Below, piece by piece: positions 1-64,000 of a stretch of DNA of 64,000 nucleotides. The position numbers and the translations under genes were made by a program. The first letter of the stretch is position 1. Each line of letters opens with the position of its first letter. Source of the DNA: Psychrobacter sp. PL19 (lineage in GTDB: Bacteria; Pseudomonadota; Gammaproteobacteria; Pseudomonadales; Moraxellaceae); assembly GCF_017875835.1 (NCBI RefSeq), contig NZ_JAGING010000001.1, positions 2,232,001 through 2,296,000 of the forward strand, written 5' to 3'. The notes beneath the pieces are model-generated. The model made no database searches. It saw only the letters and a list, made by a program, of their open reading frames with translations, and had not been told where the DNA came from.

Positions 1-974
1 AAGAGGGCAATGAGGTTTACCTAAAAGATATCTGGTTCGACGATGACGAAGTTGATGCTATCGTGGCAGAAGCGGTGAAGCCTGAACAGTTCAATGCTGT
101 TTATATCCCAATGTTTGATGAAGCCAAAAAAGACACTGGTAAAGCGCTAAGCCCATTATACAACTGGCGTGATCAGACTACTTATATCCGCCGTCCGCCC
201 TATTGGGAAGGCAAAATGGCCAAGAAAAATGCGCTAACAGGTATGCGTCCATTAGCGGTACTTGGTGATAACATCACAACCGATCATATGTCACCATCGA
301 ACGCTATCTTGGGTGATTCAGCGGCTGGTGAATATCTTGACACCATGGGTTTACCTGCCGAGGATTACAACTCGTATGCGACTCATCGCGGTGATCACTT
401 AACCGCTCAACGTGCAACTTTTGCCAACCCTAAATTGCTCAATGAAATGGTACGCGATGGCAATGACAGCAGAAGTGGTGAGGTGATTCAGGGCTCACTT
501 GCTCGTGTTGAGCCTGAAGGTCAGGTTATGCGTATGTGGGAAGCGATTGAAACCTACATGAACCGCGAACAGCCTTTAATTATCATTGCAGGTGATGGCT
601 ATGGTCAAGGCTCAAGCCGCGACTGGGCTGCCAAAGGTGTACGTTTAGCTGGTGTGGAAACAGTAGTTGCTGAGGACTTTGAGCGTATTCATCGTCAAAA
701 CTTAGTGGGTATGGGCGCCCTACCGCTACAGTTTGAGAAAGGCGTAAATCGTCATACCTTAAATATTGATGGCTCAGAAGTGTTTGATGTCACTGGCGAA
801 GTATCTGCTGGCGGGCTTATGACTTTAGTCATTAACCGCACTGATGGTAGCAAAACTGAAGTACCAATCATTTGCCGCTTAGATACTGCTGATGAAGTCA
901 AAATGTACAACGCTGGCGGTATGCTCCAACGCTTCGCCAAAGAGTTTATCGATGGTACTTTAGATATTGCTTAA
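1..974 (+). CDS. acnD: 2-methylcitrate dehydratase AcnD, C-terminal part (5' end outside window)
   Basis: The reading frame is open from base 3, so this is the 3' end of a longer gene; about 323 C-terminal residues are visible. AcnD is an aconitase-family Fe-S enzyme that dehydrates 2-methylcitrate to 2-methylaconitate in the methylcitrate cycle for propionate. The visible part is the swivel domain: GDNITTDHMSPSNAI near its start, then ATHRGDHLTAQRATFANP, then the substrate-binding stretch around YGQGSSRDWAAKG. These read as AcnD rather than AcnA/AcnB, and the following prpF supports this. The Fe-S cysteine region is not in the window. The gene ends about 30 bases before a good intrinsic terminator. 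Confidence 0.93.
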   Translation, partial: EGNEVYLKDIWFDDDEVDAIVAEAVKPEQFNAVYIPMFDEAKKDTGKALSPLYNWRDQTTYIRRPPYWEGKMAKKNALTGMRPLAVLGDNITTDHMSPSNAILGDSAAGEYLDTMGLPAEDYNSYATHRGDHLTAQRATFANPKLLNEMVRDGNDSRSGEVIQGSLARVEPEGQVMRMWEAIETYMNREQPLIIIAGDGYGQGSSRDWAAKGVRLAGVETVVAEDFERIHRQNLVGMGALPLQFEKGVNRHTLNIDGSEVFDVTGEVSAGGLMTLVINRTDGSKTEVPIICRLDTADEVKMYNAGGMLQRFAKEFIDGTLDIA

Positions 975-1006
975 GCGTTTAGTTTGCTAGTAATGTAAAC
1001 AATAGA

Positions 1007-1050
1007 AGAGCTGGCGTTGTATATATTTTATATGGCGTCGGCTCTTTTTT
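1007..1050 (+). terminator. Rho-independent terminator after acnD
   Basis: A 10-bp stem (1007-1016 with 1036-1045, two G-U wobbles) is followed by a T run. It lies 33 bases after the acnD stop and would separate acnD from the downstream genes. Confidence 0.75.
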
Positions 1051-1080
1051 AACTTTAGTTGCAAACAAACTAATGTCTTA

Positions 1081-1206
1081 ATGGAAACGCTTTACTTATT
1101 AAAGTCGCCTGCTAATGTCACTCATCTTGCTAAATCTGTCGACCAAGCTAAGGCTGGCGAGACTGTTGTGCATGCGCCATCTGATATTGACATTAATCAT
1201 GAATAA
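1081..1206 (+). pseudogene. YefM/Phd-type antitoxin remnant (C-terminal 41 residues)
   Basis: A short open stretch encodes METLYLLKSPANVTHLAKSV followed by a short basic/acidic tail. The ETLYLLKSPAN segment is typical of the C-terminal toxin-binding half of YefM/Phd antitoxins. The N-terminal DNA-binding half is absent, and the acnD terminator occupies the place where it should be. The ATG at 1081 coincides with an internal methionine, so this is more likely a decayed remnant than an active gene. A RelE/ParE-type toxin gene follows at once on the opposite strand, with an unrelated ParD-like antitoxin as partner. The locus may therefore have exchanged TA modules; that is inference. Confidence 0.55.
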
Positions 1207-1213
1207 ATAAGAA

Positions 1214-1504
1214 TCATAAAGATAATTTTAGATCACGATAAAAGTTTTCATGTGTACCTATTAGCAATAGAGTTAACACCAGCTGGCCGTTGTCAATTTG
1301 ATATGCTAGTAGTGTCAACTGCTTCATCATCTTAAATTTATAGACCTGTACAGTGGATAGGTCACCAGTTTTTTGAATTCCTAAACTAGGATTGCCAGCG
1401 ATGGCGCGCACGGCATCATCAAGGTCTACTTTTTGATTTTTATGCAGTTTTTTGACTGCTTTTTTGAAGCTGCTAGATTGAACAATACGCAAAGGTTGGC
1501 TCAT
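1214..1504 (-). CDS. RelE/ParE-family toxin (type II toxin-antitoxin)
   Basis: The 96-residue protein has the compact basic RelE/ParE fold pattern: an N-terminal SSSFKKAVKKLHKNQK helix, a middle GDLSTVQVYKF strand region, and a C-terminal LLLIGTHENFYRDL. Members usually cleave mRNA on the ribosome (RelE, YafQ) or inhibit gyrase (ParE); sequence alone does not tell which, though the GTHENFYRDL end resembles YafQ-like members. It lies 17 bases downstream of a ParD-like antitoxin gene on the same strand, the usual antitoxin-first order. Length is normal. Confidence 0.78.
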   Translation of the reverse strand: MSQPLRIVQSSSFKKAVKKLHKNQKVDLDDAVRAIAGNPSLGIQKTGDLSTVQVYKFKMMKQLTLLAYQIDNGQLVLTLLLIGTHENFYRDLKLSL

Positions 1505-1521
1505 GATTTATCCAAAATAGT

Positions 1522-1743
1522 CTATCCAAACTCGTAAGGCTCGACCATATCAGCATCAACCTCTGCTTGAGCTATTAATAATTGGCGTACGAACTCATAA
1601 GATAGATCAGGATTGTCTTCCATAATTTGGCCGATAGTTGCCCAATGTTCGATTTGTTTAGGGGGTGTTCGGTGATGTGCCTTTGCGATTGCCGATGCTT
1701 TATCGACCAATGCTCGGTCAAGTCGAATGCTTGCTGTTGCCAT
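1522..1743 (-). CDS. ParD-like antitoxin
   Basis: The 73-residue protein starts ATASIRLDRALVDKASAIAK, a short strand plus helix as in ribbon-helix-helix or ParD-like antitoxins. An acidic C-terminal tail (EVDADMVEPYEFG) could wrap the toxin. It sits directly upstream of the RelE/ParE-type toxin gene and would be co-transcribed with it, from a promoter near the palindrome at 1808-1824. The ribosome binding site GGAGAG lies just before the start (reverse strand of 1744-1752). Confidence 0.75.
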   Translation of the reverse strand: MATASIRLDRALVDKASAIAKAHHRTPPKQIEHWATIGQIMEDNPDLSYEFVRQLLIAQAEVDADMVEPYEFG

Positions 1744-1807
1744 GATGCTCTCCTAAATGAGCTAGGTTAAGTTTAAAAAAACAAGCAAACTCAACGGCTT
1801 ATGATTT

Positions 1808-1824
1808 TGTGGTATTTTACCACA
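1808..1824. promoter_or_regulatory. Perfect palindrome, candidate operator of the ParD-like/RelE pair
   Basis: TGTGGTA, a TTT spacer and TACCACA form a perfect 7-bp inverted repeat in the 148-bp divergent region between the antitoxin (-) and prpF (+). TA antitoxins commonly bind such palindromes to autorepress. It could instead be bound by a propionate regulator acting on prpF. Confidence 0.4.
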
Positions 1825-1891
1825 GATATTAATTATTTACGAATATCATCAAGAAAACAGGTTAATAAACCCATAAAAAGGACTTCTTCTA

Positions 1892-3124
1892 ATGACCCAA
1901 TCAAATAATAACCCAAACACCAATTTCGCCCCGCAAATATCTGTCTCTGCCACCTATATGCGTGGAGGCACGTCAAAAGGCACCTTCTTTAAACTCTCTG
2001 ACTTACCTGAGCGTTGCCAAGTCGCTGGCGAGTCGCGTGATAATTTCTTATTACGTGTTATCGGCAGCCCTGATCCTTATGGCAAGCAAATCGACGGCTT
2101 GGGTAATGGCAGTTCTAGCACTTCAAAAACCGTCATTCTATCTCCAGCAGATAGCAATGACTATGATGTCAATTATCTGTTTGGTCAGGTCAATATTGCC
2201 AAGCCCATGATTGACTGGAGTGGTAACTGCGGTAATCTAACGGCAGCGGTGGGCGCTTGTGCCATTAATATGGGTTTAGTAGCTGCTGACCGTATTCCTG
2301 AAAATGGTATTTGTGCAGTACGTATCTGGCAAGAGAACATTGGTAAGACTATTATTGCTCACGTTCCTGTCTATACAGACGACAATCAAAAGGTTCAAGT
2401 ACAAGAAACCGGTGATTTTGTGTTGGATGGCGTGACCTTCCCTGCTGCTGAAGTCAAAGTTGAGTTTATTGATCCCGTAGATGGTGACAGTGCTATGTTT
2501 CCTACTGGTAACTTAGTCGATGAATTTACCGTGCCTAATATTGGCAGTTTTGAAGCGACTTTCATTAGCGCCGGTATTCCCACTATTTTCTTAAAGGCCG
2601 AAGATTTAGGCTTAACCGGTACAGAGCTGCAAAGTGATGTTAATAGCGATACTGACTTACTGACCAAGCTTGAAACTATTCGCGCCCATGGCGGGGTGGC
2701 GATGGGCTTATTTTCTGATATCAGTGAGGCGCAAACTCGTCAGCATACCCCAAAATTAGCATGGGTAGCTCAAGCTAGCAGCTATACGGCCTCTAGTGGC
2801 AGTGAGGTCTCTGCGGATGAGATTGATTTAGTAGTTCGGGCGATGAGTATGGGACAGTTGCATCACGCTATGATGGGCACAGCAGCAGTAGCGATTGCAG
2901 CAGCAGCAACGACCCAAGGCACCCTAGTCAATCAAGCAGCAGGTGCTGGCCAATCCGAAAAACAGCTGTCTGAAGTGCGCTTTGGTCATCCGTCAGGAAC
3001 GTTATTGGTTGGCGGAAAAACAGAACAAGTTAATGGGCGCTGGCAAGCTAAGAAAGTCTCTATGAGTCGTTCTGCGCGTCGTATCATGGTTGGACAAGTT
3101 TTTGTACCAGCGGACTGCTTCTAA
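1892..3124 (+). CDS. prpF: 2-methylaconitate cis-trans isomerase PrpF
   Basis: This 410-residue protein belongs to the PrpF family (diaminopimelate epimerase-like fold). It isomerises the trans-2-methylaconitate made by AcnD to the cis form that aconitase hydrates. Family signatures are the N-terminal ATYMRGGTSKGTFF, the GNCGNLTAAVGACAI segment around residue 110, and the C-terminal region HPSGTLLVGG. Length is typical (about 390-410). An AAGGA ribosome binding site lies 8 bases before the ATG. The 917-bp distance from acnD is unusual because the two are normally adjacent; here a TA module sits between them. Confidence 0.95.
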   Translation: MTQSNNNPNTNFAPQISVSATYMRGGTSKGTFFKLSDLPERCQVAGESRDNFLLRVIGSPDPYGKQIDGLGNGSSSTSKTVILSPADSNDYDVNYLFGQVNIAKPMIDWSGNCGNLTAAVGACAINMGLVAADRIPENGICAVRIWQENIGKTIIAHVPVYTDDNQKVQVQETGDFVLDGVTFPAAEVKVEFIDPVDGDSAMFPTGNLVDEFTVPNIGSFEATFISAGIPTIFLKAEDLGLTGTELQSDVNSDTDLLTKLETIRAHGGVAMGLFSDISEAQTRQHTPKLAWVAQASSYTASSGSEVSADEIDLVVRAMSMGQLHHAMMGTAAVAIAAAATTQGTLVNQAAGAGQSEKQLSEVRFGHPSGTLLVGGKTEQVNGRWQAKKVSMSRSARRIMVGQVFVPADCF

Positions 3125-3339
3125 GCTGGGACTAAGTTGCAATAAGGTCTTTTTTATTAGCCAAAAATTCAGTAGGAATATCTAAAACAGGCATTCTTAC
3201 TAAAGACCGTATTAAATATGATTAATAGAAGATTTTAAACTCTAAATCGAACACACCAGCCAAAAAATTTAACAAGTTTAACGCTTCAAAATCGTTAGAT
3301 TTGTTTTAACATAACCATCTAATTTTTTATATTACGTTT

Positions 3340-5193
3340 ATGCCAAACTCTAGCCAACCCCGACGTATACATCTAGACAAAAAGCCACCAGTCAAAAAAA
3401 CTGAGCGGAGGGCCTTGCTGTGGGATATTCTCAAAAAGCTGGCGGTATTTGCCGCGCCTTACAAAACTTTAATTATCTTCACGCTGATTTTGACAGTGCT
3501 TGGCTCCTTTACCGCCCAAGTCAATGCTTTTGTATTGCGTTATACCGTGGATACCCTGACTGAGATTGCGACCCTACCCGACCCTTGGGAGGCAGGTTTG
3601 CGAATGCTAGGCATCATCAGTGTTGTCTTGCTAACTAAAGAAGTGTTATCAATATTCATCTCTTTTGGACAGCGCTACTTTGGTGAAAAAATTCGTATTA
3701 ACCTATCACGCGATTTATCACAGCGCATTATCGAGCGCATCCTTACCTACCGCATGGCGTTTTATACCAGTAGCGAAAATGACAGTGGCAAGTTACAAAC
3801 CCGTATCGATTACGGTGTCAGTAGTCTCACAAGCTTAGTGCAAAACTTCTTTATTGATATGTTACCTTTGTTTGCCAGTGCCTTTGTATCGCTGATTATT
3901 ATGTTTTCGACCAACTTTTGGATTGGTCTAGTTGGTCTTATTATCATACCGATATATTTCTTTATCAGTCAAAGACAAGCGCGGCGCTTACAAGGCTTTC
4001 GGCGGCAGATGCGCGGCTTTAGGGAAGCCAAAAGTGGCTTGGTAATCTCACTTATTAACTCTATCAGTGTGGTTAAATCTTTCGTTCGCGAGGTGATTGA
4101 AGCGGATAAGCACTTAAACATTCAAAAAGACATGACTGAAAACCAGCTTAGGATTCGCAGTATTGGTTTCATTTATGACGCGGTAAAAACCTTTATTGAG
4201 CAAATTGGTATCGTGGTTATTATCCTACTGACCGCCTACTTTGTATTAAAGGGCGAAATGACCATCGGTATGATTTTATTTCATGTGATACTTTTTCAGA
4301 ACGTCGCGGCGCCTATTCGCCAATTACACCGTATTTATGATCAAATTAATAATGCTTTGACCTATGCTGAAGGCTTTTTTGAGATTTTAGAAGACGACCA
4401 ACAAGTTGAAAATATAGCAGGGGCGAGTAGCAAAGGCTTAAAAGGTCACATCGAACTCAAAAATGTCGACTTTACGTATCCTAACGGTACTCAAGCTTTG
4501 CAAGATGTTAGCTTTAGCATCAAACCCAATCGTATCACAGCGCTTGTGGGCTTAAGTGGCGCTGGTAAGAGCACTATTATTAGCCTGTTGGTTAAATTTT
4601 ATGAGCCAAACGCTGGCAAGATATATCTAGATGGACGCGATCTGGCAGAATACGACACCCATGAATTACGTCAGCAGGTTGGTTTGGTACTACAAAAAAA
4701 TCATATATTTTCAGGTACGATCGCTGAGAACATCCGCTATGGTGACATGCATGCTAGCGATGATGAAATCTTCACTGCCGCAACCAAAGCCTCAATTCAT
4801 GAGCAAGTCATTAAGTTGCCTGACGGCTATGAGAGCGAGGCCAATTCATTATCTGGTGGTCAACAGCAGCGTATTGCCTTGGCAAGAATGTTCTTAAAAG
4901 ATCCACCGATTGTGTTTTTGGATGAACCGACGGCTAGCCTGGATGCGATTGCCAGTCAACAGATTAAAAGAAGCCTCGATTTGATTAAAAAAAACCGCAC
5001 GGTGATTATGGTCTCGCACAATATTGCCCAAATTATTGATGCCGATGACTTGGTAGTAATAGAAAACGGCCAAGTGGTCGAGACTGGAACGCACGAAGAG
5101 TTATACGCACAACATGGCAAGTATTTCGAGATATTTAATGCCATGTCTGATAGTTTGAACTTAGATAAAATCACTCAAACCTTAAACGGTTAG
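3340..5193 (+). CDS. ABC exporter, fused permease and ATPase
   Basis: This is a 617-residue half-transporter. An N-terminal six-helix ABC type 1 membrane domain (about residues 35-330) is followed by an ATPase domain. Walker A is GLSGAGKST (about 405-413), the signature is LSGGQQQRIAL, Walker B is IVFLDEPTAS, and the switch histidine is in VSHN. It would act as a homodimer in the inner membrane, probably exporting lipid, peptide or drug substrates; the substrate cannot be read from the sequence. No accessory gene is adjacent. The ATG lacks a clear Shine-Dalgarno sequence. Confidence 0.88.
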   Translation: MPNSSQPRRIHLDKKPPVKKTERRALLWDILKKLAVFAAPYKTLIIFTLILTVLGSFTAQVNAFVLRYTVDTLTEIATLPDPWEAGLRMLGIISVVLLTKEVLSIFISFGQRYFGEKIRINLSRDLSQRIIERILTYRMAFYTSSENDSGKLQTRIDYGVSSLTSLVQNFFIDMLPLFASAFVSLIIMFSTNFWIGLVGLIIIPIYFFISQRQARRLQGFRRQMRGFREAKSGLVISLINSISVVKSFVREVIEADKHLNIQKDMTENQLRIRSIGFIYDAVKTFIEQIGIVVIILLTAYFVLKGEMTIGMILFHVILFQNVAAPIRQLHRIYDQINNALTYAEGFFEILEDDQQVENIAGASSKGLKGHIELKNVDFTYPNGTQALQDVSFSIKPNRITALVGLSGAGKSTIISLLVKFYEPNAGKIYLDGRDLAEYDTHELRQQVGLVLQKNHIFSGTIAENIRYGDMHASDDEIFTAATKASIHEQVIKLPDGYESEANSLSGGQQQRIALARMFLKDPPIVFLDEPTASLDAIASQQIKRSLDLIKKNRTVIMVSHNIAQIIDADDLVVIENGQVVETGTHEELYAQHGKYFEIFNAMSDSLNLDKITQTLNG

Positions 5194-5329
5194 CAAGCAC
5201 TTAAGTCGTTATAATGGCTGCTTATCATATTATCATGCCGAGCTATGTATTCAGTTATATATCTAGCTATGTATATTCTATCTATATCTATTATCCACTA
5301 TCCACTAAGTCGTCAGAAGCTATTTAACT

Positions 5330-5923
5330 ATGACCTATGAATTTTCTATAAAAACTTTTGATGAGCTGACGTCAGTCGACCTTTATCATATTTTAAAATC
5401 TCGCTCGCAGGTATTTGTGGTCGAGCAAAATTGTGCTTATCAAGATATTGATAGCCTTGATCTTGATTGTCTGCACTTCATCGCTCATAAGGATGAGGCG
5501 CTTATAGGCTATTGCCGGATTATTGCGCCTGAATTTAATACCATGGTTGCTCATAGCTCAGTGAGTGCTCTAGGATCAATGTCTGCAATTGGCAGAGTGT
5601 TAGTATTGCCAGAATATCGAGGTGATGGCTTGGCACGCGCAATCATGATCCATGCCATCAAGTATTGCCGTAAAAAATACGCTAAGAAACCGATTGCCAT
5701 CTCAGCACAGACCTATTTAATCAACTTCTATGAATCTCTAGGGTTCGTTCCCAATGGTGAGTTTTACCTTGAAGATGGTCTTGAACACGTTAATATGACG
5801 CTACACCTACTCAAAAAAGTCAAGGTAGAAAAGCCGGGTTCCCCTGTGACCAGCATCTTAACTTTTCTGCTTTTAGTGCTCGCTCTTTCGTTCATCGCAG
5901 GTTTGGTTTATTTAATGCTTTAG
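5330..5923 (+). CDS. ElaA-type GNAT acetyltransferase with C-terminal membrane anchor
   Basis: The 197-residue protein begins with an ElaA-like GNAT domain: SRSQVFVVEQNCAYQDID near residues 25-42, the acetyl-CoA-binding region IGRVLVLPEYRGDGLARAIM near 85-104, and ISAQTYLINFYESLGF near 125-140. A hydrophobic segment (about 172-195) follows and is absent from the neighbouring paralogue, so the enzyme may be tail-anchored in the inner membrane. It is followed 27 bases later by a second ElaA-type gene, indicating a tandem duplication. The substrate is unknown. Confidence 0.83.
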   Translation: MTYEFSIKTFDELTSVDLYHILKSRSQVFVVEQNCAYQDIDSLDLDCLHFIAHKDEALIGYCRIIAPEFNTMVAHSSVSALGSMSAIGRVLVLPEYRGDGLARAIMIHAIKYCRKKYAKKPIAISAQTYLINFYESLGFVPNGEFYLEDGLEHVNMTLHLLKKVKVEKPGSPVTSILTFLLLVLALSFIAGLVYLML

Positions 5924-5950
5924 TCGTCTAATTAGTGAGAACCCAAAGCT

Positions 5951-6514
5951 ATGCCAAGTACTACCACTCCAAACACGAAACCTTTATTACTATCACCACC
6001 ATCATTATTGTCAGTCGTATGGCAATTAACCTCCTTTGCTGAGCTGAGTGCTTATCAGATCTATAACATCATTCAAGCGCGTGAACAGGTCTTTGTCAAA
6101 GATCAGGACTGTTCTTATATTGATGCTGATGGTTTAGATTTTGAGGCGCTGCACTTATCCGCTTATCAAGGTGATGCTGAGAGCGAAAGTATTGCCCCAC
6201 AGCTATTGGCTTACTGCCGAATACTGATGCCAATAAACTTTGATAACCACGATATACAGCAGCATTCAAACACAAGCCATCCACGTATCGGTAGAGTATT
6301 GGTATTAGCGGATTATCGCGGTTATGGGCTGGCACGTGAGCTTATGATTAGGGCAATTGACTATTGTCACCTTCAATTGCCCAAGCAACCGATTCATATT
6401 TCGGCCCAAACCTATCTAATCGAATTTTATCAATCGTTGGGTTTTATCTGTGATGGGGTAGCCTTTGAAGAACAAGGCATCGAGCACATTCATATGAGTT
6501 TAGACAGTCTATAA
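5951..6514 (+). CDS. ElaA-type GNAT acetyltransferase (second copy)
   Basis: The 187-residue protein is a paralogue of the preceding gene: REQVFVKDQDCSYIDADGLD, IGRVLVLADYRGYGLARELM and ISAQTYLIEFYQSLGF align one to one with it. An N-terminal proline/threonine-rich extension of about 20 residues is present, and the C-terminal membrane segment of the first copy is missing. It is probably a cytoplasmic N-acetyltransferase of unknown substrate. The two genes likely share a transcript. Confidence 0.83.
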   Translation: MPSTTTPNTKPLLLSPPSLLSVVWQLTSFAELSAYQIYNIIQAREQVFVKDQDCSYIDADGLDFEALHLSAYQGDAESESIAPQLLAYCRILMPINFDNHDIQQHSNTSHPRIGRVLVLADYRGYGLARELMIRAIDYCHLQLPKQPIHISAQTYLIEFYQSLGFICDGVAFEEQGIEHIHMSLDSL

Positions 6515-6735
6515 GCTTATAAGGCTGAACAAAATGCCTAGCAACTCAAACGCTCACCATACTGCTGGCTAACCGTCAACAAACTGAGCCTAGTTGTACA
6601 CTCTCCTACTGTTGTTTTATAGCGAGTGTGTTACCTTATTAGGTAGTAATGATTGCCAAGAATGACGGTAAAGTGGTAGCTGTAAATTAACAATCATAAA
6701 GCAGTAGGTAGGATACCTCACTTAAGACAAAGGAC

Positions 6736-8256
6736 ATGACTATGACAAACGCCCAAAGGACTACTGTAGAAAGTAACGTCCGTCCAGAATATGACGACGA
6801 AATTCAAAAAATCGCTGACTATGTCCTAAATTACTCTATAGATGAGGACTCTCCAAACAGAGAGGTGGCATGGAATACTGCGCGTCATTGTCTGATGGAT
6901 ACCCTTGGTTGCGGCCTACTTGCGCTGCGATTCCCTGAATGCACCAAACATTTAGGACCAAGTTGTGCCGATCAAATCACCCCTAATGGTGCGCGTGTCC
7001 CCGGCACCTCCCATCGACTTGATCCTATTAAGGCCGCTTTTGATATTGGTTGCATGGTGCGTTGGCTCGATTACAATGACACTTGGTTGGCTGCTGAGTG
7101 GGGACATCCGTCAGATAATTTAGGCGGTATTTTGGCGGTTGCAGACTATATCAGTCAGCAAAACGTCAGCCAAGGACGTGCGCCACTAACTATGAGAACG
7201 GTACTTGAGGCCATGATCATGGCCCACGAGATTCAAGGAATATTGGCATTAGATAACTCCTTTAACCGTGTTGGTCTCGATCATGTATTCTTAGTCAAGC
7301 TGGCCTCAACTGCAGTGGTGGCCAAATTATATAACTTGCCACGCGAACGCATTATGGCGGCTTTATCGCAAGCTATTGTCGATGGCCAAGCACTACGCAC
7401 CTATCGTCATAGTCCCAATGCCGGTAGCCGAAAATCATGGGCGGCAGGTGATGCCACTAGTCGAGCGGTGCGCTTGGTAGACTTTACTAGACGGGGCGAG
7501 ATGGGAATACCTAGTGCCTTGACCGCACCGCAGTGGGGATTTTATGATGTACTATTTAGCCATACCAATAAGGACCTAGCCCCTAAGTCTGCAAGCGATC
7601 GACACTTTACCTTTCAACGAGACTTTGGCAGTTATGTGATGGAAAATGTCTTATTTAAGATAAGTTTCCCAGCTGAGTTTCATGCACAGACCGCCTGCGA
7701 GGCCGCCGTAATTTTGCATCCACAAATCGAAGGTAGAATTGATGATATCGATAAAATTGTACTGACCACTCATGAATCAGCAATTCGAATCATCTCAAAA
7801 GAAGGCCCGCTAGCCAATCCGGCTGATCGTGACCATTGTTTACAGTATATGGTTGCTGTGCCGTTGCTTACCGGTGATCTTATGGCAGAAAACTACGAGG
7901 ATGACTATCATGCTCAGCATTCATCAATCGATGAATTGCGGCGCAAAATGTTTGTAGAAGAAGACGCTCATTATTCAATAGATTATCATGACCCCAGCAA
8001 GCGCTCAATTGCTAATGCCATCCAGATATTCTTTAAAGATGGTAGCAGCACGGACAAGGTAGCGGTTGAATATCCTCTCGGCCACAAACGCCGCCGTGAG
8101 GAAAGTATTCCGATATTAGAAGCCAAGTTCCATGCCAGTCTTGCCACTCGGTTTATAGACAGTCGTTGTGAAGCCATTGCCAGGCTATGTGACGATCAAG
8201 CGCAATTAGAGCAAACGCCAGTGAATGAGTTTATGGATATGTTTGTCATTAACTGA
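6736..8256 (+). CDS. prpD: 2-methylcitrate dehydratase PrpD
   Basis: This 506-residue MmgE/PrpD-family enzyme dehydrates 2-methylcitrate to cis-2-methylaconitate without an Fe-S cluster. It matches the enterobacterial PrpD pattern closely: [17 protein letters not shown] near residues 50-66, IRPEY-like start, [16 protein letters not shown] near 118-133, [20 protein letters not shown] near 157-176, [16 protein letters not shown] and [19 protein letters not shown]. It is slightly longer than the roughly 483-residue E. coli protein. A second ATG (6742) also fits the AAAGGAC ribosome site. Its presence beside acnD/prpF makes the dehydration step redundant on paper. Confidence 0.95.
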
Positions 8257-8307
8257 TTAGTATTCATAAACGCTACTGGCGCACGAGCCACTCTTTAGTA
8301 TCTATCA

Positions 8308-8359
8308 AAACAGCGCTTGATATCCCCGACTTGAACGATGGGGATATCAAGCGCTGTTT
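8308..8359. terminator. Perfect 20-bp hairpin between convergent prpD and SDR gene
   Basis: Positions 8308-8327 are the exact reverse complement of 8340-8359, with a 12-base loop. It lies 52 bases after prpD and 60 bases before the end of the opposite-strand SDR gene. The flanking A and T runs are short, so it is an atypical bidirectional terminator or an mRNA-stabilising hairpin. Confidence 0.6.
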
Positions 8360-8418
8360 GTTTGGTGAGTGTTATAGAATGCTTGGGCTGTATAGACATA
8401 GACCCAAGTTATCAACAT

Positions 8419-9159
8419 TTACCAGGGTATCGACTCACCTGACCAATCAACGAAACTTCCTGATTGGTCAGCGGTCATGCTGGCAAGTACTTCTAATAGG
8501 CATTCAGCGCTATAGGCTGGCGAGAACAGGTGTCCATCCGCGACATTACTTTGAAAGGGAGCAGACAGCTGGGTATTTACTGTACCTGGTTGCATGACCA
8601 CTACACAGACATTTTTGAGTGAACGTCCCCATTCGATACTTAGGTTTTTCATACCCATATTTAGCGCCGTTTTACTCATCCGGTAGCTATACCAACCGCC
8701 CATTTGGTTGTCACTGATACTGCCAACGCGTGCTGAGATAGTCGCAAATATTGCAGGCTTGTCAGCATCGCGCTCAGCTTTAGTTAATAAGGGTTTTAAA
8801 TGCTTAGCAATGAGTAATCCAGCTAAAGCGTTCACTTGCATGTTGTATAAGAAAAAGTCAGTCTCAACTTGTCTGAGCGCTTTTTCTGGCTGTGAGTGCT
8901 CGGTATGAAGTAGCCCCACGCAGTTAATCACCCAATCAATATGCGGGCTCTGTTGTTTAATAACATCGGCTGCCTGCTTGATGCTGTCTTCATCGCTTAC
9001 GTCCATTTTTAGCCAATGTAGATTGTCCGCTTCAAAATCAGGGACACTTCTATGATAAGTGGCAAAGACCTGATTACTGGTGCTGTTTACCAGTTGCTTA
9101 ACCATTGCTTGGCCGATACCGCCGGTACCGCCAATGATAAGATACGTTTTATTGCTCAT
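8419..9159 (-). CDS. Short-chain dehydrogenase/reductase (SDR)
   Basis: The protein is about 246 residues from the preferred ATG at 9159, which has AAGGAG 6 bases upstream; an upstream start at 9183 is less likely. The Rossmann nucleotide-binding motif is IIGGTGGIGQAM near the N-terminus. A VINCVG segment follows the fourth strand, and the catalytic Tyr and Lys are in YSYRMSKTALNM. It resembles the CsgA/C-factor-like SDR group. It is probably a cytoplasmic NAD(P)-dependent oxidoreductase; its substrate is not evident and its neighbours give no hint. Confidence 0.85.
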   Translation of the reverse strand: MSNKTYLIIGGTGGIGQAMVKQLVNSTSNQVFATYHRSVPDFEADNLHWLKMDVSDEDSIKQAADVIKQQSPHIDWVINCVGLLHTEHSQPEKALRQVETDFFLYNMQVNALAGLLIAKHLKPLLTKAERDADKPAIFATISARVGSISDNQMGGWYSYRMSKTALNMGMKNLSIEWGRSLKNVCVVVMQPGTVNTQLSAPFQSNVADGHLFSPAYSAECLLEVLASMTADQSGSFVDWSGESIPW

Positions 9160-9332
9160 ACTAACTCCTTGTCTTAAAACCAATTATCAATTAGTAACTC
9201 CATCAACCACTACTCTCATACTAAGCGTAATAAGCCAACTGACCATTCATTCTAAGTTGCATTAATGTGCTGGTTATTTATTATGGCTACTTTTTTACAT
9301 CTTTACCAATTTAGTTTAGTCAACTGGCCCAT

Positions 9333-9357
9333 AAAAAAAGCCACCTAATGAGGCAGC
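9333..9357 (-). terminator. Rho-independent terminator of the NCS2 permease gene
   Basis: Read on the - strand, GCTGCC, a 6-base loop and GGTGGC (two G-U pairs) are followed by seven T. The + strand reading has two mismatches, so it works for the permease direction. Confidence 0.75.
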
Positions 9358-9420
9358 TTTTTTGTTCTGAGTGTCGATCACATTGTCATATAATTATTTT
9401 TCACCACTGGCAAGCAAAAG

Positions 9421-10929
9421 TTAATGGTGAGCCGCAGCTTTTGGTGGTATCTCTTCACCTTCTAATGCCACTACCGCAATCTCATTGCCTTCAGCATCAT
9501 ATAGCTTACCTTCAGTGAAGTAATCACCTTCAGTCAAATCTAAGAGCACAGCATGACGTACTGAGCGGTCTTCTGTTCCTGCCACAAATACGGACTGATT
9601 TTCTGAATTACCTATCTTTAAATGGTTGAATAATAAGTTTAGGGCGATGGCCATAATCGCAGCAGAGCTGATGCCTGAATGGAAAATAGTCGCAAACCAG
9701 TCTGGGAATTGATCGTAAAAAGATGGCGCGGCAATCGGTAACATACCAAAACCGATAGAGGTAGCCACAATGATTAGGTTCATATTATTAGAGTAGCTGA
9801 CTTGTGCTAACGTACGTATACCACTGGCAGCAACTGTACCAAATAATACAATGCCTGCACCGCCTAAAACAGCAGTCGGAACGGTGGCAATCACCCGTCC
9901 CATAATAGGCATCAAGCCTAAGACTACTAAAATAATACCGGCATAGGCTACTACGAAACGGCTTTTAACACCCGTTACCGCAACCAAACCCACGTTCTGT
10001 GCAAAAGCACTTTGAGTAAAAGAGCCAAATATTGGGGCAATCATACTTGCTGCCATATCGGCACGTAGACCATTACCTAAACGTTTTGAGTCGACCTTAG
10101 TATCAATAATATCACCAACTGCCAAAATATCTGCTGAGGTTTCTACTAAAATAACCAACACTACAATAAACATAGAGATGATGGCGGCCAGCTCAAAGGT
10201 AGGTGCGCCAAAATGGAAGGGTGTGGGAAAGGCAAAAATAGAACCGGTGGTAATACCAGAGAAATTGACTAGGCCGAAAGCCCAAGCCGCAGAGGTGCCG
10301 ATGACCATAGCCAGCAAAATTGATAAGCGACTGATGGCCGCATTACCCAACTTGCTTAGCAGTAATACCATCAACAAGGTAAAGCCTGCCAGACCAATAT
10401 TAGTCACGCTACCAAATTCAGGTAAGTTACTATTGCCACCCATTGCCCAGCGCGCCGCTACCGGCATTAAGGTCAAACCGATGGTGGTAATGACCGTACC
10501 AGTTACCAGGGGTGGGAAAAACTTAATAATTTGGGAGAAAATAGGGGTAATCAAAAAGCCAAGGGCAGAGGCCGCAATTACCGCACCAAATACCGAAGAT
10601 AGCCCGCCCCCTGAGGTCACAATCGCCACAACAGTCGCGACACTGGCAAAAGACACTCCCTGTACCAGTGGCAGCTGACAACCAAAGAATGGTACACCTA
10701 GGGTCTGTAATAATGTTGCAAGACCACCAATAAATAAAGAGGCGGCAATCAATAAGCCAATTTCAGCTGGTAGTAATCCAGCCGCTTGTCCAACAATTAG
10801 TGGTACAGCAATGATGCCACCATACATGGTGAGTACATGCTGAAAGCCATAAGCAATATTGGCGACAACACCCAGATTTTCATCTTCTGGCCGTGCAAAT
10901 GTCGGTTGAGAGGTGGGTTTCATATCCAT
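9421..10929 (-). CDS. NCS2-family purine/uracil permease
   Basis: This is a nucleobase:cation symporter-2 membrane protein of about 500 residues with 12-14 hydrophobic segments. The family signature is readable as FAQNVGLVAVTGV, with the substrate-contacting Gln-Asn pair, and the conserved ETSADILAVGDI segment precedes it. The AVTG version of the signature is more usual in xanthine/urate-type members than in uracil transporters, so a purine substrate is my preference. GGGAG lies 11 bases before the chosen ATG at 10929; an ATG at 10950 has no ribosome site. A hydrophilic C-terminal tail ends in histidines. Confidence 0.85.
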   Translation of the reverse strand: MDMKPTSQPTFARPEDENLGVVANIAYGFQHVLTMYGGIIAVPLIVGQAAGLLPAEIGLLIAASLFIGGLATLLQTLGVPFFGCQLPLVQGVSFASVATVVAIVTSGGGLSSVFGAVIAASALGFLITPIFSQIIKFFPPLVTGTVITTIGLTLMPVAARWAMGGNSNLPEFGSVTNIGLAGFTLLMVLLLSKLGNAAISRLSILLAMVIGTSAAWAFGLVNFSGITTGSIFAFPTPFHFGAPTFELAAIISMFIVVLVILVETSADILAVGDIIDTKVDSKRLGNGLRADMAASMIAPIFGSFTQSAFAQNVGLVAVTGVKSRFVVAYAGIILVVLGLMPIMGRVIATVPTAVLGGAGIVLFGTVAASGIRTLAQVSYSNNMNLIIVATSIGFGMLPIAAPSFYDQFPDWFATIFHSGISSAAIMAIALNLLFNHLKIGNSENQSVFVAGTEDRSVRHAVLLDLTEGDYFTEGKLYDAEGNEIAVVALEGEEIPPKAAAHH

Positions 10930-11533
10930 GAATAAACGTGCTCCCTGCATGTTATATTTTTAATATGTCTGACTGACACATTATTAGTAGTGTAGAAATA
11001 AATACGAATAGTTTGAAAATAGCTTAATGCTTAATACATAAGAAGAATTTTTTCCGGCGTTACTATAAAAAGAGCAACCGTAGTTCCCAATCAGGAATAG
11101 GATGCAACATTGATTGATGATTAGGATTTAAGGTTATAGAGAGTGTAGATAGCCCGCTATTTATGATGCTTTTTCTGTGTAAATGGTCTGAATGTCACGG
11201 ACAGCTGATACAGGAGCATCAAAACCGTGTGCTACTATTATTGTAAATCTTGAGTTAACACGTGAGTTATTTGCGGTTACTATTTTTTTAGTTATGATAG
11301 TCGGCTTATCTCGCACTTTTAGCATAGCGCGTATTTATAATAACTGCTAGTAATTTTTTGACCAAATGGTCAGGTTTTTGTTTTCTTTGTCAAATTACAT
11401 CCATTTACACATAGGTATTAGCAAAAAATATGGACATTCTGTAATGATTATTTACTTCAGATCTGCAATATTATAGCCGTTAAATAGTCACTTACCATTC
11501 AACCTAACGCTTTTATACGGACATTAACCCACC
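10930..11533. other. Long divergent intergenic region
   Basis: About 600 bases separate the permease (-) and DUF2868 gene (+). I see AT-rich promoter-like sequence but no tRNA, clear riboswitch or terminator. A 52-codon ORF at 11192-11350 has no ribosome site or recognisable content. Confidence 0.5.
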
Positions 11534-12913
11534 ATGCTATCACCCCAAGACCAATTGACTGAGCTGGTACGAGCCCTTGAGACTCAGCAGCATGTCTTTG
11601 CCACTGATCCACTACTAATCACTGAAAAGCTGCAAACAGAAAAAGGCACGCCTACCCAAAAGTTGCATCGCCGCGCATCAGGTATTGATAGTAATGGCGC
11701 ACTGACAAGGGTGCTAGGTAAGATTGATGGGCGTATCAAAGGCATCATAACGGTCATGAGTATCGTATGGTGTGTGTCAGGGTTCTTGGGTTTGTTTACC
11801 CTGCTACAGGCCAATGTGATCAACTTTTTTTATGTGTTGGTGTGCTTGCTCGGCTTTCATACGATTATGCTAGTTAGCTGGCTAGTATTAACTTTGGTTA
11901 ATCGAGGTAAACAATCCTCAAACTGGTTTGCAAGTTTTGTTAGCCCAAGCCACCTTATTCGTGGTAAAGACGATATTACCCAAGCGGCGGTGGGCCTATA
12001 TGAACGACAACTTCAGCATAGTGGCATGCGCTGGTATCTGGGTAAATTCAGTCATCAGCTTTGGCTTGCCACCCTAACCGGCATGTTGTGCGCGATTATA
12101 TTTTTGTTGATTGTGCGCCAGTATAGTTTTAGCTGGGAATCGACTTTACTATCGGATCAAGCACTGATTACACTTACCCATCTGCTCGGCTGGTTGCCTA
12201 ATATGGTAGGATTTGATGTGCCGGATAATGCCGCTATTGTACAAAGTCGGTTGGTGTCGGATGCCCTGCCTTTATCAGTGGCTAGGCAGTGGGCAAGTTT
12301 ATTGGTCGGTAGTCTGCTGATGTATGGCATCGTACCGCGTGCCATCGCATGGTCGTTTTGTGCACTAATATTTAGCCGTAAAAAAATGCGTTTAGATATC
12401 AAGCTACCCTATTATCAAAAGATTTTGAACTTTTGGCAGCGTCAAGTGGTGGATGCGGACGACTTCACCGAGATCACCGCACCTGTGGCACCAAAAGCGA
12501 CCGTAAGTGCAGGCGAGAAGTTGGTCGCCTTGCTGGAATATCCTTCTGATATAGAGCAATGGTGGCAGATAGGTGTTGAGCATTTAGATAATAGTGATCA
12601 TAAAATAGAAGACTTTGGTATCGTCGATGATCGCGACGATATGATGCGTTTAATAACTTATCTAGATCAAAATCCCGTACAAGTACTACTCGGAATTAAT
12701 AACAAAGCGTTGCCTGATCGAGGTACGTTGCGCAAACTGGATCAAATTGCGACTCATGCTAGGCACGGCCTGATTGTGCAACTACTCAATGATAAAAATA
12801 CTGATACTTCTGCAGCAGAAGGGTCTCTGATCCCAACCTCACCACCGGCAGTAAGGCAGCAACAATGGCAAACCGTACTCGCTGCTCGGAAAATAGGCTT
12901 GGTCAATAATTAA
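11534..12913 (+). CDS. DUF2868 membrane protein
   Basis: The 459-residue protein has four hydrophobic segments (about residues 75-95, 100-125, 180-205 and 250-275) and a soluble C-terminal half. I recognise it as the DUF2868 family because it is followed by a DUF3482 GTPase, a pairing seen across proteobacteria. The C-terminal part (about 305-459) looks like a compact alpha/beta domain. Function is unknown; the pairing suggests a GTPase-controlled membrane process. Start: ATG after GGACATTAACCCACC, with weak Shine-Dalgarno spacing. Confidence 0.7.
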   Translation: MLSPQDQLTELVRALETQQHVFATDPLLITEKLQTEKGTPTQKLHRRASGIDSNGALTRVLGKIDGRIKGIITVMSIVWCVSGFLGLFTLLQANVINFFYVLVCLLGFHTIMLVSWLVLTLVNRGKQSSNWFASFVSPSHLIRGKDDITQAAVGLYERQLQHSGMRWYLGKFSHQLWLATLTGMLCAIIFLLIVRQYSFSWESTLLSDQALITLTHLLGWLPNMVGFDVPDNAAIVQSRLVSDALPLSVARQWASLLVGSLLMYGIVPRAIAWSFCALIFSRKKMRLDIKLPYYQKILNFWQRQVVDADDFTEITAPVAPKATVSAGEKLVALLEYPSDIEQWWQIGVEHLDNSDHKIEDFGIVDDRDDMMRLITYLDQNPVQVLLGINNKALPDRGTLRKLDQIATHARHGLIVQLLNDKNTDTSAAEGSLIPTSPPAVRQQQWQTVLAARKIGLVNN

Positions 12914-13204
12914 TAATTTTTTGATGATAAACTTTTAATTTATTATTAAGTTAGCGCTAAATTGTCGTCAAATGACTGGTATTTAAAATATTATAGACAC
13001 TACTAAGTAACATGTGCACACAACAAATGTTAATTAATCAAAGCTTTAGCCTTATATTAAGGGAGCGAAGATGTAAAACAACAGCAGACAAGTGACGATA
13101 AGTTATGGCAATATCAGATGATAGCAATAGCTCAATGAATTTAGGTGAGTACAGTCAGACCTTAGTTGAATAAAATTTCAATATTAATAACGTAAGACAC
13201 CATT

Positions 13205-15004
13205 ATGAATCATGATAATAATAAAAATATTGACGTCAATAACCCCAATCTGCAAAAAAGTCTTTTTGCAGATAAAGCTTACGATGCACCCTCTGAACCA
13301 AGTCAGGTATTATTGGCATCGGGAGATACAGATACCCTCAACCAAAAGCCCTTTAACCAAAAAGCCTTTAACCAAGAGCCCTTAAGCCATGAATCGACTG
13401 TTAGTATTAACAAAAACCAAGATAAGGTCTATACCATTGATAGTAGTTATTCTTCATCATCAATAACTGAACCTGTGGCGCGCAATAAAAAAACGATTGC
13501 CAGTGGTGAGCCATTAAAACTAGCGGTTGTTGGACATACTAATACTGGCAAGACTTCAGTATTGCGCACCCTACTACGTGATGTTTATTTCGGTAAGGTT
13601 AAAAATGAAGCAGCGACTACCCGCCATGTTGAACGTGCCCAACTGACTGACAGTCAAACGGGTGAAGTATTGGTGGCGTTATATGATACACCTGGGTTAG
13701 AAGATGCTTCCGGTCTGATGGATTGGCTGGAAGATAATACGGCCAGTCGTCGAGACGGTATTGAGCGTTTACAACAGTTCTTGGCAGCCGACATTGCGTC
13801 TGGTATTGCGTCTGGGTCTACAGGTATTGATACATTGGATACTAATGACGGTTACGGCTACCACGATTATAGCCAAGAAGCTAAGGTCGTTAGGCAACTG
13901 CTGGCGAGTGATATGGCTATTTATGTGATTGATGCGCGTGAGCCGGTACTCGGTAAGTATAAGGATGAATTGGCTATTTTGTCGTGGGCTGCGATTCCAG
14001 TGATGCCTGTATTCAACTTCACAGATAGCCAAGACGCCAATATCGATCAGTGGCAGACCATGCTGGCACGTCGTAATCTACATATTTCAACACGTTTTGA
14101 TTCGGTGGCGTTTGAATTTACCGATGAGATAAGACTGTGGCAAAACTTGGCTGCCATGCTTACCCATGCCGAAATGCTCGAGCAGCTAATGCAACGCCGA
14201 GCTGAAGACTGGGCACAGTTATATGATGAGGCCAATATTATCATTGCAGATTTTTTATTAAATGTTGCCGCCTTTGTGCGTGAGATCAACAATGACGACG
14301 ACCCATTACCCGTATTACAACAAATGCAAGAAGCGGTACGCCAAAGCGAGCGTACCATGCAGCATCATTTATTAAATCTATACAAGTTTTATGACAATGC
14401 CGCAGCAGCAACACCGCTTGAATTGCCAGCTTATCAGCAAGACCCCTTTGATCCTGAGTTGCTCAAAAGTTATGGTATTCGCACTACTTCAGGGGCGGCG
14501 GCTGGCGCGTTATTAGGATTGGGGTTTGATGCTGCAGCCTTAGGGACTACCTTAGGACTGGGTGCGATATTAGGCGGTATCGCCGGCGGGCTATTGTCCA
14601 ATACTAGTAGTCTCGCCGATAAAATAACAGGGGTAAAGCGCTTATACATTGACCCTGCTACTTTAACGTTACTGGCCACTCGTGCTATAGATCTACTTAC
14701 CGCCCTACGTCACCGTGGCCATGCGGCTACTGATGCGACCCAAATGTTATATAGCACTGAGCAAGCTGACGCTCAGAAAACCAGTGGCCATGACGATACT
14801 CACTATATTGATGGTAGCGCGACTCAAAAGACTCTCTGGCCAACCCATAAGCTACCAAGTGAGCTCAAAAGAGCGCGCGGCAAGCCGCAATGGTCCTCAT
14901 TAAATAGCGGTAAATCTGAACAAGCACAAAGCTTACGTATGGATGCGGCCTGGTCGCTATCACACCAGCTAGAAACCCATGAGCTAGAAACTCATGAGCT
15001 TTAG
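13205..15004 (+). CDS. GTPase with DUF3482 domain
   Basis: The 599-residue protein opens with about 95 low-complexity residues containing repeated FNQK/FNQE motifs. An Era-like GTPase domain follows: G1 is GHTNTGKTSV near residue 115, G3 is DTPGLED near 163, and the G4 position reads FNFTDSQ instead of the usual NKxD. The middle is helical. Near residues 435-465 there is a glycine/alanine-rich hydrophobic stretch (GAAAGALLGLGFDAAALG and onward) that could insert in a membrane. It lies 291 bases after the DUF2868 gene, its usual partner. The C-terminus repeats ETHEL twice through a short DNA duplication. Confidence 0.75.
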   Translation: MNHDNNKNIDVNNPNLQKSLFADKAYDAPSEPSQVLLASGDTDTLNQKPFNQKAFNQEPLSHESTVSINKNQDKVYTIDSSYSSSSITEPVARNKKTIASGEPLKLAVVGHTNTGKTSVLRTLLRDVYFGKVKNEAATTRHVERAQLTDSQTGEVLVALYDTPGLEDASGLMDWLEDNTASRRDGIERLQQFLAADIASGIASGSTGIDTLDTNDGYGYHDYSQEAKVVRQLLASDMAIYVIDAREPVLGKYKDELAILSWAAIPVMPVFNFTDSQDANIDQWQTMLARRNLHISTRFDSVAFEFTDEIRLWQNLAAMLTHAEMLEQLMQRRAEDWAQLYDEANIIIADFLLNVAAFVREINNDDDPLPVLQQMQEAVRQSERTMQHHLLNLYKFYDNAAAATPLELPAYQQDPFDPELLKSYGIRTTSGAAAGALLGLGFDAAALGTTLGLGAILGGIAGGLLSNTSSLADKITGVKRLYIDPATLTLLATRAIDLLTALRHRGHAATDATQMLYSTEQADAQKTSGHDDTHYIDGSATQKTLWPTHKLPSELKRARGKPQWSSLNSGKSEQAQSLRMDAAWSLSHQLETHELETHEL

Positions 15005-15084
15005 ACCTACAAAATCGAGACCACTATGTTTGAACGCCCATAAATTGACGAGTTGATACTAGAGTAATAACCCAGTCCAACACC

Positions 15085-16092
15085 TTAGGTTAACAGAGCA
15101 CTTAGCGCCTCAATACCACGCACATCTGTTTGCTGCAAATAAATCGGATATGTGGGGTAGTTGTTAAAAGTTTTTTCAATGTCACCCATGAGCTGCTGTT
15201 GTCTATCAGCACGTTGCCGCCAAAACTCGTCTGTTTGTGTTGGGGTGATAAGCTGATTCACTATGATTGCCGCTGGCGTGAGCTTGGTTTCTTCTAACTG
15301 CTCTATAGCGCGTTTGGTTTCAGCCAAAGGTAATACATCAGCGGTCATAACCTGTACGATGGCCGTTTTCGTGCGGTCATGAAGCAATAATCCTGCCTGA
15401 CGAAACAACTCTTTGCGCTTTTCAAGCACGGTAACTGCCTGCTCCCAGCGATCTGGTTTGTGCTTAGCAAACGGGTTGGGCACGTCATTTTTATTATCTG
15501 TATGATTGCTGGTATCTAAATGAGTAGCAACTGAACGTAGCTTCGCTTGTCGCCGTTGCTGTGCTAAGAGCCCATCCGTCCACGCACCCATCATTTCAGG
15601 TAATACCAGTAAACGTAAAGTATGACCTGTAGGCGCGGTATCAAAAAAAATATGATCGTAGCCGGTATCGGCAGCCGCCACTAAATGCTGACACATCGAC
15701 TCTAGCATTGCTGCTTCCTGTGCCCCAGGAGCTGACTTTGATAGACGCAGATGCTCACGAATCTTGGGCATCATATCAGGATTGGTGTAGCCTGAAATAG
15801 TGCGTTCTACTTGTGCAAAGTGAGCATCGACGATGATCTCAGGATTCAACTCAATAGCATCAAGGTACGGGGTGATCGCTGTTTTTTCATTGCTTAGCGC
15901 TACATTCAGTACATCACCTAAGCTATGTGCAGGATCGGTCGAAATGATGAGGGTTTTCTTTTTCTGAGCAGCATAATAGCTGGCCAGTGCTGCTGCTGCA
16001 GTGGTCTTACCCACCCCGCCTTTACCACCAACAAATATAATGGGCTGCGAGCCCAGTTGCTTAACTAACGAGCTTAAGGGTTGTAGTGCCAT
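15085..16092 (-). CDS. ArsA/GET3-type anion-transporting ATPase
   Basis: The 335-residue protein has a deviant Walker A FVGGKGGVGKTT (residues 20-31), IISTDPAHSLGDVL (switch I) and FFDTAPTGHTLRLL (switch II), all classic for ArsA/TRC40 ATPases. It has only one ATPase half, as in GET3 and many bacterial single-domain forms. No arsB, arsR or arsD is nearby, so arsenite export is unlikely. It is followed 115 bases upstream on the same strand by a cory-CC-star gene, a known companion of this ATPase branch. Role unknown, perhaps client-protein or metal handling. Confidence 0.83.
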   Translation of the reverse strand: MALQPLSSLVKQLGSQPIIFVGGKGGVGKTTAAAALASYYAAQKKKTLIISTDPAHSLGDVLNVALSNEKTAITPYLDAIELNPEIIVDAHFAQVERTISGYTNPDMMPKIREHLRLSKSAPGAQEAAMLESMCQHLVAAADTGYDHIFFDTAPTGHTLRLLVLPEMMGAWTDGLLAQQRRQAKLRSVATHLDTSNHTDNKNDVPNPFAKHKPDRWEQAVTVLEKRKELFRQAGLLLHDRTKTAIVQVMTADVLPLAETKRAIEQLEETKLTPAAIIVNQLITPTQTDEFWRQRADRQQQLMGDIEKTFNNYPTYPIYLQQTDVRGIEALSALLT

Positions 16093-16207
16093 ATTTTTTC
16101 TCAGTATTTTTGTCTCAATTACTGTGTCAATAAATGCTATTTTAATCGTTACTATTTTTGCTATTAACGTTACTGTCTACAGTGCTGGGCTATGATTATA
16201 ACTATGG

Positions 16208-16612
16208 TTAGCAGCAGCCAACGTGATCAAACGGGCATCTGTCCATTCCCATACGGGTATGCCACTCATGAAAGTTCTCTAAGAATAACGGCTGTAACTC
16301 AAGGGTATAAAAGCTCGCTGGATTATCGATACCTAAACTCTCAGCAAACATCAGCAGCATAAAGAAATCTTCTTCATCACGAGCGGCACGTGCCATCGTT
16401 TGTCGATAAGGGGCATGATAGAACTCATTAAGACCCGCTGCAAAACGCTGCCACCATGGTGCGATATTTTGTGCTTGTGCTTGTACCTGGTCATCCTTGC
16501 CAAGGTTATCTGGCGTTTTCATTGGAAGCACTGAGCCATCTAATAGCTGGTTTAACAGATTGTTATTACCTTGATTGTCCATAGTTTGACCTAATTTTTT
16601 GGTAACACTCAT
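16208..16612 (-). CDS. cory-CC-star protein
   Basis: The 134-residue protein carries the family core: FYHAPYRQTMARAARDEED, then FFMLLMFAESLGIDNPASFY, then TLELQPLFLENFHEWH, and it ends in Cys-Cys directly before the stop. That ending gives the family its name. An extra CPFDHVGCC gives three cysteines near the end and suggests metal binding or a thiol-based anchor. An alternative start at 16582 (MDNQGN) has AGG 8 bases upstream and may be the true one. It is transcribed just ahead of the ArsA-type ATPase, with which it probably works. Confidence 0.75.
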   Translation of the reverse strand: MSVTKKLGQTMDNQGNNNLLNQLLDGSVLPMKTPDNLGKDDQVQAQAQNIAPWWQRFAAGLNEFYHAPYRQTMARAARDEEDFFMLLMFAESLGIDNPASFYTLELQPLFLENFHEWHTRMGMDRCPFDHVGCC

Positions 16613-16730
16613 GTGGAACTGATATGGAATGATAGCTAAAACATAGCATACTTAGCTATTATAGTGATAAATGGGTCACGATAGTTATTGTTTGCTTTTC
16701 TTTGCAAGAATCAATCATCACTTAATGACA

Positions 16731-16757
16731 TAAAAAAACGCCAGCGATTGCTAGCGT
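16731..16757 (-). terminator. Rho-independent terminator of the CstA-family gene
   Basis: On the - strand an 8-bp stem (one G-U) with loop AATC is followed by seven T, 53 bases after the transporter stop codon. Confidence 0.8.
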
Positions 16758-16809
16758 CTTCTTCTAATTTAACCGTTAGTTTTAATGATTACTTTTGATA
16801 AATGGTCAG

Positions 16810-18489
16810 TTAAGTTCTATCTTTCCCTTTATGCTCTGACCATTCACGGCGTAAGACCGACAAACTCTCGAAGGTGACCAATATGGTAGCAATCAGGATA
16901 ATGATATCCATGGTAATGAGCAACCAATTGCCATCAACGTAGAAGGTTTTAAGCTGGATTAATAACGCAAACACCGTCATCACTAATAAGAATGATAAGG
17001 GTGCTAAGGTATACCAAACCGGCTTGCCTTTACGTAATAAGATAACAGTCACAATCATTAAGGTTAATGCGGCCATTAACTGGTTAGTAGTACCGAATAA
17101 AGGCCAGATGATCATACCACCCGCACCATCGATACCGCCGGCACCAAATGCCAACAGCAAACAGGTTCCTACTGCTAACAGCGTAGCCACTACACCTTTG
17201 GTTAAGATTGGAATGTTATAAAACTCGCCAAATTCTTGGAAGATATAACGTTGCAAGCGTACCCCAGTATCCATAGTGGTACCCGCAAATAGTGCTGCCA
17301 TAACCGTTAACATGGTTTGTGACAATACCATATCAATACCTACGCCGGCATTCAATATCGCAGCGCCACCGTCAATAAAGGCACCGATAGAGCCGTCACC
17401 GAATTTTTGATAAACGGCTTCCCAATCACCAAGTGTGGCAAAACCCGCGGTCGCCGCAAGAATCGCACCTAACGCTAGCATACCTTCACCAAGCGCACCG
17501 AAGTAACCAACGAAACGCGCGTCTTCTTCTTTATCAATCTGCTTAGAGGTTGTACCTGTTGCAACCAAACCATGGAAGCCTGAAATGGCACCACAAGCAA
17601 TAGTAACAAAGAGCAGTGGCATGATTGAAGGTGTGTCTATTGGTAAATTAGTATTAATTGCCGGTGCCACAATAGTAGGTGTTGAGATAAAGATGGCGGC
17701 ATATAATAAAATCAAACCAACGAATAACTGTAAGCCATTAATATAATCGCGTGGTTGCAATAACATCCATACTGGCAATAATGAGGCAACTGCCGCATAG
17801 GCAAATAAAATGATAATCCAAATGGCATTATCAGGCAGACCAAAAACCGTCTCAGGGAAGGCGAATGGGAACATAGGACCAAGGTAAATAAGCCCATATA
17901 ATGCACTTACCCCAATTATTGATACCCAAACTAAATTCATCTTATAGCGATAAATACACTGACCGATGATAAGGGCAACAATTAACGCGCCCCATACTGG
18001 CAATACAGCTGACGGGGTTTTAATCATCATATTGGCAATAGCAACGCCGAATACAGCATTAACCATGAGCAATAGTAAGAAGATAACGACCATCATCAAA
18101 CTACGTACGCGCGTACCCATAACCGTACCAGCGATGGAGCCAATGGACTGACCTCGATTACGCATACTGGCCCATATGGCTGACATATCATGAACGCCTG
18201 CCATAAAAATCGTACCAAAGACTACCCAAATTACAGCGGGTAACCAACCCCAAATTACCGCAATACCGGGACCAATAATCGGTGCGGCACCCGCAACTGA
18301 AGTAAAGTGATGCCCCCACAATACATATTTATTGGTGGGAACATAATCTACCCCATCTTTCATGGTGTGTGCTGGCGTGGGACGGCTATTATCTAATGCT
18401 AAAATTTTGGTGGCGATAAACTTCGAATAAAAAATATAACCGCAGAGCATCGCGGCGACGCCAAGTAACAATACAATGGCACTATTCAT
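16810..18489 (-). CDS. CstA-family transporter (pyruvate/peptide)
   Basis: This 559-residue polytopic membrane protein is of the carbon-starvation CstA family. Conserved segments are YVLWGHHFTSVAGAAPIIGP near residue 55, FGTIFMAGVHDMSAIWAS near 92, FHGLVATGTTSKQI near 305 and GTTNQLMAALTLM near 460. It is shorter than the 700-residue E. coli CstA and BtsT and matches the short form, so I do not assign either symbol. Members take up pyruvate with protons or peptides. GGGAGAG lies 5 bases before the ATG. The gene stands alone with its own terminator. Confidence 0.87.
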   Translation of the reverse strand: MNSAIVLLLGVAAMLCGYIFYSKFIATKILALDNSRPTPAHTMKDGVDYVPTNKYVLWGHHFTSVAGAAPIIGPGIAVIWGWLPAVIWVVFGTIFMAGVHDMSAIWASMRNRGQSIGSIAGTVMGTRVRSLMMVVIFLLLLMVNAVFGVAIANMMIKTPSAVLPVWGALIVALIIGQCIYRYKMNLVWVSIIGVSALYGLIYLGPMFPFAFPETVFGLPDNAIWIIILFAYAAVASLLPVWMLLQPRDYINGLQLFVGLILLYAAIFISTPTIVAPAINTNLPIDTPSIMPLLFVTIACGAISGFHGLVATGTTSKQIDKEEDARFVGYFGALGEGMLALGAILAATAGFATLGDWEAVYQKFGDGSIGAFIDGGAAILNAGVGIDMVLSQTMLTVMAALFAGTTMDTGVRLQRYIFQEFGEFYNIPILTKGVVATLLAVGTCLLLAFGAGGIDGAGGMIIWPLFGTTNQLMAALTLMIVTVILLRKGKPVWYTLAPLSFLLVMTVFALLIQLKTFYVDGNWLLITMDIIILIATILVTFESLSVLRREWSEHKGKDRT

Positions 18490-19182
18490 CTTATCTCTCC
18501 CTAGATAAAGTGAGCGCGGTCAATACTCTCACCTTGTTATCCTTGTTTTTTATTTCATAGTTTTTGTTTCATAATAAACGCTGGCAAGATACCAGTATTA
18601 GTCTATAGTCAAACTTATACAAATCCGCTGTGGCGTTACCCTTGTGTGGCTCAATTTCTGTGCTTGGCATCACATTGAGAGTAATCGACATCAAATGATA
18701 TGAGTTCGACCCTACTCTCATATTATCTATTTTTAACTGAGGCTTTATATGCTGTTGAATGCAAGCTGCTATCGTCAAACGCTTACGATTGTGCTAAGTT
18801 AGAATACCAAGCAGAAGTTTATATTTATTAAGTGTAAACAAAGAATGTTATGCTTAAGTGATTATAGAACTACCCTAGTGTTATATAAAACTGAGGCATA
18901 AGATTTACCTAAAAATCGATGGTCTGCGTCAATTGTAGCTGATTTGACATCAAATGTAACGTTTAATGTCTACTTTGTAATATTTAAGTATCAATACTGG
19001 AAAATTGTAAGAAAAACTGATGCTTGTATTTCATAAATCTTTACTATTGTTCATCAGTTTGGCGTATTTATTAACAAATATGCATTATTATCTTATATCT
19101 ATCAATAATATTTCAGCGGTAATATTTTTTCTACACTACCATCGCTAGTGACAATAAATAAATTTTAAATAAAGAGACTGTA
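18490..19182. other. Long intergenic region, no gene seen
   Basis: About 690 bases between divergent genes. It is AT-rich, especially 18780-19180. A 69-codon frame on the - strand (18569-18778) has no ribosome site or recognisable motif. I see no RNA gene or terminator. Promoters for both flanking genes must lie here. Confidence 0.5.
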
Positions 19183-19854
19183 ATGGCACACTATTTTGGA
19201 TTTATACCCTCAGATAAACTCACTGACATGATAGACGAAGCAGAACGCATTATTACCTCAAATGAGAAAATTGACTACTATCCTTATCGTAATGAGCTTA
19301 CACAACAGATTGCTAGTGAACTTATTGATAGTTTATTGGTCAGCTTAATAGATGTGATTCCAAACCCTGAACGCCAAGCGTCTATGCGTAAAATTATTGG
19401 AACTATTGAGCGCGCGACTGAAACACTACTTAACGCCTTGCTTGGTAAAGATACCAATGAGGACGTTATGCCTAGCTTTAACTTTTTAAAAAGCCAGTCG
19501 ATGTTTATAGATAATGAAGGGCTACGCCGTGTAGGATTTAAACTCTCTAAAGACTCGGCACAAAAAATTAATGAAGGTTTTGCATCAGTCACGCCAGATA
19601 CGGTTAATAAAGTAAAGTTCAAAACAGCGCTTGAAACTATGAACGAAGAAGCATTAACTCATTTCATTAGCCACTTTACTGAAACACTGAAACTTGGCAT
19701 GATCAAACGTAAGTCTATTCCTGTCGCCAAAGCGGCTATTAATAAAGGAATGAGTATGGCGATCAATAAACTACTGCCCCAGCTGTCTGATGCAGGACTG
19801 AATCGTTTAGCAAGTTTCTATCGCCCTTTTCTTATAGAATTACCGGATGAATAA
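19183..19854 (+). CDS. Conserved hypothetical protein
   Basis: The 223-residue protein is not one I can assign. It is predicted almost wholly helical and soluble. It starts AHYFGFIPSDKLTDMIDEAE and contains a region SLIDVIPNPERQASMRKIIG and a later stretch AKAAINKGMSMAINKLLP that could be amphipathic. No signal peptide or catalytic motif is visible. It has a good start (AAAGAGACTGTA then ATG). It lies 109 bases upstream of hpt and may be co-transcribed with it, but nothing links them in function. Confidence 0.7.
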   Translation: MAHYFGFIPSDKLTDMIDEAERIITSNEKIDYYPYRNELTQQIASELIDSLLVSLIDVIPNPERQASMRKIIGTIERATETLLNALLGKDTNEDVMPSFNFLKSQSMFIDNEGLRRVGFKLSKDSAQKINEGFASVTPDTVNKVKFKTALETMNEEALTHFISHFTETLKLGMIKRKSIPVAKAAINKGMSMAINKLLPQLSDAGLNRLASFYRPFLIELPDE

Positions 19855-19963
19855 AGCATTGATAACAATATCAGATTAATTTTGTCTTAAAAGTTATATG
19901 GCATTGGGAAAATTTGGTAAAACTTGCTAAAATAAGCAGCAATTTTTACCGAAGGCGCAACCT

Positions 19964-20527
19964 ATGACTCAAATCAGTAATCAAGAAATTGAAAAAACGT
20001 TACGTAACTCAGAGTGCCTTATCAGTAGTATTGAAGTGGCCGCTGCTTATGAGCGTCTTGCCGCGCAGCTAAATCTACACTATGCTGGCTTAAATCCAAT
20101 TGTCATGGTCGTTATGAATGGTGGGTTGATTCCAGCTGGTCAGCTACTTACCCATCTTACGTTCTATCATCGCATGCACTATATCCACGCTTCGCGCTAT
20201 CGTGACAACGAAGGCACCAATGAATTGGATTGGAAATTTAAGCCCGATGTTAATATCGCCGGCGAGCATGTGTTATTGATTGATGATATTTTTGATGAAG
20301 GGATTACCCTAAAAGCCATCGTCGAAGAATTAAGTAAAGAGAAACCCGTTTCTATTGAGTCTTGTGTATTACTCAATAAACAACACGATCGTAAAATAGA
20401 AGGCTTTGATGTTGATTTCGTAGGTATCGATGTTGCTGATCGTTATGTTTATGGTTGCGGTATGGATTTCCATGGTTACTTACGTCATCTACCCGGTATC
20501 TATGCTATCAAAGAGAGCAAAATATAG
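19964..20527 (+). CDS. hpt: Hypoxanthine-guanine phosphoribosyltransferase
   Basis: The 187-residue type I phosphoribosyltransferase salvages hypoxanthine and guanine to IMP and GMP. The PRPP-binding signature is VLLIDDIFDEGITLKAI (about residues 103-119). An upstream MNGGLIPAGQLL supplies the pyrophosphate loop, and FVGIDVADRYVYGCGMDFHG near 151-170 is the purine-recognition region of the Hpt type. AAGGCGC precedes the ATG. It ends just before a strong bidirectional terminator shared with recD. Confidence 0.88.
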   Translation: MTQISNQEIEKTLRNSECLISSIEVAAAYERLAAQLNLHYAGLNPIVMVVMNGGLIPAGQLLTHLTFYHRMHYIHASRYRDNEGTNELDWKFKPDVNIAGEHVLLIDDIFDEGITLKAIVEELSKEKPVSIESCVLLNKQHDRKIEGFDVDFVGIDVADRYVYGCGMDFHGYLRHLPGIYAIKESKI

Positions 20528-20560
20528 TTTTTAACGTTTACTTTACTCTCAATATGAAAT

Positions 20561-20589
20561 AAAAAAGCATCCAACTAGGATGCTTTTTT
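20561..20589. terminator. Bidirectional terminator between hpt and recD
   Basis: A perfect 12-bp stem (20561-20572 with 20578-20589) with a 5-base loop is flanked by A and T runs, so it can stop transcription from both convergent genes. Confidence 0.88.
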
Positions 20590-20621
20590 ATTTCTTTATT
20601 TTGCTATAAATAAGTTCCTGA

Positions 20622-22976
20622 CTAATAATTTTCAGAGGCATTATTAAGTGCTAAGAATTGTAGTCCTAGCCCAGTTTGCCTTTTAGTTGGTGTGGACAGT
20701 GCATGCGTAAAGGCGGAAGCGGTGCTAAAAATAGAGACTTGTTTCTTAGCACGCGTAACAGCGGTATAGATGAGTTCCTGATTAAGTAAACGTTCATTGT
20801 GAGCATCAAAGGCAATCGCTACATGGTCAAATTCTGACCCCTGCGACTTATGAATAGTCATCGCATAAGCGGTTGCAATCATCTCATCATTAAGCATGCT
20901 AGTAGCTAAGCCCTGCGTTTTGTTCTCAAAAAATACTTGTAAATGCCCCTTTTCTGTCTGCAGACAAATACCAATATCACCGTTAAATAAACCCAGCTCA
21001 TAATTATTCTGTAAGACCATCACTGGGCGTCCGTGATACCAAGGAGATTTAGACAATGGTAGCTTGAGTTGCTTCCGATGCTGTTCGCTTAGATAATGAT
21101 TAATATAATGGTCACCGCAACGGCCATGATGACCAGCAGTAAGCACTCTAAATTGATTAAGCAAAATTATTAGATCGTTAAAGTGGCTGATATATTTTTC
21201 TGTTGGCACAGAATTTGCTTTTCCTAGGCTTGCCAATATTTCCTGAGCCTGTCTCACATATCCGTGATAGCTATTCGAGAGGCTTTTTAAAAGATTATAA
21301 TTACTTAGGCCATTTATTATTGCTGCATTGCTAGAAGCCACATTATTATCATTTGAACTGTCAGGTATATCATTAGTTAAGTGATAAAAATTTAATGCCT
21401 CATCATCCTGCAACAACTTCCAAACTGCGGTCATCTCATTTTTATCCGTAGGCCGTTGTAGGTTTTCTTGATTAATCAACCGCGCCAATTTACCAATCCC
21501 AGAGTCCTCAGTAAAACGCCGACTCATCTCAAGACGCTTATGAACGTCCTGTAGCGCAGGTATACGGCATAGATCGGCCAGTACCGCTCCAGCATCCACC
21601 GCCGCCAATTGATTGGCATCTCCTAATAGAATAAGTCGCGCATTAGGCTTGATTGCGCCGACTAAATAGTTAGCTAACTCCACTCCTAGCATAGACGCTT
21701 CATCAATAATGATAATATCTTCACTCAGCGGGTTTTTATCATTATAACGTGGCCGACCCCCCTGCCCGATACCAAGCAAACGATGAATAGTTTTTGCTTC
21801 TGGCAACTGTATAGACACGTCAGCCTGTTGTATCGCTTTTTGTAGCGACTCTTGCATACGCTGGGCCGCTTTACCTGTTGGGGCAGCTAACGCTAAGTTA
21901 GCACTAGTTGTGTTCCCTACTCCTGCTTCGTCAGGCTGTGCCTGTTGTAGAGCAATCACTAACTGGGCGACGGTAAAGGTCTTTCCAGTACCCGGTCCCC
22001 CAGTGATAATACTAAAAGCGGATTGATTCGCCATATGAATAGCATCTTGTTGCTCAGTGTTCAAAAGTGGATTGAGTGTTATCGGTAGTTTATTAACCTT
22101 TTGAGCTTTGATGCGAATAATGTGATGAGCAAGCGCATACTCAGCCTGCCATGTACGGTGTAGCCATAAGGTTACCTTATTATGGCTATTATTTGGACTT
22201 CGCTCTGAGTGAAAAATAATGGGCCGATTGGGCCCACTTTCATTGCTAGGGTCGTCGTCTTTGAAAAGTGGCTGATGGCTTAAAATATTTTTGAACTTAC
22301 TTAGGCTATTTTCTTTAGGGCTAGAAGTTGCCGCCATCTGCTGTAAATAGCGATAAAGTTGACCGCATACGTTATACCGCTGCTCTAATATTAGCTTTTC
22401 ATATTCAGGCAAAGTGGATTGGCGCATTGCGGTATCCCATAACGCCGTATGCTCCATAAGCTCAATGTCAATCACAGCCGCTGATGTGCCTTCCAATACT
22501 ATGAATAACGGTTGCAACAGTGGTTGCAATAACTGCTGCTGCCAGCCGAAAAGTTCAGCGCCTTTGACTGATAGATCAACACTGCTTTCTATATCAGTAC
22601 TGTTGCGCATATAAGTGCTAGGATAATTATCCTCCAACACTAATACGGTATGCCCCTCTTCCAAACGCTGTACCAGCACCTCAAATACCGCTTCAAATAA
22701 CCAATCCTGTGTATCGTTACCTTCAGCATATACAGCGTCAGGTTGTAGTTGAGTATGATAGGCCAGTTGAGTCTGCTTGCGGCGCTGTAATAGATACCGA
22801 CTGATTGTGGTGGGCCAACTACTCCCAACATCGCTATTAGCGTTGCTTTGAACGCTGCTCTGGTGCTTGCCTGCCTGCCCCTGTTGAGAGGCTGGTATAT
22901 TTTTTGCCGAACTGTTTGCGTCTTGAGTTACTTTTTCAGCGGTTTCTTGCTCAACGTTATTATTATTGTTCATCAT
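20622..22976 (-). CDS. recD: RecBCD subunit RecD (5'-3' helicase)
   Basis: The 784-residue protein is a superfamily 1B helicase, the fast motor of RecBCD on the 5'-ended strand. Walker A is ITGGPGTGKTFTVAQL (about 323-338), followed by LAAPTGKAAQRM, IIIDEASMLG (Walker B), LILLGDANQLAAVDAGAVL and the C-terminal motif TAYAMTIHKSQGSEFDHV. The N-terminal 200 residues form the RecB interface; about 45 residues at the very start are Asn/Gln/Ser-rich. It is longer than E. coli RecD (608), mainly through this start and insertions near 525-560. It is the last gene of recC-recB-recD. Confidence 0.93.
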   Translation of the reverse strand: MMNNNNNVEQETAEKVTQDANSSAKNIPASQQGQAGKHQSSVQSNANSDVGSSWPTTISRYLLQRRKQTQLAYHTQLQPDAVYAEGNDTQDWLFEAVFEVLVQRLEEGHTVLVLEDNYPSTYMRNSTDIESSVDLSVKGAELFGWQQQLLQPLLQPLFIVLEGTSAAVIDIELMEHTALWDTAMRQSTLPEYEKLILEQRYNVCGQLYRYLQQMAATSSPKENSLSKFKNILSHQPLFKDDDPSNESGPNRPIIFHSERSPNNSHNKVTLWLHRTWQAEYALAHHIIRIKAQKVNKLPITLNPLLNTEQQDAIHMANQSAFSIITGGPGTGKTFTVAQLVIALQQAQPDEAGVGNTTSANLALAAPTGKAAQRMQESLQKAIQQADVSIQLPEAKTIHRLLGIGQGGRPRYNDKNPLSEDIIIIDEASMLGVELANYLVGAIKPNARLILLGDANQLAAVDAGAVLADLCRIPALQDVHKRLEMSRRFTEDSGIGKLARLINQENLQRPTDKNEMTAVWKLLQDDEALNFYHLTNDIPDSSNDNNVASSNAAIINGLSNYNLLKSLSNSYHGYVRQAQEILASLGKANSVPTEKYISHFNDLIILLNQFRVLTAGHHGRCGDHYINHYLSEQHRKQLKLPLSKSPWYHGRPVMVLQNNYELGLFNGDIGICLQTEKGHLQVFFENKTQGLATSMLNDEMIATAYAMTIHKSQGSEFDHVAIAFDAHNERLLNQELIYTAVTRAKKQVSIFSTASAFTHALSTPTKRQTGLGLQFLALNNASENY

Positions 22977-23082
22977 TTATCCATTTATTTTTTTAATTAT
23001 ATCGATTATAAAAGGTAGCTATCATCGCCATAAGCTAATTTAACTATCTATCAAACCATCACGTTTTACTTGATGTATTAGG

Positions 23083-26000
23083 CTAGGCGTTGGGCGTACC
23101 AAACATTTCATCCAAGGCTTGTACCAATGCGAACGGAATCTGCCATTGTATGCGACCGTAATTATGTGTCCCTTGGGTACTAATGCCCCGTAAGAACACG
23201 TACTCTACTGCGCCTAAATACTGCGCCTCATTACCTTCATAGTCAGGCAAACGTAAACCTAGAAAACGATGCAAAGCAACTTGGTAAATAGCAGCTTGCA
23301 ACCAGTAGCCTGCTTTATTCATTGCAGCACTTAAATTTTTATCATTATAATCGCTTAGGCTATTTCCTAAGTAGTTGCTTTTATAGTCCACCACATGGTA
23401 CTTGCCTGCATATTCATAAACCAAGTCAATTTCGCCACGTAAATAGCGATAGATATGACCAGAGTATTGGGCGGTAAGCTGAATGTGCTTTTCAGGTTCA
23501 TCAGGTAGATATGTCGTAAAAACATCATTAATACTTTCAGGGGTAAAATCTTCTGACAATCCCATATTAAATCCCAGCTCGGCAATACGCTGTTTAATTG
23601 GTATTACTTGTAGTGGCTGGCCCGATGCTAGCAAGGGTGCGCTCAGGACTTCTGCTATCCACTCTATCACCTCATTATGGTCGGTTGCTAACTGATTATC
23701 GGCAGTCGTTAGTAACTCAGTATCGTTATCTAATACTTCCTCATTCTCTGATAACCCTATTGGTGATGATAAAATCGGCGTTTTATTTTTCGCTAACCGT
23801 TGTTGATAGTCAGCACTGCTATAACTGACAGGCAGCTGATATTGACGAAGGCTTTGGTCAATAATGGTTGACCATTTACTCTGGTTAGTGAAATCTATTT
23901 TTTCAAAGACTTCATGCAAGAACGTACCAGCATTAGCACCTTTAACAAAGCGAAAACGAATATCATCTTCGGAAATCATATCGTTAATATCATCATCGCC
24001 TTGGTAAATAGAAGAGGACCTATTATTTAGCAATGCCATGCTATCAGTCAAATCCAGCTCGTCCTCGATACCATCATCAAAAATAGCGAGCGCTTGGCTT
24101 TGTTCGCCCAGTTGCCGTGACAAGGCGGTAAAGCTGGTCTTTGCCCAACCCTTGAAATAGCGTGATTGAATTTGTGCATAAGCATTTTGATAGTCAACCC
24201 GCGTCACCGTGGGAGCGCTGAATTCAGACTGAGTACTGATAGTGCCTTTTGATTGTTTGTTAGCTTTTATTAGCGCTTCGGCATTAGTTGCAATGGTCTC
24301 ATATTCCAGCCAGCCAATTTGATTCTGTAATCGCTCTGGCAGCACAAACTTGTGACTCTCACAGCTTAGCCATTTCAAGCTTGGTTTACGCTCAGCATCG
24401 GTTTTATTATAGCCATCCTTAAACACCATATATAACTGCTCACTAGCGCGGGTAAATGCGACATAGGCTAGCCGCCTCAGCTCTTCATAGTTTTCAATGG
24501 TTTCAAACTGGGCATAATAGTCTGTAGGTTTATCACCTTTTACGGACTGGCTGTGCAGCTTACCAGCACTGGCCGATAGTCTGCGCTGCGTTGCTTTCAC
24601 TTCACCTTCAATAGCATGATCATATAAATATAATTTATGCTTATTACGACCACCAGTTTTAGAACTAGCATCAGGACTAGCACCGTCCATACCTATGACA
24701 TAGACTACCGGAAACTCCAAACCTTTAGACTTATGAATAGTCATGAGCTGCACACCAGACTCAGTCGGTAGTGGCTGCTGGCGCGCCCATTCCGGTATAC
24801 GGCTACTATTCATATTTTTCTTGTACCATACCAGTAATTCATACTCTCCAATATGCATACCGTGCTGCGCTAGAATATCTAACAAATGGCGCAAATCCAT
24901 CAGATAACGGGCACCGTCTTCTAAATCAGCAAGCCCCACCCACACGTTTTGGTGCGTGCTCTGCTTATCTTTTGGCTGACTGCCCTGTTTAAAGTTCTCT
25001 TTGGCCATGGGATTATGAGCAAACAAGTAATGCAGGGCTGACAAAACACCATTATGCTGCCAATGCGTAGCGGCAGTTTTGAGATAGGTTTGGAAATCTT
25101 GGTAGCGCTGCTTGAGTTGTGCCTGCTTAGCATCTGAATGTTCTGGTACTGTATTGCCTGGTTCTACGTTTACTGGCGCTATATGTTCGTCATCCGTACT
25201 TAGCATCAGTGCTTGCACATCGTTGAGAGTTAACTGATAAAAATGACTGGTCAATACTCGGTTAATGATATCGCGGCGATGCGGTTTTAGCATCGCTTCT
25301 AATAAGGCCGCTAGATCACCAGCAATAGGCGTGTCAAAAACATTGTTTTCTGCAGTCTCAAGCGTAGGCACACCAAGTTTACTCAGCATATCTTCAACTT
25401 GCTTTAACTCATGCTTACGGCGGCCCAGTACACCGATATCACTTGGCTGTAATGTTCGGCCCTTTATGGTTTGCTGACTGGCCAGCAAGGCGGCAATGTG
25501 CAGCGCTGTCAGCTCATAAGCATCGTATTTTGCTTGTTTGTCATAAGGCAGATGAATAATGCTGACCGGACTGTTGGGTAAAATACTGGGTAATATATTG
25601 GGTAGAATCGCAGCTGTTTCCGCTAACACCGCTGCGGATACACTGGCTGGCTCTGCTGTCGTTGCACCTTGGTCAATATCTGATCCTGCCTGCTGCCACG
25701 ATGCATGGTTGTCAGTATTTTTTGCAGTGATGTGCTGATAATAAATATCCTTACCCAACTGCGCTAATTGGTCCGCGCTTTGTGAGTTTGACGGATCATT
25801 ACCATTAACCACTGATTCAGCTCTACCAAACCAATGATTTAACGCGGTAATCAATCGCTGATTTGAGCGCCAATTAACATCAAGGCTCATCATATGCCTA
25901 TCATCAAACAGCGCTTTCATGGCATTATAATTGGCGACATCTCCACCACGAAAACCATAGATTGCTTGTTTGGGATCCCCTACTAGCAATAAAAATCCAC

Positions 26001-27642
26001 GATGGGTATTTTTAACATTAGAGTCGTTACTGCCTTTAGTGTCCTTAAGATAAATACGCTCAATCATGCGCGCTTGTTCGCCATTGATATCTTGCGACTC
26101 ATCAATCAATGCTACCGGATAATGATGACGGATATAACGGGCCAGCCGCTCGCCTTGCTTACCTGATAGCGCCTGGTTTAGGCGCACCATTTGCAACCCA
26201 AAGGTAGTCTCGTGCCGTGCCTCTAATATCGATGGCAGCTTTTGGCGTACTTTAATGGCGATATCACGGTTCAGTTTCTCATTTAGCGCATCGAGATAAA
26301 GCTCAATATGCTCGGCATAATCACGCAGCGTCTTTAGTGCTTGTATACTGTCAAGGTTAATAAATACTAAACGCTCGGCTTCTTTACCTTTATTAAAAAC
26401 CTTTCCACCCTCTTCTTTACTAATAAAAGCATTGGGTAGTTCGGTGTATAGAACGTCAGCCTTGTCCTCTAAATGGGTAAAGAACGTGGCACCATACTGG
26501 CGAATAACTTGTTGAATCGTGACGATAGATGCTATATTTTTGCCAATCTTACCTGCTTTGCCAAACCCTTGCGCCGTACGGTATTCAATATCAAAATAAG
26601 GCTCAACATCCTTTAAATCACACTTTGCAAAATTATCCAACGCCTGCTGATAAGCGCCAAAATCAATTGTTGCGCCCAGCTCAACCTCTGCAATCGGAGT
26701 TGATATAAACTGTAAGGCCTTTTGCGCAACAGATAAATGATCAGCAGGGGCAGTTAAGCGCTTGGTATGCTGTAATAGGGCATAAATCTGTGGTTGCTGG
26801 TAATACATATGACTTTGATGCGCGCGCACAGCATCGTGAATGATACTTTCTATGACCACTTGCTCATGATCGCTGATTTGCATACCTTGCTGATGACCAG
26901 TCTCGGCACTGTACTCAGACAGCCACTTCTGTGACAGACTGTCTAAGGTACCCACGAACAGCTTATCCAAGGTAGTAAGCACCAAGGCACAGCGCCTAAT
27001 AGCATCAGCTAATGGATAGTCTGTCGTGTTATCTAACAAATACACCAGCAGATAGCTATTAACCGGATCATTCATAAGATCGGTATTGCCTGCCAGCTGC
27101 GCTTGCGTATCAAGCCACTTTTGGCGTTCTTGGCGCTGCTCAGCGGTTATCTTAGTATTGGGTAATTCAGATTTCTTAGTACCTTTATCGTCTTTAACAT
27201 CTTTATTTGTTTTAACATCACCAACGGTTTTGCCTGTAGAACTTTTAACGCTGCTATTTTTTAACTGAGGGTAAAGAATATCGTGGGTAATAGGATTAAT
27301 GGGTAGTTTATTAAACCATTGCAATAATTGATAAAAGTCAACCAAGCGTTCATTGATACGTTGACGCATCTCAGCAGCAGCTGCACGAGTAAAGGTTGTG
27401 GCAATAATCTGCTCAGGTGGCCGCTTTGCTTCAATTAATAGCCGCAGTACAATACCGGTCAGTGTCCAGGTCTTACCTGTACCCGCTGAAGCCTCAATCA
27501 AATATTTACCGTTTAACGGTACACGTATCGCCGGCGGTTGCTCGGTCTTGTTAATCGCATTGACAGGTGGAACTTTAGCCGTACTACTGGCATCAATGCT
27601 ATCGTTATTAGGCTGATCCATAAACTTATCCATAAAAGGCAC
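23083..27642 (-). CDS. recB: RecBCD subunit RecB (helicase-nuclease)
   Basis: The 1519-residue protein is a UvrD-like superfamily 1A helicase with a C-terminal RecB nuclease. Walker A is IEASAGTGKTWTLTG (about 48-62) and Walker B is VALIDESQDINGEQA. Also seen are VGDPKQAIYGFRGGD, the C-terminal helicase motif GVQLMTIHKSKGLEFPVVYV, and the nuclease motif LRGEIDLVYEY ... VVDYKSNYLG (about 1397-1420) with the catalytic Asp, Asp and Lys. It is longer than E. coli RecB (1180) because of linkers near 110-160 and 640-690. The first codon is GTG; ATGs at 27633 and 27621 are alternatives. Confidence 0.93.
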   Translation of the reverse strand: MPFMDKFMDQPNNDSIDASSTAKVPPVNAINKTEQPPAIRVPLNGKYLIEASAGTGKTWTLTGIVLRLLIEAKRPPEQIIATTFTRAAAAEMRQRINERLVDFYQLLQWFNKLPINPITHDILYPQLKNSSVKSSTGKTVGDVKTNKDVKDDKGTKKSELPNTKITAEQRQERQKWLDTQAQLAGNTDLMNDPVNSYLLVYLLDNTTDYPLADAIRRCALVLTTLDKLFVGTLDSLSQKWLSEYSAETGHQQGMQISDHEQVVIESIIHDAVRAHQSHMYYQQPQIYALLQHTKRLTAPADHLSVAQKALQFISTPIAEVELGATIDFGAYQQALDNFAKCDLKDVEPYFDIEYRTAQGFGKAGKIGKNIASIVTIQQVIRQYGATFFTHLEDKADVLYTELPNAFISKEEGGKVFNKGKEAERLVFINLDSIQALKTLRDYAEHIELYLDALNEKLNRDIAIKVRQKLPSILEARHETTFGLQMVRLNQALSGKQGERLARYIRHHYPVALIDESQDINGEQARMIERIYLKDTKGSNDSNVKNTHRGFLLLVGDPKQAIYGFRGGDVANYNAMKALFDDRHMMSLDVNWRSNQRLITALNHWFGRAESVVNGNDPSNSQSADQLAQLGKDIYYQHITAKNTDNHASWQQAGSDIDQGATTAEPASVSAAVLAETAAILPNILPSILPNSPVSIIHLPYDKQAKYDAYELTALHIAALLASQQTIKGRTLQPSDIGVLGRRKHELKQVEDMLSKLGVPTLETAENNVFDTPIAGDLAALLEAMLKPHRRDIINRVLTSHFYQLTLNDVQALMLSTDDEHIAPVNVEPGNTVPEHSDAKQAQLKQRYQDFQTYLKTAATHWQHNGVLSALHYLFAHNPMAKENFKQGSQPKDKQSTHQNVWVGLADLEDGARYLMDLRHLLDILAQHGMHIGEYELLVWYKKNMNSSRIPEWARQQPLPTESGVQLMTIHKSKGLEFPVVYVIGMDGASPDASSKTGGRNKHKLYLYDHAIEGEVKATQRRLSASAGKLHSQSVKGDKPTDYYAQFETIENYEELRRLAYVAFTRASEQLYMVFKDGYNKTDAERKPSLKWLSCESHKFVLPERLQNQIGWLEYETIATNAEALIKANKQSKGTISTQSEFSAPTVTRVDYQNAYAQIQSRYFKGWAKTSFTALSRQLGEQSQALAIFDDGIEDELDLTDSMALLNNRSSSIYQGDDDINDMISEDDIRFRFVKGANAGTFLHEVFEKIDFTNQSKWSTIIDQSLRQYQLPVSYSSADYQQRLAKNKTPILSSPIGLSENEEVLDNDTELLTTADNQLATDHNEVIEWIAEVLSAPLLASGQPLQVIPIKQRIAELGFNMGLSEDFTPESINDVFTTYLPDEPEKHIQLTAQYSGHIYRYLRGEIDLVYEYAGKYHVVDYKSNYLGNSLSDYNDKNLSAAMNKAGYWLQAAIYQVALHRFLGLRLPDYEGNEAQYLGAVEYVFLRGISTQGTHNYGRIQWQIPFALVQALDEMFGTPNA

Positions 27643-27722
27643 TTGTTCAAAGTCGTACAGTTTGCATATTTTTTATTGCTATTTAGAGCAAAGCTCACTT
27701 AAAAAATAATGACTAATGAATC

Positions 27723-30700
27723 TTATAACGGCTTTAAGGCGTCATTCATTGTTCCAAACAACGGCTTGGCCAATGCTGGTAAAGCATCCATCAACTTAGT
27801 AAAGACGTCTTGTTTATAAAGCATGTATTGCCATAACTCATGTTGTGAGCAGGTATCATAGATCACATCGCTGTTATACCCTGACCACAGCCAGCTATCA
27901 AAATCACTGCGTTTGGGCTGATAATTGGACTGGCTGGCGTCATGATTATGGTTATGAGTATCGACAGCAACGTCACTATCATTATTTTTAGGATCGTTTA
28001 CTTTATCAAGATAGGTCATGGCATGGACTGGTAATATCGTCATTGGGGTCTTGCCAGCGATATGAGAAAATCTAATCCATTTAAGCAACTCAGTCAAAGC
28101 AGCATCATAAGCGATGGGCGCTAGTGAAAAAGCGGTCTTACCTTTATATTTACTGTGTTCATCGCTAGGCTTATTAAAGCGCCAAATACTCTTACCGTCA
28201 TCAGCCGCTACTTGCGCTTCAGTGGTACGCCGCGCTACCTGCCAATAGACATGTGATAACCAAAAACGTAAAAGGTACTGCGTGCGTGCACTATTTGGCA
28301 GGATGTTTAACCAAAGCTTAGGTGATGTTAGTTCTGACTCTGATTCCAATGGTGGCGATATTTCTAATAGCGTTGACTTAGCACTATTGACTGGATTGCT
28401 TTCTGTTGGAACGGTCCCTTTAATTTGTAATTGACCATGAGTGTTAATATCAGTAGCACAAACAGTAATCATGGTCTCAGCACAGGGTGTCAATAACATG
28501 CTGGCGCTATTTTCATTACTATTACTATTATTATCGATATCAATACCCAGCTCAGACAGCTGTTCGGCAAACTCTTGGCACTGCTGGGCCATTTGAAGCT
28601 GTTGATAATGCAAGGTTGATTGACGAGCGACACCTGCTGGCATGACAGGATCGTATAATAGAGCATTTAATGAGTCAGTCTGTTGCTTACTTACGCCTTT
28701 CTCAATAGATTCGGCAGCGTCTTTAGCATTGTCGGTAGCATTGCTCTTAGTACTGGCTTTTAGTTCGCTGAGTAGTTGCTCGTTTACCTTATAGGCATCC
28801 AAGCCTGATAAGGATAAAGGCTCTTGATGCACTATGTCCTTATCAGGTAATACGATATGCACTTGCTGTTCTTTTAAGAAGTGCTTTGCCGGATGACGGA
28901 CTTGATAATATAAAGACTGCATATCGACTTGAGTGATATCCAAGCGAGCGTCAGCCTCACGATCTGACTCAATCCGCTGAGCAATATGGGCATAGTCCTC
29001 TTTGCTCGGTAGCTCGACTTTAACAGGGGGTGAGATATCAGCACCATCTTGGGCTTGCAGGCGCTCAAATACATCATGCCAAACTCTCGCTGGGGCATTG
29101 GTTTGTTTCTGACTTAGTTTTTCTTTTTGCATGGCACGGCCTAGTAACCGTATCATTTCTTGTCCACTATCTTGTTCGCTATTTTTCTCAGACTCCGAGT
29201 TCTTTGAACTCTTAGCTGCTGGTGCACTCGACCCTTCCGACACTTCATGTTGAATAAATATTTCGGCTGCAAATGGCAGTGCCGAGTGGCGGGTGACTAA
29301 CCACTGTTCGATAAGTTTGGGCAAATAACGCTGTACTTGGGCGGTCAAGACGTCACTGCTGTCAAGACTGTTAGCATGTTGCTTATTATCTAAATCATCT
29401 AATTTTTTTTGCTCGTCTATTAATGGATTCCATTGCCACGTCACTTCACCTTGTAAAAAGTGCAATAACTCACTCACAGGATTGGCAGGCAGGTGCTCAT
29501 GGGTATCGGTTAAACGTTGCCCATTATAAAAAATCCAGCAGGCATTACGCGCGCACAATAAAGCGTCTAAAAACGCCCCATTATCATCATCTTCACTAAA
29601 CCTGTCACCACGTTGTGCTAACCCGGCTTTCATCAAGTCATAACGATTATCACGGTCGCGACTGGGAAACTCAGATAAGTCCATATTGAGCATAACCACT
29701 AAACCAAACGGTACGTTACGCAGTGCACCAAAACGCCCAAAAGTAATCACTCCGGTGGGCTCGGCACTAACTTGTTGGCTCTCAAGTTCATCCTCAATGC
29801 TGTCAAGCATAAAGCTCAGCTTGAGCGGTAAGGTACTAACTTGCGACAGCTTGGACTCAACTTGGTTGGCCTCGTTCTGCACTGCAGTCAATGAATCAAA
29901 TGCATCATTCGAGGTAGAATTAGCCTGAATATCACTGTCCGCATGATAACGCTGATAATGACGATTGGCGCGTAGACTACTCTTAAAGCCGTTCATCGCA
30001 TTAAAAATAGCACGCATAGGCCGTGTCTGATCAAGTGCGCCAAAATAAGGATGAATAATATGATTCTCAATATTATTTAGCCAATTCTCAGCTTTATAAC
30101 GGGCTTGATACTCATTTCGACACCCATCAAGCCCAGTATGAACACGGCATAGCGCCTCAATAATCGGCGCATCGCCCAAGCTAATCGCTGAGATGGGCAC
30201 TGTTTTCTCAGCTAAGGTATTATCCTGCCAATGCTCAGGATACAAACAATCACTAATACCCGCTTCTGGCATTACCAAACCTAACGCCATTTGATCTAAA
30301 GCATAAGCAAAGCTAAAACGATAATCATAATCTTGTGGGTCAAGCGTCTGCTGTAGATGCGCCTCATCAAATCCACGCACAAAACCTGCTTGCTCTAACA
30401 AGTCGCAAGCCCGACGCATCTGTTCATGGGTCAGCCCAAGACTTTCGTAAAGTGGTGGTAGCATCAACCAATCCAACACTTCAGCGACCTCAAATCGTGC
30501 CGTGTCACTACCTAGTAAGCCATAAAAACCACGTATCGCTTCCCACAATTGTCGAATAGACTTATCGACCACCCCTGTCACCTTCGCTGGTAACGTCAGG
30601 CCATCCTGCCCTTCTCCATTGACAAATACCGAGTTAATCAGTTCATGGTGACGATCAACGTCAGGTAATAGCACGACGATATCAGACAGATGACGCGGTC

Positions 30701-32195
30701 TACCGCTATCACTAGGTTCGTTGAGCCAACGGCCAATCATGCCGCGTAATACCTCAAGTTGGCGCTGCAAGTTATGACAGGAATGAATACTTAGGCTATT
30801 ATCATATTGCGACAATCGCCATTCACGGGATTGTTGGTTACGCTTACCTCCTAAAGTAGCATCTTCGTACCAGTCATTATCTTTATTTTCATTATTGCTT
30901 AGGCTATTTTTATCCTCTAACTCTTTTGCTGATTCCTTGGAATTAGGTGACATCTGCGCGCCCAGCGCTGCACTCAATCGTCCAGCAGTCGTTTGCTGGG
31001 TTGCGCTCTCATCCAGCATCAATACATCCTGCTGTAAATGTGCGAGTAGACTAAGTGGTTGAGCACTATTTTCTGAGTCAATATACTGAGCGTCTTCATC
31101 GAACTTATCTTGCCAAACCAGTTCAAAATCATTTTGGCTTTCGTTACCAGAGAGACCTGCCAGCATCGCAAAAGTCTCACGCGATTGCTTGCCCAGACGT
31201 GACAGCAAGGTATGTCCATGATCTCGTAAAAACACGCTTTCAGGATTAATCACCTGTTGCCGCTGCAGCCACTGCTTATCGACAATATCTGCCCAGAATA
31301 ATTGCGAAGGATTGTAATGGAGTAAGGTAATATTAATGTGCGTTGATAGGCGCTGCAAAAACGTCAGCTCATTTGGCGGCAACTGCTGAATGGTAAAAAT
31401 ATGCAGCTGGCTGGGTAATATGGCTTCAATATCTATCGCTGCGTTATTAACCTTGTCCGACATAATCTGCCAAAACCTAGTCTCAATAGACGCACGATGC
31501 TCATAAACAGCAGCAAATAAAAGGCGCCACAGGTAGCGTTGTGCAGCTTCAAGCTCAGTATAATGAGCGACCAGCCAATCCGGGGTATCAGTAGCATATT
31601 TATCAAATTTCTTAGAGAGTTCGTCCTTTGCCGCCACCAATACCTCTACCTCTACTGCTTTATTTACCGACCACAGATCTAACCATTCTTCACGGTGGTT
31701 TAGGTAACGGCTAAATACTCGTGAGAAATCAGTGGCCAACGACCACAATCGTACATCTTGCTGGCTACGATCCGCTTCTGCATCCAATAACGCTGACAGC
31801 AGTGGATATAAGGGGTGGCTGTCATTCGCCATAATGTCATTTTGGTAATAGGTAAAATAGCCAAATAACCGCCATTGCATGACTGAACCCGTTAGCACGG
31901 CGACCTCAGGTACGGTGATAGTCTCTTGTTCACGCTGTACGCTTTCAAGCCACGAATTATACTCAGCCAAAACTTTTTGCATCAATGTCCACTGATACTG
32001 CCCCCAAAACTTGGTGGTGACTAAGGTACTAATACCGGCTTGGCTAGCAATAGACTTATCCAACCAATCACCCAATACCATTGAAGGTACAATGACAATA
32101 AACTCTTCAAAAATAGGCTGATTTTTAGATTTATAAGCAATCAGTAACTGCTCAACCAAGCGTTCGGTACGGTGCGACTGAATAATCGTAAACAT
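27723..32195 (-). CDS. recC: RecBCD subunit RecC (chi recognition)
   Basis: From the ATG at 32195 the protein has 1490 residues and begins MFTIIQSHRTERLVEQLL, the typical RecC start. The frame is open a further 43 codons upstream, but that part is unlike RecC. RecC has helicase and nuclease folds without active sites and reads chi. Typical segments are IVPSMVLGDWLDKSIA, FTIQQLPPNELTFLQRL, SIHSCHNLQRQLEVLRGMI and LRNVPFGLVVMLNMDLSEFP. It is larger than E. coli RecC (1122), with low-complexity Asn/Ser/Glu insertions near 415-460, 1015-1040 and 1190-1215. First gene of the cluster. Confidence 0.92.
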   Translation of the reverse strand: MFTIIQSHRTERLVEQLLIAYKSKNQPIFEEFIVIVPSMVLGDWLDKSIASQAGISTLVTTKFWGQYQWTLMQKVLAEYNSWLESVQREQETITVPEVAVLTGSVMQWRLFGYFTYYQNDIMANDSHPLYPLLSALLDAEADRSQQDVRLWSLATDFSRVFSRYLNHREEWLDLWSVNKAVEVEVLVAAKDELSKKFDKYATDTPDWLVAHYTELEAAQRYLWRLLFAAVYEHRASIETRFWQIMSDKVNNAAIDIEAILPSQLHIFTIQQLPPNELTFLQRLSTHINITLLHYNPSQLFWADIVDKQWLQRQQVINPESVFLRDHGHTLLSRLGKQSRETFAMLAGLSGNESQNDFELVWQDKFDEDAQYIDSENSAQPLSLLAHLQQDVLMLDESATQQTTAGRLSAALGAQMSPNSKESAKELEDKNSLSNNENKDNDWYEDATLGGKRNQQSREWRLSQYDNSLSIHSCHNLQRQLEVLRGMIGRWLNEPSDSGRPRHLSDIVVLLPDVDRHHELINSVFVNGEGQDGLTLPAKVTGVVDKSIRQLWEAIRGFYGLLGSDTARFEVAEVLDWLMLPPLYESLGLTHEQMRRACDLLEQAGFVRGFDEAHLQQTLDPQDYDYRFSFAYALDQMALGLVMPEAGISDCLYPEHWQDNTLAEKTVPISAISLGDAPIIEALCRVHTGLDGCRNEYQARYKAENWLNNIENHIIHPYFGALDQTRPMRAIFNAMNGFKSSLRANRHYQRYHADSDIQANSTSNDAFDSLTAVQNEANQVESKLSQVSTLPLKLSFMLDSIEDELESQQVSAEPTGVITFGRFGALRNVPFGLVVMLNMDLSEFPSRDRDNRYDLMKAGLAQRGDRFSEDDDNGAFLDALLCARNACWIFYNGQRLTDTHEHLPANPVSELLHFLQGEVTWQWNPLIDEQKKLDDLDNKQHANSLDSSDVLTAQVQRYLPKLIEQWLVTRHSALPFAAEIFIQHEVSEGSSAPAAKSSKNSESEKNSEQDSGQEMIRLLGRAMQKEKLSQKQTNAPARVWHDVFERLQAQDGADISPPVKVELPSKEDYAHIAQRIESDREADARLDITQVDMQSLYYQVRHPAKHFLKEQQVHIVLPDKDIVHQEPLSLSGLDAYKVNEQLLSELKASTKSNATDNAKDAAESIEKGVSKQQTDSLNALLYDPVMPAGVARQSTLHYQQLQMAQQCQEFAEQLSELGIDIDNNSNSNENSASMLLTPCAETMITVCATDINTHGQLQIKGTVPTESNPVNSAKSTLLEISPPLESESELTSPKLWLNILPNSARTQYLLRFWLSHVYWQVARRTTEAQVAADDGKSIWRFNKPSDEHSKYKGKTAFSLAPIAYDAALTELLKWIRFSHIAGKTPMTILPVHAMTYLDKVNDPKNNDSDVAVDTHNHNHDASQSNYQPKRSDFDSWLWSGYNSDVIYDTCSQHELWQYMLYKQDVFTKLMDALPALAKPLFGTMNDALKPL

Positions 32196-32870
32196 AGACA
32201 ATAATCTGATTAGAATAGTGAAGTGGAAGAAAAAATGATGAGTACTATAGTTAAAATACCTTAAAAACGCGACGGTACTACTGGTATAAGCTTTTTGCAG
32301 CCTCTGTCTGCTTAGGCACAGCAAACAAGAACAACTTATGCCAGCAGTAGGTTATGTATCGATATTACTTTTCATTGACTATAGTGGTGATAGGCTTAAT
32401 CACAAGCGTTGTTATTTAATAATTTTGTTAGAGTAGATAATAAAATTCTACAACGCGCTAGATAATGCTAACAAAAACAAACTGGTTTAGATGGCCTTAG
32501 AGTAATCATCAAAGCAATTCTCAGGAATATATGAGTAAAATCATTGCGGATACAGCTAGCTTTAGAGCAAAAAGACGCAGACAACAACTATCAATTTATG
32601 TTTATCATTCGTGCCTGCCCATTATTTCTGCTAAAATAATAATTACAAATTAAATGATAATAGTGGCAACTAAAAACAAAGCTTTACTTAATTATCGCAA
32701 GATTATAACTAACGAGTGTGCCATTGATTAATCATGTTTACCAGCATATAAGTTGCAGATGCAATCTTTTGCGTCAAACAGTGTCGCCCTACCGCAACAC
32801 TTATATCAACTAAAAGTAAGAGCACCCATGCGTAGATATAATCCTTTTGGCAAGGAGATAATTTAACATT
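32196..32870. other. Intergenic region upstream of recC
   Basis: About 675 bases between the divergent recC (-) and 32871 (+) genes. Two short - strand frames (at 32196-32324 and 32709-32954) lack ribosome sites and recognisable content. No RNA gene or terminator seen. It presumably holds the recCBD promoter. Confidence 0.45.
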
Positions 32871-33365
32871 ATGCCCCTGCGCCCCATCGATGCCATTTTT
32901 GTTCATCCTGAACAGCGTTTGTATGTCGTATACTATCGTGGAGCGCTGTGGCAATTACCACGTATGAAAATTGATAATACTTCATGGCAGCGCCGACAGC
33001 CTTATAATGGTTCAAAAAATGCACTTTATCTCAGTAGTCATCAAGCTATTGTTGATCCTATATTGGCACTCAAACTGCGAACATTAGACCTACCTGCTGC
33101 GATACGCGGTATCACTGTGCCACGCTTTGAAGCCTGGTGGGAAACACATGGTTTTGACTGGCTCAAAAATAAATTAACTGCAAGCCAATCACCACTAGCC
33201 GCACATGCAAAAATGTCTGGCGAACCATTTGTATTTAATCTAACGCACAAACCCAACCTACCTAGTAGCGATAACAGTCAAACAAGCGTTCAAGTCGTAG
33301 CCACAGATATCTTTACCGATATGCTGGCAGACTTAGCGGATGAAGTGATGCAGCAGCCACTCTAA
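32871..33365 (+). CDS. Hypothetical protein
   Basis: The 164-residue protein is not one I recognise. It has no signal peptide or membrane segment. Visible features are a tyrosine-rich start (YVVYYRGALWQLPR), the segment GITVPRFEAWWETHGFDWLK near residues 80-100, and an acidic helical C-terminus. AAGGAG is present but 13 bases before the ATG. It is followed 65 bases later by a ModA-like gene and may be co-transcribed. Confidence 0.62.
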   Translation: MPLRPIDAIFVHPEQRLYVVYYRGALWQLPRMKIDNTSWQRRQPYNGSKNALYLSSHQAIVDPILALKLRTLDLPAAIRGITVPRFEAWWETHGFDWLKNKLTASQSPLAAHAKMSGEPFVFNLTHKPNLPSSDNSQTSVQVVATDIFTDMLADLADEVMQQPL

Positions 33366-33430
33366 TCCAAATAAGACCTCATAACTATTTAAATTTCTAA
33401 CTAAACTGATTAAGAAACGAGCCGTTAACT

Positions 33431-34225
33431 ATGAAAGATTATAAGGTGCTGTTGATTGGGCTGATCTTATTGATGCTAATTATCTCTAACAGTGTCTTCA
33501 CATGGCTATGGCAGAGTAATCGTAAAAATGTAGACCCATTACCGATCGTTGCCAACGAAGCTACGAACAGTCAGCTGTCTGCCAATGCCTCAGAAGACCT
33601 AGATACAGCTATCAGCAATGTTTTATATGTGCAGGCAGAGGATAAACTACAAGTTCCCCTAGATGATGTCATCATAAGCTTTGAATCGCGCTATCCAAAT
33701 GTACAGGTCTTAGCCCGCTACGTTTCCAATAGCATGTTACTTACCTTACCCGATAGCCGTATCTCTGGTAACGAACCTTCGAAATCTATGGTCAATGTTG
33801 ACCTCATTATTGCTGATGATGGTCTCACCCAAGCTCAACTATCTTCCCTACAAACTTTAATTAATGAGGCTCAAACCAAGCTTAAGCAGAGTAAAGTCAA
33901 TGCTGATGCTGATGCTGATGCTGATAGTATGGCGCAGGATGACACTGCTAATAACGAAGCTCGCAATCTGACTTCATTTAGCTATGGGATAAAAGAGTCA
34001 CAAGCAGTTGATGGTGTTGTCTTAACGGATAATCCTATTGCCATTAGCTTTCGTAATTTTTTATTGTCAAGCGCTGGGCAAGACGTATTAAAAAAATATG
34101 ATTATGGCAATATCGACGGTTATAGAAATAACATGGACGACTTGTTTAATACTAAATCACAGGCAAAATCAGCAGTAGATAAAAGCTCAGTGACAGTCAC
34201 TGATGCGCTCAGCAATGGAAAGTAA
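33431..34225 (+). CDS. ModA-like periplasmic protein with N-terminal anchor
   Basis: The 264-residue protein has one N-terminal hydrophobic segment (about 5-25) without a clear cleavage site, then a divergent periplasmic-binding-protein-like domain. The C-terminal ISFRNFLLSSAGQDVLKKYDYG resembles the end of molybdate-binding ModA proteins, where that helix follows the hinge. The middle holds an Ala-Asp repeat coded by GCTGAT units at about 33899-33925. No ModB/ModC permease genes are nearby, and the ligand loops are not recognisable, so molybdate binding is unproven. It lies just upstream of tRNA-Arg. Confidence 0.6.
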   Translation: MKDYKVLLIGLILLMLIISNSVFTWLWQSNRKNVDPLPIVANEATNSQLSANASEDLDTAISNVLYVQAEDKLQVPLDDVIISFESRYPNVQVLARYVSNSMLLTLPDSRISGNEPSKSMVNVDLIIADDGLTQAQLSSLQTLINEAQTKLKQSKVNADADADADSMAQDDTANNEARNLTSFSYGIKESQAVDGVVLTDNPIAISFRNFLLSSAGQDVLKKYDYGNIDGYRNNMDDLFNTKSQAKSAVDKSSVTVTDALSNGK

Positions 34226-34289
34226 TCGCACCTGCCTTTCATTGATTGCTTTTTTAAGTATTTTTTCTTACAATGGCATTCCTTATAAT

Positions 34290-34365
34290 GCGCCTATAGC
34301 TCAACAGGATAGAGCAGTTGCCTCCTAAGCGATCGATCCGAGTTCGAGTCTTGGTGGGCGCACCA
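34290..34365 (+). tRNA. tRNA-Arg (anticodon CCT)
   Basis: The 76-base cloverleaf folds by eye. The acceptor GCGCCTA pairs with TGGGCGC, the D stem is GCTC/GAGC, and the anticodon stem GTTGC/GCGAT encloses loop CTCCTAA. The T stem CCGAG/CTTGG encloses TTCGAGT, and CCA is encoded. Anticodon CCT reads the AGG arginine codon. Its 3' end is the integration site of the island that begins here; integration restores an intact tRNA end. The original terminator now lies after the island at 52519-52550. Confidence 0.95.
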
Positions 34366-34367
34366 AT
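34352..34367. repeat. attL core, 16-bp direct repeat
   Basis: TGGTGGGCGCACCAAT overlaps the last 14 bases of tRNA-Arg plus two bases. The identical 16 bases occur at 52478-52493. Confidence 0.88.
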
Positions 34368-34427
34368 CATTGTATTTAGCAGTAACCTCGCATTACCTAA
34401 ACCCTCTCAAACCCTTCTATACAATCA

Positions 34428-34550
34428 TTGTACGTCTCCTGATATTACTTGTCATTACCTATCATCACCTTTACAATGTTGTACATACTGATGTACATAC
34501 ATGAAATTATCATTATTTTGTTGTACACAAATCGCATTATTGTTGTACAT
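34428..34550. promoter_or_regulatory. Candidate integrase arm-type sites, left end
   Basis: Five copies or near copies of TTGTACAT start at 34428 (TTGTACGT), 34479, 34491 (ATGTACAT), 34521 (TTGTACAC) and 34543. Two more lie near attR at 52397 and 52409. The 12-base step between 34479 and 34491 recurs at the right end. Tyrosine integrases with an N-terminal arm-binding domain use such sites. They overlap the integrase promoter region and could also autoregulate it. Confidence 0.55.
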
Positions 34551-34585
34551 GGTAATTATTAATCGTGGCTAATCGAGGTGTGGCA

Positions 34586-36049
34586 ATGGCTGAGCGCAAA
34601 AACTACCTATTAAATGTTAATGGCATAAAAGCTATTGCTAAGCTTGCACCACCGGCTAAACGTAAAAGATATAGCGATGGTGATAGCCTTCATCTAGTCC
34701 ATGACCCAAAGGGTTCGCTGTACTGGGTAATGACTTACCGTTATCAGTCAGATAAAGATATTAAGCCCAAACAAAAAACCTTTCACATTGGAACATACAG
34801 GTCATCAAAGCAAGATGTTGACACCGTATTCAAACCTGATATTAGTCTTAAACAAGCTCGTTCTTTGCGTGATAAAGCGAAGGCATTACTTGCTGATGAT
34901 ATTGACCCCGCCATTGATAAGAACAAGCACAAGAATAGCGTTGAGCAAAAAGACTTATTCAATGTGATAGCGCAAAGCTATATCAATGATAAATCAGACA
35001 CCACACCCAAAAACGTCCAGAAGCTACAAACCTACCTCGATAAGCATGTAGCGCCACATATCGGTGACTACCCTATTCAAGCTATCACAGCTCAAGATGT
35101 GATTAAGACAGGTTTAGCCGTACAGACCTACTTTGAGCAGCAAGGTAAATTGACGACGGACACCGCCCACAAGAGCGTGGCATTTATAACGTCAGTGTTT
35201 GAGTATGCTATTAATACACTAGCCTATGACATTATCAATGTCGCTTATGGGCGCAGCAAGGCGCTTAGGACCCATAAAGCTGAACGTATGAAAGCTATTG
35301 AACAACACCAATTCTCAGAGCTTTTACGCAATATTGACAACTATGGTAAAGATAATCCGAATGGGCATGGCCAGACAGTGGCAGGTATGCAGCTGATGAC
35401 GCTGTGTTTTGTCAGAACTAAAGAGTTAAGGTTTTTTGAATGGTCAGAGATTGATTATCATAAAAACGTGTGGCGCATACCAGCGGCTAAGATGAAAATG
35501 CGTCAAGACCATATCATTCCACTGTCACCACAAGCTATGGCTATCATTGAGCGTATGCGTCCACTGACAGAAAAGACGGGGTATGTGTTCTATAACTTCG
35601 AGCGCAGTAATACCTATAGTGAAGTGTGGTTTAATCAAGCACTCAAGCGCATGGGTTACACAGGCGACCCTTACCCTAAGATGACAGGACACGGTTTTAG
35701 GCAGCTGGCTAGTACAGGGCTGTATGAGCTGCAATTCAATGATAATCTGATTGAGATACAACTTGCACACCTTGAACAATCAAGCGTGAAAAAACGGTAT
35801 GATTTATCTGCACACTTAGCTGAACGCCAAATGATGATGAATAAGTGGGCGAACCATCTTGATGATTTACGCGCTGGCAAAGCGGTTAGCTTTGACTTAT
35901 TGACCCCTGATGAAGTCACAAAAGAAGTGAATAGCAGGAATGAGCAAGCAACTGAAATAGCGGCGCATGACAAAGAAAATTTAATAAAAAGCTTGCAAGC
36001 GCAAGGCATATCACAGGATGTATTATTAAAACTTGCTGAACAGCTTTAA
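34586..36049 (+). CDS. Tyrosine-recombinase integrase of the island
   Basis: The protein is about 487 residues from the ATG at 34586, which has GAGGTG 6 bases upstream; a GTG at 34565 is the longer alternative. An N-terminal arm-binding domain of the DUF4102 type (YSDGDSLHLVHDPKG, YWVMTYRY) is followed by a SAM-like core-binding domain. The catalytic domain has Arg in LCFVRTKELRFFEW (about 276), HGFR (about 369-372), His in QLAHLEQ (about 394) and Tyr in KKRYDLSAH (about 405). All catalytic residues are present. It would catalyse integration at, and excision from, the tRNA-Arg 3' end. Confidence 0.92.
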   Translation: MAERKNYLLNVNGIKAIAKLAPPAKRKRYSDGDSLHLVHDPKGSLYWVMTYRYQSDKDIKPKQKTFHIGTYRSSKQDVDTVFKPDISLKQARSLRDKAKALLADDIDPAIDKNKHKNSVEQKDLFNVIAQSYINDKSDTTPKNVQKLQTYLDKHVAPHIGDYPIQAITAQDVIKTGLAVQTYFEQQGKLTTDTAHKSVAFITSVFEYAINTLAYDIINVAYGRSKALRTHKAERMKAIEQHQFSELLRNIDNYGKDNPNGHGQTVAGMQLMTLCFVRTKELRFFEWSEIDYHKNVWRIPAAKMKMRQDHIIPLSPQAMAIIERMRPLTEKTGYVFYNFERSNTYSEVWFNQALKRMGYTGDPYPKMTGHGFRQLASTGLYELQFNDNLIEIQLAHLEQSSVKKRYDLSAHLAERQMMMNKWANHLDDLRAGKAVSFDLLTPDEVTKEVNSRNEQATEIAAHDKENLIKSLQAQGISQDVLLKLAEQL

Positions 36050-36239
36050 CAACGACATTTAACAACATGGTTTTAACAACTATAGCCAGCATTAGACTGG
36101 CAGACCGAACTTGATAGCGTCAACCGCCGTCAATATCAATTGCAAGGCTAGGACTAATTACCCGAACGATAGCTATCGCACCCTTAAGCTGTCATCGCCT
36201 TGCTCCTATTTTAACTTAAGGGTGTACGAGGGTGCGAAT

Positions 36240-37145
36240 GTGTCGTTACTTGATACGTTGAAAGATAGGCAGGACAAGAAATATATTTCTTTTTGGGGGT
36301 TAGTTTCTAACATAATTGCTGTTGATGAGGAAAGAAGCGATAACACTTACGCTAGTAATGAAACTTATTTCACCGTAGTTGAGGCTTTATTGAGATTAAA
36401 ACTACATGAAAAAGTTCGTTACTTTATTTATGACCCTGAGGATTTTGATTTTAAGCAAATAGATGAGCCAGAGACTGATGAAGCAAAGTTATTTTTAAAA
36501 ATGTTACTTCTAAAGTCTGGTAAAAAAATTGCGCCTACTGAAGTAATAAAAATTCAAAACCTGTTTAAAAATTGTTTTTGGCTTAAAGAATCTATAGAAC
36601 AAGTACTTCCTAATGGTATCGTTGACTTCACTAACCCAGTATTTTTTGGCGTAGGAGAGCATCGTCTTTTAGAAGTAAAACCCTCTTTAGTTGATGACGA
36701 AATACTTATTAAGTTGCAGCGCCTACAAGAAAAAATAAATGAGCTAGAAGCAGAAAAATCTAATGGTAGCTTTGCAATGGGAACGCCAACGGTAGCGCAT
36801 GGCGAACCTAAAACCAATGAACAGCTACTCGAAGAACTGGCAGCCGCCAACGCGCAGATCGAACAACAAGAGCAAGATATAAATAGGCTCAATGACCAGC
36901 TAAGTAAGCAAGCAGACACGCCAGCTACTGATACCGATAAAAAAGAAGGTCAAGGTGATAGTTTATTACTACTAGGCGCAGTCATGCACTGTATAAAAAA
37001 GGCTGCTAAGAAAAATCTTACACAAGAGTCATTAACTCAAACTATTTTGACAGAGTACAAAAGCGTTAGTGGTATATCGAAAGGCACTTTAGATAAGAAA
37101 TACACAGAAGCAAAAAAGCATCTAAATCAAAGATTTATACCTTAA
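36240..37145 (+). CDS. Island protein with coiled coil, unknown function
   Basis: From GTG at 36240, which has AGGG 9 bases upstream, the protein is 301 residues. An upstream TTG at 36111 would add 43 residues unlike the rest and has no ribosome site. The N-terminal half is globular, with a VVEALLRLKLHEKVRYFIYD region. A coiled coil follows (IKLQRLQEKINELEAEK; EELAAANAQIEQQEQDINRL). The C-terminal 60 residues (LLLGAVMHCIKKAAKKNLTQ to the end) are basic and helical and look DNA-binding. I do not recognise the family. It sits between integrase and the AlpA-type regulator and may control excision or replication. Confidence 0.7.
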   Translation: MSLLDTLKDRQDKKYISFWGLVSNIIAVDEERSDNTYASNETYFTVVEALLRLKLHEKVRYFIYDPEDFDFKQIDEPETDEAKLFLKMLLLKSGKKIAPTEVIKIQNLFKNCFWLKESIEQVLPNGIVDFTNPVFFGVGEHRLLEVKPSLVDDEILIKLQRLQEKINELEAEKSNGSFAMGTPTVAHGEPKTNEQLLEELAAANAQIEQQEQDINRLNDQLSKQADTPATDTDKKEGQGDSLLLLGAVMHCIKKAAKKNLTQESLTQTILTEYKSVSGISKGTLDKKYTEAKKHLNQRFIP

Positions 37146-37210
37146 ATAATTTCTATTAGAAAAAACCAAAATTTCTGTAGAAACGACAAGAAATAAACTA
37201 CCCCCTATCA

Positions 37211-37266
37211 TTCACCTCATAGCAACCAGCCATTACCGGCTATTCCCTTAACCGCTATGAGGTGAA
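37211..37266. promoter_or_regulatory. 13-bp inverted repeat covering the AlpA-type gene's ribosome site
   Basis: TTCACCTCATAGC (37211-37223) is repeated in inverse at 37254-37266, 30 bases apart and perfect. The right arm contains the GAGGTG ribosome site of the gene starting at 37272. It could be an operator or an RNA hairpin masking translation start. Confidence 0.5.
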
Positions 37267-37271
37267 CTATC

Positions 37272-37568
37272 ATGACCTTAGTCGATCAGTATCTAAGAAT
37301 GGCAAACCTTGCCAATCAACCAGCGCGTCCCGCTAGTACCCACACCACCGCAGCAGGTCAACAGCGCACCGTCACCGCCAAAGCCGCTACCCGTGGCATT
37401 ACTGGCTTCTCTGCCAAGCACATTTACCATCTAATTAATCAAAACCAATTCCCAGCCCCCGTAAAAATCGGACGGGCTAGTCTATGGCGCTTGTCCGAAA
37501 TCAATCGCTGGCTAGACAGTCATACCCAGTCGTCAGACGACAATGCCAACGCACAAGAGGGTGTTTAA
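37272..37568 (+). CDS. AlpA-family excisionase/transcription regulator
   Basis: The 98-residue protein has a 50-residue disordered start, then the AlpA-type winged/helix-turn-helix: GFSAKHIYHLINQNQFPAPV, then KIGRASLWRLSEINRWLDSH. AlpA-like proteins in P4-type islands activate or serve as the directionality factor for the integrase. The ribosome site GAGGTG lies in an inverted repeat. It is the first of a run of tightly packed genes to 41065, probably one operon. Confidence 0.8.
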   Translation: MTLVDQYLRMANLANQPARPASTHTTAAGQQRTVTAKAATRGITGFSAKHIYHLINQNQFPAPVKIGRASLWRLSEINRWLDSHTQSSDDNANAQEGV

Positions 37569-37569
37569 T

Positions 37570-37854
37570 ATGACGACTACAGCCACCGCCCCAGTGACCA
37601 ACCAGCCAGCACCTAAGACCCAAATAGAAATAGTTAGATCGCATCTAATGACAGGCGCAACTATCACCATATGGGACTCTATCCGTCTTTATAGAATTAC
37701 AAGTCTAGCCCCACGCATACACGACTTACGCAGTGCAGGACTGCTAATTCAAAGTGAAATGATCAAGCATAACAATAAATGGTTTGCGGTCTATTGGCTC
37801 GATGAACAGACCTTACTTGAAAGTGAACTATCTAATAGCGAGGTGACCCTGTGA
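37570..37854 (+). CDS. Small helix-turn-helix protein
   Basis: The protein is about 94 residues from the ATG at 37570, which has GAGGG upstream and follows the AlpA-type stop by one base; the frame is open back to 37543. The region IEIVRSHLMTGATITIWDSI then LAPRIHDLRSAGLLIQSEM resembles the winged-helix proteins found in phage and islands, where the helix pair recognises DNA and a beta wing follows (HNNKWFAVYWL). Function is probably DNA binding or element regulation. It overlaps the next gene by GTGA. Confidence 0.65.
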   Translation: MTTTATAPVTNQPAPKTQIEIVRSHLMTGATITIWDSIRLYRITSLAPRIHDLRSAGLLIQSEMIKHNNKWFAVYWLDEQTLLESELSNSEVTL

Positions 37855-38138
37855 ATAACCACCCCAGCGTAACGAACAATACCCCAGACAGTCGCCTAGT
37901 GACCGTGGATAGTATGTACTTACAGCTTATTAATGCCCGTGTACAAGATATTTATATCGATACAGAACACTTAGCCGCCGCGCTAGATGCCATCAAAACA
38001 AAAGATGGTATTAGCCAAGGTGTTCTTGTCGCAGTCAAAGGAGCATTGCTTGCCAATAGCGAGCTGGCAGGCCTTGTTAGTGAAATGCTTCTTGACTACG
38101 CATTGCCGTACCAAGCGGAGGTATCAAGCCATGAGTAA
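37851..38138 (+). CDS. Small island protein, unknown
   Basis: The 95-residue protein starts at GTG in a 4-base GTGA overlap with the previous stop, indicating coupled translation. It is mostly helical (YIDTEHLAAALDAI; GVLVAVKGALLANSELAGLV) and acidic. No motif is recognised. It overlaps the next gene by 8 bases. Confidence 0.6.
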   Translation: MNNHPSVTNNTPDSRLVTVDSMYLQLINARVQDIYIDTEHLAAALDAIKTKDGISQGVLVAVKGALLANSELAGLVSEMLLDYALPYQAEVSSHE

Positions 38139-38808
38139 CAAACCTATCAAAACCAACCTAAAGCCCAACCATACGCCAGCTAATGAGCCACAGGCTAGCA
38201 AGCGTGGCTTACTACTAAGATTTACTATCTTTATGGCATGGGTGATAGGCATTGGCTTGCTACTGTCATTGATAGCTTGCCAGCCTGTCAATGCAAAACT
38301 GATTGCAAGCGATGACACCAGCGGTTACTATATAGACCTCTCAAAAAACGTTAGCGGACAAGCCAGCCGTAAAATTTTGGCTTTTTTTGTGTCTGTTATT
38401 GATCTGGACTCTCAATCCTTATCAAAACATACAGATACCGCCCCACCCACGCATACAAGCGTACCAAGGGGGCAATACCTCATATCTATGGCAGCACCTC
38501 AATGCTTGCCAACCGACTATGACGGGTTGACGCTGCAAAATAAAATAGCCGTAAGGCGAATATGCAAGGCGGTTACTAACGTTACCGAGAGTAAGACCCG
38601 TCACCCTATACTTTTATTGTATAGCGTGGCATTCACTCAAAAAACGTTAGGAAATAGCTATATGGCTAATTCAATCCGCACGACTTCAAACACCACTACC
38701 CCGACGACCAAACCAGCCACCTTTGATATTGGTGATGCGGTTTTGTGTGCGCTATTAATTCCCCGTCTCTTTTTATTGATTCGTTACGGTAATCAGGTGT
38801 CACAGTGA
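38131..38808 (+). CDS. Island membrane-anchored protein, unknown
   Basis: From the ATG at 38131, which has GGAGG 9 bases upstream, the protein is 225 residues. A basic N-terminus of about 25 residues is followed by a hydrophobic segment (LLLRFTIFMAWVIGIGLLLS) ending in SLIACQP, which could be a lipobox-like site although it lies deep. The rest is a soluble stretch with four cysteines, and the last 30 residues are again hydrophobic (FDIGDAVLCALLIPRLFLLI). The part after residue 175 (MANSIRTTSN onward) could be a separate gene starting at 38661. I do not recognise the family. Confidence 0.5.
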   Translation: MSNKPIKTNLKPNHTPANEPQASKRGLLLRFTIFMAWVIGIGLLLSLIACQPVNAKLIASDDTSGYYIDLSKNVSGQASRKILAFFVSVIDLDSQSLSKHTDTAPPTHTSVPRGQYLISMAAPQCLPTDYDGLTLQNKIAVRRICKAVTNVTESKTRHPILLLYSVAFTQKTLGNSYMANSIRTTSNTTTPTTKPATFDIGDAVLCALLIPRLFLLIRYGNQVSQ

Positions 38809-38921
38809 CAACCTACCCACAGCCTAAACAACGCCGTAAATACGCCAAGCGCAAATGCTACTACAAAAAATATAGAGCGACGCGCCAGCCGAAAAAATCG
38901 CAAGCAAGGGGGAATAGATGA
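38805..38921 (+). CDS. Very basic 38-residue protein, translationally coupled
   Basis: GTG at 38805 overlaps the previous stop (GTGA) and its TGA at 38919-38921 overlaps the next ATG (ATGA). The product starts VTTYPQPKQRRKYAKRKCYY and continues with more Lys/Arg; nearly half of its residues are Lys, Arg or Tyr. The double overlap, with no other way to fill the 112-base gap, argues that it is real. It may bind nucleic acid or be a leader that couples translation of the DUF3987 gene. Confidence 0.5.
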   Translation: MTTYPQPKQRRKYAKRKCYYKKYRATRQPKKSQARGNR

Positions 38922-41065
38922 ACACAACACCAGTAACAGACACCCATGAAAAAGCCCGTGCTGAGAACACGGGCGGCTTCATTGAATACATTGCTGACTT
39001 TGATAACACTACACTAGGACAACGTGCACAAGATGGTGACTTAAGCCAGTTAGATAGCTTGCATGATGACTTAGGATTGCCAACAAACCATATTGATAAT
39101 ACGCGCTACCTACATGATGATATTAGCATGAGGGGCGGTAATAGCAAAGGCGATAAACTACCTAATACTAAAGGCGCTTATGGCCTTATTATGGTCAAGA
39201 ATAAAGGTGAACCTGTCAACGTGGCAGCACACATGCCTAATAGTGATAAACCGCCTAACATATCGGACACCACGCAAGCAAGCGCCTACGCTATTGGCTC
39301 AATGAGCCTTAACGATGACTGGTGGCTAGTAACTGGTTTGAGTGATGCAGTCACGCTTTACGCAGCCCTAGCCATGATGAACGGTAACGAAAACGTAACC
39401 GTCTTCGCGTGTCTTAATCAAAGTCTATACGATAAAACGCTAAGACATTTTGCCGAAGTTAAAACTATAAATATTATTGACACCGCCCAGCACAAAGACA
39501 GAATAACAAGCCGTTTGGCAGGCGTGAACGCGATTGCTCATATTGCAATAGATGACATTATTAGCAGACTGAATGAGGGTGACTTAATAAGTGACCTTAT
39601 CGCAGATGCGGAAACTATAGAGCTTGAAGCACTCGAGTGGGGCGACCCTGAACCCTTAGCTAGTGACTCAAGCCAGCCAACACCCTACCCTATAGAAGCA
39701 TGGAACGGATTACTAAGACGGGTCATTGAAGCCGTAGCATATTATGCACAAGTATCGCTTGGTATGGCAGCGCAATGCGTTTTAGGCGCACTAGCACACA
39801 TGGGGCAACGCTTTGTTGATGCACCTTTTGGCCATGGTCATAAGCCAGCCAGCCTAATACTGATAACAGAGGGCGAGAGTGGCAGCGGTAAAACCGAAGC
39901 TATGAACCTAACTTACTTCAAAATAGATGCCTATGAGAAACAGCAATATGAGCAATATTTAACTGACTTAGATATATGGGACACAGAAAAAGCCAGCTTG
40001 AAGGGTGGTGAATTAAAGACATTCCTTGATAGCACACCAAAGCCATATAACCCTGAAACCGTTTTTAAAGAAGCCACCATAGAAACGATACTTGATAAAT
40101 ATGTCAATCTTGAGATTATTAACGGCTCATGGGCAACCGATGACGGCGCACAATTTTTTAACGGTCACTCAATGACCAGTAAGACTGCAGGAAACGCCCT
40201 AACAAGTTTTACAGACCTTTACAGTGGTGGGGTGGTCAATCGTACACGCTCGCTAAAGAACGCTTTTGCTAATCCACGTACTAAAGCCTATGACGCACGG
40301 TTTACACTTATGTTAATGGCTCAACGTATTATTTTAGAGCCAGCATTAACCGACCCACTGATGAATGGGCAAGGATTTTTAGCCCGTGCTTTAATTGCTT
40401 GTCCTGAGGACTTGCGAGGTTATCGAACATATGACGACCCAAAGCGCCTAAGCGATGACCCAAACGATGACCCTTGCTTAATAGAATACTGGTCACGCTG
40501 CCAAATTTTACTTGATCCATTGCCAGCCAACGAGCCTAACGACACCACAGGTAAGCCTAAACGCATCAAAATGCAATGGGTAGACAAACAAACTGAACAA
40601 GTCTTTTATGGTCACATGCAAGCGATAGAGAACAGGCAAAGACAAGGCAGCGTGTTTGCTACTGTAAAAGCGTATGCGTCGCGTATGGCAGAAAATTCCA
40701 GTCGTATAGCATCATTAATGGCGTTTTTTGAGGGACGCAATACAATCACCACAGACGACATTACACGCGCTTTTATGTTGGTAGAGTATTCCACAGCCGA
40801 ACGCTTGCGCTATCTTGATGCAACCCCTACAGGTGAACAGAACGACAGTGAGAAGCTAAGCGGCTGGCTAGTTGATAAGGCAAAGGACAAGAAGCCGCAT
40901 AAATTAGGCAGAACTTATATATCAAACAATGCCCCTAACCCAATGCGTAAAAATACCAAGTTATTGCAAAGTGAGTTAGACAAATTGGAGTCTGCTAAAC
41001 ATATCAGGCAGGAAATGGAGGGACGCAGCAAAGTAGTATTAATCAATCCAAATCTATACGATTAG
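38918..41065 (+). CDS. DUF3987 helicase/primase-like replication protein
   Basis: The 715-residue protein has an N-terminal Toprim-like region (GLSDAVTLYAALAMM; VTVFACLNQSLYDKTL, about residues 145-180) and a central DUF3987 ATPase core. The core starts IEAWNGLLRRVIEAVAYYAQ and has Walker A GESGSGKTEAMN (about 316-327). The C-terminal part is a helical DNA-binding-like tail. Proteins of this type replace the replicative helicase/primase in satellites and islands. A cluster of TTAAGC iterons starts 8 bases after its stop and is a plausible origin. GGGG lies 5 bases before the ATG. Confidence 0.78.
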   Translation: MNTTPVTDTHEKARAENTGGFIEYIADFDNTTLGQRAQDGDLSQLDSLHDDLGLPTNHIDNTRYLHDDISMRGGNSKGDKLPNTKGAYGLIMVKNKGEPVNVAAHMPNSDKPPNISDTTQASAYAIGSMSLNDDWWLVTGLSDAVTLYAALAMMNGNENVTVFACLNQSLYDKTLRHFAEVKTINIIDTAQHKDRITSRLAGVNAIAHIAIDDIISRLNEGDLISDLIADAETIELEALEWGDPEPLASDSSQPTPYPIEAWNGLLRRVIEAVAYYAQVSLGMAAQCVLGALAHMGQRFVDAPFGHGHKPASLILITEGESGSGKTEAMNLTYFKIDAYEKQQYEQYLTDLDIWDTEKASLKGGELKTFLDSTPKPYNPETVFKEATIETILDKYVNLEIINGSWATDDGAQFFNGHSMTSKTAGNALTSFTDLYSGGVVNRTRSLKNAFANPRTKAYDARFTLMLMAQRIILEPALTDPLMNGQGFLARALIACPEDLRGYRTYDDPKRLSDDPNDDPCLIEYWSRCQILLDPLPANEPNDTTGKPKRIKMQWVDKQTEQVFYGHMQAIENRQRQGSVFATVKAYASRMAENSSRIASLMAFFEGRNTITTDDITRAFMLVEYSTAERLRYLDATPTGEQNDSEKLSGWLVDKAKDKKPHKLGRTYISNNAPNPMRKNTKLLQSELDKLESAKHIRQEMEGRSKVVLINPNLYD

Positions 41066-41072
41066 TATTAAC

Positions 41073-41296
41073 GCTTAAGAAATCCTGCTTAAACTGCTTA
41101 AACAGCCTCTATCCCTTATAGTTAGGGGGTTTTCATTAAGATGACCAAATTTTAAGCTTGCTTAAACGGCTTAAACTCAGCTCAAAATAACCCTGTTTAA
41201 GACAAACTTAAGCAATTTAAGCAACGTTAAGCAAACCCCTGTCTTAAGCAAAACCCTTAACCATCATACGTTACAGCCAATTTAAGCAGTTTAAGC
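41073..41296. repeat. TTAAGC iteron cluster, candidate replication origin
   Basis: Twelve copies of the hexamer lie in 224 bases: GCTTAA at 41073, 41087, 41096, 41160 and 41169, and TTAAGC at 41152, 41208, 41217, 41227, 41244, 41282 and 41291. Pairs are repeatedly spaced by 9 bases (41087/41096, 41160/41169, 41208/41217, 41282/41291). Iterons beside a replication-type gene suggest an origin. Confidence 0.6.
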
Positions 41297-41385
41297 AGGT
41301 TTTCTTAGATATGAAACTATATTGGCAGCCGCTAATCGTCTGCCTTTTTCAGATATGAGAGCAGCTACCAAATGCACTTGTATTC

Positions 41386-41413
41386 CATTATCCGAAAGTT
41401 TACACTGATAATG
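41386..41413. promoter_or_regulatory. Candidate operator of the HigB/HigA-type pair
   Basis: CATTATC and GATAATG form a perfect 7-bp inverted repeat with a 14-base spacer, 21 bases before the toxin start. HigA-type antitoxins autorepress through such sites. Confidence 0.4.
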
Positions 41414-41433
41414 ATATATATTAGGTTTTGATA

Positions 41434-41760
41434 ATGATTAGTGTTGACCAAACCGACCAATTTAGCCGCTGGCTGCACAAGCTTAAAGACCCACTAGGTA
41501 AAGTTGGCATACTGGCACGGATTAAACGAGCAGAAAACGGCAACTTTGGTGACCATAAATTACTTCCTGACACAGGCGGTATTTATGAGATGCGCATATT
41601 CAAAGGCAACGGTTACCGCGTCTATTATGCCAAGCAAGGTGATGTGGTTTATCTGCTACTGTTAGGTGGCAGCAAAGATAGCCAGAAAAGCGACATTACA
41701 AAGGCTTGTGCGATGTGGCAACAAGTTAAAGAACAAACAAAGGAGCGTCCCAATGACTAA
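41434..41760 (+). CDS. RelE/HigB-family toxin
   Basis: The 108-residue protein matches the addiction-module killer group of RelE/HigB toxins: FSRWLHKLKDPLGKVGILARI, then GNFGDHKLLPDTGGIYEMRI, then GNGYRVYYAKQGDVVYLLLL. Such toxins cleave mRNA at the ribosome. The ATG at 41434 is preferred over TTG at 41428. It precedes its antitoxin gene with an 8-base overlap, the HigBA order. It probably stabilises the island. Confidence 0.88.
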   Translation: MISVDQTDQFSRWLHKLKDPLGKVGILARIKRAENGNFGDHKLLPDTGGIYEMRIFKGNGYRVYYAKQGDVVYLLLLGGSKDSQKSDITKACAMWQQVKEQTKERPND

Positions 41761-42064
41761 TATTAAAACCAGCCGTTTTGATGTGGCGGAGTATCTGACA
41801 GATGAAACTCTTATCAATGCTTACTTAAATGAGATATTGACTGACGGTATGCCCAGCGAGTTTATCCAAGCCTTAAACGATGTGGCGCGGGCAAAGGGCA
41901 TGAATGAGCTGGCACAAAAGACAAGGATAAGACGTGAGAGCCTTTATAAGACCTTGCAGTCAGAAAAGCCACGCTTTGACACTATGCTAAAGATTATTGA
42001 TGCTATGGGCTTGCAAGTCACACTGACACCGAAACAAGAACCTGCCCAACTCACACAATTGTGA
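41753..42064 (+). CDS. HigA-like antitoxin
   Basis: The protein is 103 residues from the ATG at 41753, which has GGAG 7 bases upstream. It is a Xre-type helix-turn-helix antitoxin of the kind paired with RelE/HigB killers: DVAEYLTDETLINAYLNE, then the HTH GMNELAQKTRIRRESLYKTL, then a MLKIIDAMGLQVTL end. It overlaps the toxin stop by 8 bases and is followed by a strong terminator. Confidence 0.87.
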   Translation: MTNIKTSRFDVAEYLTDETLINAYLNEILTDGMPSEFIQALNDVARAKGMNELAQKTRIRRESLYKTLQSEKPRFDTMLKIIDAMGLQVTLTPKQEPAQLTQL

Positions 42065-42197
42065 TAATCAGGTCACAAAGCTAAACGGTTGAGCCAATCT
42101 TTTGAACTGGCTAAACTGAGCCTGATGACGAGATTCCACCATTTGGCAGGATAGCCAATTATTCATAACTAATAACTATCTCGACGACTAAAATATT

Positions 42198-42229
42198 AAA
42201 AGGCATACGTTAATACGCATGCCTTTTTT
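42198..42229 (+). terminator. Rho-independent terminator of the toxin-antitoxin operon
   Basis: A 12-position stem with one mismatch (42198-42209 with 42216-42227) and a 6-base loop is followed by six T. It lies 134 bases after the antitoxin stop. Confidence 0.78.
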
Positions 42230-42265
42230 AGTGTTTGTATTCTAACGATATTAGTGAAAGATATT

Positions 42266-42442
42266 GGAATCAAAAATAGCGGAATCATACGATATTGGAA
42301 TCATACGATATTGGAATCAAAAAACCTATATTAACAACTGATTCCAATGTCAAAAAACCACCTCTATCCCAGTCATATAAAGCAATTCAGCTTGGAATCA
42401 AAAAGGCTTGTGGAATCAAAAATAGCATAAATATGGAATCAG
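42266..42442. repeat. GGAANCAAAA repeat cassette 1 (N = T)
   Basis: GGAATC iterons start at 42266, 42281, 42297 and 42313; the reverse copy TGATTCC ends at 42345; forward copies follow at 42394, 42412 and 42435. The 9-bp stem TTGGAATCA/TGATTCCAA (42311-42319, 42339-42347) forms the central hairpin. A 16-bp direct duplication (42281-42296, 42297-42312) explains why the first interval is 47 rather than 31 as in the other cassettes. No ORF crosses it. Confidence 0.85.
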
Positions 42443-42528
42443 TCTAATATGATAGTTATGCCAAAAACACGCCAACTAACCCGCCTATAAACGCTATTGA
42501 CCTTGATATTAAATGAATAGAAAATATT

Positions 42529-42690
42529 GGAAGCAAAAACCCTAGAAGCAGTGGAAGCAGGAAGCAAAAAGACCCTATAAAAAACTGCTTCCAACATGAA
42601 AAAACCAAGCTTAGCCCAGCCGTATAAAGCGTTTCACCTTGGAAGCAAAAAAGTGCTTGGAAGCAAAAAACAGCATTAACTTGGAATCAG
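42529..42690. repeat. GGAANCAAAA repeat cassette 2 (N = G)
   Basis: GGAAGC iterons start at 42529, 42553, 42560, 42641 and 42659; the reverse copy TGCTTCC ends at 42592. The last copy (42683) is GGAATC. Spacings: 31 from first iteron to hairpin arm, 33 across the hairpin, 49 to the next iteron, then 18. Confidence 0.85.
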
Positions 42691-42785
42691 TTTAATTTTC
42701 TACATGTACCAAAAGCAAGCCCAATAGCCAACTTATCAGTGCTATTGATCTTGCTTTTAAATCACACTATTCAGGACGAAATATT

Positions 42786-42945
42786 GGAACCAAAAACCAT
42801 GGAACCAGTGGAATTTGGAACCAAAACACCCCTGTTTATCTTTTGGTTCCAACATGAAAAACTACTCTTAGCCCAGTCACAGAAATAGTTTCAGCTTGGA
42901 ACCAAAAATAGCTTTGGAACCAAAAAAACACCTGAAACTGGAAGT
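42786..42945. repeat. GGAANCAAAA repeat cassette 3 (N = C)
   Basis: GGAACC iterons start at 42786, 42801, 42817, 42898 and 42916. The reverse arm TTTTGGTTCCAA (42841-42852) pairs perfectly over 12 bp with 42815-42826 around a 14-base loop. Spacings 31, 34, 48 and 18. It ends about 75 bases from the 3' end of hsdR. Confidence 0.87.
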
Positions 42946-43019
42946 AGCTGTGTACCACTAAAGCGATAAAAAAGGCGTGAAAACCAATCGTTTTCGGGCA
43001 AGTTTATCTGACTCAGATA

Positions 43020-46000
43020 TTATATCATTTCCTCAGCACCTAGCTTAGTATCAAGCATTAGTCTAATGAACTTCTTAAACTGATTAGGATTAGATAATAG
43101 ATGCATGGTCATACCTTCATAAGCCTCTTGGCTTTCAAACAGCGCGTCCATGGCAGCATCAGGATAACCACCTAACATAATTTGATCAGGACTGTTCTTA
43201 TTATTAGCGAACTGCTTTACGACGATCTCATTTTCAGTGACCTTATCCCAAATAGTATTTTGAAAATTGACCATGTCATTTTCGGTAAAGTCTTCGCCTG
43301 CAAACACTTCATTCAACCGCTCAATAATCTGCGATAAAAACGCTTCTTTTTGATCCTTTGGTTTCCCTGTACCACCGCCGCCACCAGTATCCAGTTGATA
43401 CTCACTTTTACTTTCTTCTAGCTTTAGGTGTTGCTGATGCAGAATTGAGACACGGTAATGACTCATGACGATGTTACTTAGATCGACATCATCTTCATCA
43501 TCAAAGCTTTCACGCAGTAGTGGCTGTAGATTACGCGCGTATAGGCTAAGCTTCTCTAATTCTTTATCGTCATAGTCAACAATTTGCGACATAAACTCAT
43601 ACTGGCGTGTGAATGTACCTAAATCCTTTTTAAAGATTTCCAGCTCATCTTGCTCAAGTTTGAAGCCTTTATAGTCGTTTTCAGCATTGGTCATCAGTAC
43701 TACATCACCAGTCGCTTTGGTACGCTCAAGCATTGCCTTAGCATATTGTGCTTGCTCACGTGCCAGCTTATAGCGCTTCTGCCAACGATCGACCGCTGGC
43801 TTGCAGATATTACTAATGGCGGCATTGGACTTGTGCTTACTATAAAAAGCCGCAACGAACTGCTCAACTTCGTTCTTAGTGAAGATATCACTGTTATCGA
43901 GTTTGTTATAAAGATCAAACACTTGATCTGGGTCAGACACATCCGCTAAGGCTGCAGTCTCATAATACGGCTGGAATGCTGCCAAAATATCTTCAGGATC
44001 ATTAAAGAAGTCGAGCACGAAGGTGCCGCTCTCCGCCTTACCTTTATAGGTGCGGTTAAGCCGTGATAAGGTCTGTACGCAGTCCACGCCTGTCAGCTTC
44101 TTATCAACATACATGGCGCACAGTTTCGGCTGATCAAAGCCCGTCTGAAACTTGTTAGCCACTAGCATCACTTGATAGTCATCACTATCAAAGGCTTTAC
44201 GTAGATCGCGGCCTTTTAGCCCGATATTCATATTATGCTCAGTGAACTTATGGTCGATCAACGCGCCACTGTCAGGGTCATTGTCGTTAAAGCTGACCTC
44301 ACCTGAGAACGCTACCATCGCATTGATGCCTTTGTAGCAGTGCTCAGTAATATAATTATCAAACGCCAGCTTATAGCGTACGGCTTCTTTACGTGAACCA
44401 GTCACAACCATGGCTTTGGCTTGTCCGCCTAATAAACCTTTGATGTTATCGTGAAAGTGTTCAATAATGATTTTGACCTTTTGCGCGATATTATGCTCAT
44501 GTAGGCGCACCCAGCTATTCAGCTTAATCTTAGCGCGGCGAGCATCCACTTCATCATCGGCTGCGGCCAGCTTTTGCTTGAGCTGATAGACCACTTTATA
44601 GTTGGTGTAGTTCTTGAGGACATCTAAGATAAAGCCCTCTTCAATCGCTTGGCGCATTGAGTAAACGTGATAAGCGGCTGGCAAGTTATCTTTCGATGCT
44701 GGCAAGTCAGAATTAGGCAAACGCCCAAATAGCTCAATAGTCTTCGGCTTAGGCGTGGCAGTAAAGGCATAGTAACTTAGGTTTTCACTGCTACGGCGCG
44801 CGGCAAGCGTGGCATCCAATATAGCATCAAGACTGTCTTCACTAGATAACGGCGCGTCATTACCAATAGCATTGCCTTGATTACTCTCTATATCACCAGA
44901 GACCAATACTTCTTTTAGCTGGCGTGCGGTAGAGCCTGTCTGCGATGAATGCGCCTCATCGGCGATAATGGCATAACGGCGCGACTTTAAAACACTAGAG
45001 TCTTCAATGGCTTTTAGAACATGAGGAAAGGTTTGAATGGTCACGATAATGATCGGTTGCGCGTTCACCAATGCGGCGGCAAGCTGCTCAGACTTAGAGC
45101 CGTCACCTTCTTTTTTATTGATCTTGCCAACCACCCCATCAGCATGTTCAAACTGATAGATGGTATCTTGAAGCTGGTCATCGAGCACAGTACGGTCAGT
45201 AATGACGATCACTGAATGAAATTGCTTATCGCCTTGATGATTGTACAAGGTTGATAGCTGATGCGCTGTCCATGCGATAGAGTTGGACTTACCTGAACCT
45301 GCACTATGCTGAATCAGATACTTTTGACCAGCGCCCTCATTAATGGCGGCATTGACCAACTTAGTCACCACATCCCACTGATGATAGCGCGGAAACATCA
45401 TAGTTTCTTTTTTGGACTTACGTCCGATGACATCTTCTTCTGCTTCGATCTGCAAGTGCATAAAATGCCCAAGGATCGAGAGTAAGTTCTCCGGCGTTAA
45501 TACCTCATTCCATAGGTAATCAGTGGCATAGCGGCTGCTATCGGTAGGCGTGTCATTGCCCGCACCGCCCTCCGCTGTGCCTTTATTAAAGGGTAAGAAG
45601 TAAGTGCTATTACCTGCCAGCCTAGTGGTCATATAGACCTCATATTGACTGACAGCGAAATGTACCAGTGCGCCACGCTTAAACGTCAGCAGTGGCTCAA
45701 GTTTCTTGGTATCTGGGTCTTTTGGCAGGCGTGTACGCTTATATTGAGTAATAGCGTTTTGTACGGATTGCTTAAACTCAGATTTGAGCTCCATGGTGAC
45801 TACTGGCAAGCCATTGACGAATAGCACCACATCAATACGGTTACGTTTAGCGACCTTGCCATTACTGTCTTCGCCGTCTTGAAGACTGACGTGAGGGCTA
45901 TAGACCACCTCAGGGACAACACGGCAGATATTGCTCTCATAGCGTGCCATGATCTCAGGGTTAAGGCTGTGCTCAGGCTTAAACTGGCAGAGAGAGAAAC

Positions 46001-46322
46001 GAGCATTACGAATCTTTAGACCATGACGCAATACACCAAGCGTGCCATAGGTGCGTGAGGCTTTATCGGTAGAGTGTTCATCCGCTTTATTCAGCTGCTT
46101 AACCAATGCTGCAATAAAGTGGCGCTCAGAGTCGATAGGATAAGTACGACAAAACTTCTCCCACTCCTGCGGCTGGGTAGTCTGCACAAAGTCCAGCACA
46201 TCTTGCTCATATAGCGCGGTCTCTGCTTGATAGCCGCTGGCATGACCCAACTGCCAGCCAGTTACTTGCATTTGGCTGACGATATCGGCTTGAAAGACAG
46301 ATTCGTAAGTAGTGTCGGTCAT
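43020..46322 (-). CDS. hsdR: Type I restriction endonuclease subunit R
   Basis: The 1100-residue motor-nuclease subunit has an N-terminal PD-(D/E)xK nuclease (RNRIDVVLFVNGLPVVTMEL, Glu-Leu-Lys at about 176-178). Superfamily 2 translocase motifs follow: Walker A HSAGSGKSNSIAW (about 337), DEAHSSQTG (about 454), YYAFTATPKPKT, and the later FQTGFDQPKLCAMYVDKKL and QTLSRLNRTYKGK. The C-terminus binds the methylase core and contains a Gly run (about 980). Length is normal. It is last in the operon after hsdM, hsdS and a HEPN-like gene, with a 151-base gap that could hold its own promoter. Confidence 0.95.
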   Translation of the reverse strand: MTDTTYESVFQADIVSQMQVTGWQLGHASGYQAETALYEQDVLDFVQTTQPQEWEKFCRTYPIDSERHFIAALVKQLNKADEHSTDKASRTYGTLGVLRHGLKIRNARFSLCQFKPEHSLNPEIMARYESNICRVVPEVVYSPHVSLQDGEDSNGKVAKRNRIDVVLFVNGLPVVTMELKSEFKQSVQNAITQYKRTRLPKDPDTKKLEPLLTFKRGALVHFAVSQYEVYMTTRLAGNSTYFLPFNKGTAEGGAGNDTPTDSSRYATDYLWNEVLTPENLLSILGHFMHLQIEAEEDVIGRKSKKETMMFPRYHQWDVVTKLVNAAINEGAGQKYLIQHSAGSGKSNSIAWTAHQLSTLYNHQGDKQFHSVIVITDRTVLDDQLQDTIYQFEHADGVVGKINKKEGDGSKSEQLAAALVNAQPIIIVTIQTFPHVLKAIEDSSVLKSRRYAIIADEAHSSQTGSTARQLKEVLVSGDIESNQGNAIGNDAPLSSEDSLDAILDATLAARRSSENLSYYAFTATPKPKTIELFGRLPNSDLPASKDNLPAAYHVYSMRQAIEEGFILDVLKNYTNYKVVYQLKQKLAAADDEVDARRAKIKLNSWVRLHEHNIAQKVKIIIEHFHDNIKGLLGGQAKAMVVTGSRKEAVRYKLAFDNYITEHCYKGINAMVAFSGEVSFNDNDPDSGALIDHKFTEHNMNIGLKGRDLRKAFDSDDYQVMLVANKFQTGFDQPKLCAMYVDKKLTGVDCVQTLSRLNRTYKGKAESGTFVLDFFNDPEDILAAFQPYYETAALADVSDPDQVFDLYNKLDNSDIFTKNEVEQFVAAFYSKHKSNAAISNICKPAVDRWQKRYKLAREQAQYAKAMLERTKATGDVVLMTNAENDYKGFKLEQDELEIFKKDLGTFTRQYEFMSQIVDYDDKELEKLSLYARNLQPLLRESFDDEDDVDLSNIVMSHYRVSILHQQHLKLEESKSEYQLDTGGGGGTGKPKDQKEAFLSQIIERLNEVFAGEDFTENDMVNFQNTIWDKVTENEIVVKQFANNKNSPDQIMLGGYPDAAMDALFESQEAYEGMTMHLLSNPNQFKKFIRLMLDTKLGAEEMI

Positions 46323-46473
46323 AGTTTTTTCTTATTATAGTTAGGAGAATTAAGTTATTATTTGAGAATTCTTATGAAGGATTAGCATAGGTAAAGAAAG
46401 TTATAAGCCAACAGAAAGTTTAGCAAAACTATAATATAAATAGATTTTACTCCAACTACTCTTTCTGATATTT

Positions 46474-47085
46474 TTATTTTTCAAGAAAATCCGAAATAAT
46501 AGTATAGTTAATACCTTTACGTTCAAACTCTGACTGCATCCAACCAAGTAATTTAAGAACTAGCACAATAAAAACTATAATTATCTTTTTATTTAAATCA
46601 GCATCTTCATATTTATAACTTCTTTCTATGTCTTTACCAGTTGTTGTGTCAGTTCCTCCAATGTGAATAGAGAACTCTTTACAAGGCAACAGATTCTCAG
46701 ATAAAGGCAATTCATCTACGAATAAAATCAATGCATCTAGGCGGCTTTGTTCTAAAGTATATTTCCTATTATGCGAATAACTATTTCTAATCTTATTAAA
46801 CCTATCCAATACTTCGAAAATCTTACTATCTAATCCTAGGTTTTGAGCTATAGACAACTTAGATCTAAAACCAATAAAAGGACCTTTAAATAAATCCTCA
46901 CTTCCTGATGTTTTAGAGCACCAAATATTAAGAAAATCTTCTAAAATTAAATGTACTCTTAAAACGACTCCTGCTGTGTCTGTTGAATTAATCAAAGCTA
47001 AATAGTCGTTATGATCTAATACATTAGCAAAATCACCACCGACGCCCACATAGCTTGAGCCATTATCATCTTCAAAACTAGTCAT
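46474..47085 (-). CDS. HEPN-like protein between hsdS and hsdR
   Basis: The 203-residue protein is all-helical. It contains a conserved HEPN-type signature RNSYSH (Arg-x4-His, about residues 100-105) within LDRFNKIRNSYSHNRKY, preceded by VVLRVHLILEDFLNIW. MltR-like and other HEPN families share this layout; many are RNases in defence or toxin systems. The C-terminal part has a hydrophobic helix (IIIVFIVLVLKLLGWM). AGG lies 8 bases before the ATG. It sits inside a type I restriction operon, a slot known to take extra genes. The nuclease role is inferred, not shown. Confidence 0.65.
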   Translation of the reverse strand: MTSFEDDNGSSYVGVGGDFANVLDHNDYLALINSTDTAGVVLRVHLILEDFLNIWCSKTSGSEDLFKGPFIGFRSKLSIAQNLGLDSKIFEVLDRFNKIRNSYSHNRKYTLEQSRLDALILFVDELPLSENLLPCKEFSIHIGGTDTTTGKDIERSYKYEDADLNKKIIIVFIVLVLKLLGWMQSEFERKGINYTIISDFLEK

Positions 47086-47159
47086 TTGAACAACCTGTAA
47101 TTTAATAAGGATATCTTAATAGAAGTATATCTTAAACTTTGCTTTGCTTTAAATTGGTA

Positions 47160-48452
47160 TTAGATATTGTCAGGCGCTTCCCAGCTACGAACATCAATCT
47201 TGCCAGTGACAGCGGAAGATATTAAAGCAGTGCGGCGTTCTTGCATGAGTTGAACGGCTGACTGCGCATTAGTAACTAGCTTATCAAACTTTAAAATCTC
47301 TCGATCTATATACTCGACTATTAGCTTCTGCTCTTTATCTTTAGGCAAAATAATAAAACTATCTCCTAGCTCTTCAGCATTAAGATGAGGCTGTGCTGCA
47401 CGTGTCTTTTCAAGGTCAAACTGACTATTCCTCACATAGTTGCTTAACAAAACATACCCTAAAAATTCAGGTAGACAGCCTGTAGCCCTAACAACCATAT
47501 CAAAGCCTGCGATACTACCTTTGTACTTGCTTGGAATAATTGATGAATCTCCAGTACCTGCACCACTTCTAACAACAATGATGTCGCCTTTATCCAACCA
47601 AACGATTCTATTTTCAGGAATATCGTCTGAGTTAACAAAAACTAAACCAGCTTCCGAAATCTTGCCTGAACGAATATTTGTAGCTCGTATCAACGGAATT
47701 CCTTCTTCTTGATATTTAGGGGGTTCACCTATTCCATATCGTATTTTTGATATGTGTTTTACTGGTACAATTTGCCAATGCTCCGGCACATCCCCCAACC
47801 ACTCCACCCCAGAATCTTTCATCGGTACATCAGGGTTTAAGCCTTTAGTCACCGCATGACTGATAACCGCTTGGCGCTTCTCTTTTAACAGTTGGATAAG
47901 GGTTTGCTGTTTTTCGATTAGCGTATCGATTTGGATAGTTTCATGGTCGAGAAAATCAACGATTTTCTTTTGTTCTTTCATTGAAGGGACAGCAAACTGC
48001 ATTGATTTCCAAGTTTCAAAGTTAAAACTCTCTATAGAAACACCGTAACCTTTAAGACTCAATGCTGAGTTTCCTAAGCAATAGGATAAATAGTTCCTGT
48101 CAAAATCAGAGCTCAAAGTTATACGTTGAACAACATTAGAATATATCGAATTTTCAACAGGTTTGTGAACGTACGGAGTTCCATTTCTAGTTAAAAGCAA
48201 ATCATTTTTTGTTGTACGTTTTTCTTCAGGGAATCCAATATAATCTGATAATAACGGTGTTTTATTGCAAGTGTATAAAGTCTCTTTACCGTTTCCCCAA
48301 TAAGTTTTATCAATAACTTCACCTGCATTAGCTTTTAAAAAAGTATAGGCAAGTTTACTAGTTATCCATTGATTAGGTATGAAACCTAAGACCAAAACCC
48401 CAGAATCTTTATATTCTGCGTACTGCCGATACTTCGTCACCAATTCAGCCAT
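47160..48452 (-). CDS. hsdS: Type I restriction-modification specificity subunit S
   Basis: The 430-residue protein has two target-recognition domains, each followed by a conserved helical spacer. The first spacer is QIDTLIEKQQTLIQLLKEKR then QAVISHAVTKGL, leading into DSGVEWLGDVPEHW. The second is KFDKLVTNAQSAVQLMQERR then TALISSAVTGKIDVR near the C-terminus. It determines the bipartite DNA target of both modification and restriction. Its ATG overlaps the hsdM stop by one base (TAATG), so translation is coupled. Confidence 0.93.
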   Translation of the reverse strand: MAELVTKYRQYAEYKDSGVLVLGFIPNQWITSKLAYTFLKANAGEVIDKTYWGNGKETLYTCNKTPLLSDYIGFPEEKRTTKNDLLLTRNGTPYVHKPVENSIYSNVVQRITLSSDFDRNYLSYCLGNSALSLKGYGVSIESFNFETWKSMQFAVPSMKEQKKIVDFLDHETIQIDTLIEKQQTLIQLLKEKRQAVISHAVTKGLNPDVPMKDSGVEWLGDVPEHWQIVPVKHISKIRYGIGEPPKYQEEGIPLIRATNIRSGKISEAGLVFVNSDDIPENRIVWLDKGDIIVVRSGAGTGDSSIIPSKYKGSIAGFDMVVRATGCLPEFLGYVLLSNYVRNSQFDLEKTRAAQPHLNAEELGDSFIILPKDKEQKLIVEYIDREILKFDKLVTNAQSAVQLMQERRTALISSAVTGKIDVRSWEAPDNI

Positions 48453-50839
48453 TACGAATGCACCTCACCCAATAACTGCATAATCTCTGAGCTAACCTTA
48501 TCCAAATCTGTATCGATGTCCGCCAGCGCGCGCGGTGGCTCATAGACATAGAAGTGACGGTTAAACGGTATCTCAAAGCCAACGATGCCGATCTCTTCAT
48601 CAATGGCATCTATTTTATCGCTATTTATCCACGCATCAGGCACATGCGGCTGTACCTCACGGGCGAAGTAAGCTTCAATTAACTCAGTGGTCGTTACATC
48701 AGGATTGAGCGGTACGTTTTCATAATCGCGTAGATCACTGTCTGTTTGGAACTCTACAATTTTAGTCTTGCTCGCAGGGTCAGTGTAGCTAAACGCACCA
48801 TAGAGCGGATTGGCAGCTTTCACTGATTTTTTAATCACTGGCTCAGCATTGGGGTTTTTCCAAGTGATAGCATCTAGCAGCTGCTTTTTCTCTTTCGTAT
48901 CAAGATTGACATCAGCGTCTTTTAACGCTTGTTTAAACACTTTTTCAAACTCATTGAAATCATCGAATTGGCGCGCGCCTATAGCCGCTTGCAAAGACTT
49001 GGCTTTGTTCAGTATCTCAAGCTGATCCTGCCATAGCTTGGCATCGAGTACGTCTTTGACTTGGCGTTCTTTAAGCTCGCTAAAGTCTGCCTTGATCATT
49101 GCGCGTGCATCTACCGTGACCGCTGATAAGTCGCCGTAATTGCTAGTATTAGCATCGGTATTATCGTCAGTCGTCCAATCACTACCAAACGCTTCATACA
49201 ACGCTGGCATGACGATATCAAATGGCTTAGCTGCATAACGTAGGCTATCGATAGCACTATCAGATAGCTGAGCAGATAAACGTAACGGACGCTCAATCGT
49301 TAGACGGCGATAGCCAAACTCATGGGTGGCAAATATCTTACTGGCAAAAGTCTTAGCAGGTTCCGCTTTAGGGTTTGCCGATTGACGACCACGGTTAGAT
49401 TTAACCTCTTCTGGCTTATCAAGTACCCGTGCATCAACCACTTCAAAGTCACCAAAGCTGCGGGTAATGGTCTTGATATCGTCTTCGCTCATCTCATTAC
49501 GCTTAGAGCCCAGCGACTTACGCATCTTGCTGTATAGATTACTACCGTCAATCAGCTGTACCTTGCCGCGACGTTCAAGCGTTTTCTTATTACTTAATAT
49601 CCAGACATAGGTAGCAATACCCGTGTTATAGAACATATCGTTCGGTAAGGCGATGATTGCTTCAAGCAAGTCTGCCTCAAGGATATAACGGCGAATCTCA
49701 CTTTCGCCACTACCTGCGCCGCCTGTGAATAGCGGTGAGCCGTTTAAGATAATACCGATACGGCTGCCGTTGTTTTGGTCTTTAGCATTACTGTCTTGAT
49801 TGTCATCTTGGCTGCTACCAGTGATAGAACGCATCTTACTGAGCAAGTGCATGAGGAATAATAGCGAGCCATCTGATACGCGCGGCAAGCCAGCACCAAA
49901 GCGGCCATCAAAGCCTTTTTGCTGGTGTTCATCATTAATCTCACCTGATATCTTTTTCCAATCTACCCCAAACGGTGGATTAGACAGCATGTAGTTAAAC
50001 TTCTCAGCGACCAGCTGATCACTAGACAAGGTGTTACCCAGCTTAATGTTATCCACCTCTTGCCCTTTGATCAGCATATCGGCTTTACAGATGGCGTAAG
50101 ACTCAGGGTTTAGCTCTTGACCATAGGTACGCATCACAGCGTCAGGGTTTAGCTCAAGCACATACTCCATACCAGAAGATAAGAAGCCGCCCGTCCCTGC
50201 TGTGGGGTCATATATGGTGCGAATAATGCCGTCTTTGGTCAGTGCATCATCATCTTCCATAAATACTAAGGAAGTGGTCAGGCGCACGATATCACGTGGG
50301 GTAAAGTGCTCTCCTGCGGTTTCGTTAGAACTCTCCGCAAATCGGCGGATCAGCTCTTCGAACACAAAGCCCATTTCATGATTAGAAATATTTTCAGGGC
50401 TAAGATCAGTATTGGCGAATTTTTGTACCACTTTATAAAGTAAATTGGCGTCTGCTAGCTGACCGACAAACTCTTCAAACTTAAAATGCTCGAATATTTC
50501 ACGTGCGTCTTTAGAGAAGGATTGAATATAAGTGTTCAAGTTGTCTTTAATATCGCTTTGACCCATCTTACTCAGGTCCATAGGCGAGATATTATAGAAC
50601 GCATGCTTGCTGGCACGAATAATGAACTGCTCTTGCGCCTCCTCAGGCAAATCCATGCCAGCGATACGCTGACTCTCAGCGACCACATCTGCCTTAGTAT
50701 TTTCTAACACGCACTCTAAACGGCGCAATAGCGTAAATGGCAGTATCACTCGCCCATATTGTGATTGTTTAAAATCACCACGTAATAGGTCAGCAACTGA
50801 CCAGATAAAAGCAGCTGTTTGAGAAAAGTTTTTGGTCAT
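48452..50839 (-). CDS. hsdM: Type I DNA adenine methyltransferase subunit M
   Basis: The 795-residue N6-adenine methylase has a helical N-domain ([20 protein letters not shown], then [14 protein letters not shown]). The SAM-binding motif I is DPTAGTGGF (about 209-217) and the catalytic motif IV is NPPF (about 285-288). The C-terminal 300 residues exceed the short EcoKI-type M subunit (529) and match the long form. First gene of the operon; its promoter should lie in 50840-51204. Divergent from a lipoprotein gene. Confidence 0.95.
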
Positions 50840-51204
50840 TAGTTCATCTTATTGTTTGTTGAGCAAAGGTAAATACTTGGTATTACGGTATAAGTTTGGA
50901 TTTTTGATAATACACACAGTAATGTAGGGTATCGACTGGTGACGGTCACTGTATGATAGTAAGGGCTAGCGAGGTTAAGATGCAAACTTAATTGCTCGTT
51001 ATATTAGAAGTAAGGTGTTTTATTAACTATTATTTGATGTAGAAGCAATAATTGACTTCGTGAGTTGCGGGCTTTGTCATATAGCGATAAAGTTAAAAAG
51101 ACTAATAATAATGTGCTATCAGGGAATGTTAGAATTGTAAAACCCATTAATAACACCCTCATACTAAGTTTCTTCGCGTTACTTAAGATATTAAAAGGCA
51201 AAGA
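50840..51204. other. Divergent promoter region of hsdM and a lipoprotein gene
   Basis: 365 AT-rich bases. A 65-codon frame on the - strand (51004-51201) has no recognisable content. No terminator or RNA gene is seen. Confidence 0.45.
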
Positions 51205-51585
51205 ATGAATAAGCCCGTTTACTTAATACTGATATTACTAACAGCTTGCCAGCCTGTGCAAAATATTGATGACGACTTTGTACAAATAAGGGAGTCACAA
51301 TGGACAGCAGTGGACAACATCAAACCTTATCCATTCACAGTTGAATATGGGGAAATTGCCTGTAGTATGAGTGAGGTTTACTTTTTCCCTAACGATACCG
51401 CTAATGATGAGTCGCAAATAGGCTGGCCACTCAACCGTCTGGCTGAAATTGGTTTGAAGAAAAACAATCTAAAGACAACTATAATCAATCCTGTTATACC
51501 TAACGCTGATTTATCAGAAGCTATTAAGATTGGTTTAGATCATTGTGAGAAGGTCAAATCACAGGGAGCTGGCTTTAACTCTTAG
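51205..51585 (+). CDS. Small lipoprotein, DUF2511-like
   Basis: The 126-residue protein has a lipoprotein signal peptide: MNKPVYLILILLTAC with the lipobox Cys at residue 15. The mature part has PFTVEYGEIACSMSEVYFFP and a GWPLNRLAEIG segment, the pattern of DUF2511 (YebY-like) proteins, whose function is poorly known. AAAGG lies 6 bases before the ATG. It is inside the island, divergent from hsdM, and looks like cargo rather than part of the restriction system. Confidence 0.65.
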   Translation: MNKPVYLILILLTACQPVQNIDDDFVQIRESQWTAVDNIKPYPFTVEYGEIACSMSEVYFFPNDTANDESQIGWPLNRLAEIGLKKNNLKTTIINPVIPNADLSEAIKIGLDHCEKVKSQGAGFNS

Positions 51586-51625
51586 GTAGTTATCGTAGTT
51601 ATCGTAGTTATCGTAGTTATCGTAG
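51586..51625. repeat. 9-bp tandem repeat
   Basis: GTAGTTATC is repeated four times plus a partial copy, starting 1 base after the lipoprotein stop codon. Confidence 0.8.
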
Positions 51626-51703
51626 CAGGACGCGCTTTGGCAAATTAACCCCATACGAGAACAGTACAAGAGCTTTCAGGCTTAATGTTTGACGGTGATA
51701 TAT

Positions 51704-51860
51704 GGAATCAAAATAGGTAGAATCCAGAAAAGCAGGAATCAAAACACCCTTTATTGGATTGTGATTCCAATGCTAAAAACCACCGCTACGTCAATGGGTA
51801 TAATGACTGTAACGGGAATCAAAAATAATCACAGGAATCAAAAACGATGGAATTCGTTAA
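51704..51860. repeat. GGAANCAAAA repeat cassette 4 (N = T)
   Basis: GGAATC iterons start at 51704, 51735, 51815 and 51834, with a degenerate copy at 51719; the reverse arm TGATTCC is at 51762-51768. Spacings 31, 34, 47 and 19 match the cassettes on the other side of the restriction operon. Confidence 0.82.
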
Positions 51861-51989
51861 TTCTAACCAGCAGTTATTTTAAGTGTAAAATAGGACACGC
51901 AAAAATTTTATAGATACGTTTCGGAAAATTAATCACATGACAGGATCGGGGGAAAGCTTCATTAGAGTCAGTGTTTGACACTAATATAT

Positions 51990-52130
51990 GGAAACAGAAT
52001 AGATGGAAACAAAAGGATCAGGAAACAAAAAACCCTTTATTAGATTTTGTTTCCAAAGTCAAAAACTACTTCTAGGTCAATAAATTAGAGAGCTGGCGTT
52101 GGAAGCAAGAATATTGTTAGGAAACAAGAA
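51990..52130. repeat. GGAANCAAAA repeat cassette 5 (N = A)
   Basis: GGAAAC iterons start at 51990, 52005, 52021 and 52120; the copy at 52101 is GGAAGC. The hairpin GGAAACAAAA/TTTTGTTTCC (52021-52030, 52045-52054) is perfect over 10 bp with a 14-base loop. Spacings 31, 34, 47 and 19. Confidence 0.82.
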
Positions 52131-52396
52131 TGACGTAATTCCCTGATTTTACCTAGCAACTATTTTTAGCTCAAATAAGACACGAAAGAATGTGCGTTGA
52201 TCGCGCGCGCATGGTCATTCGCAGAACAACTCTATGTAAGAAATGTATAAGTAGTAGATGGTGTTGAGTAAGTAGCTGGTACGTTTACCCCAATAGTGAA
52301 ATCTTGTCTCTACTTATGAGATGTTTCCAAACTTTCTTGTAAATATCTTTTCATTCCTTTTTATAATCACAAAACGTGACTAGCGATAGCTAAATG

Positions 52397-52416
52397 TTGT
52401 ACATATTGTTGTGCAT
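52397..52416. promoter_or_regulatory. Candidate integrase arm-type sites, right end
   Basis: TTGTACAT (52397-52404) and TTGTGCAT (52409-52416), 12 bases apart and about 60 bases inside attR. They match the set near attL. Confidence 0.5.
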
Positions 52417-52477
52417 ATAATAATAATAAAACCTGTAACCCTTACCAATAAAGGCCTATAGATTAATGATTGAAGCG

Positions 52478-52493
52478 TGGTGGGCGCACCAAT
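52478..52493. repeat. attR core, 16-bp direct repeat
   Basis: The 16 bases are identical to 34352-34367 at the tRNA-Arg 3' end. No other tRNA sequence is present here, so this is the right junction of the island. Confidence 0.88.
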
Positions 52494-52518
52494 AAACATT
52501 ATAACAAGTAAACATATA

Positions 52519-52550
52519 ACCCCGTAGCCCTTATGCTACCGGGTTTTTTT
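52519..52550 (+). terminator. Displaced terminator of tRNA-Arg
   Basis: CCCG-TAGC, a 6-base loop and GCTA-C-CGGG (one bulge) are followed by seven T. It lies just outside attR, where the tRNA's own downstream sequence was before the island inserted. Confidence 0.7.
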
Positions 52551-52862
52551 ATTATCTAGTAAGACGTAAATCACCGATATATACTCAATAAATACGCTTA
52601 CACACGGGGTTTTTACGGTATTCTTTACGGTATTGAGCACATCACCCAACTCGGATACCTTCAAATCATTAGCACCAGATCTTTACTCGTTACCTACTAG
52701 CACCACTACAATATTGTTAAAGGACTGCTGAGTTGTTGTTAACTACTACTCATACCGATAGATATTATCATTATCTATAAATTTGATATCGTAGAAATAA
52801 GTAGAAGTAGTATGAATAGCAAATTAAAATATGTTTTTCATATTTAATTTAGCGAATATTAG
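52551..52862. other. Intergenic region, nothing recognised
   Basis: Non-coding, AT-rich sequence between the tRNA terminator and the end of the carboxypeptidase gene. No terminator, repeat or ORF seen. Confidence 0.4.
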
Positions 52863-54002
52863 TTAACGTAAGGTGTCAACGACCGCCAACATGGCAATTA
52901 ACGATGCTTCCCCTAATTTAGCAGAACGCTCTGGTGACCAACCCATAGCTGAGTCGGGTACATTATCGTTATCTTTAAAGGGCATCTCTAAAGTATTTGC
53001 AAGGCAATCAAAACGTTCAGCCACCCAGTGAGTTGCGAGAGTCATATTCGCTTCACCCGGCGCACCAATGCCATAACCAATTTCAGACTGAAAGTCGGCA
53101 CTGGCTAATTTCAACACTTCTGAAAATCTATTGCGGAGACCCGCGAGGCGGTCGTTATAGCTGGGCGCACCTTCAGAGCCGGCAAGGAACACAAAAGGTA
53201 ATGCTTCATCGCCGTGCACATCATAAAATAGATCCACACCGGTCTCTTCCATTTTATTGATCACATGAAATACTTCAGGGCTTTTTTCTAAACTTGGGTT
53301 TAACCATTCACGGTTTAAGTTAATACCTAATGCATTAGTACGTAAATGTCCACGCACACTACCGTCGGGGTTCATATTAGGCACAATATAGAAGTTAGCT
53401 TTTTCTAATAACAACTTGCTAGTGGCATTATCACTGTCTAACAAGCTGTCCATTAAACCTTCGACCAACCATTCAGCCATCGTTTCACCTGGATGCTGAC
53501 GCGCAGTAATCCAAATGTTGCGTTTATTCGCATTACTATTGCTATCACTATCACCAATTTTGACTACCGTTAAGTCGCGCTTATCAAAGGTTTCACCTAA
53601 ATGCTCTAAAGTCACTAACGGGTGCATTTGTACGGCTGCTAATAAATCTTGATGACGCTCGTAACTGTAAGGAGCAAAATAAGCAATTTGAATGCTGTCA
53701 CACTCCATATCTGCCACTATGGTTAACTTTCCGTCTTTATAAGAAGTTGGCAGACGAAACCAATGCTGACGATCGTACGAAGCAACCGCTTGGTAATCTT
53801 CCCACCCTGCAGGAAATGACGCTTCGCCTGCATTAAGAATATTAAGAATATACTGCTCTCCAACCTGACCTGCTAAACGAAAGTTAAACCACTGGAAAAA
53901 CTCTCCCCCAAAGTCCAGACGAATAGCCAATTGGATATCTTTTTTATCCTCTAAATTAATAACCTCAATATTACCCGCATCAAAATTAGCAGTGATATGC
54001 AT
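52863..54002 (-). CDS. M14-family cytosolic carboxypeptidase
   Basis: The 379-residue zinc carboxypeptidase is of the Nna1/AGBL-like cytosolic group. An N-terminal beta-sandwich domain (about 1-115, with WFNFRLAGQVGEQY) is followed by the catalytic domain. The zinc motif HPGE is in ITARQHPGETMAEWLVEG (about 171-174), NREW is in LGINLNREW, the third zinc His is in YDVHGDEALPF, and the catalytic Glu is in NTLEMPFKD. It has no signal peptide. Bacterial members process peptide tails or possibly glutamylated proteins; the substrate is unknown. Confidence 0.87.
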   Translation of the reverse strand: MHITANFDAGNIEVINLEDKKDIQLAIRLDFGGEFFQWFNFRLAGQVGEQYILNILNAGEASFPAGWEDYQAVASYDRQHWFRLPTSYKDGKLTIVADMECDSIQIAYFAPYSYERHQDLLAAVQMHPLVTLEHLGETFDKRDLTVVKIGDSDSNSNANKRNIWITARQHPGETMAEWLVEGLMDSLLDSDNATSKLLLEKANFYIVPNMNPDGSVRGHLRTNALGINLNREWLNPSLEKSPEVFHVINKMEETGVDLFYDVHGDEALPFVFLAGSEGAPSYNDRLAGLRNRFSEVLKLASADFQSEIGYGIGAPGEANMTLATHWVAERFDCLANTLEMPFKDNDNVPDSAMGWSPERSAKLGEASLIAMLAVVDTLR

Positions 54003-54139
54003 AGCCTTTCCTTAATTAGTTTCTATGAAGTAACCTGGGTGTAAACAGATTAGAGACGCTATTAAATTATCTTAAAAAGCGATTGTAAAACAGCCAAACC
54101 TTTTTAACTGATTAACGCTCTAAAAAGTTGTACATCCAT

Positions 54140-54255
54140 TTATCCTAATAAATTATTTTTTAATATTGTTAGATCAATATTATCATAATACATCGATTCA
54201 AACTCAAAAGGCGACACATAACCAACCGCACTGTGCAGACTGTAGTCAATCCGAC
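54140..54255 (-). pseudogene. IS3-family transposase C-terminal remnant
   Basis: A 38-codon tail reads RIDYSLHSAVGYVSPFEFES and ends 16 residues later. HSxxGYVSPFEFE is the end of IS3-family OrfB transposases. The rest of the gene is missing. It differs from the adjacent remnant, so two different IS elements decayed here. Confidence 0.65.
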
Positions 54256-54297
54256 ATATGGTAGTCATCCCAACTATAAGACACCTAATAAATAGAA

Positions 54298-54438
54298 TTA
54301 AGCTGCACGGTTTAGTTTCTGTATAGGCGTAAAGCCGCCATTGCCCATATTAAGGCGCTCATTATTATAGTGATATAACCAAGCTTCAGCTTGCTGACGG
54401 ACTTGATTTAAATCAGTGAACAACTCTTGCTTTAACCA
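54298..54438 (-). pseudogene. Second IS3-family transposase C-terminal remnant
   Basis: 47 codons ending in a stop at 54298 read WLYHYNNERLNMGNGG then FTPIQKLNRAA. YNNERxNMGNGGxTPxQKL is the characteristic OrfB C-terminus of the IS3 group. An in-frame stop at 54439 truncates it. Confidence 0.75.
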
Positions 54439-54792
54439 TTATAAAAATCTGGTTATTGCGAGATATCATGGCTATCTCATAATTAAAGGATAAAAAAAGA
54501 CCCTTTAGGCTATGGGGTATATGGATTAAAAAACCTTTTTCTAAAATAAATTTTATCTAGGTGAGAGACTCAAAATCAGAGTTTGACAATATCTCTTTAG
54601 AAGAGCTATAGTCTGGAAAGACTGTCATTTTTTTTCATATATTTACTGATTTTCTTTTTTTAAAAAATTATTAGAATCAACAGGTTTTGCTTTTTATTCA
54701 CTTCGAAAAGCATCTTGTTTAGTACATTTTTTACTGCTGTACAGGAAGTTCGGCAATAGCGTCAAATAAAAACAACCAAGGAGAGGGATTTC
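54439..54792. other. Intergenic region upstream of the monooxygenase gene
   Basis: About 350 bases of AT-rich sequence, presumably the promoter of the monooxygenase gene. No further IS end or other gene is recognised. Confidence 0.4.
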
Positions 54793-56607
54793 ATGACTTA
54801 TCAAAAAGTAGATAATGAGCTGTCCGCAAGCCAAGAAGTAACCAACTGGCTGCAGGATTTTGATCAATCATTGCGTACAAAAAATATAGACAAGGTAGTT
54901 GAATATTTCGAAACCGAAGGATACTGGCGTGATTTAGTTTCCTTTACCTGGAATATAAAAACGCTAGAGGGGCAAGATGAAATTAAAAAAATGCTTTCGC
55001 ATACCTTAGAGACTACTGAACCGTATGACTGGCAGCTTGATGAACAAGCGGTAGAAAATGATGGGGTCATAGAAGCTTGGATAACTTTTAACACCAAGGT
55101 GGCGAAAGGCTACGGTCACTTACGTCTGCGTAATGGCAAAGCTTGGACATTATTAACCACCATGGTTGAGCTCAAAGATTTTCCTGAAAAGCGTAAAAAA
55201 TTACGCCCAAAAGGTGCTGAACATGGTGTTAACCCTAATCGTTTAACCTGGTTGGAAGAACGTGAATTTGAGGAAAAAAATCTGGGTTATAGCGATCAGC
55301 CTTATTGCTTAGTTATTGGTGGTGGCCAAGGTGGTATAGGTCTAGGCGCTCGTTTACGACAACTTGAAGTTCCGACGATTATCATTGATAAGCAACCAAA
55401 GCCAGGTGACACTTGGCGTAACCGTTATAAGTCATTATGTTTGCATGATCCTGTGTGGTACGACCATATGCCGTATCTTCCTTTTCCTGAAAACTGGCCA
55501 GTATTTACCCCAAAAGATAAGGTTGCTGATTGGTTAGAGATGTACACTAAGCTTATGGAGTTAAACTATTGGGGATCAACTGAATGCATCAGCGCGGCTT
55601 TTGATGAAGAGTTACAGCAATGGAATGTCGAGGTTGATAGAGCAGGTGAACGTTTAACAATGCATCCTAAACAGTTGGTGATAGCTACAGGTATGTCCGG
55701 ATTACCAAACACTCCTGAAATTCCTGGTAGGGAAGATTTTGCCGGAGAGCAGCATCACTCAAGCCAACACCCAGGTGGTGAGGCTTATCAAGGGAAAAAA
55801 TGTGTGGTACTGGGTGCTAATAACTCAGCACATGATATCTGTGCTGCCCTTTGGGAAAATGGCGCAGACGTCACTATGATACAACGCTCATCAACGCATA
55901 TTATTAAGTCAGATACCTTGATGGATGAGGTACTAGGTGGTTTGTATTCAGAAGAAGCGGTTGAAAAAGGAATTACCACCTATAAGGCGGATCTGACTTT
56001 CGGGTCTATTCCTTTTAAAGTTATGCCGCAGTTTCATGAGCCTGTTTACCGTAAAGTGGCGGAGTTAGATGCTGATTTCTATCAGAAACTAACCGATGCA
56101 GGCTTTATGCTCGACTTTGGTGAAGATCATACCGGTCTCTTTATGAAATATTTACGTCGAGGTTCTGGTTATTATATCGATGTCGGTGCTTCTGAACTGG
56201 TAGCAGAAGGGAAAATAAAGCTTAAACCCCAAGTAGGTATTGATCATATTAAATCTCATTCAGTGGTGCTAACTGATGGCACAGAACTAGAAGCTGATCT
56301 AATTGTGTATGCCACTGGATATGGCTCCATGAATGGTTGGGCTGCAAAAATAATTTCACAAGAAGTAGCCGATAAAGTCGGTAAATGTTGGGGTATGGGT
56401 TCAGATACAGCCAAAGACCCAGGCCCTTGGGAAGGTGAGTTAAGAAATATGTGGAAACCAACCCAGCAACAGGCATTATGGTTTCATGGCGGCAACTTGC
56501 ATCAGTCGCGACATTATTCACAATACTTGTCACTGCAGCTTAAAGCCAGAATGGAGGGTATAGAGACCCCTATTTACGGTTTGCAAGAAGTTCATCACTT
56601 AGAATAA
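54793..56607 (+). CDS. Flavin-dependent monooxygenase with NTF2-like N-terminal domain
   Basis: The 604-residue protein fuses a SnoaL/NTF2-like domain (about 1-150; VTNWLQDFDQSLRTKNIDKV, YWRDLVSFTW) to a flavin-containing monooxygenase (CzcO-like). The FAD motif is VIGGGQGGIGLGARL (about 175-189). DKQPKPGDTWRNRYKSLCLH is the typical second segment. The NADPH-binding motif is VLGANNSAHDICAAL (about 339-353), and the late VYATGY motif is present. Probable Baeyer-Villiger or N-hydroxylating oxygenase of a small organic substrate. GGAGAGGG lies 7 bases before the ATG. It stands alone. Confidence 0.85.
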   Translation: MTYQKVDNELSASQEVTNWLQDFDQSLRTKNIDKVVEYFETEGYWRDLVSFTWNIKTLEGQDEIKKMLSHTLETTEPYDWQLDEQAVENDGVIEAWITFNTKVAKGYGHLRLRNGKAWTLLTTMVELKDFPEKRKKLRPKGAEHGVNPNRLTWLEEREFEEKNLGYSDQPYCLVIGGGQGGIGLGARLRQLEVPTIIIDKQPKPGDTWRNRYKSLCLHDPVWYDHMPYLPFPENWPVFTPKDKVADWLEMYTKLMELNYWGSTECISAAFDEELQQWNVEVDRAGERLTMHPKQLVIATGMSGLPNTPEIPGREDFAGEQHHSSQHPGGEAYQGKKCVVLGANNSAHDICAALWENGADVTMIQRSSTHIIKSDTLMDEVLGGLYSEEAVEKGITTYKADLTFGSIPFKVMPQFHEPVYRKVAELDADFYQKLTDAGFMLDFGEDHTGLFMKYLRRGSGYYIDVGASELVAEGKIKLKPQVGIDHIKSHSVVLTDGTELEADLIVYATGYGSMNGWAAKIISQEVADKVGKCWGMGSDTAKDPGPWEGELRNMWKPTQQQALWFHGGNLHQSRHYSQYLSLQLKARMEGIETPIYGLQEVHHLE

Positions 56608-56650
56608 GTTTAATATTACTGTGAGTAACTTATAAAAAACCATAAGTTTG

Positions 56651-56687
56651 ATGGCCGCACTGATTTGGTTCAGTACGGCCATTTTTG
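56651..56687 (+). terminator. Rho-independent terminator of the monooxygenase gene
   Basis: ATGGCCG pairs with CGGCCAT (56651-56657, 56676-56682) and the stem continues inward past one mismatch; five T follow. Confidence 0.78.
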
Positions 56688-57018
56688 TATTAGGTCAGCT
56701 ATTTTTGACAGGTTGCTTTGATAGGTTTATAAAATTTTGGCGTGTTGAACATTCACAAATAAGCACTTCTGATAGCTACTAATTTATCAGAGCTGTATTC
56801 CAGACAAGAAGCAACTCGACGATAATACAGATACCTTAGCTAGAGTTGCTACAGTTGTGACCATTAGGATTCAAGCTGCGTTACCATTCATACTAAATTC
56901 AACATGACGATGTGAAGTAGATCTTTAAGTAAGCAACTTGGTTAGGATACATATATTGTTAGGATTTTCTCTCCAACTGTGTCTACCTCGCTGACATAAA
57001 GGCTTGTACCCAAAAGCT
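56688..57018. other. Intergenic region, nothing recognised
   Basis: About 330 bases between convergent monooxygenase and HlyD-type genes. No terminator for the secretion operon or other element is evident by eye. Confidence 0.4.
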
Positions 57019-58188
57019 CTAACGTTCACCTAAGCCTTCAGAGAATGTTTTAGTAAGTGGCTTGGTCAAATACGATAATACTGAACGTTGCTGCGCTTTG
57101 ATATCGACTGAGGCAGTCATTCCAGGCTTGATGACAATCTCATCACGGCGTCTAGAAAATTCAGCGCCAATTATTTTTATCTGTACCCGATAATAAGGCT
57201 CTTCGCCTTTAGGAGTCTGCTCCATTAGTGTGTCTGGACTTATATATATTACCGTACCATTCATTGCTCCAAAAATAGAATAATCATAAGCATCAAGCTT
57301 GACGGTAGCATCCTGCTGCTCTTTGACATAAGCGATATCTACGGGGCTTATCTTAGCCTCAACGATAAGGTCACTGCTGGTTGGTAATATCTGCATGATG
57401 ATCTCACCAGGCTTAACTACTCCGCCGATAGTCGTCACTAGGATGTTGTTTACCTTACCATCTGTCGGTGCAAACAATTTTTTCTCTTCTAGCACTTGTG
57501 AGTGATCGCGCAATTGCTCAAGTTCAGTATCTAAATCCTCTTGCGCCTTGGTCATCTCTGATTGTGCCTCTTCAAAATACTTATTACGCTTGTTAGTAAT
57601 TTGGGCTTGGATCTCCGCCACTTGCCGACGCAATTTAATCACGTCAGCCTGACTCACATCACCATATGATAGTAATGGTTCATTCATGCTCAACTCTTGC
57701 TGTGCCAACACCTTCATATTTTGTAGTGAACTGACATCTTGATCAATCGCTTGCCGGCGACGGTTATAGAGCTGGGTTTGGTTTTCTATATATTCGCTAT
57801 AGTTTTTGATATCCTCTGGAAACATCAATGGCCGCTCAAATATCTCGGCCTCTAGGCGCGCAAGCTTGGCTTTAAGCGCTGCTATCTTCGAGCCTGCATT
57901 AGCTACTGCCGCTTGCGCACGCTCTTCTTCTAAGGCAACTATCAGCTGTCCTTTAGTGACATCCTCACCTTCTTTGACTAATATTTCCGTCAGTACACCC
58001 CCTTCTACAGCTTGGATATCTTGTGTACGGGCGCTGGCAATAATAGTTCCTGTCGCTCGCGTGACTTGGTCAATTTGGGCAAAATAAGCCCAAACAATTA
58101 GTGTGATTATCCCGACCAGTGCACCCCAAATTATAATGCGCGTACGCCCAATTTTAGGATCATGAGACTTGTGCCTGTAGTTATCCAT
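57019..58188 (-). CDS. HlyD-family membrane-fusion protein (type I secretion)
   Basis: The 389-residue adaptor has one N-terminal membrane helix (IIIWGALVGIITLIVWAYF, about 18-36), then the lipoyl half-motif ATGTIIASARTQDIQAVEGG, a long coiled-coil hairpin (about 95-235), the second lipoyl half and a beta-barrel (VVKPGEIIMQILPTSSDLIV). The C-terminal region contains KPGMTASVDIK. It bridges the ABC exporter and the TolC-like channel. It overlaps the upstream ABC gene by 8 bases, so both come from one transcript. Length is typical. Confidence 0.93.
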   Translation of the reverse strand: MDNYRHKSHDPKIGRTRIIIWGALVGIITLIVWAYFAQIDQVTRATGTIIASARTQDIQAVEGGVLTEILVKEGEDVTKGQLIVALEEERAQAAVANAGSKIAALKAKLARLEAEIFERPLMFPEDIKNYSEYIENQTQLYNRRRQAIDQDVSSLQNMKVLAQQELSMNEPLLSYGDVSQADVIKLRRQVAEIQAQITNKRNKYFEEAQSEMTKAQEDLDTELEQLRDHSQVLEEKKLFAPTDGKVNNILVTTIGGVVKPGEIIMQILPTSSDLIVEAKISPVDIAYVKEQQDATVKLDAYDYSIFGAMNGTVIYISPDTLMEQTPKGEEPYYRVQIKIIGAEFSRRRDEIVIKPGMTASVDIKAQQRSVLSYLTKPLTKTFSEGLGER

Positions 58189-60478
58189 TATCTTGCCCTA
58201 CATTATCGCCTTCACCATCACTTTTCAGTGCAATATTAGACGTCTTATTACTAATAACTTTCACTGTCGGTGTACTCACTTTAACTGATGTTTTATTAGT
58301 GTGTTTCTGACCCTCGTTACCTTTTAATTGTTCTAAAACTTGGGCTTTAGGACCATCCATTACAATTTTTTGATTGTCCATAATAATGATGCGATCAACC
58401 AGCTGCAGCAGTGGCATCTTATGAGTGGAAACTATCAAGGTATGCCCTTGCCCAAACTCCTTGTTGAGCACATCAATACATTGCAACTCTTGACGATTAT
58501 CCATAGAAGCAGTCGGCTCATCCATCAGTAGTACAGAAGGTTTGGTCAGTAACAAACGGGTAAAAGCCACCAGTTGTTTTTGACCTCCTGACAACCCTTT
58601 ACCACCTTCACTAATGGGTAGGTCTAAACCACTAGAATGACTGGCAACTAACTTAATCAGACCAGTCTTCACAAGAGCCTCGCGCATCACATCATCACTG
58701 GGAGCTGGTAAACCAATCAGTAGGTTTTCTCGTAGTGTGCCTTCGAACAGACGATGGTCTTGTTGTAGATAGCCAACTTGCTCACTCAAAGACTCACGGC
58801 TAATCTGTTGAATGTCTAATCCATCTAGTAATATCCGACCTTGAGTAGCCGCATACAGACCTGACATGACTTTTAGTAACGTTGACTTACCTGAGCCAAT
58901 AGGACCCAGTACTGCAATACGCTCACCAGCTGTTATATTCAAACTATTGATTGCTAATGCCGGCTGGTCATTATTTTGATAATTAAAAGTAACTTTATCT
59001 AAATTAAAATTACCAGCGATTTTGCTAGGAGATAAGGGATGACTGACACCATGATTGTCTTGTTTCAATGAAAATAACTGTTCAATATTAAGCTTGGCGG
59101 CTTTGGCATGTGAATGCTGTATTAATAAACTAGGAATACTCATCACCGGCGCTAAAATACGACCACCTAGAATCGAACACGCAATTAAGCCGCCCATCGT
59201 CATATCACCTGACATCACTACAAATGAACCAACAATCACAATGCCCACATAACTGGTCTGTTGAATCATTTGTGACAGATAGCTCAAATTGTCATTAGCA
59301 TGCTTCATATCCAAATCATTCTTGGTAGTGATATTCATCACATCAAGCCAGCGTGATAAGAACTTCCAGTTACCTGATCCTGCCTTAATGGTTTCAACGC
59401 CTTCTACAGTCTCCACAAGTATACCTGTTTTACGATAAGACGCTGCTGCCCCAACTGCAGCGATACTATCGATTTTTCTTCGCGCACTGAACCCTAATAT
59501 AATGGCTATAACCGCTGCAACTATCGGTACTAAAGCCACTAAGGGATTACCAATAACAATAATCAATGATACAAAAATGATAGCCATTGGAATATCAACT
59601 AAACCGAACAGTGTACTGGCCGTGTAAAAACTACGTACTTGCTCATAACCACGTAGCTGCGCTGCCATCGAACCAACCGATCCTGGCATTTGATCAATGC
59701 GCACACTTAGCAAACGCTGGAATACTTCACGAGATAAATATTGATCAAGATTAACGACTACTTTATCCATAATCTTTGAGCGGGCAAATTTCATAAAAGT
59801 TTCAAATAAAATGACTAGCCCTACACCGCTTGCCAAAATAATTAAGGTGTACTCGCTACGAGTAGGTATCACCCGATCATAGACCTGCATCGAAAACAAC
59901 GACACTGCTAGTGCTAACATGTTAATCAAGAATGACGCCACTACCGCCTCAACAACGATACCGCGATAGTTTTTTAAATCCTTTTTAAGTAATTGATCAA
60001 AGGAGAACTGCCTACGCTTACTTGGTTCATTCCCTAAGCGAATACGTAACAACTGTAAAAATGCATCACTGGGATAAGCACTAGTCTTCTTAAGCTGACT
60101 AAATTGCCATAGTCCTTGGGGGGTTTGTTGATTAATGACACCCCAACCCTGTGTGTGATGCAAAGCCAATAGTGGTAAAAATGCAGCATCAGGTGTCGGT
60201 AACGCTTCGGGTAATTGATCAATACCCAACTGACTAAGCACATTAATGATACCTGCCAGCGTCCGTAAATCTTGCTGCTGATGAATCACGCCATGCAAGC
60301 GCGTATTATCAACAGGATATCCTTGCTCAGTCAGTAAGGTACGTAGCGCTGCAGCCAGCTGAACCGCTGGCTCATCTATCTGCTCATTTTCTGCAGACAA
60401 TAATAGTTGCGAAGTAGGGTTTGCTATCAGCTCACTGTCAGATGTCTGGTCATTCGAAGCGTTAACAGGTGTACTCAT
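58181..60478 (-). CDS. Type I secretion ABC transporter (permease/ATPase)
   Basis: The 765-residue exporter is of the LapB/RTX-transporter type. An N-terminal C39-like domain (about 30-150) lacks the catalytic Cys and is the degenerate form that docks RTX substrates. Six membrane helices follow (about 170-460). The ATPase has Walker A GPIGSGKSTLL (about 528), signature LSGGQKQL and Walker B VLLMDEPTAS. A C-terminal tail of 50 residues is Lys/Ser/Thr-rich. It is translated just before the HlyD-type gene and after the TolC-type gene. Confidence 0.94.
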   Translation of the reverse strand: MSTPVNASNDQTSDSELIANPTSQLLLSAENEQIDEPAVQLAAALRTLLTEQGYPVDNTRLHGVIHQQQDLRTLAGIINVLSQLGIDQLPEALPTPDAAFLPLLALHHTQGWGVINQQTPQGLWQFSQLKKTSAYPSDAFLQLLRIRLGNEPSKRRQFSFDQLLKKDLKNYRGIVVEAVVASFLINMLALAVSLFSMQVYDRVIPTRSEYTLIILASGVGLVILFETFMKFARSKIMDKVVVNLDQYLSREVFQRLLSVRIDQMPGSVGSMAAQLRGYEQVRSFYTASTLFGLVDIPMAIIFVSLIIVIGNPLVALVPIVAAVIAIILGFSARRKIDSIAAVGAAASYRKTGILVETVEGVETIKAGSGNWKFLSRWLDVMNITTKNDLDMKHANDNLSYLSQMIQQTSYVGIVIVGSFVVMSGDMTMGGLIACSILGGRILAPVMSIPSLLIQHSHAKAAKLNIEQLFSLKQDNHGVSHPLSPSKIAGNFNLDKVTFNYQNNDQPALAINSLNITAGERIAVLGPIGSGKSTLLKVMSGLYAATQGRILLDGLDIQQISRESLSEQVGYLQQDHRLFEGTLRENLLIGLPAPSDDVMREALVKTGLIKLVASHSSGLDLPISEGGKGLSGGQKQLVAFTRLLLTKPSVLLMDEPTASMDNRQELQCIDVLNKEFGQGHTLIVSTHKMPLLQLVDRIIIMDNQKIVMDGPKAQVLEQLKGNEGQKHTNKTSVKVSTPTVKVISNKTSNIALKSDGEGDNVGQDNG

Positions 60479-60570
60479 GATAAATGTATCCGACTGATTA
60501 TGATTAGCAGGTAGTCAATGATCGAAAAATGTAATAAAAATAGTGTTATTTAGGGCGTATTGATACAAAA

Positions 60571-62115
60571 TCAGGGGGTATCTGTTAGCAACCTTGCTTT
60601 AGCCTCACTAGTGTTCGCATAACCGACAGTATCGTTGATAGGATCATTAATAGGATACGTATTTATATCATCTCTTTTCATAACAATAGGCTGAATAGCC
60701 ACTTCATTCGTCGGCTGCCAGGCGATATCTCGACGGTTAAACCAGTTTTTGATAGGATCTAGCGGGTGATATAATGGCTGTGGCTGACGACTTTGATCGA
60801 ACTGTTGCCACGACATCATACCAAAGTCGACTTGTAGCTTATAAAAGCTGGCGATAATAGAGGATTGGGTCTCAACCAGCTGTATCTGATATTGAGAGTG
60901 TTCACGCACCGCGTTAAGAACTTCAAGCCAAGACTTGCGCCCTGCAATGAACTGACGGCGATAAGAGCTAACCACAATTTGAGCACCTGCGACTGCGGCA
61001 ATTAATGAACGCTCTTGATCTTTAGCACTAGCGAACTGCTGATATTGAGTTTGTATGGTTTCAAGAACCAGTCGTCTTGATGCTTCTTTTGATTGCTCAA
61101 GACTATTCACTCGCGACTCTGACGCCTGAGCCAGCGCCAGATTAGACAGTCCTGCCCCTGGATCATAGCTAAGACCCACTGAGAACTTGCCATCATCATT
61201 ACTATTATTTTTGTCATCATGATAATAGTCATATCCGTATTGCGCATACACGGAGGGATAACGTGATGACTGCAATGATTTGACCCCTTGCTTAGCAGCT
61301 TCAACTCTATAATGCTCTTTTACGACAGTAGGATTGTAAAAACTGGCCTGGTCAAATGCCATCCGCTCAAAATCTTGTGAGTAACCTTTGGCACGCCCAA
61401 CAAGCTCACTTAAGTTTGGTGCGGGCAACTCAGCTGCTGAGAGTCTACGACCAGTAATTTGCTCCAAGCGTGCAATAGCAATACGCTGCTGCTCAACCGC
61501 TCCTTGGTAAGAATTTTGCTCTTGTAGGATACGATTAGTAATCAAATCCATCTCGATACGTGCTGAGACTCCTTGACTGACACGACGCTGCATCATCGCC
61601 TCAAACTCTGCGAGTAACTGCAAATTGTCGTAATAGACACGCTGTTTAGATAAAGCGGCAATATAACTTTGCCACGCTTCAATTGTCGTTTTGGCCACTT
61701 GGTTTTGTTGCTCGTAGACGTACTCTATCGCTGCTTTGTCATCAAAAATCGCTTGATTCACATTCGCAGTCAACTTGCCACCAGTCCATAACGACTGTCT
61801 AATCTGTAGCTGCGACACCATGCCATCATTACGATCGTAACCTGACGATATGGTGGGAGCCGGCAGCATATTGAGCTTAGCGGCACGTATACTTACAGTG
61901 GTCGCTTGTTGTTCCGCGCGTGCAGCACCGACCAGAGGGTGGCTCTGGATTGCCTGATTAATCAGCGAACTCATATAAGTATCAGCATTGGCAAATGCTG
62001 CGCCCGACATCGTCATAAACAGCACGCTCAAGCATAGTCTATGCCATGTTTTTTTTATGATATAACTTTTTTTAGGCAATATTTTTATCGACGGGTCATG
62101 CTGATAAATGTTCAT
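60571..62115 (-). CDS. TolC-family outer-membrane channel (type I secretion)
   Basis: The 514-residue protein has a basic start, a hydrophobic signal segment (LCLSVLFMTMSGAAFA, about 27-42) and then the TolC repeat of two outer-membrane efflux domains (INQAIQSHPLVGAARAEQQA; YRRQFIAGRKSWLEVLNAVR). The layout is that of LapE/AggA-type channels. A C-terminal extension of 60 residues follows. It precedes the ABC gene by 92 bases and would be first in the operon. It is divergent from the TolA-like gene at 62384. Confidence 0.93.
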   Translation of the reverse strand: MNIYQHDPSIKILPKKSYIIKKTWHRLCLSVLFMTMSGAAFANADTYMSSLINQAIQSHPLVGAARAEQQATTVSIRAAKLNMLPAPTISSGYDRNDGMVSQLQIRQSLWTGGKLTANVNQAIFDDKAAIEYVYEQQNQVAKTTIEAWQSYIAALSKQRVYYDNLQLLAEFEAMMQRRVSQGVSARIEMDLITNRILQEQNSYQGAVEQQRIAIARLEQITGRRLSAAELPAPNLSELVGRAKGYSQDFERMAFDQASFYNPTVVKEHYRVEAAKQGVKSLQSSRYPSVYAQYGYDYYHDDKNNSNDDGKFSVGLSYDPGAGLSNLALAQASESRVNSLEQSKEASRRLVLETIQTQYQQFASAKDQERSLIAAVAGAQIVVSSYRRQFIAGRKSWLEVLNAVREHSQYQIQLVETQSSIIASFYKLQVDFGMMSWQQFDQSRQPQPLYHPLDPIKNWFNRRDIAWQPTNEVAIQPIVMKRDDINTYPINDPINDTVGYANTSEAKARLLTDTP

Positions 62116-62383
62116 GAGGTTTGGCTCAGTCCTGCTTTAAGCAAATAAAAAATCAAGCGCTACGACATATAGTATGAAAATAGCGTAACTAAATTGGACC
62201 GTGTTGCATATTCAGAATATTTTTGAATGTGTCTGTCATCCCTGCTATAGATCAAGCCTCTTATTTAAATGACTTAATACTCGCAGACCAGAACATTGAT
62301 GTCTATAATTAATATCATCACGTAAATATTTTATACTGATAGACTACTAAACACTTGTTTTTGGCTTATGGATCATAAAAACG

Positions 62384-63100
62384 ATGATTAAACCCTCACC
62401 ACTACCTACTCAAACAAGAAGACCAAAAAACAGGTCAATAATTGCTATTGTTCTGGCAGTGTTGCTCCACGTTGTAATTGCGCTCGTTATCTATTTTACC
62501 GTTTTTAAAGATAAACCGTCATCAATATTAGGGTCGTCACCTATCGACGGTGCTTCTCTAATATCAACAACCTCTGTAATAACAAAAGACCAGCGAGCAT
62601 CGTCTGAGACAGCAGCAGTGAAGGACAACATAAAGGACACTACCCCGCAAGCTAGTAGCCTGCAAAACAATAAAAAAACGACTGATGCCAATAATAATTT
62701 GGTCAATAAAAATGCTGCTATAGATCAAAAACAAAGCTCTATCATTGAGGATACAACACAAGGAAGTAATATCTATGATTCACCAAATCAACCAATGAAG
62801 CTTACTGCCAACGATGATGCAGCAGGGTTTACAGACTCAGATATCAACAATCAACAGAGCCCGCCTGAATACAGGCTTAAGCAGACCAAACAATATCAAC
62901 AGCTAGATGCAGAGATTGATAAAAATAATGAGCAATTGGCTAAGCTCATTGACGAGGTCAAAAAACGTAATCAAAGCCAAATACAACAGCATCAAACACC
63001 CAAACCAAACGCTAGCGATATCAAGAATACGCCAGCGATCGAATCTGATTATCCTATTACCCCTATTACCTCGTTATCAGAAGCAACTAACGATAAGTAA
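62384..63100 (+). CDS. Single-pass membrane protein, TonB/TolA-like N-terminus, unknown
   Basis: The 238-residue protein has a basic N-terminus, one hydrophobic segment (RSIIAIVLAVLLHVVIALVI, about 17-40) as in TonB/TolA proteins, and then a long Asn/Gln/Ser/Lys-rich disordered stretch. A short helical part (EYRLKQTKQYQQLDAEIDKN, about 165-190) may be a coiled coil. No TonB C-terminal domain is present. It sits between the secretion operon and the RTX gene, so a role in adhesin export or retention is possible but unproven. Confidence 0.6.
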   Translation: MIKPSPLPTQTRRPKNRSIIAIVLAVLLHVVIALVIYFTVFKDKPSSILGSSPIDGASLISTTSVITKDQRASSETAAVKDNIKDTTPQASSLQNNKKTTDANNNLVNKNAAIDQKQSSIIEDTTQGSNIYDSPNQPMKLTANDDAAGFTDSDINNQQSPPEYRLKQTKQYQQLDAEIDKNNEQLAKLIDEVKKRNQSQIQQHQTPKPNASDIKNTPAIESDYPITPITSLSEATNDK

Positions 63101-63164
63101 AACAGCCACTGGCAGTCTAGAAGCAGATAGATAGTTTTATATAAATGATGGTTAGTGACACAAC

Positions 63165-64000
63165 TTATATTATCAAGGTAGTGTCGATGTCGATAGCCGA
63201 TTGAATGAGAACATCATGCGTTCCGTTAGTATCGCCAAAGCTATAAACATCATAGCTATTACCATCTTGTTGTCTAGTACCGGTATTTGTCCAACCAGTA
63301 CCAGATAACGAGACACTATCTGCACTATCACCATTGATAATCAGTTTTTTACCAGTCATCACCGTCTCATTCATAATATCAAGCACGTCACTAGTACTTA
63401 GATTGGTCAGTTTTTGTGCGCCATTACCCGTCATATCGATAACTTCAAAGCTCTCGAATACCGTTGAATCAAAGTTACTGAAGTCAATACTAGTGTCAGC
63501 TATATTAATGAGTAAGGAATCAATACCGTCACCGCCATCCATCAAAATATTGTCTGCGGTAAATACGATAGTATCATTACCTATGCCACCTTTGAGAGTA
63601 TCAGCACCAATACCGCCATCTAAGAAATCGTTGCCACTACCGCCATCTAAGAAATCATTACCACTGCCGCCAACTAAGAAATCATTGCCACTGCCGCCAG
63701 CTAAGAAATCATTACCACTGCCGCCGATGAAAGTATCATTGCCAGCCCCACCAGAATAATTGACAGAATTGGTCTGATTGACCGAGATGAGTGCATCATC
63801 TTTATCTGTTCCGCTAAATGTTAAAGTAGGAGCAATATCAACATCGATATCAGTGACTAAAGTGGTCTGACTGGCACTATTCGCGGTTTCGACCGTTTGC
63901 AAGCTTATCTTCAGCGTACCAACATATGAGGTCGCTGATTGTACTAGTAAATCATTAAGTTGGGCCGGTGTGATGCCTACAATAGTATAGGTCTTAGTGG
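63165..64000 (-). CDS. RTX-type large secreted protein, C-terminal end (5' part outside window)
   Basis: The frame is open to the window edge; 278 residues are visible. Seven nonapeptide calcium-binding repeats of the GGxGxD type, such as GGSGNDFLAGGSGNDFL and GGIGNDTIVF, are followed by a roughly 135-residue C-terminal domain (MTGNGAQKLTNLSTSDVLDI; SGTGWTNTGTRQQDGNSYDV) that carries the type I secretion signal. This end is typical of giant adhesins (LapA/BapA-like). The nearby TolC/ABC/HlyD genes are its likely exporter. The visible part upstream of the repeats is too short to classify. Confidence 0.85.
   Translation of the reverse strand, partial: TKTYTIVGITPAQLNDLLVQSATSYVGTLKISLQTVETANSASQTTLVTDIDVDIAPTLTFSGTDKDDALISVNQTNSVNYSGGAGNDTFIGGSGNDFLAGGSGNDFLVGGSGNDFLDGGSGNDFLDGGIGADTLKGGIGNDTIVFTADNILMDGGDGIDSLLINIADTSIDFSNFDSTVFESFEVIDMTGNGAQKLTNLSTSDVLDIMNETVMTGKKLIINGDSADSVSLSGTGWTNTGTRQQDGNSYDVYSFGDTNGTHDVLIQSAIDIDTTLII
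63621..63728. repeat. 27-bp DNA tandem repeats within the RTX gene
   Basis: Four units of 27 bp start at 63621, 63648, 63675 and 63702 and differ at only a few bases. They code for the GGSGNDFLx calcium-binding repeats. Such near identity favours copy-number change by slippage without frameshift, since 27 is a multiple of 3. Confidence 0.8.

Follow-up and report, generated by a model that had tools for sequence, protein, structure and literature searches.

Arrays of iterons one base apart in a Psychrobacter satellite island as candidate packaging sites for different helper phages

A 64-kb stretch of the Psychrobacter sp. PL19 genome (64,000 nucleotides, here called the window) raises the question of why five hairpins that differ from one another at a single base agree at that base between their two arms. 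The five central hairpins are found at 42313-42345 (variable base N = T), 42560-42592 (G), 42817-42850 (C), 51735-51768 (T) and 52021-52054 (A). An earlier note on this DNA had claimed that all of them pair through the variable base and that the fold, or symmetric binding by a dimer, must therefore matter. The pairing was confirmed in all five, as were the lengths given for two of them – the arms of the third hairpin (42815-42826 and 42841-42852) are 100% complementary over 12 bp with a 14-nt loop, and the fifth pairs over 10 bp, also with a 14-nt loop. The sequence TTGGAANCAAAA is present in 12 copies in the window, compared to 0.02 expected from shuffles.

Each hairpin is part of a larger cassette on the forward strand, consisting of 4-7 direct (same-strand) copies of GGAANCA and one inverted copy. 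Relative to the central copy, these are at about -47, -31, -16, 0, +27/28 (inverted), +80/81 and +99. Array 1 has three cassettes: cassette 1 (42266-42440, N = T), with seven direct GGAATC copies and the inverted copy at 42340; cassette 2 (42529-42688, N = G), with direct GGAAGC copies and the inverted copy at 42587; and cassette 3 (42786-42921, N = C), which contains the hairpin at 42813-42852 and has five direct GGAACC copies and the inverted copy at 42845. Array 2 has two: cassette 4 (51704-51839, N = T), with four direct GGAATC copies and the inverted copy at 51763, and cassette 5 (51990-52125, N = A), with direct GGAAAC copies and the inverted copy at 52049. Besides the inverted arm, nearly all of the direct copies around each hairpin have the same variable base. 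Two copies in the window deviate: the last copy of the G cassette (+123) has a T, and the copy at +80 in the A cassette has a G (GGAAGC). The agreement extends over the whole cassette, and the matching arms are a part of it. Adjacent intact cassettes of one array do not repeat N – the order is T, G, C and T, A in the window, and C, T in locus L044. No similarity to the DNA of array 1 was found in plasmids and phages.

Pairing fails to explain this agreement, because two direct copies cannot base-pair. Across 19 satellite and phage arrays, the central copy and the inverted arm had the same base in 16; all 27 left direct copies agreed with the central copy, as did 32 of the 37 right direct copies. 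The compensatory changes at the variable pair would fit a structured RNA, and cassette 1 does fold better than shuffled sequences (z -3.0), but the remaining cassettes do so less (z -0.9 to -2.0), and the direct copies with which the inverted arm is predicted to pair in the RNA differ from one cassette to another. When 21 hairpins were aligned, the single variable pair accounted for 10 of the 11 double-changed cells; this pair was itself unpaired in four of the hairpins, while the last three pairs of the AAAA/TTTT extension were unpaired in 6, 8 and 10 of the 21. Covariation spread along a helix, together with one conserved fold, as would be seen in a structured RNA, was not found, and an Rfam scan of the window matched tRNA only, with no match at the arrays. 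The earlier note had named a change in one arm alone among homologues as the observation that would count against the fold. Such changes are present: the arms are mismatched in L037 (A vs G), in the second hairpin of L039 (A vs G) and in phages L239 and L249 (G vs T), and the inverted copy is absent from the related arrays L168, L169, L170, L179 and most of L171-L175. A structured RNA is, on this evidence, highly improbable.

The other proposal, symmetric binding by a dimer, was half right. The evidence supports a DNA-binding protein that recognises a series of iterons, mostly on one strand. It speaks against one symmetric site for a dimer, since most copies are on the same strand and several arrays have no inverted copy. 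With the fold not supported, protein-binding iterons remain, and it is as iterons, not as a conserved fold, that the cassettes are to be read from their sequence.

The two arrays are found within an 18.1-kb integrated island that has exact 16-bp direct repeats at both ends. The attL core (TGGTGGGCGCACCAAT, 34352-34367, forward strand) is at the 3' end of a tRNA-Arg(CCT) gene (34290-34365), and its exact repeat, the attR core, is at the far end of the island (52478-52493, forward strand). Genes on the forward strand encode a tyrosine integrase with an arm-binding domain (34565-36049; Pfam Phage_integrase 1.6e-18, Arm-DNA-bind_3 2.7e-16), an AlpA regulator (37272-37568; Pfam Phage_AlpA 1e-09), a winged-HTH protein (37543-37854; Pfam HTH_39 2e-07) and a DUF3987 primase/helicase (38918-41065; Pfam DUF3987 1.4e-37, PHROG DNA helicase 3.3e-30). 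An antitoxin-like gene (dnstrm_HI1420) is at 41666-42064. The cargo is a type I restriction system on the reverse strand (43020-50839), flanked by an array on each side (T, G, C in array 1; T, A in array 2). It consists of hsdR (43020-46322, with an HSDR_N match), an unnamed gene (46474-47085), hsdS (47160-48452) and hsdM (48452-50839), the latter two named only from sequence (NPPFG motif) and gene order.

The island thus has a site-specific integrase with att repeats at a tRNA gene, and an AlpA regulator and a primase with its own origin-like iterons, all of which are marks of satellites. No phage structural genes were seen among the ten island proteins scanned, with the small ORFs only partly covered. 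By gene content, the island is of the phage-satellite type (P4/PICI/PICMI), without recognised capsid genes. Of 105 Psychrobacter genomes, 32 had similar primase genes in one search and 40 in another, though the latter count may take in other elements.

A few other features of these regions were noted. The interval between the integrase and the AlpA gene contains a hypervariable mosaic gene (36111-37145, forward strand) of patchy similarity among islands, with only short stretches in common between islands that are otherwise nearly identical; equivalents are found in L041, L042, L043, L168, L170-L172, L175 and L179. A small lipoprotein-like ORF directly precedes an array in three places – before array 2 in the window (51205-51585, forward strand) and at 8335-8703 and 18077-18457 in L039. 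In G090, the same three-hairpin array is found twice, about 29 kb apart (L037 10129-10517 and L038 9096-9484), and the duplicates share neighbours: an OmpA-like protein, a TypA-like protein and a 1056-aa restriction-modification-like protein. Outside the island, the region 57019-63902 of the window has type I secretion system-like genes beside a glycine/aspartate-rich repeat protein.

If the cassettes are iterons, one protein that might read them is the satellite's own replication protein. Repeats were sought in the 1.5 kb after the primase at about 55 loci. In most of these (about 50 satellites), an iteron cluster directly follows the primase stop codon, and its sequence follows the primase family: GGGACA, GCTTAA, or the TAGGC, TTAGC or GGAAAG types. 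The window has the GCTTAA type, with 12 copies of GCTTAA (TTTAAGC) in both orientations at 41073-41296, specific to its primase family. From their position and their iterons, these would be the origin of the island. The GGAANC arrays are further downstream of the primase and do not follow its family. The primases of L041, L042 and L043 are 94-96% identical, yet N is C, C and G; all four bases occur within the single island of the window; and nearly the same cassette is found in satellites with different primases.

The arrays could nonetheless act in replication, with the satellite's own replication protein binding them as an origin or, like P4 crr, as a second cis element. P4 has two separate cis replication regions, and in many islands the arrays are a little downstream of the primase gene. 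In addition, unrelated IMG/VR phages (L229-L252, L254-L263, L382, L399, L404, L414, L424, L450 and L472) have a primase/helicase gene whose 3' end directly bears an array of GGAACC or GGAAAC, inverted copies included, and GGAATC repeats extend into a primase gene in a Prosthecobacter MAG. The arrays of the phages are probably their origins, so that the hexamer probably has this role elsewhere; as these loci were found by a hexamer search, the letters they share are partly so by construction. In the Psychrobacter satellites, however, an origin is the less likely reading because the primase-specific iterons lie separately, and neither N nor even the motif follows the primase. Overall, a replication element seems unlikely. 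The primase is likewise disfavoured as the reader of the arrays, on the same two grounds. The mosaic gene between the integrase and AlpA is not supported as the reader either: L041 and L042 both have C arrays, and their mosaic proteins are only about 24% identical.

When the genus was searched for clusters of GGAANCA, a prophage (L178) emerged that has seven GGAAGC copies within a single gene (7560-8489). These are at -44, -32, -16, 0, +28 (inverted), +61 and +79, compared to -31, -16, 0, +28 (inverted), +81 and +99 in cassette 3 of the window. The array in L178 has the geometry of the cassettes in its left half (-32, -16, 0, +28 inverted), while the pair of sites on the right is 20 bp further out in the window cassettes than in the phages. 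The protein encoded by this gene has an N-terminal HTH, a predicted disordered linker and long helices (HTH/coil protein), and the iterons fall in the codons of the linker. Homologues are found in nine Psychrobacter genomes, other Moraxellaceae and IMG/VR, and many of their genes have an iteron of their own just after the HTH codons. The iteron types include GGAAGC or GGAAGC/GGAATC, GGAACC together with GGCACC; CGCACC; GGAAGA; GGAATA; CAGAAC, AGAACG, GCAACA, AGTCAAA and GGTAACG. Direct GGAACC copies combined with an inverted GGTGCC occur both in the C-type phage L271, where the inverted copy is at +28, and in the satellite-type locus L177, where it is at +27.

Phage counterparts were thus found for C, for G and for mixtures of G and T. 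Neither pure GGAATC nor pure GGAAAC sites were found in the HTH/coil gene of any phage, and when IMG/VR was scanned for copies purely of the A or T type, none of the matches listed encoded an HTH/coil relative. This is the main gap in a reading in which the arrays serve helper phages. A family-wide search for the Moraxella-type motif (GCAACAA) was swamped by low-complexity coding repeats. A pattern scan of named genomes gave 60 matches, most of them chance matches except for those in Psychrobacter and in one Prosthecobacter MAG (L093, about 711-1288). In the latter, 108-bp units containing direct GGAATC and inverted GATTCC are repeated in tandem within the 5' part of a primase-like ORF that starts with a TerS-like HTH.

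There is evidence that the HTH of the phage protein reads the iterons. Among 14 phage genes, the more the recognition helices differed, the more the motifs differed too (r 0.75). With the C-terminal domain controlled for, the partial r was 0.70 and none of 5000 permutations was as high; the motifs were assigned from de novo counts and aligned on the A-rich tail, which involved some choice. The iterons in the phage genes match those of the cassettes in sequence and have a similar geometry, and they covary with the recognition helix. It is probable, and we are fairly confident, that the phage HTH/coil protein also binds the cassettes.

The genes around the HTH/coil gene suggest what this protein may be. 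TerL is encoded a few genes downstream, and the HTH/coil protein is the only small-terminase candidate seen near TerL. The HTH/coil gene is common to phages with different replication modules, in which the initiators are O-like, DUF1376, or DnaC with DnaB. In the annotated relative ABMM1, a predicted headful phage (PMC10345192), no gene is annotated as TerS. For these reasons, the HTH/coil protein is most likely the small terminase subunit of the helpers. Against this identity, comparison with known TerS proteins gave no family or structural match. Fold searches with the HTH/coil model gave generic helical matches only, and a PDB sequence search gave nothing useful; the outcome of these searches is no evidence against TerS. 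A pac site has repeats in or near the small-terminase gene. The iterons are inside the gene of this putative TerS and track its recognition helix, and they are likely to be a pac-like site.

It has also to be considered that the HTH/coil protein is a replication or partition protein, whose gene carries the phage's own site and whose site the satellites copy. The lambda ori lies in gene O, the same site-in-gene layout, and the Prosthecobacter MAG has an HTH followed by GGAATC repeats and a primase. However, the phages encode other initiators, which vary while the HTH/coil gene stays, and the gene is in the same block as TerL with no rival TerS candidate seen. A role in replication or partition is accordingly doubtful in our view.

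Taking the HTH/coil protein as the probable small terminase, the following mechanism can be proposed. The island would be a phage satellite with its own integrase, primase and origin-like iterons, and its five cassettes would be arrays of GGAANCA binding sites for an HTH protein encoded by the helper, each cassette acting as a pac-like packaging signal. The recognition helix of the phage protein would read the variable base, so that each cassette (T, G, C or A) would suit another helper lineage. After excision and replication from its own origin, the satellite would be packed by whichever phage is present with a terminase that matches one of the cassettes. With different bases in its cassettes, it could be packed by a wider range of helpers.

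Binding by the terminase protein need not serve packaging. The arrays could act as a sponge, holding the protein and hindering the phage without being packaging starts. The restriction system on the islands implies competition with phages, and there are many sites per island, as a sponge would have. But the cassettes keep the spacing seen in the left half of the phage sites, which a sponge would not need; and the satellite must enter a capsid somehow, with no capsid or packaging gene among the proteins examined. A sponge therefore appears improbable. Packaging is, by a modest balance of likelihood, the purpose of the binding, and alternative pac-like sites, each cassette tuned to a different helper, are the best explanation of the arrays, one that we somewhat favour. 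The more general proposal – that satellites carry a panel of alternative packaging sites one base apart, matched to alleles of the helper terminase, so that an array is a list of possible helpers – is put forward tentatively.

Arrays of another kind may be related. In other Psychrobacter satellites (L298, L301, L333, L289, L323 and L300), arrays of AACC units are found downstream of the primase, in pairs one helical turn apart, and the members of a pair agree in their variable bases (TCA/TCA, GTA/GTA, TTA/TTA, TGA/TGA). Perhaps they follow the same principle with another helper family.

The cassettes address the question of how satellites without packaging genes get packed. According to a recent review, the cos- or pac-type motifs of satellites are often unknown, and matching motifs would pair satellites with helpers (PMC11389934). 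If our reading is correct, the cassettes give this match from sequence alone, one satellite can address several helpers, and the iterons offer a natural set of cases in which the specificity of a DNA-binding protein of phages changes by one base.

Several known systems share features with the island. Like P4 and the PICIs, it has an integrase, AlpA, and a primase-helicase with iterons of its own, which form the origin in those satellites and are origin-like in the island. P4 and PICI satellites use the packaging machinery of the helper, as the island would. In P4 and many PICIs, this happens through the cos site of the helper or a small terminase that the satellite itself encodes, and we know of no array of alleles differing by one base among them. 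The phage iterons resemble the pac site of P1, as they are repeats within a (candidate) small-terminase gene. P1 pac has hexamer repeats on either side of the packaging start, inside the small-terminase gene pacA. There is one hexamer type in P1, whereas the motif differs between the phages described here, and the satellites bear noncoding copies of several of its alleles.

The PLE satellites have iterons whose alleles, in the conflict with phage ICP1 and its nuclease Odn, follow the specificity of a DNA-binding domain (PMC8263062). The GGAANC alleles are similar in tracking DNA-binding-domain specificity, but the PLE reader is the satellite's own initiator, while the Psychrobacter reader is likely a phage protein, and one Psychrobacter satellite holds several alleles. 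The PICMI satellites of Vibrionaceae have, like this island, an integrase, AlpA, a primase and defence cargo. They lack capsid-remodelling and packaging genes (PMC10803314), and no capsid or packaging gene was seen among the island proteins examined. Headful-like packaging by the helper was inferred for them, and the authors could not find a cos or pac site (PMC10803314). The Psychrobacter island is from another genus, is larger and is integrated at a tRNA-Arg site, and in contrast to PICMI it has a candidate for such a site, in the form of an array of several alleles.
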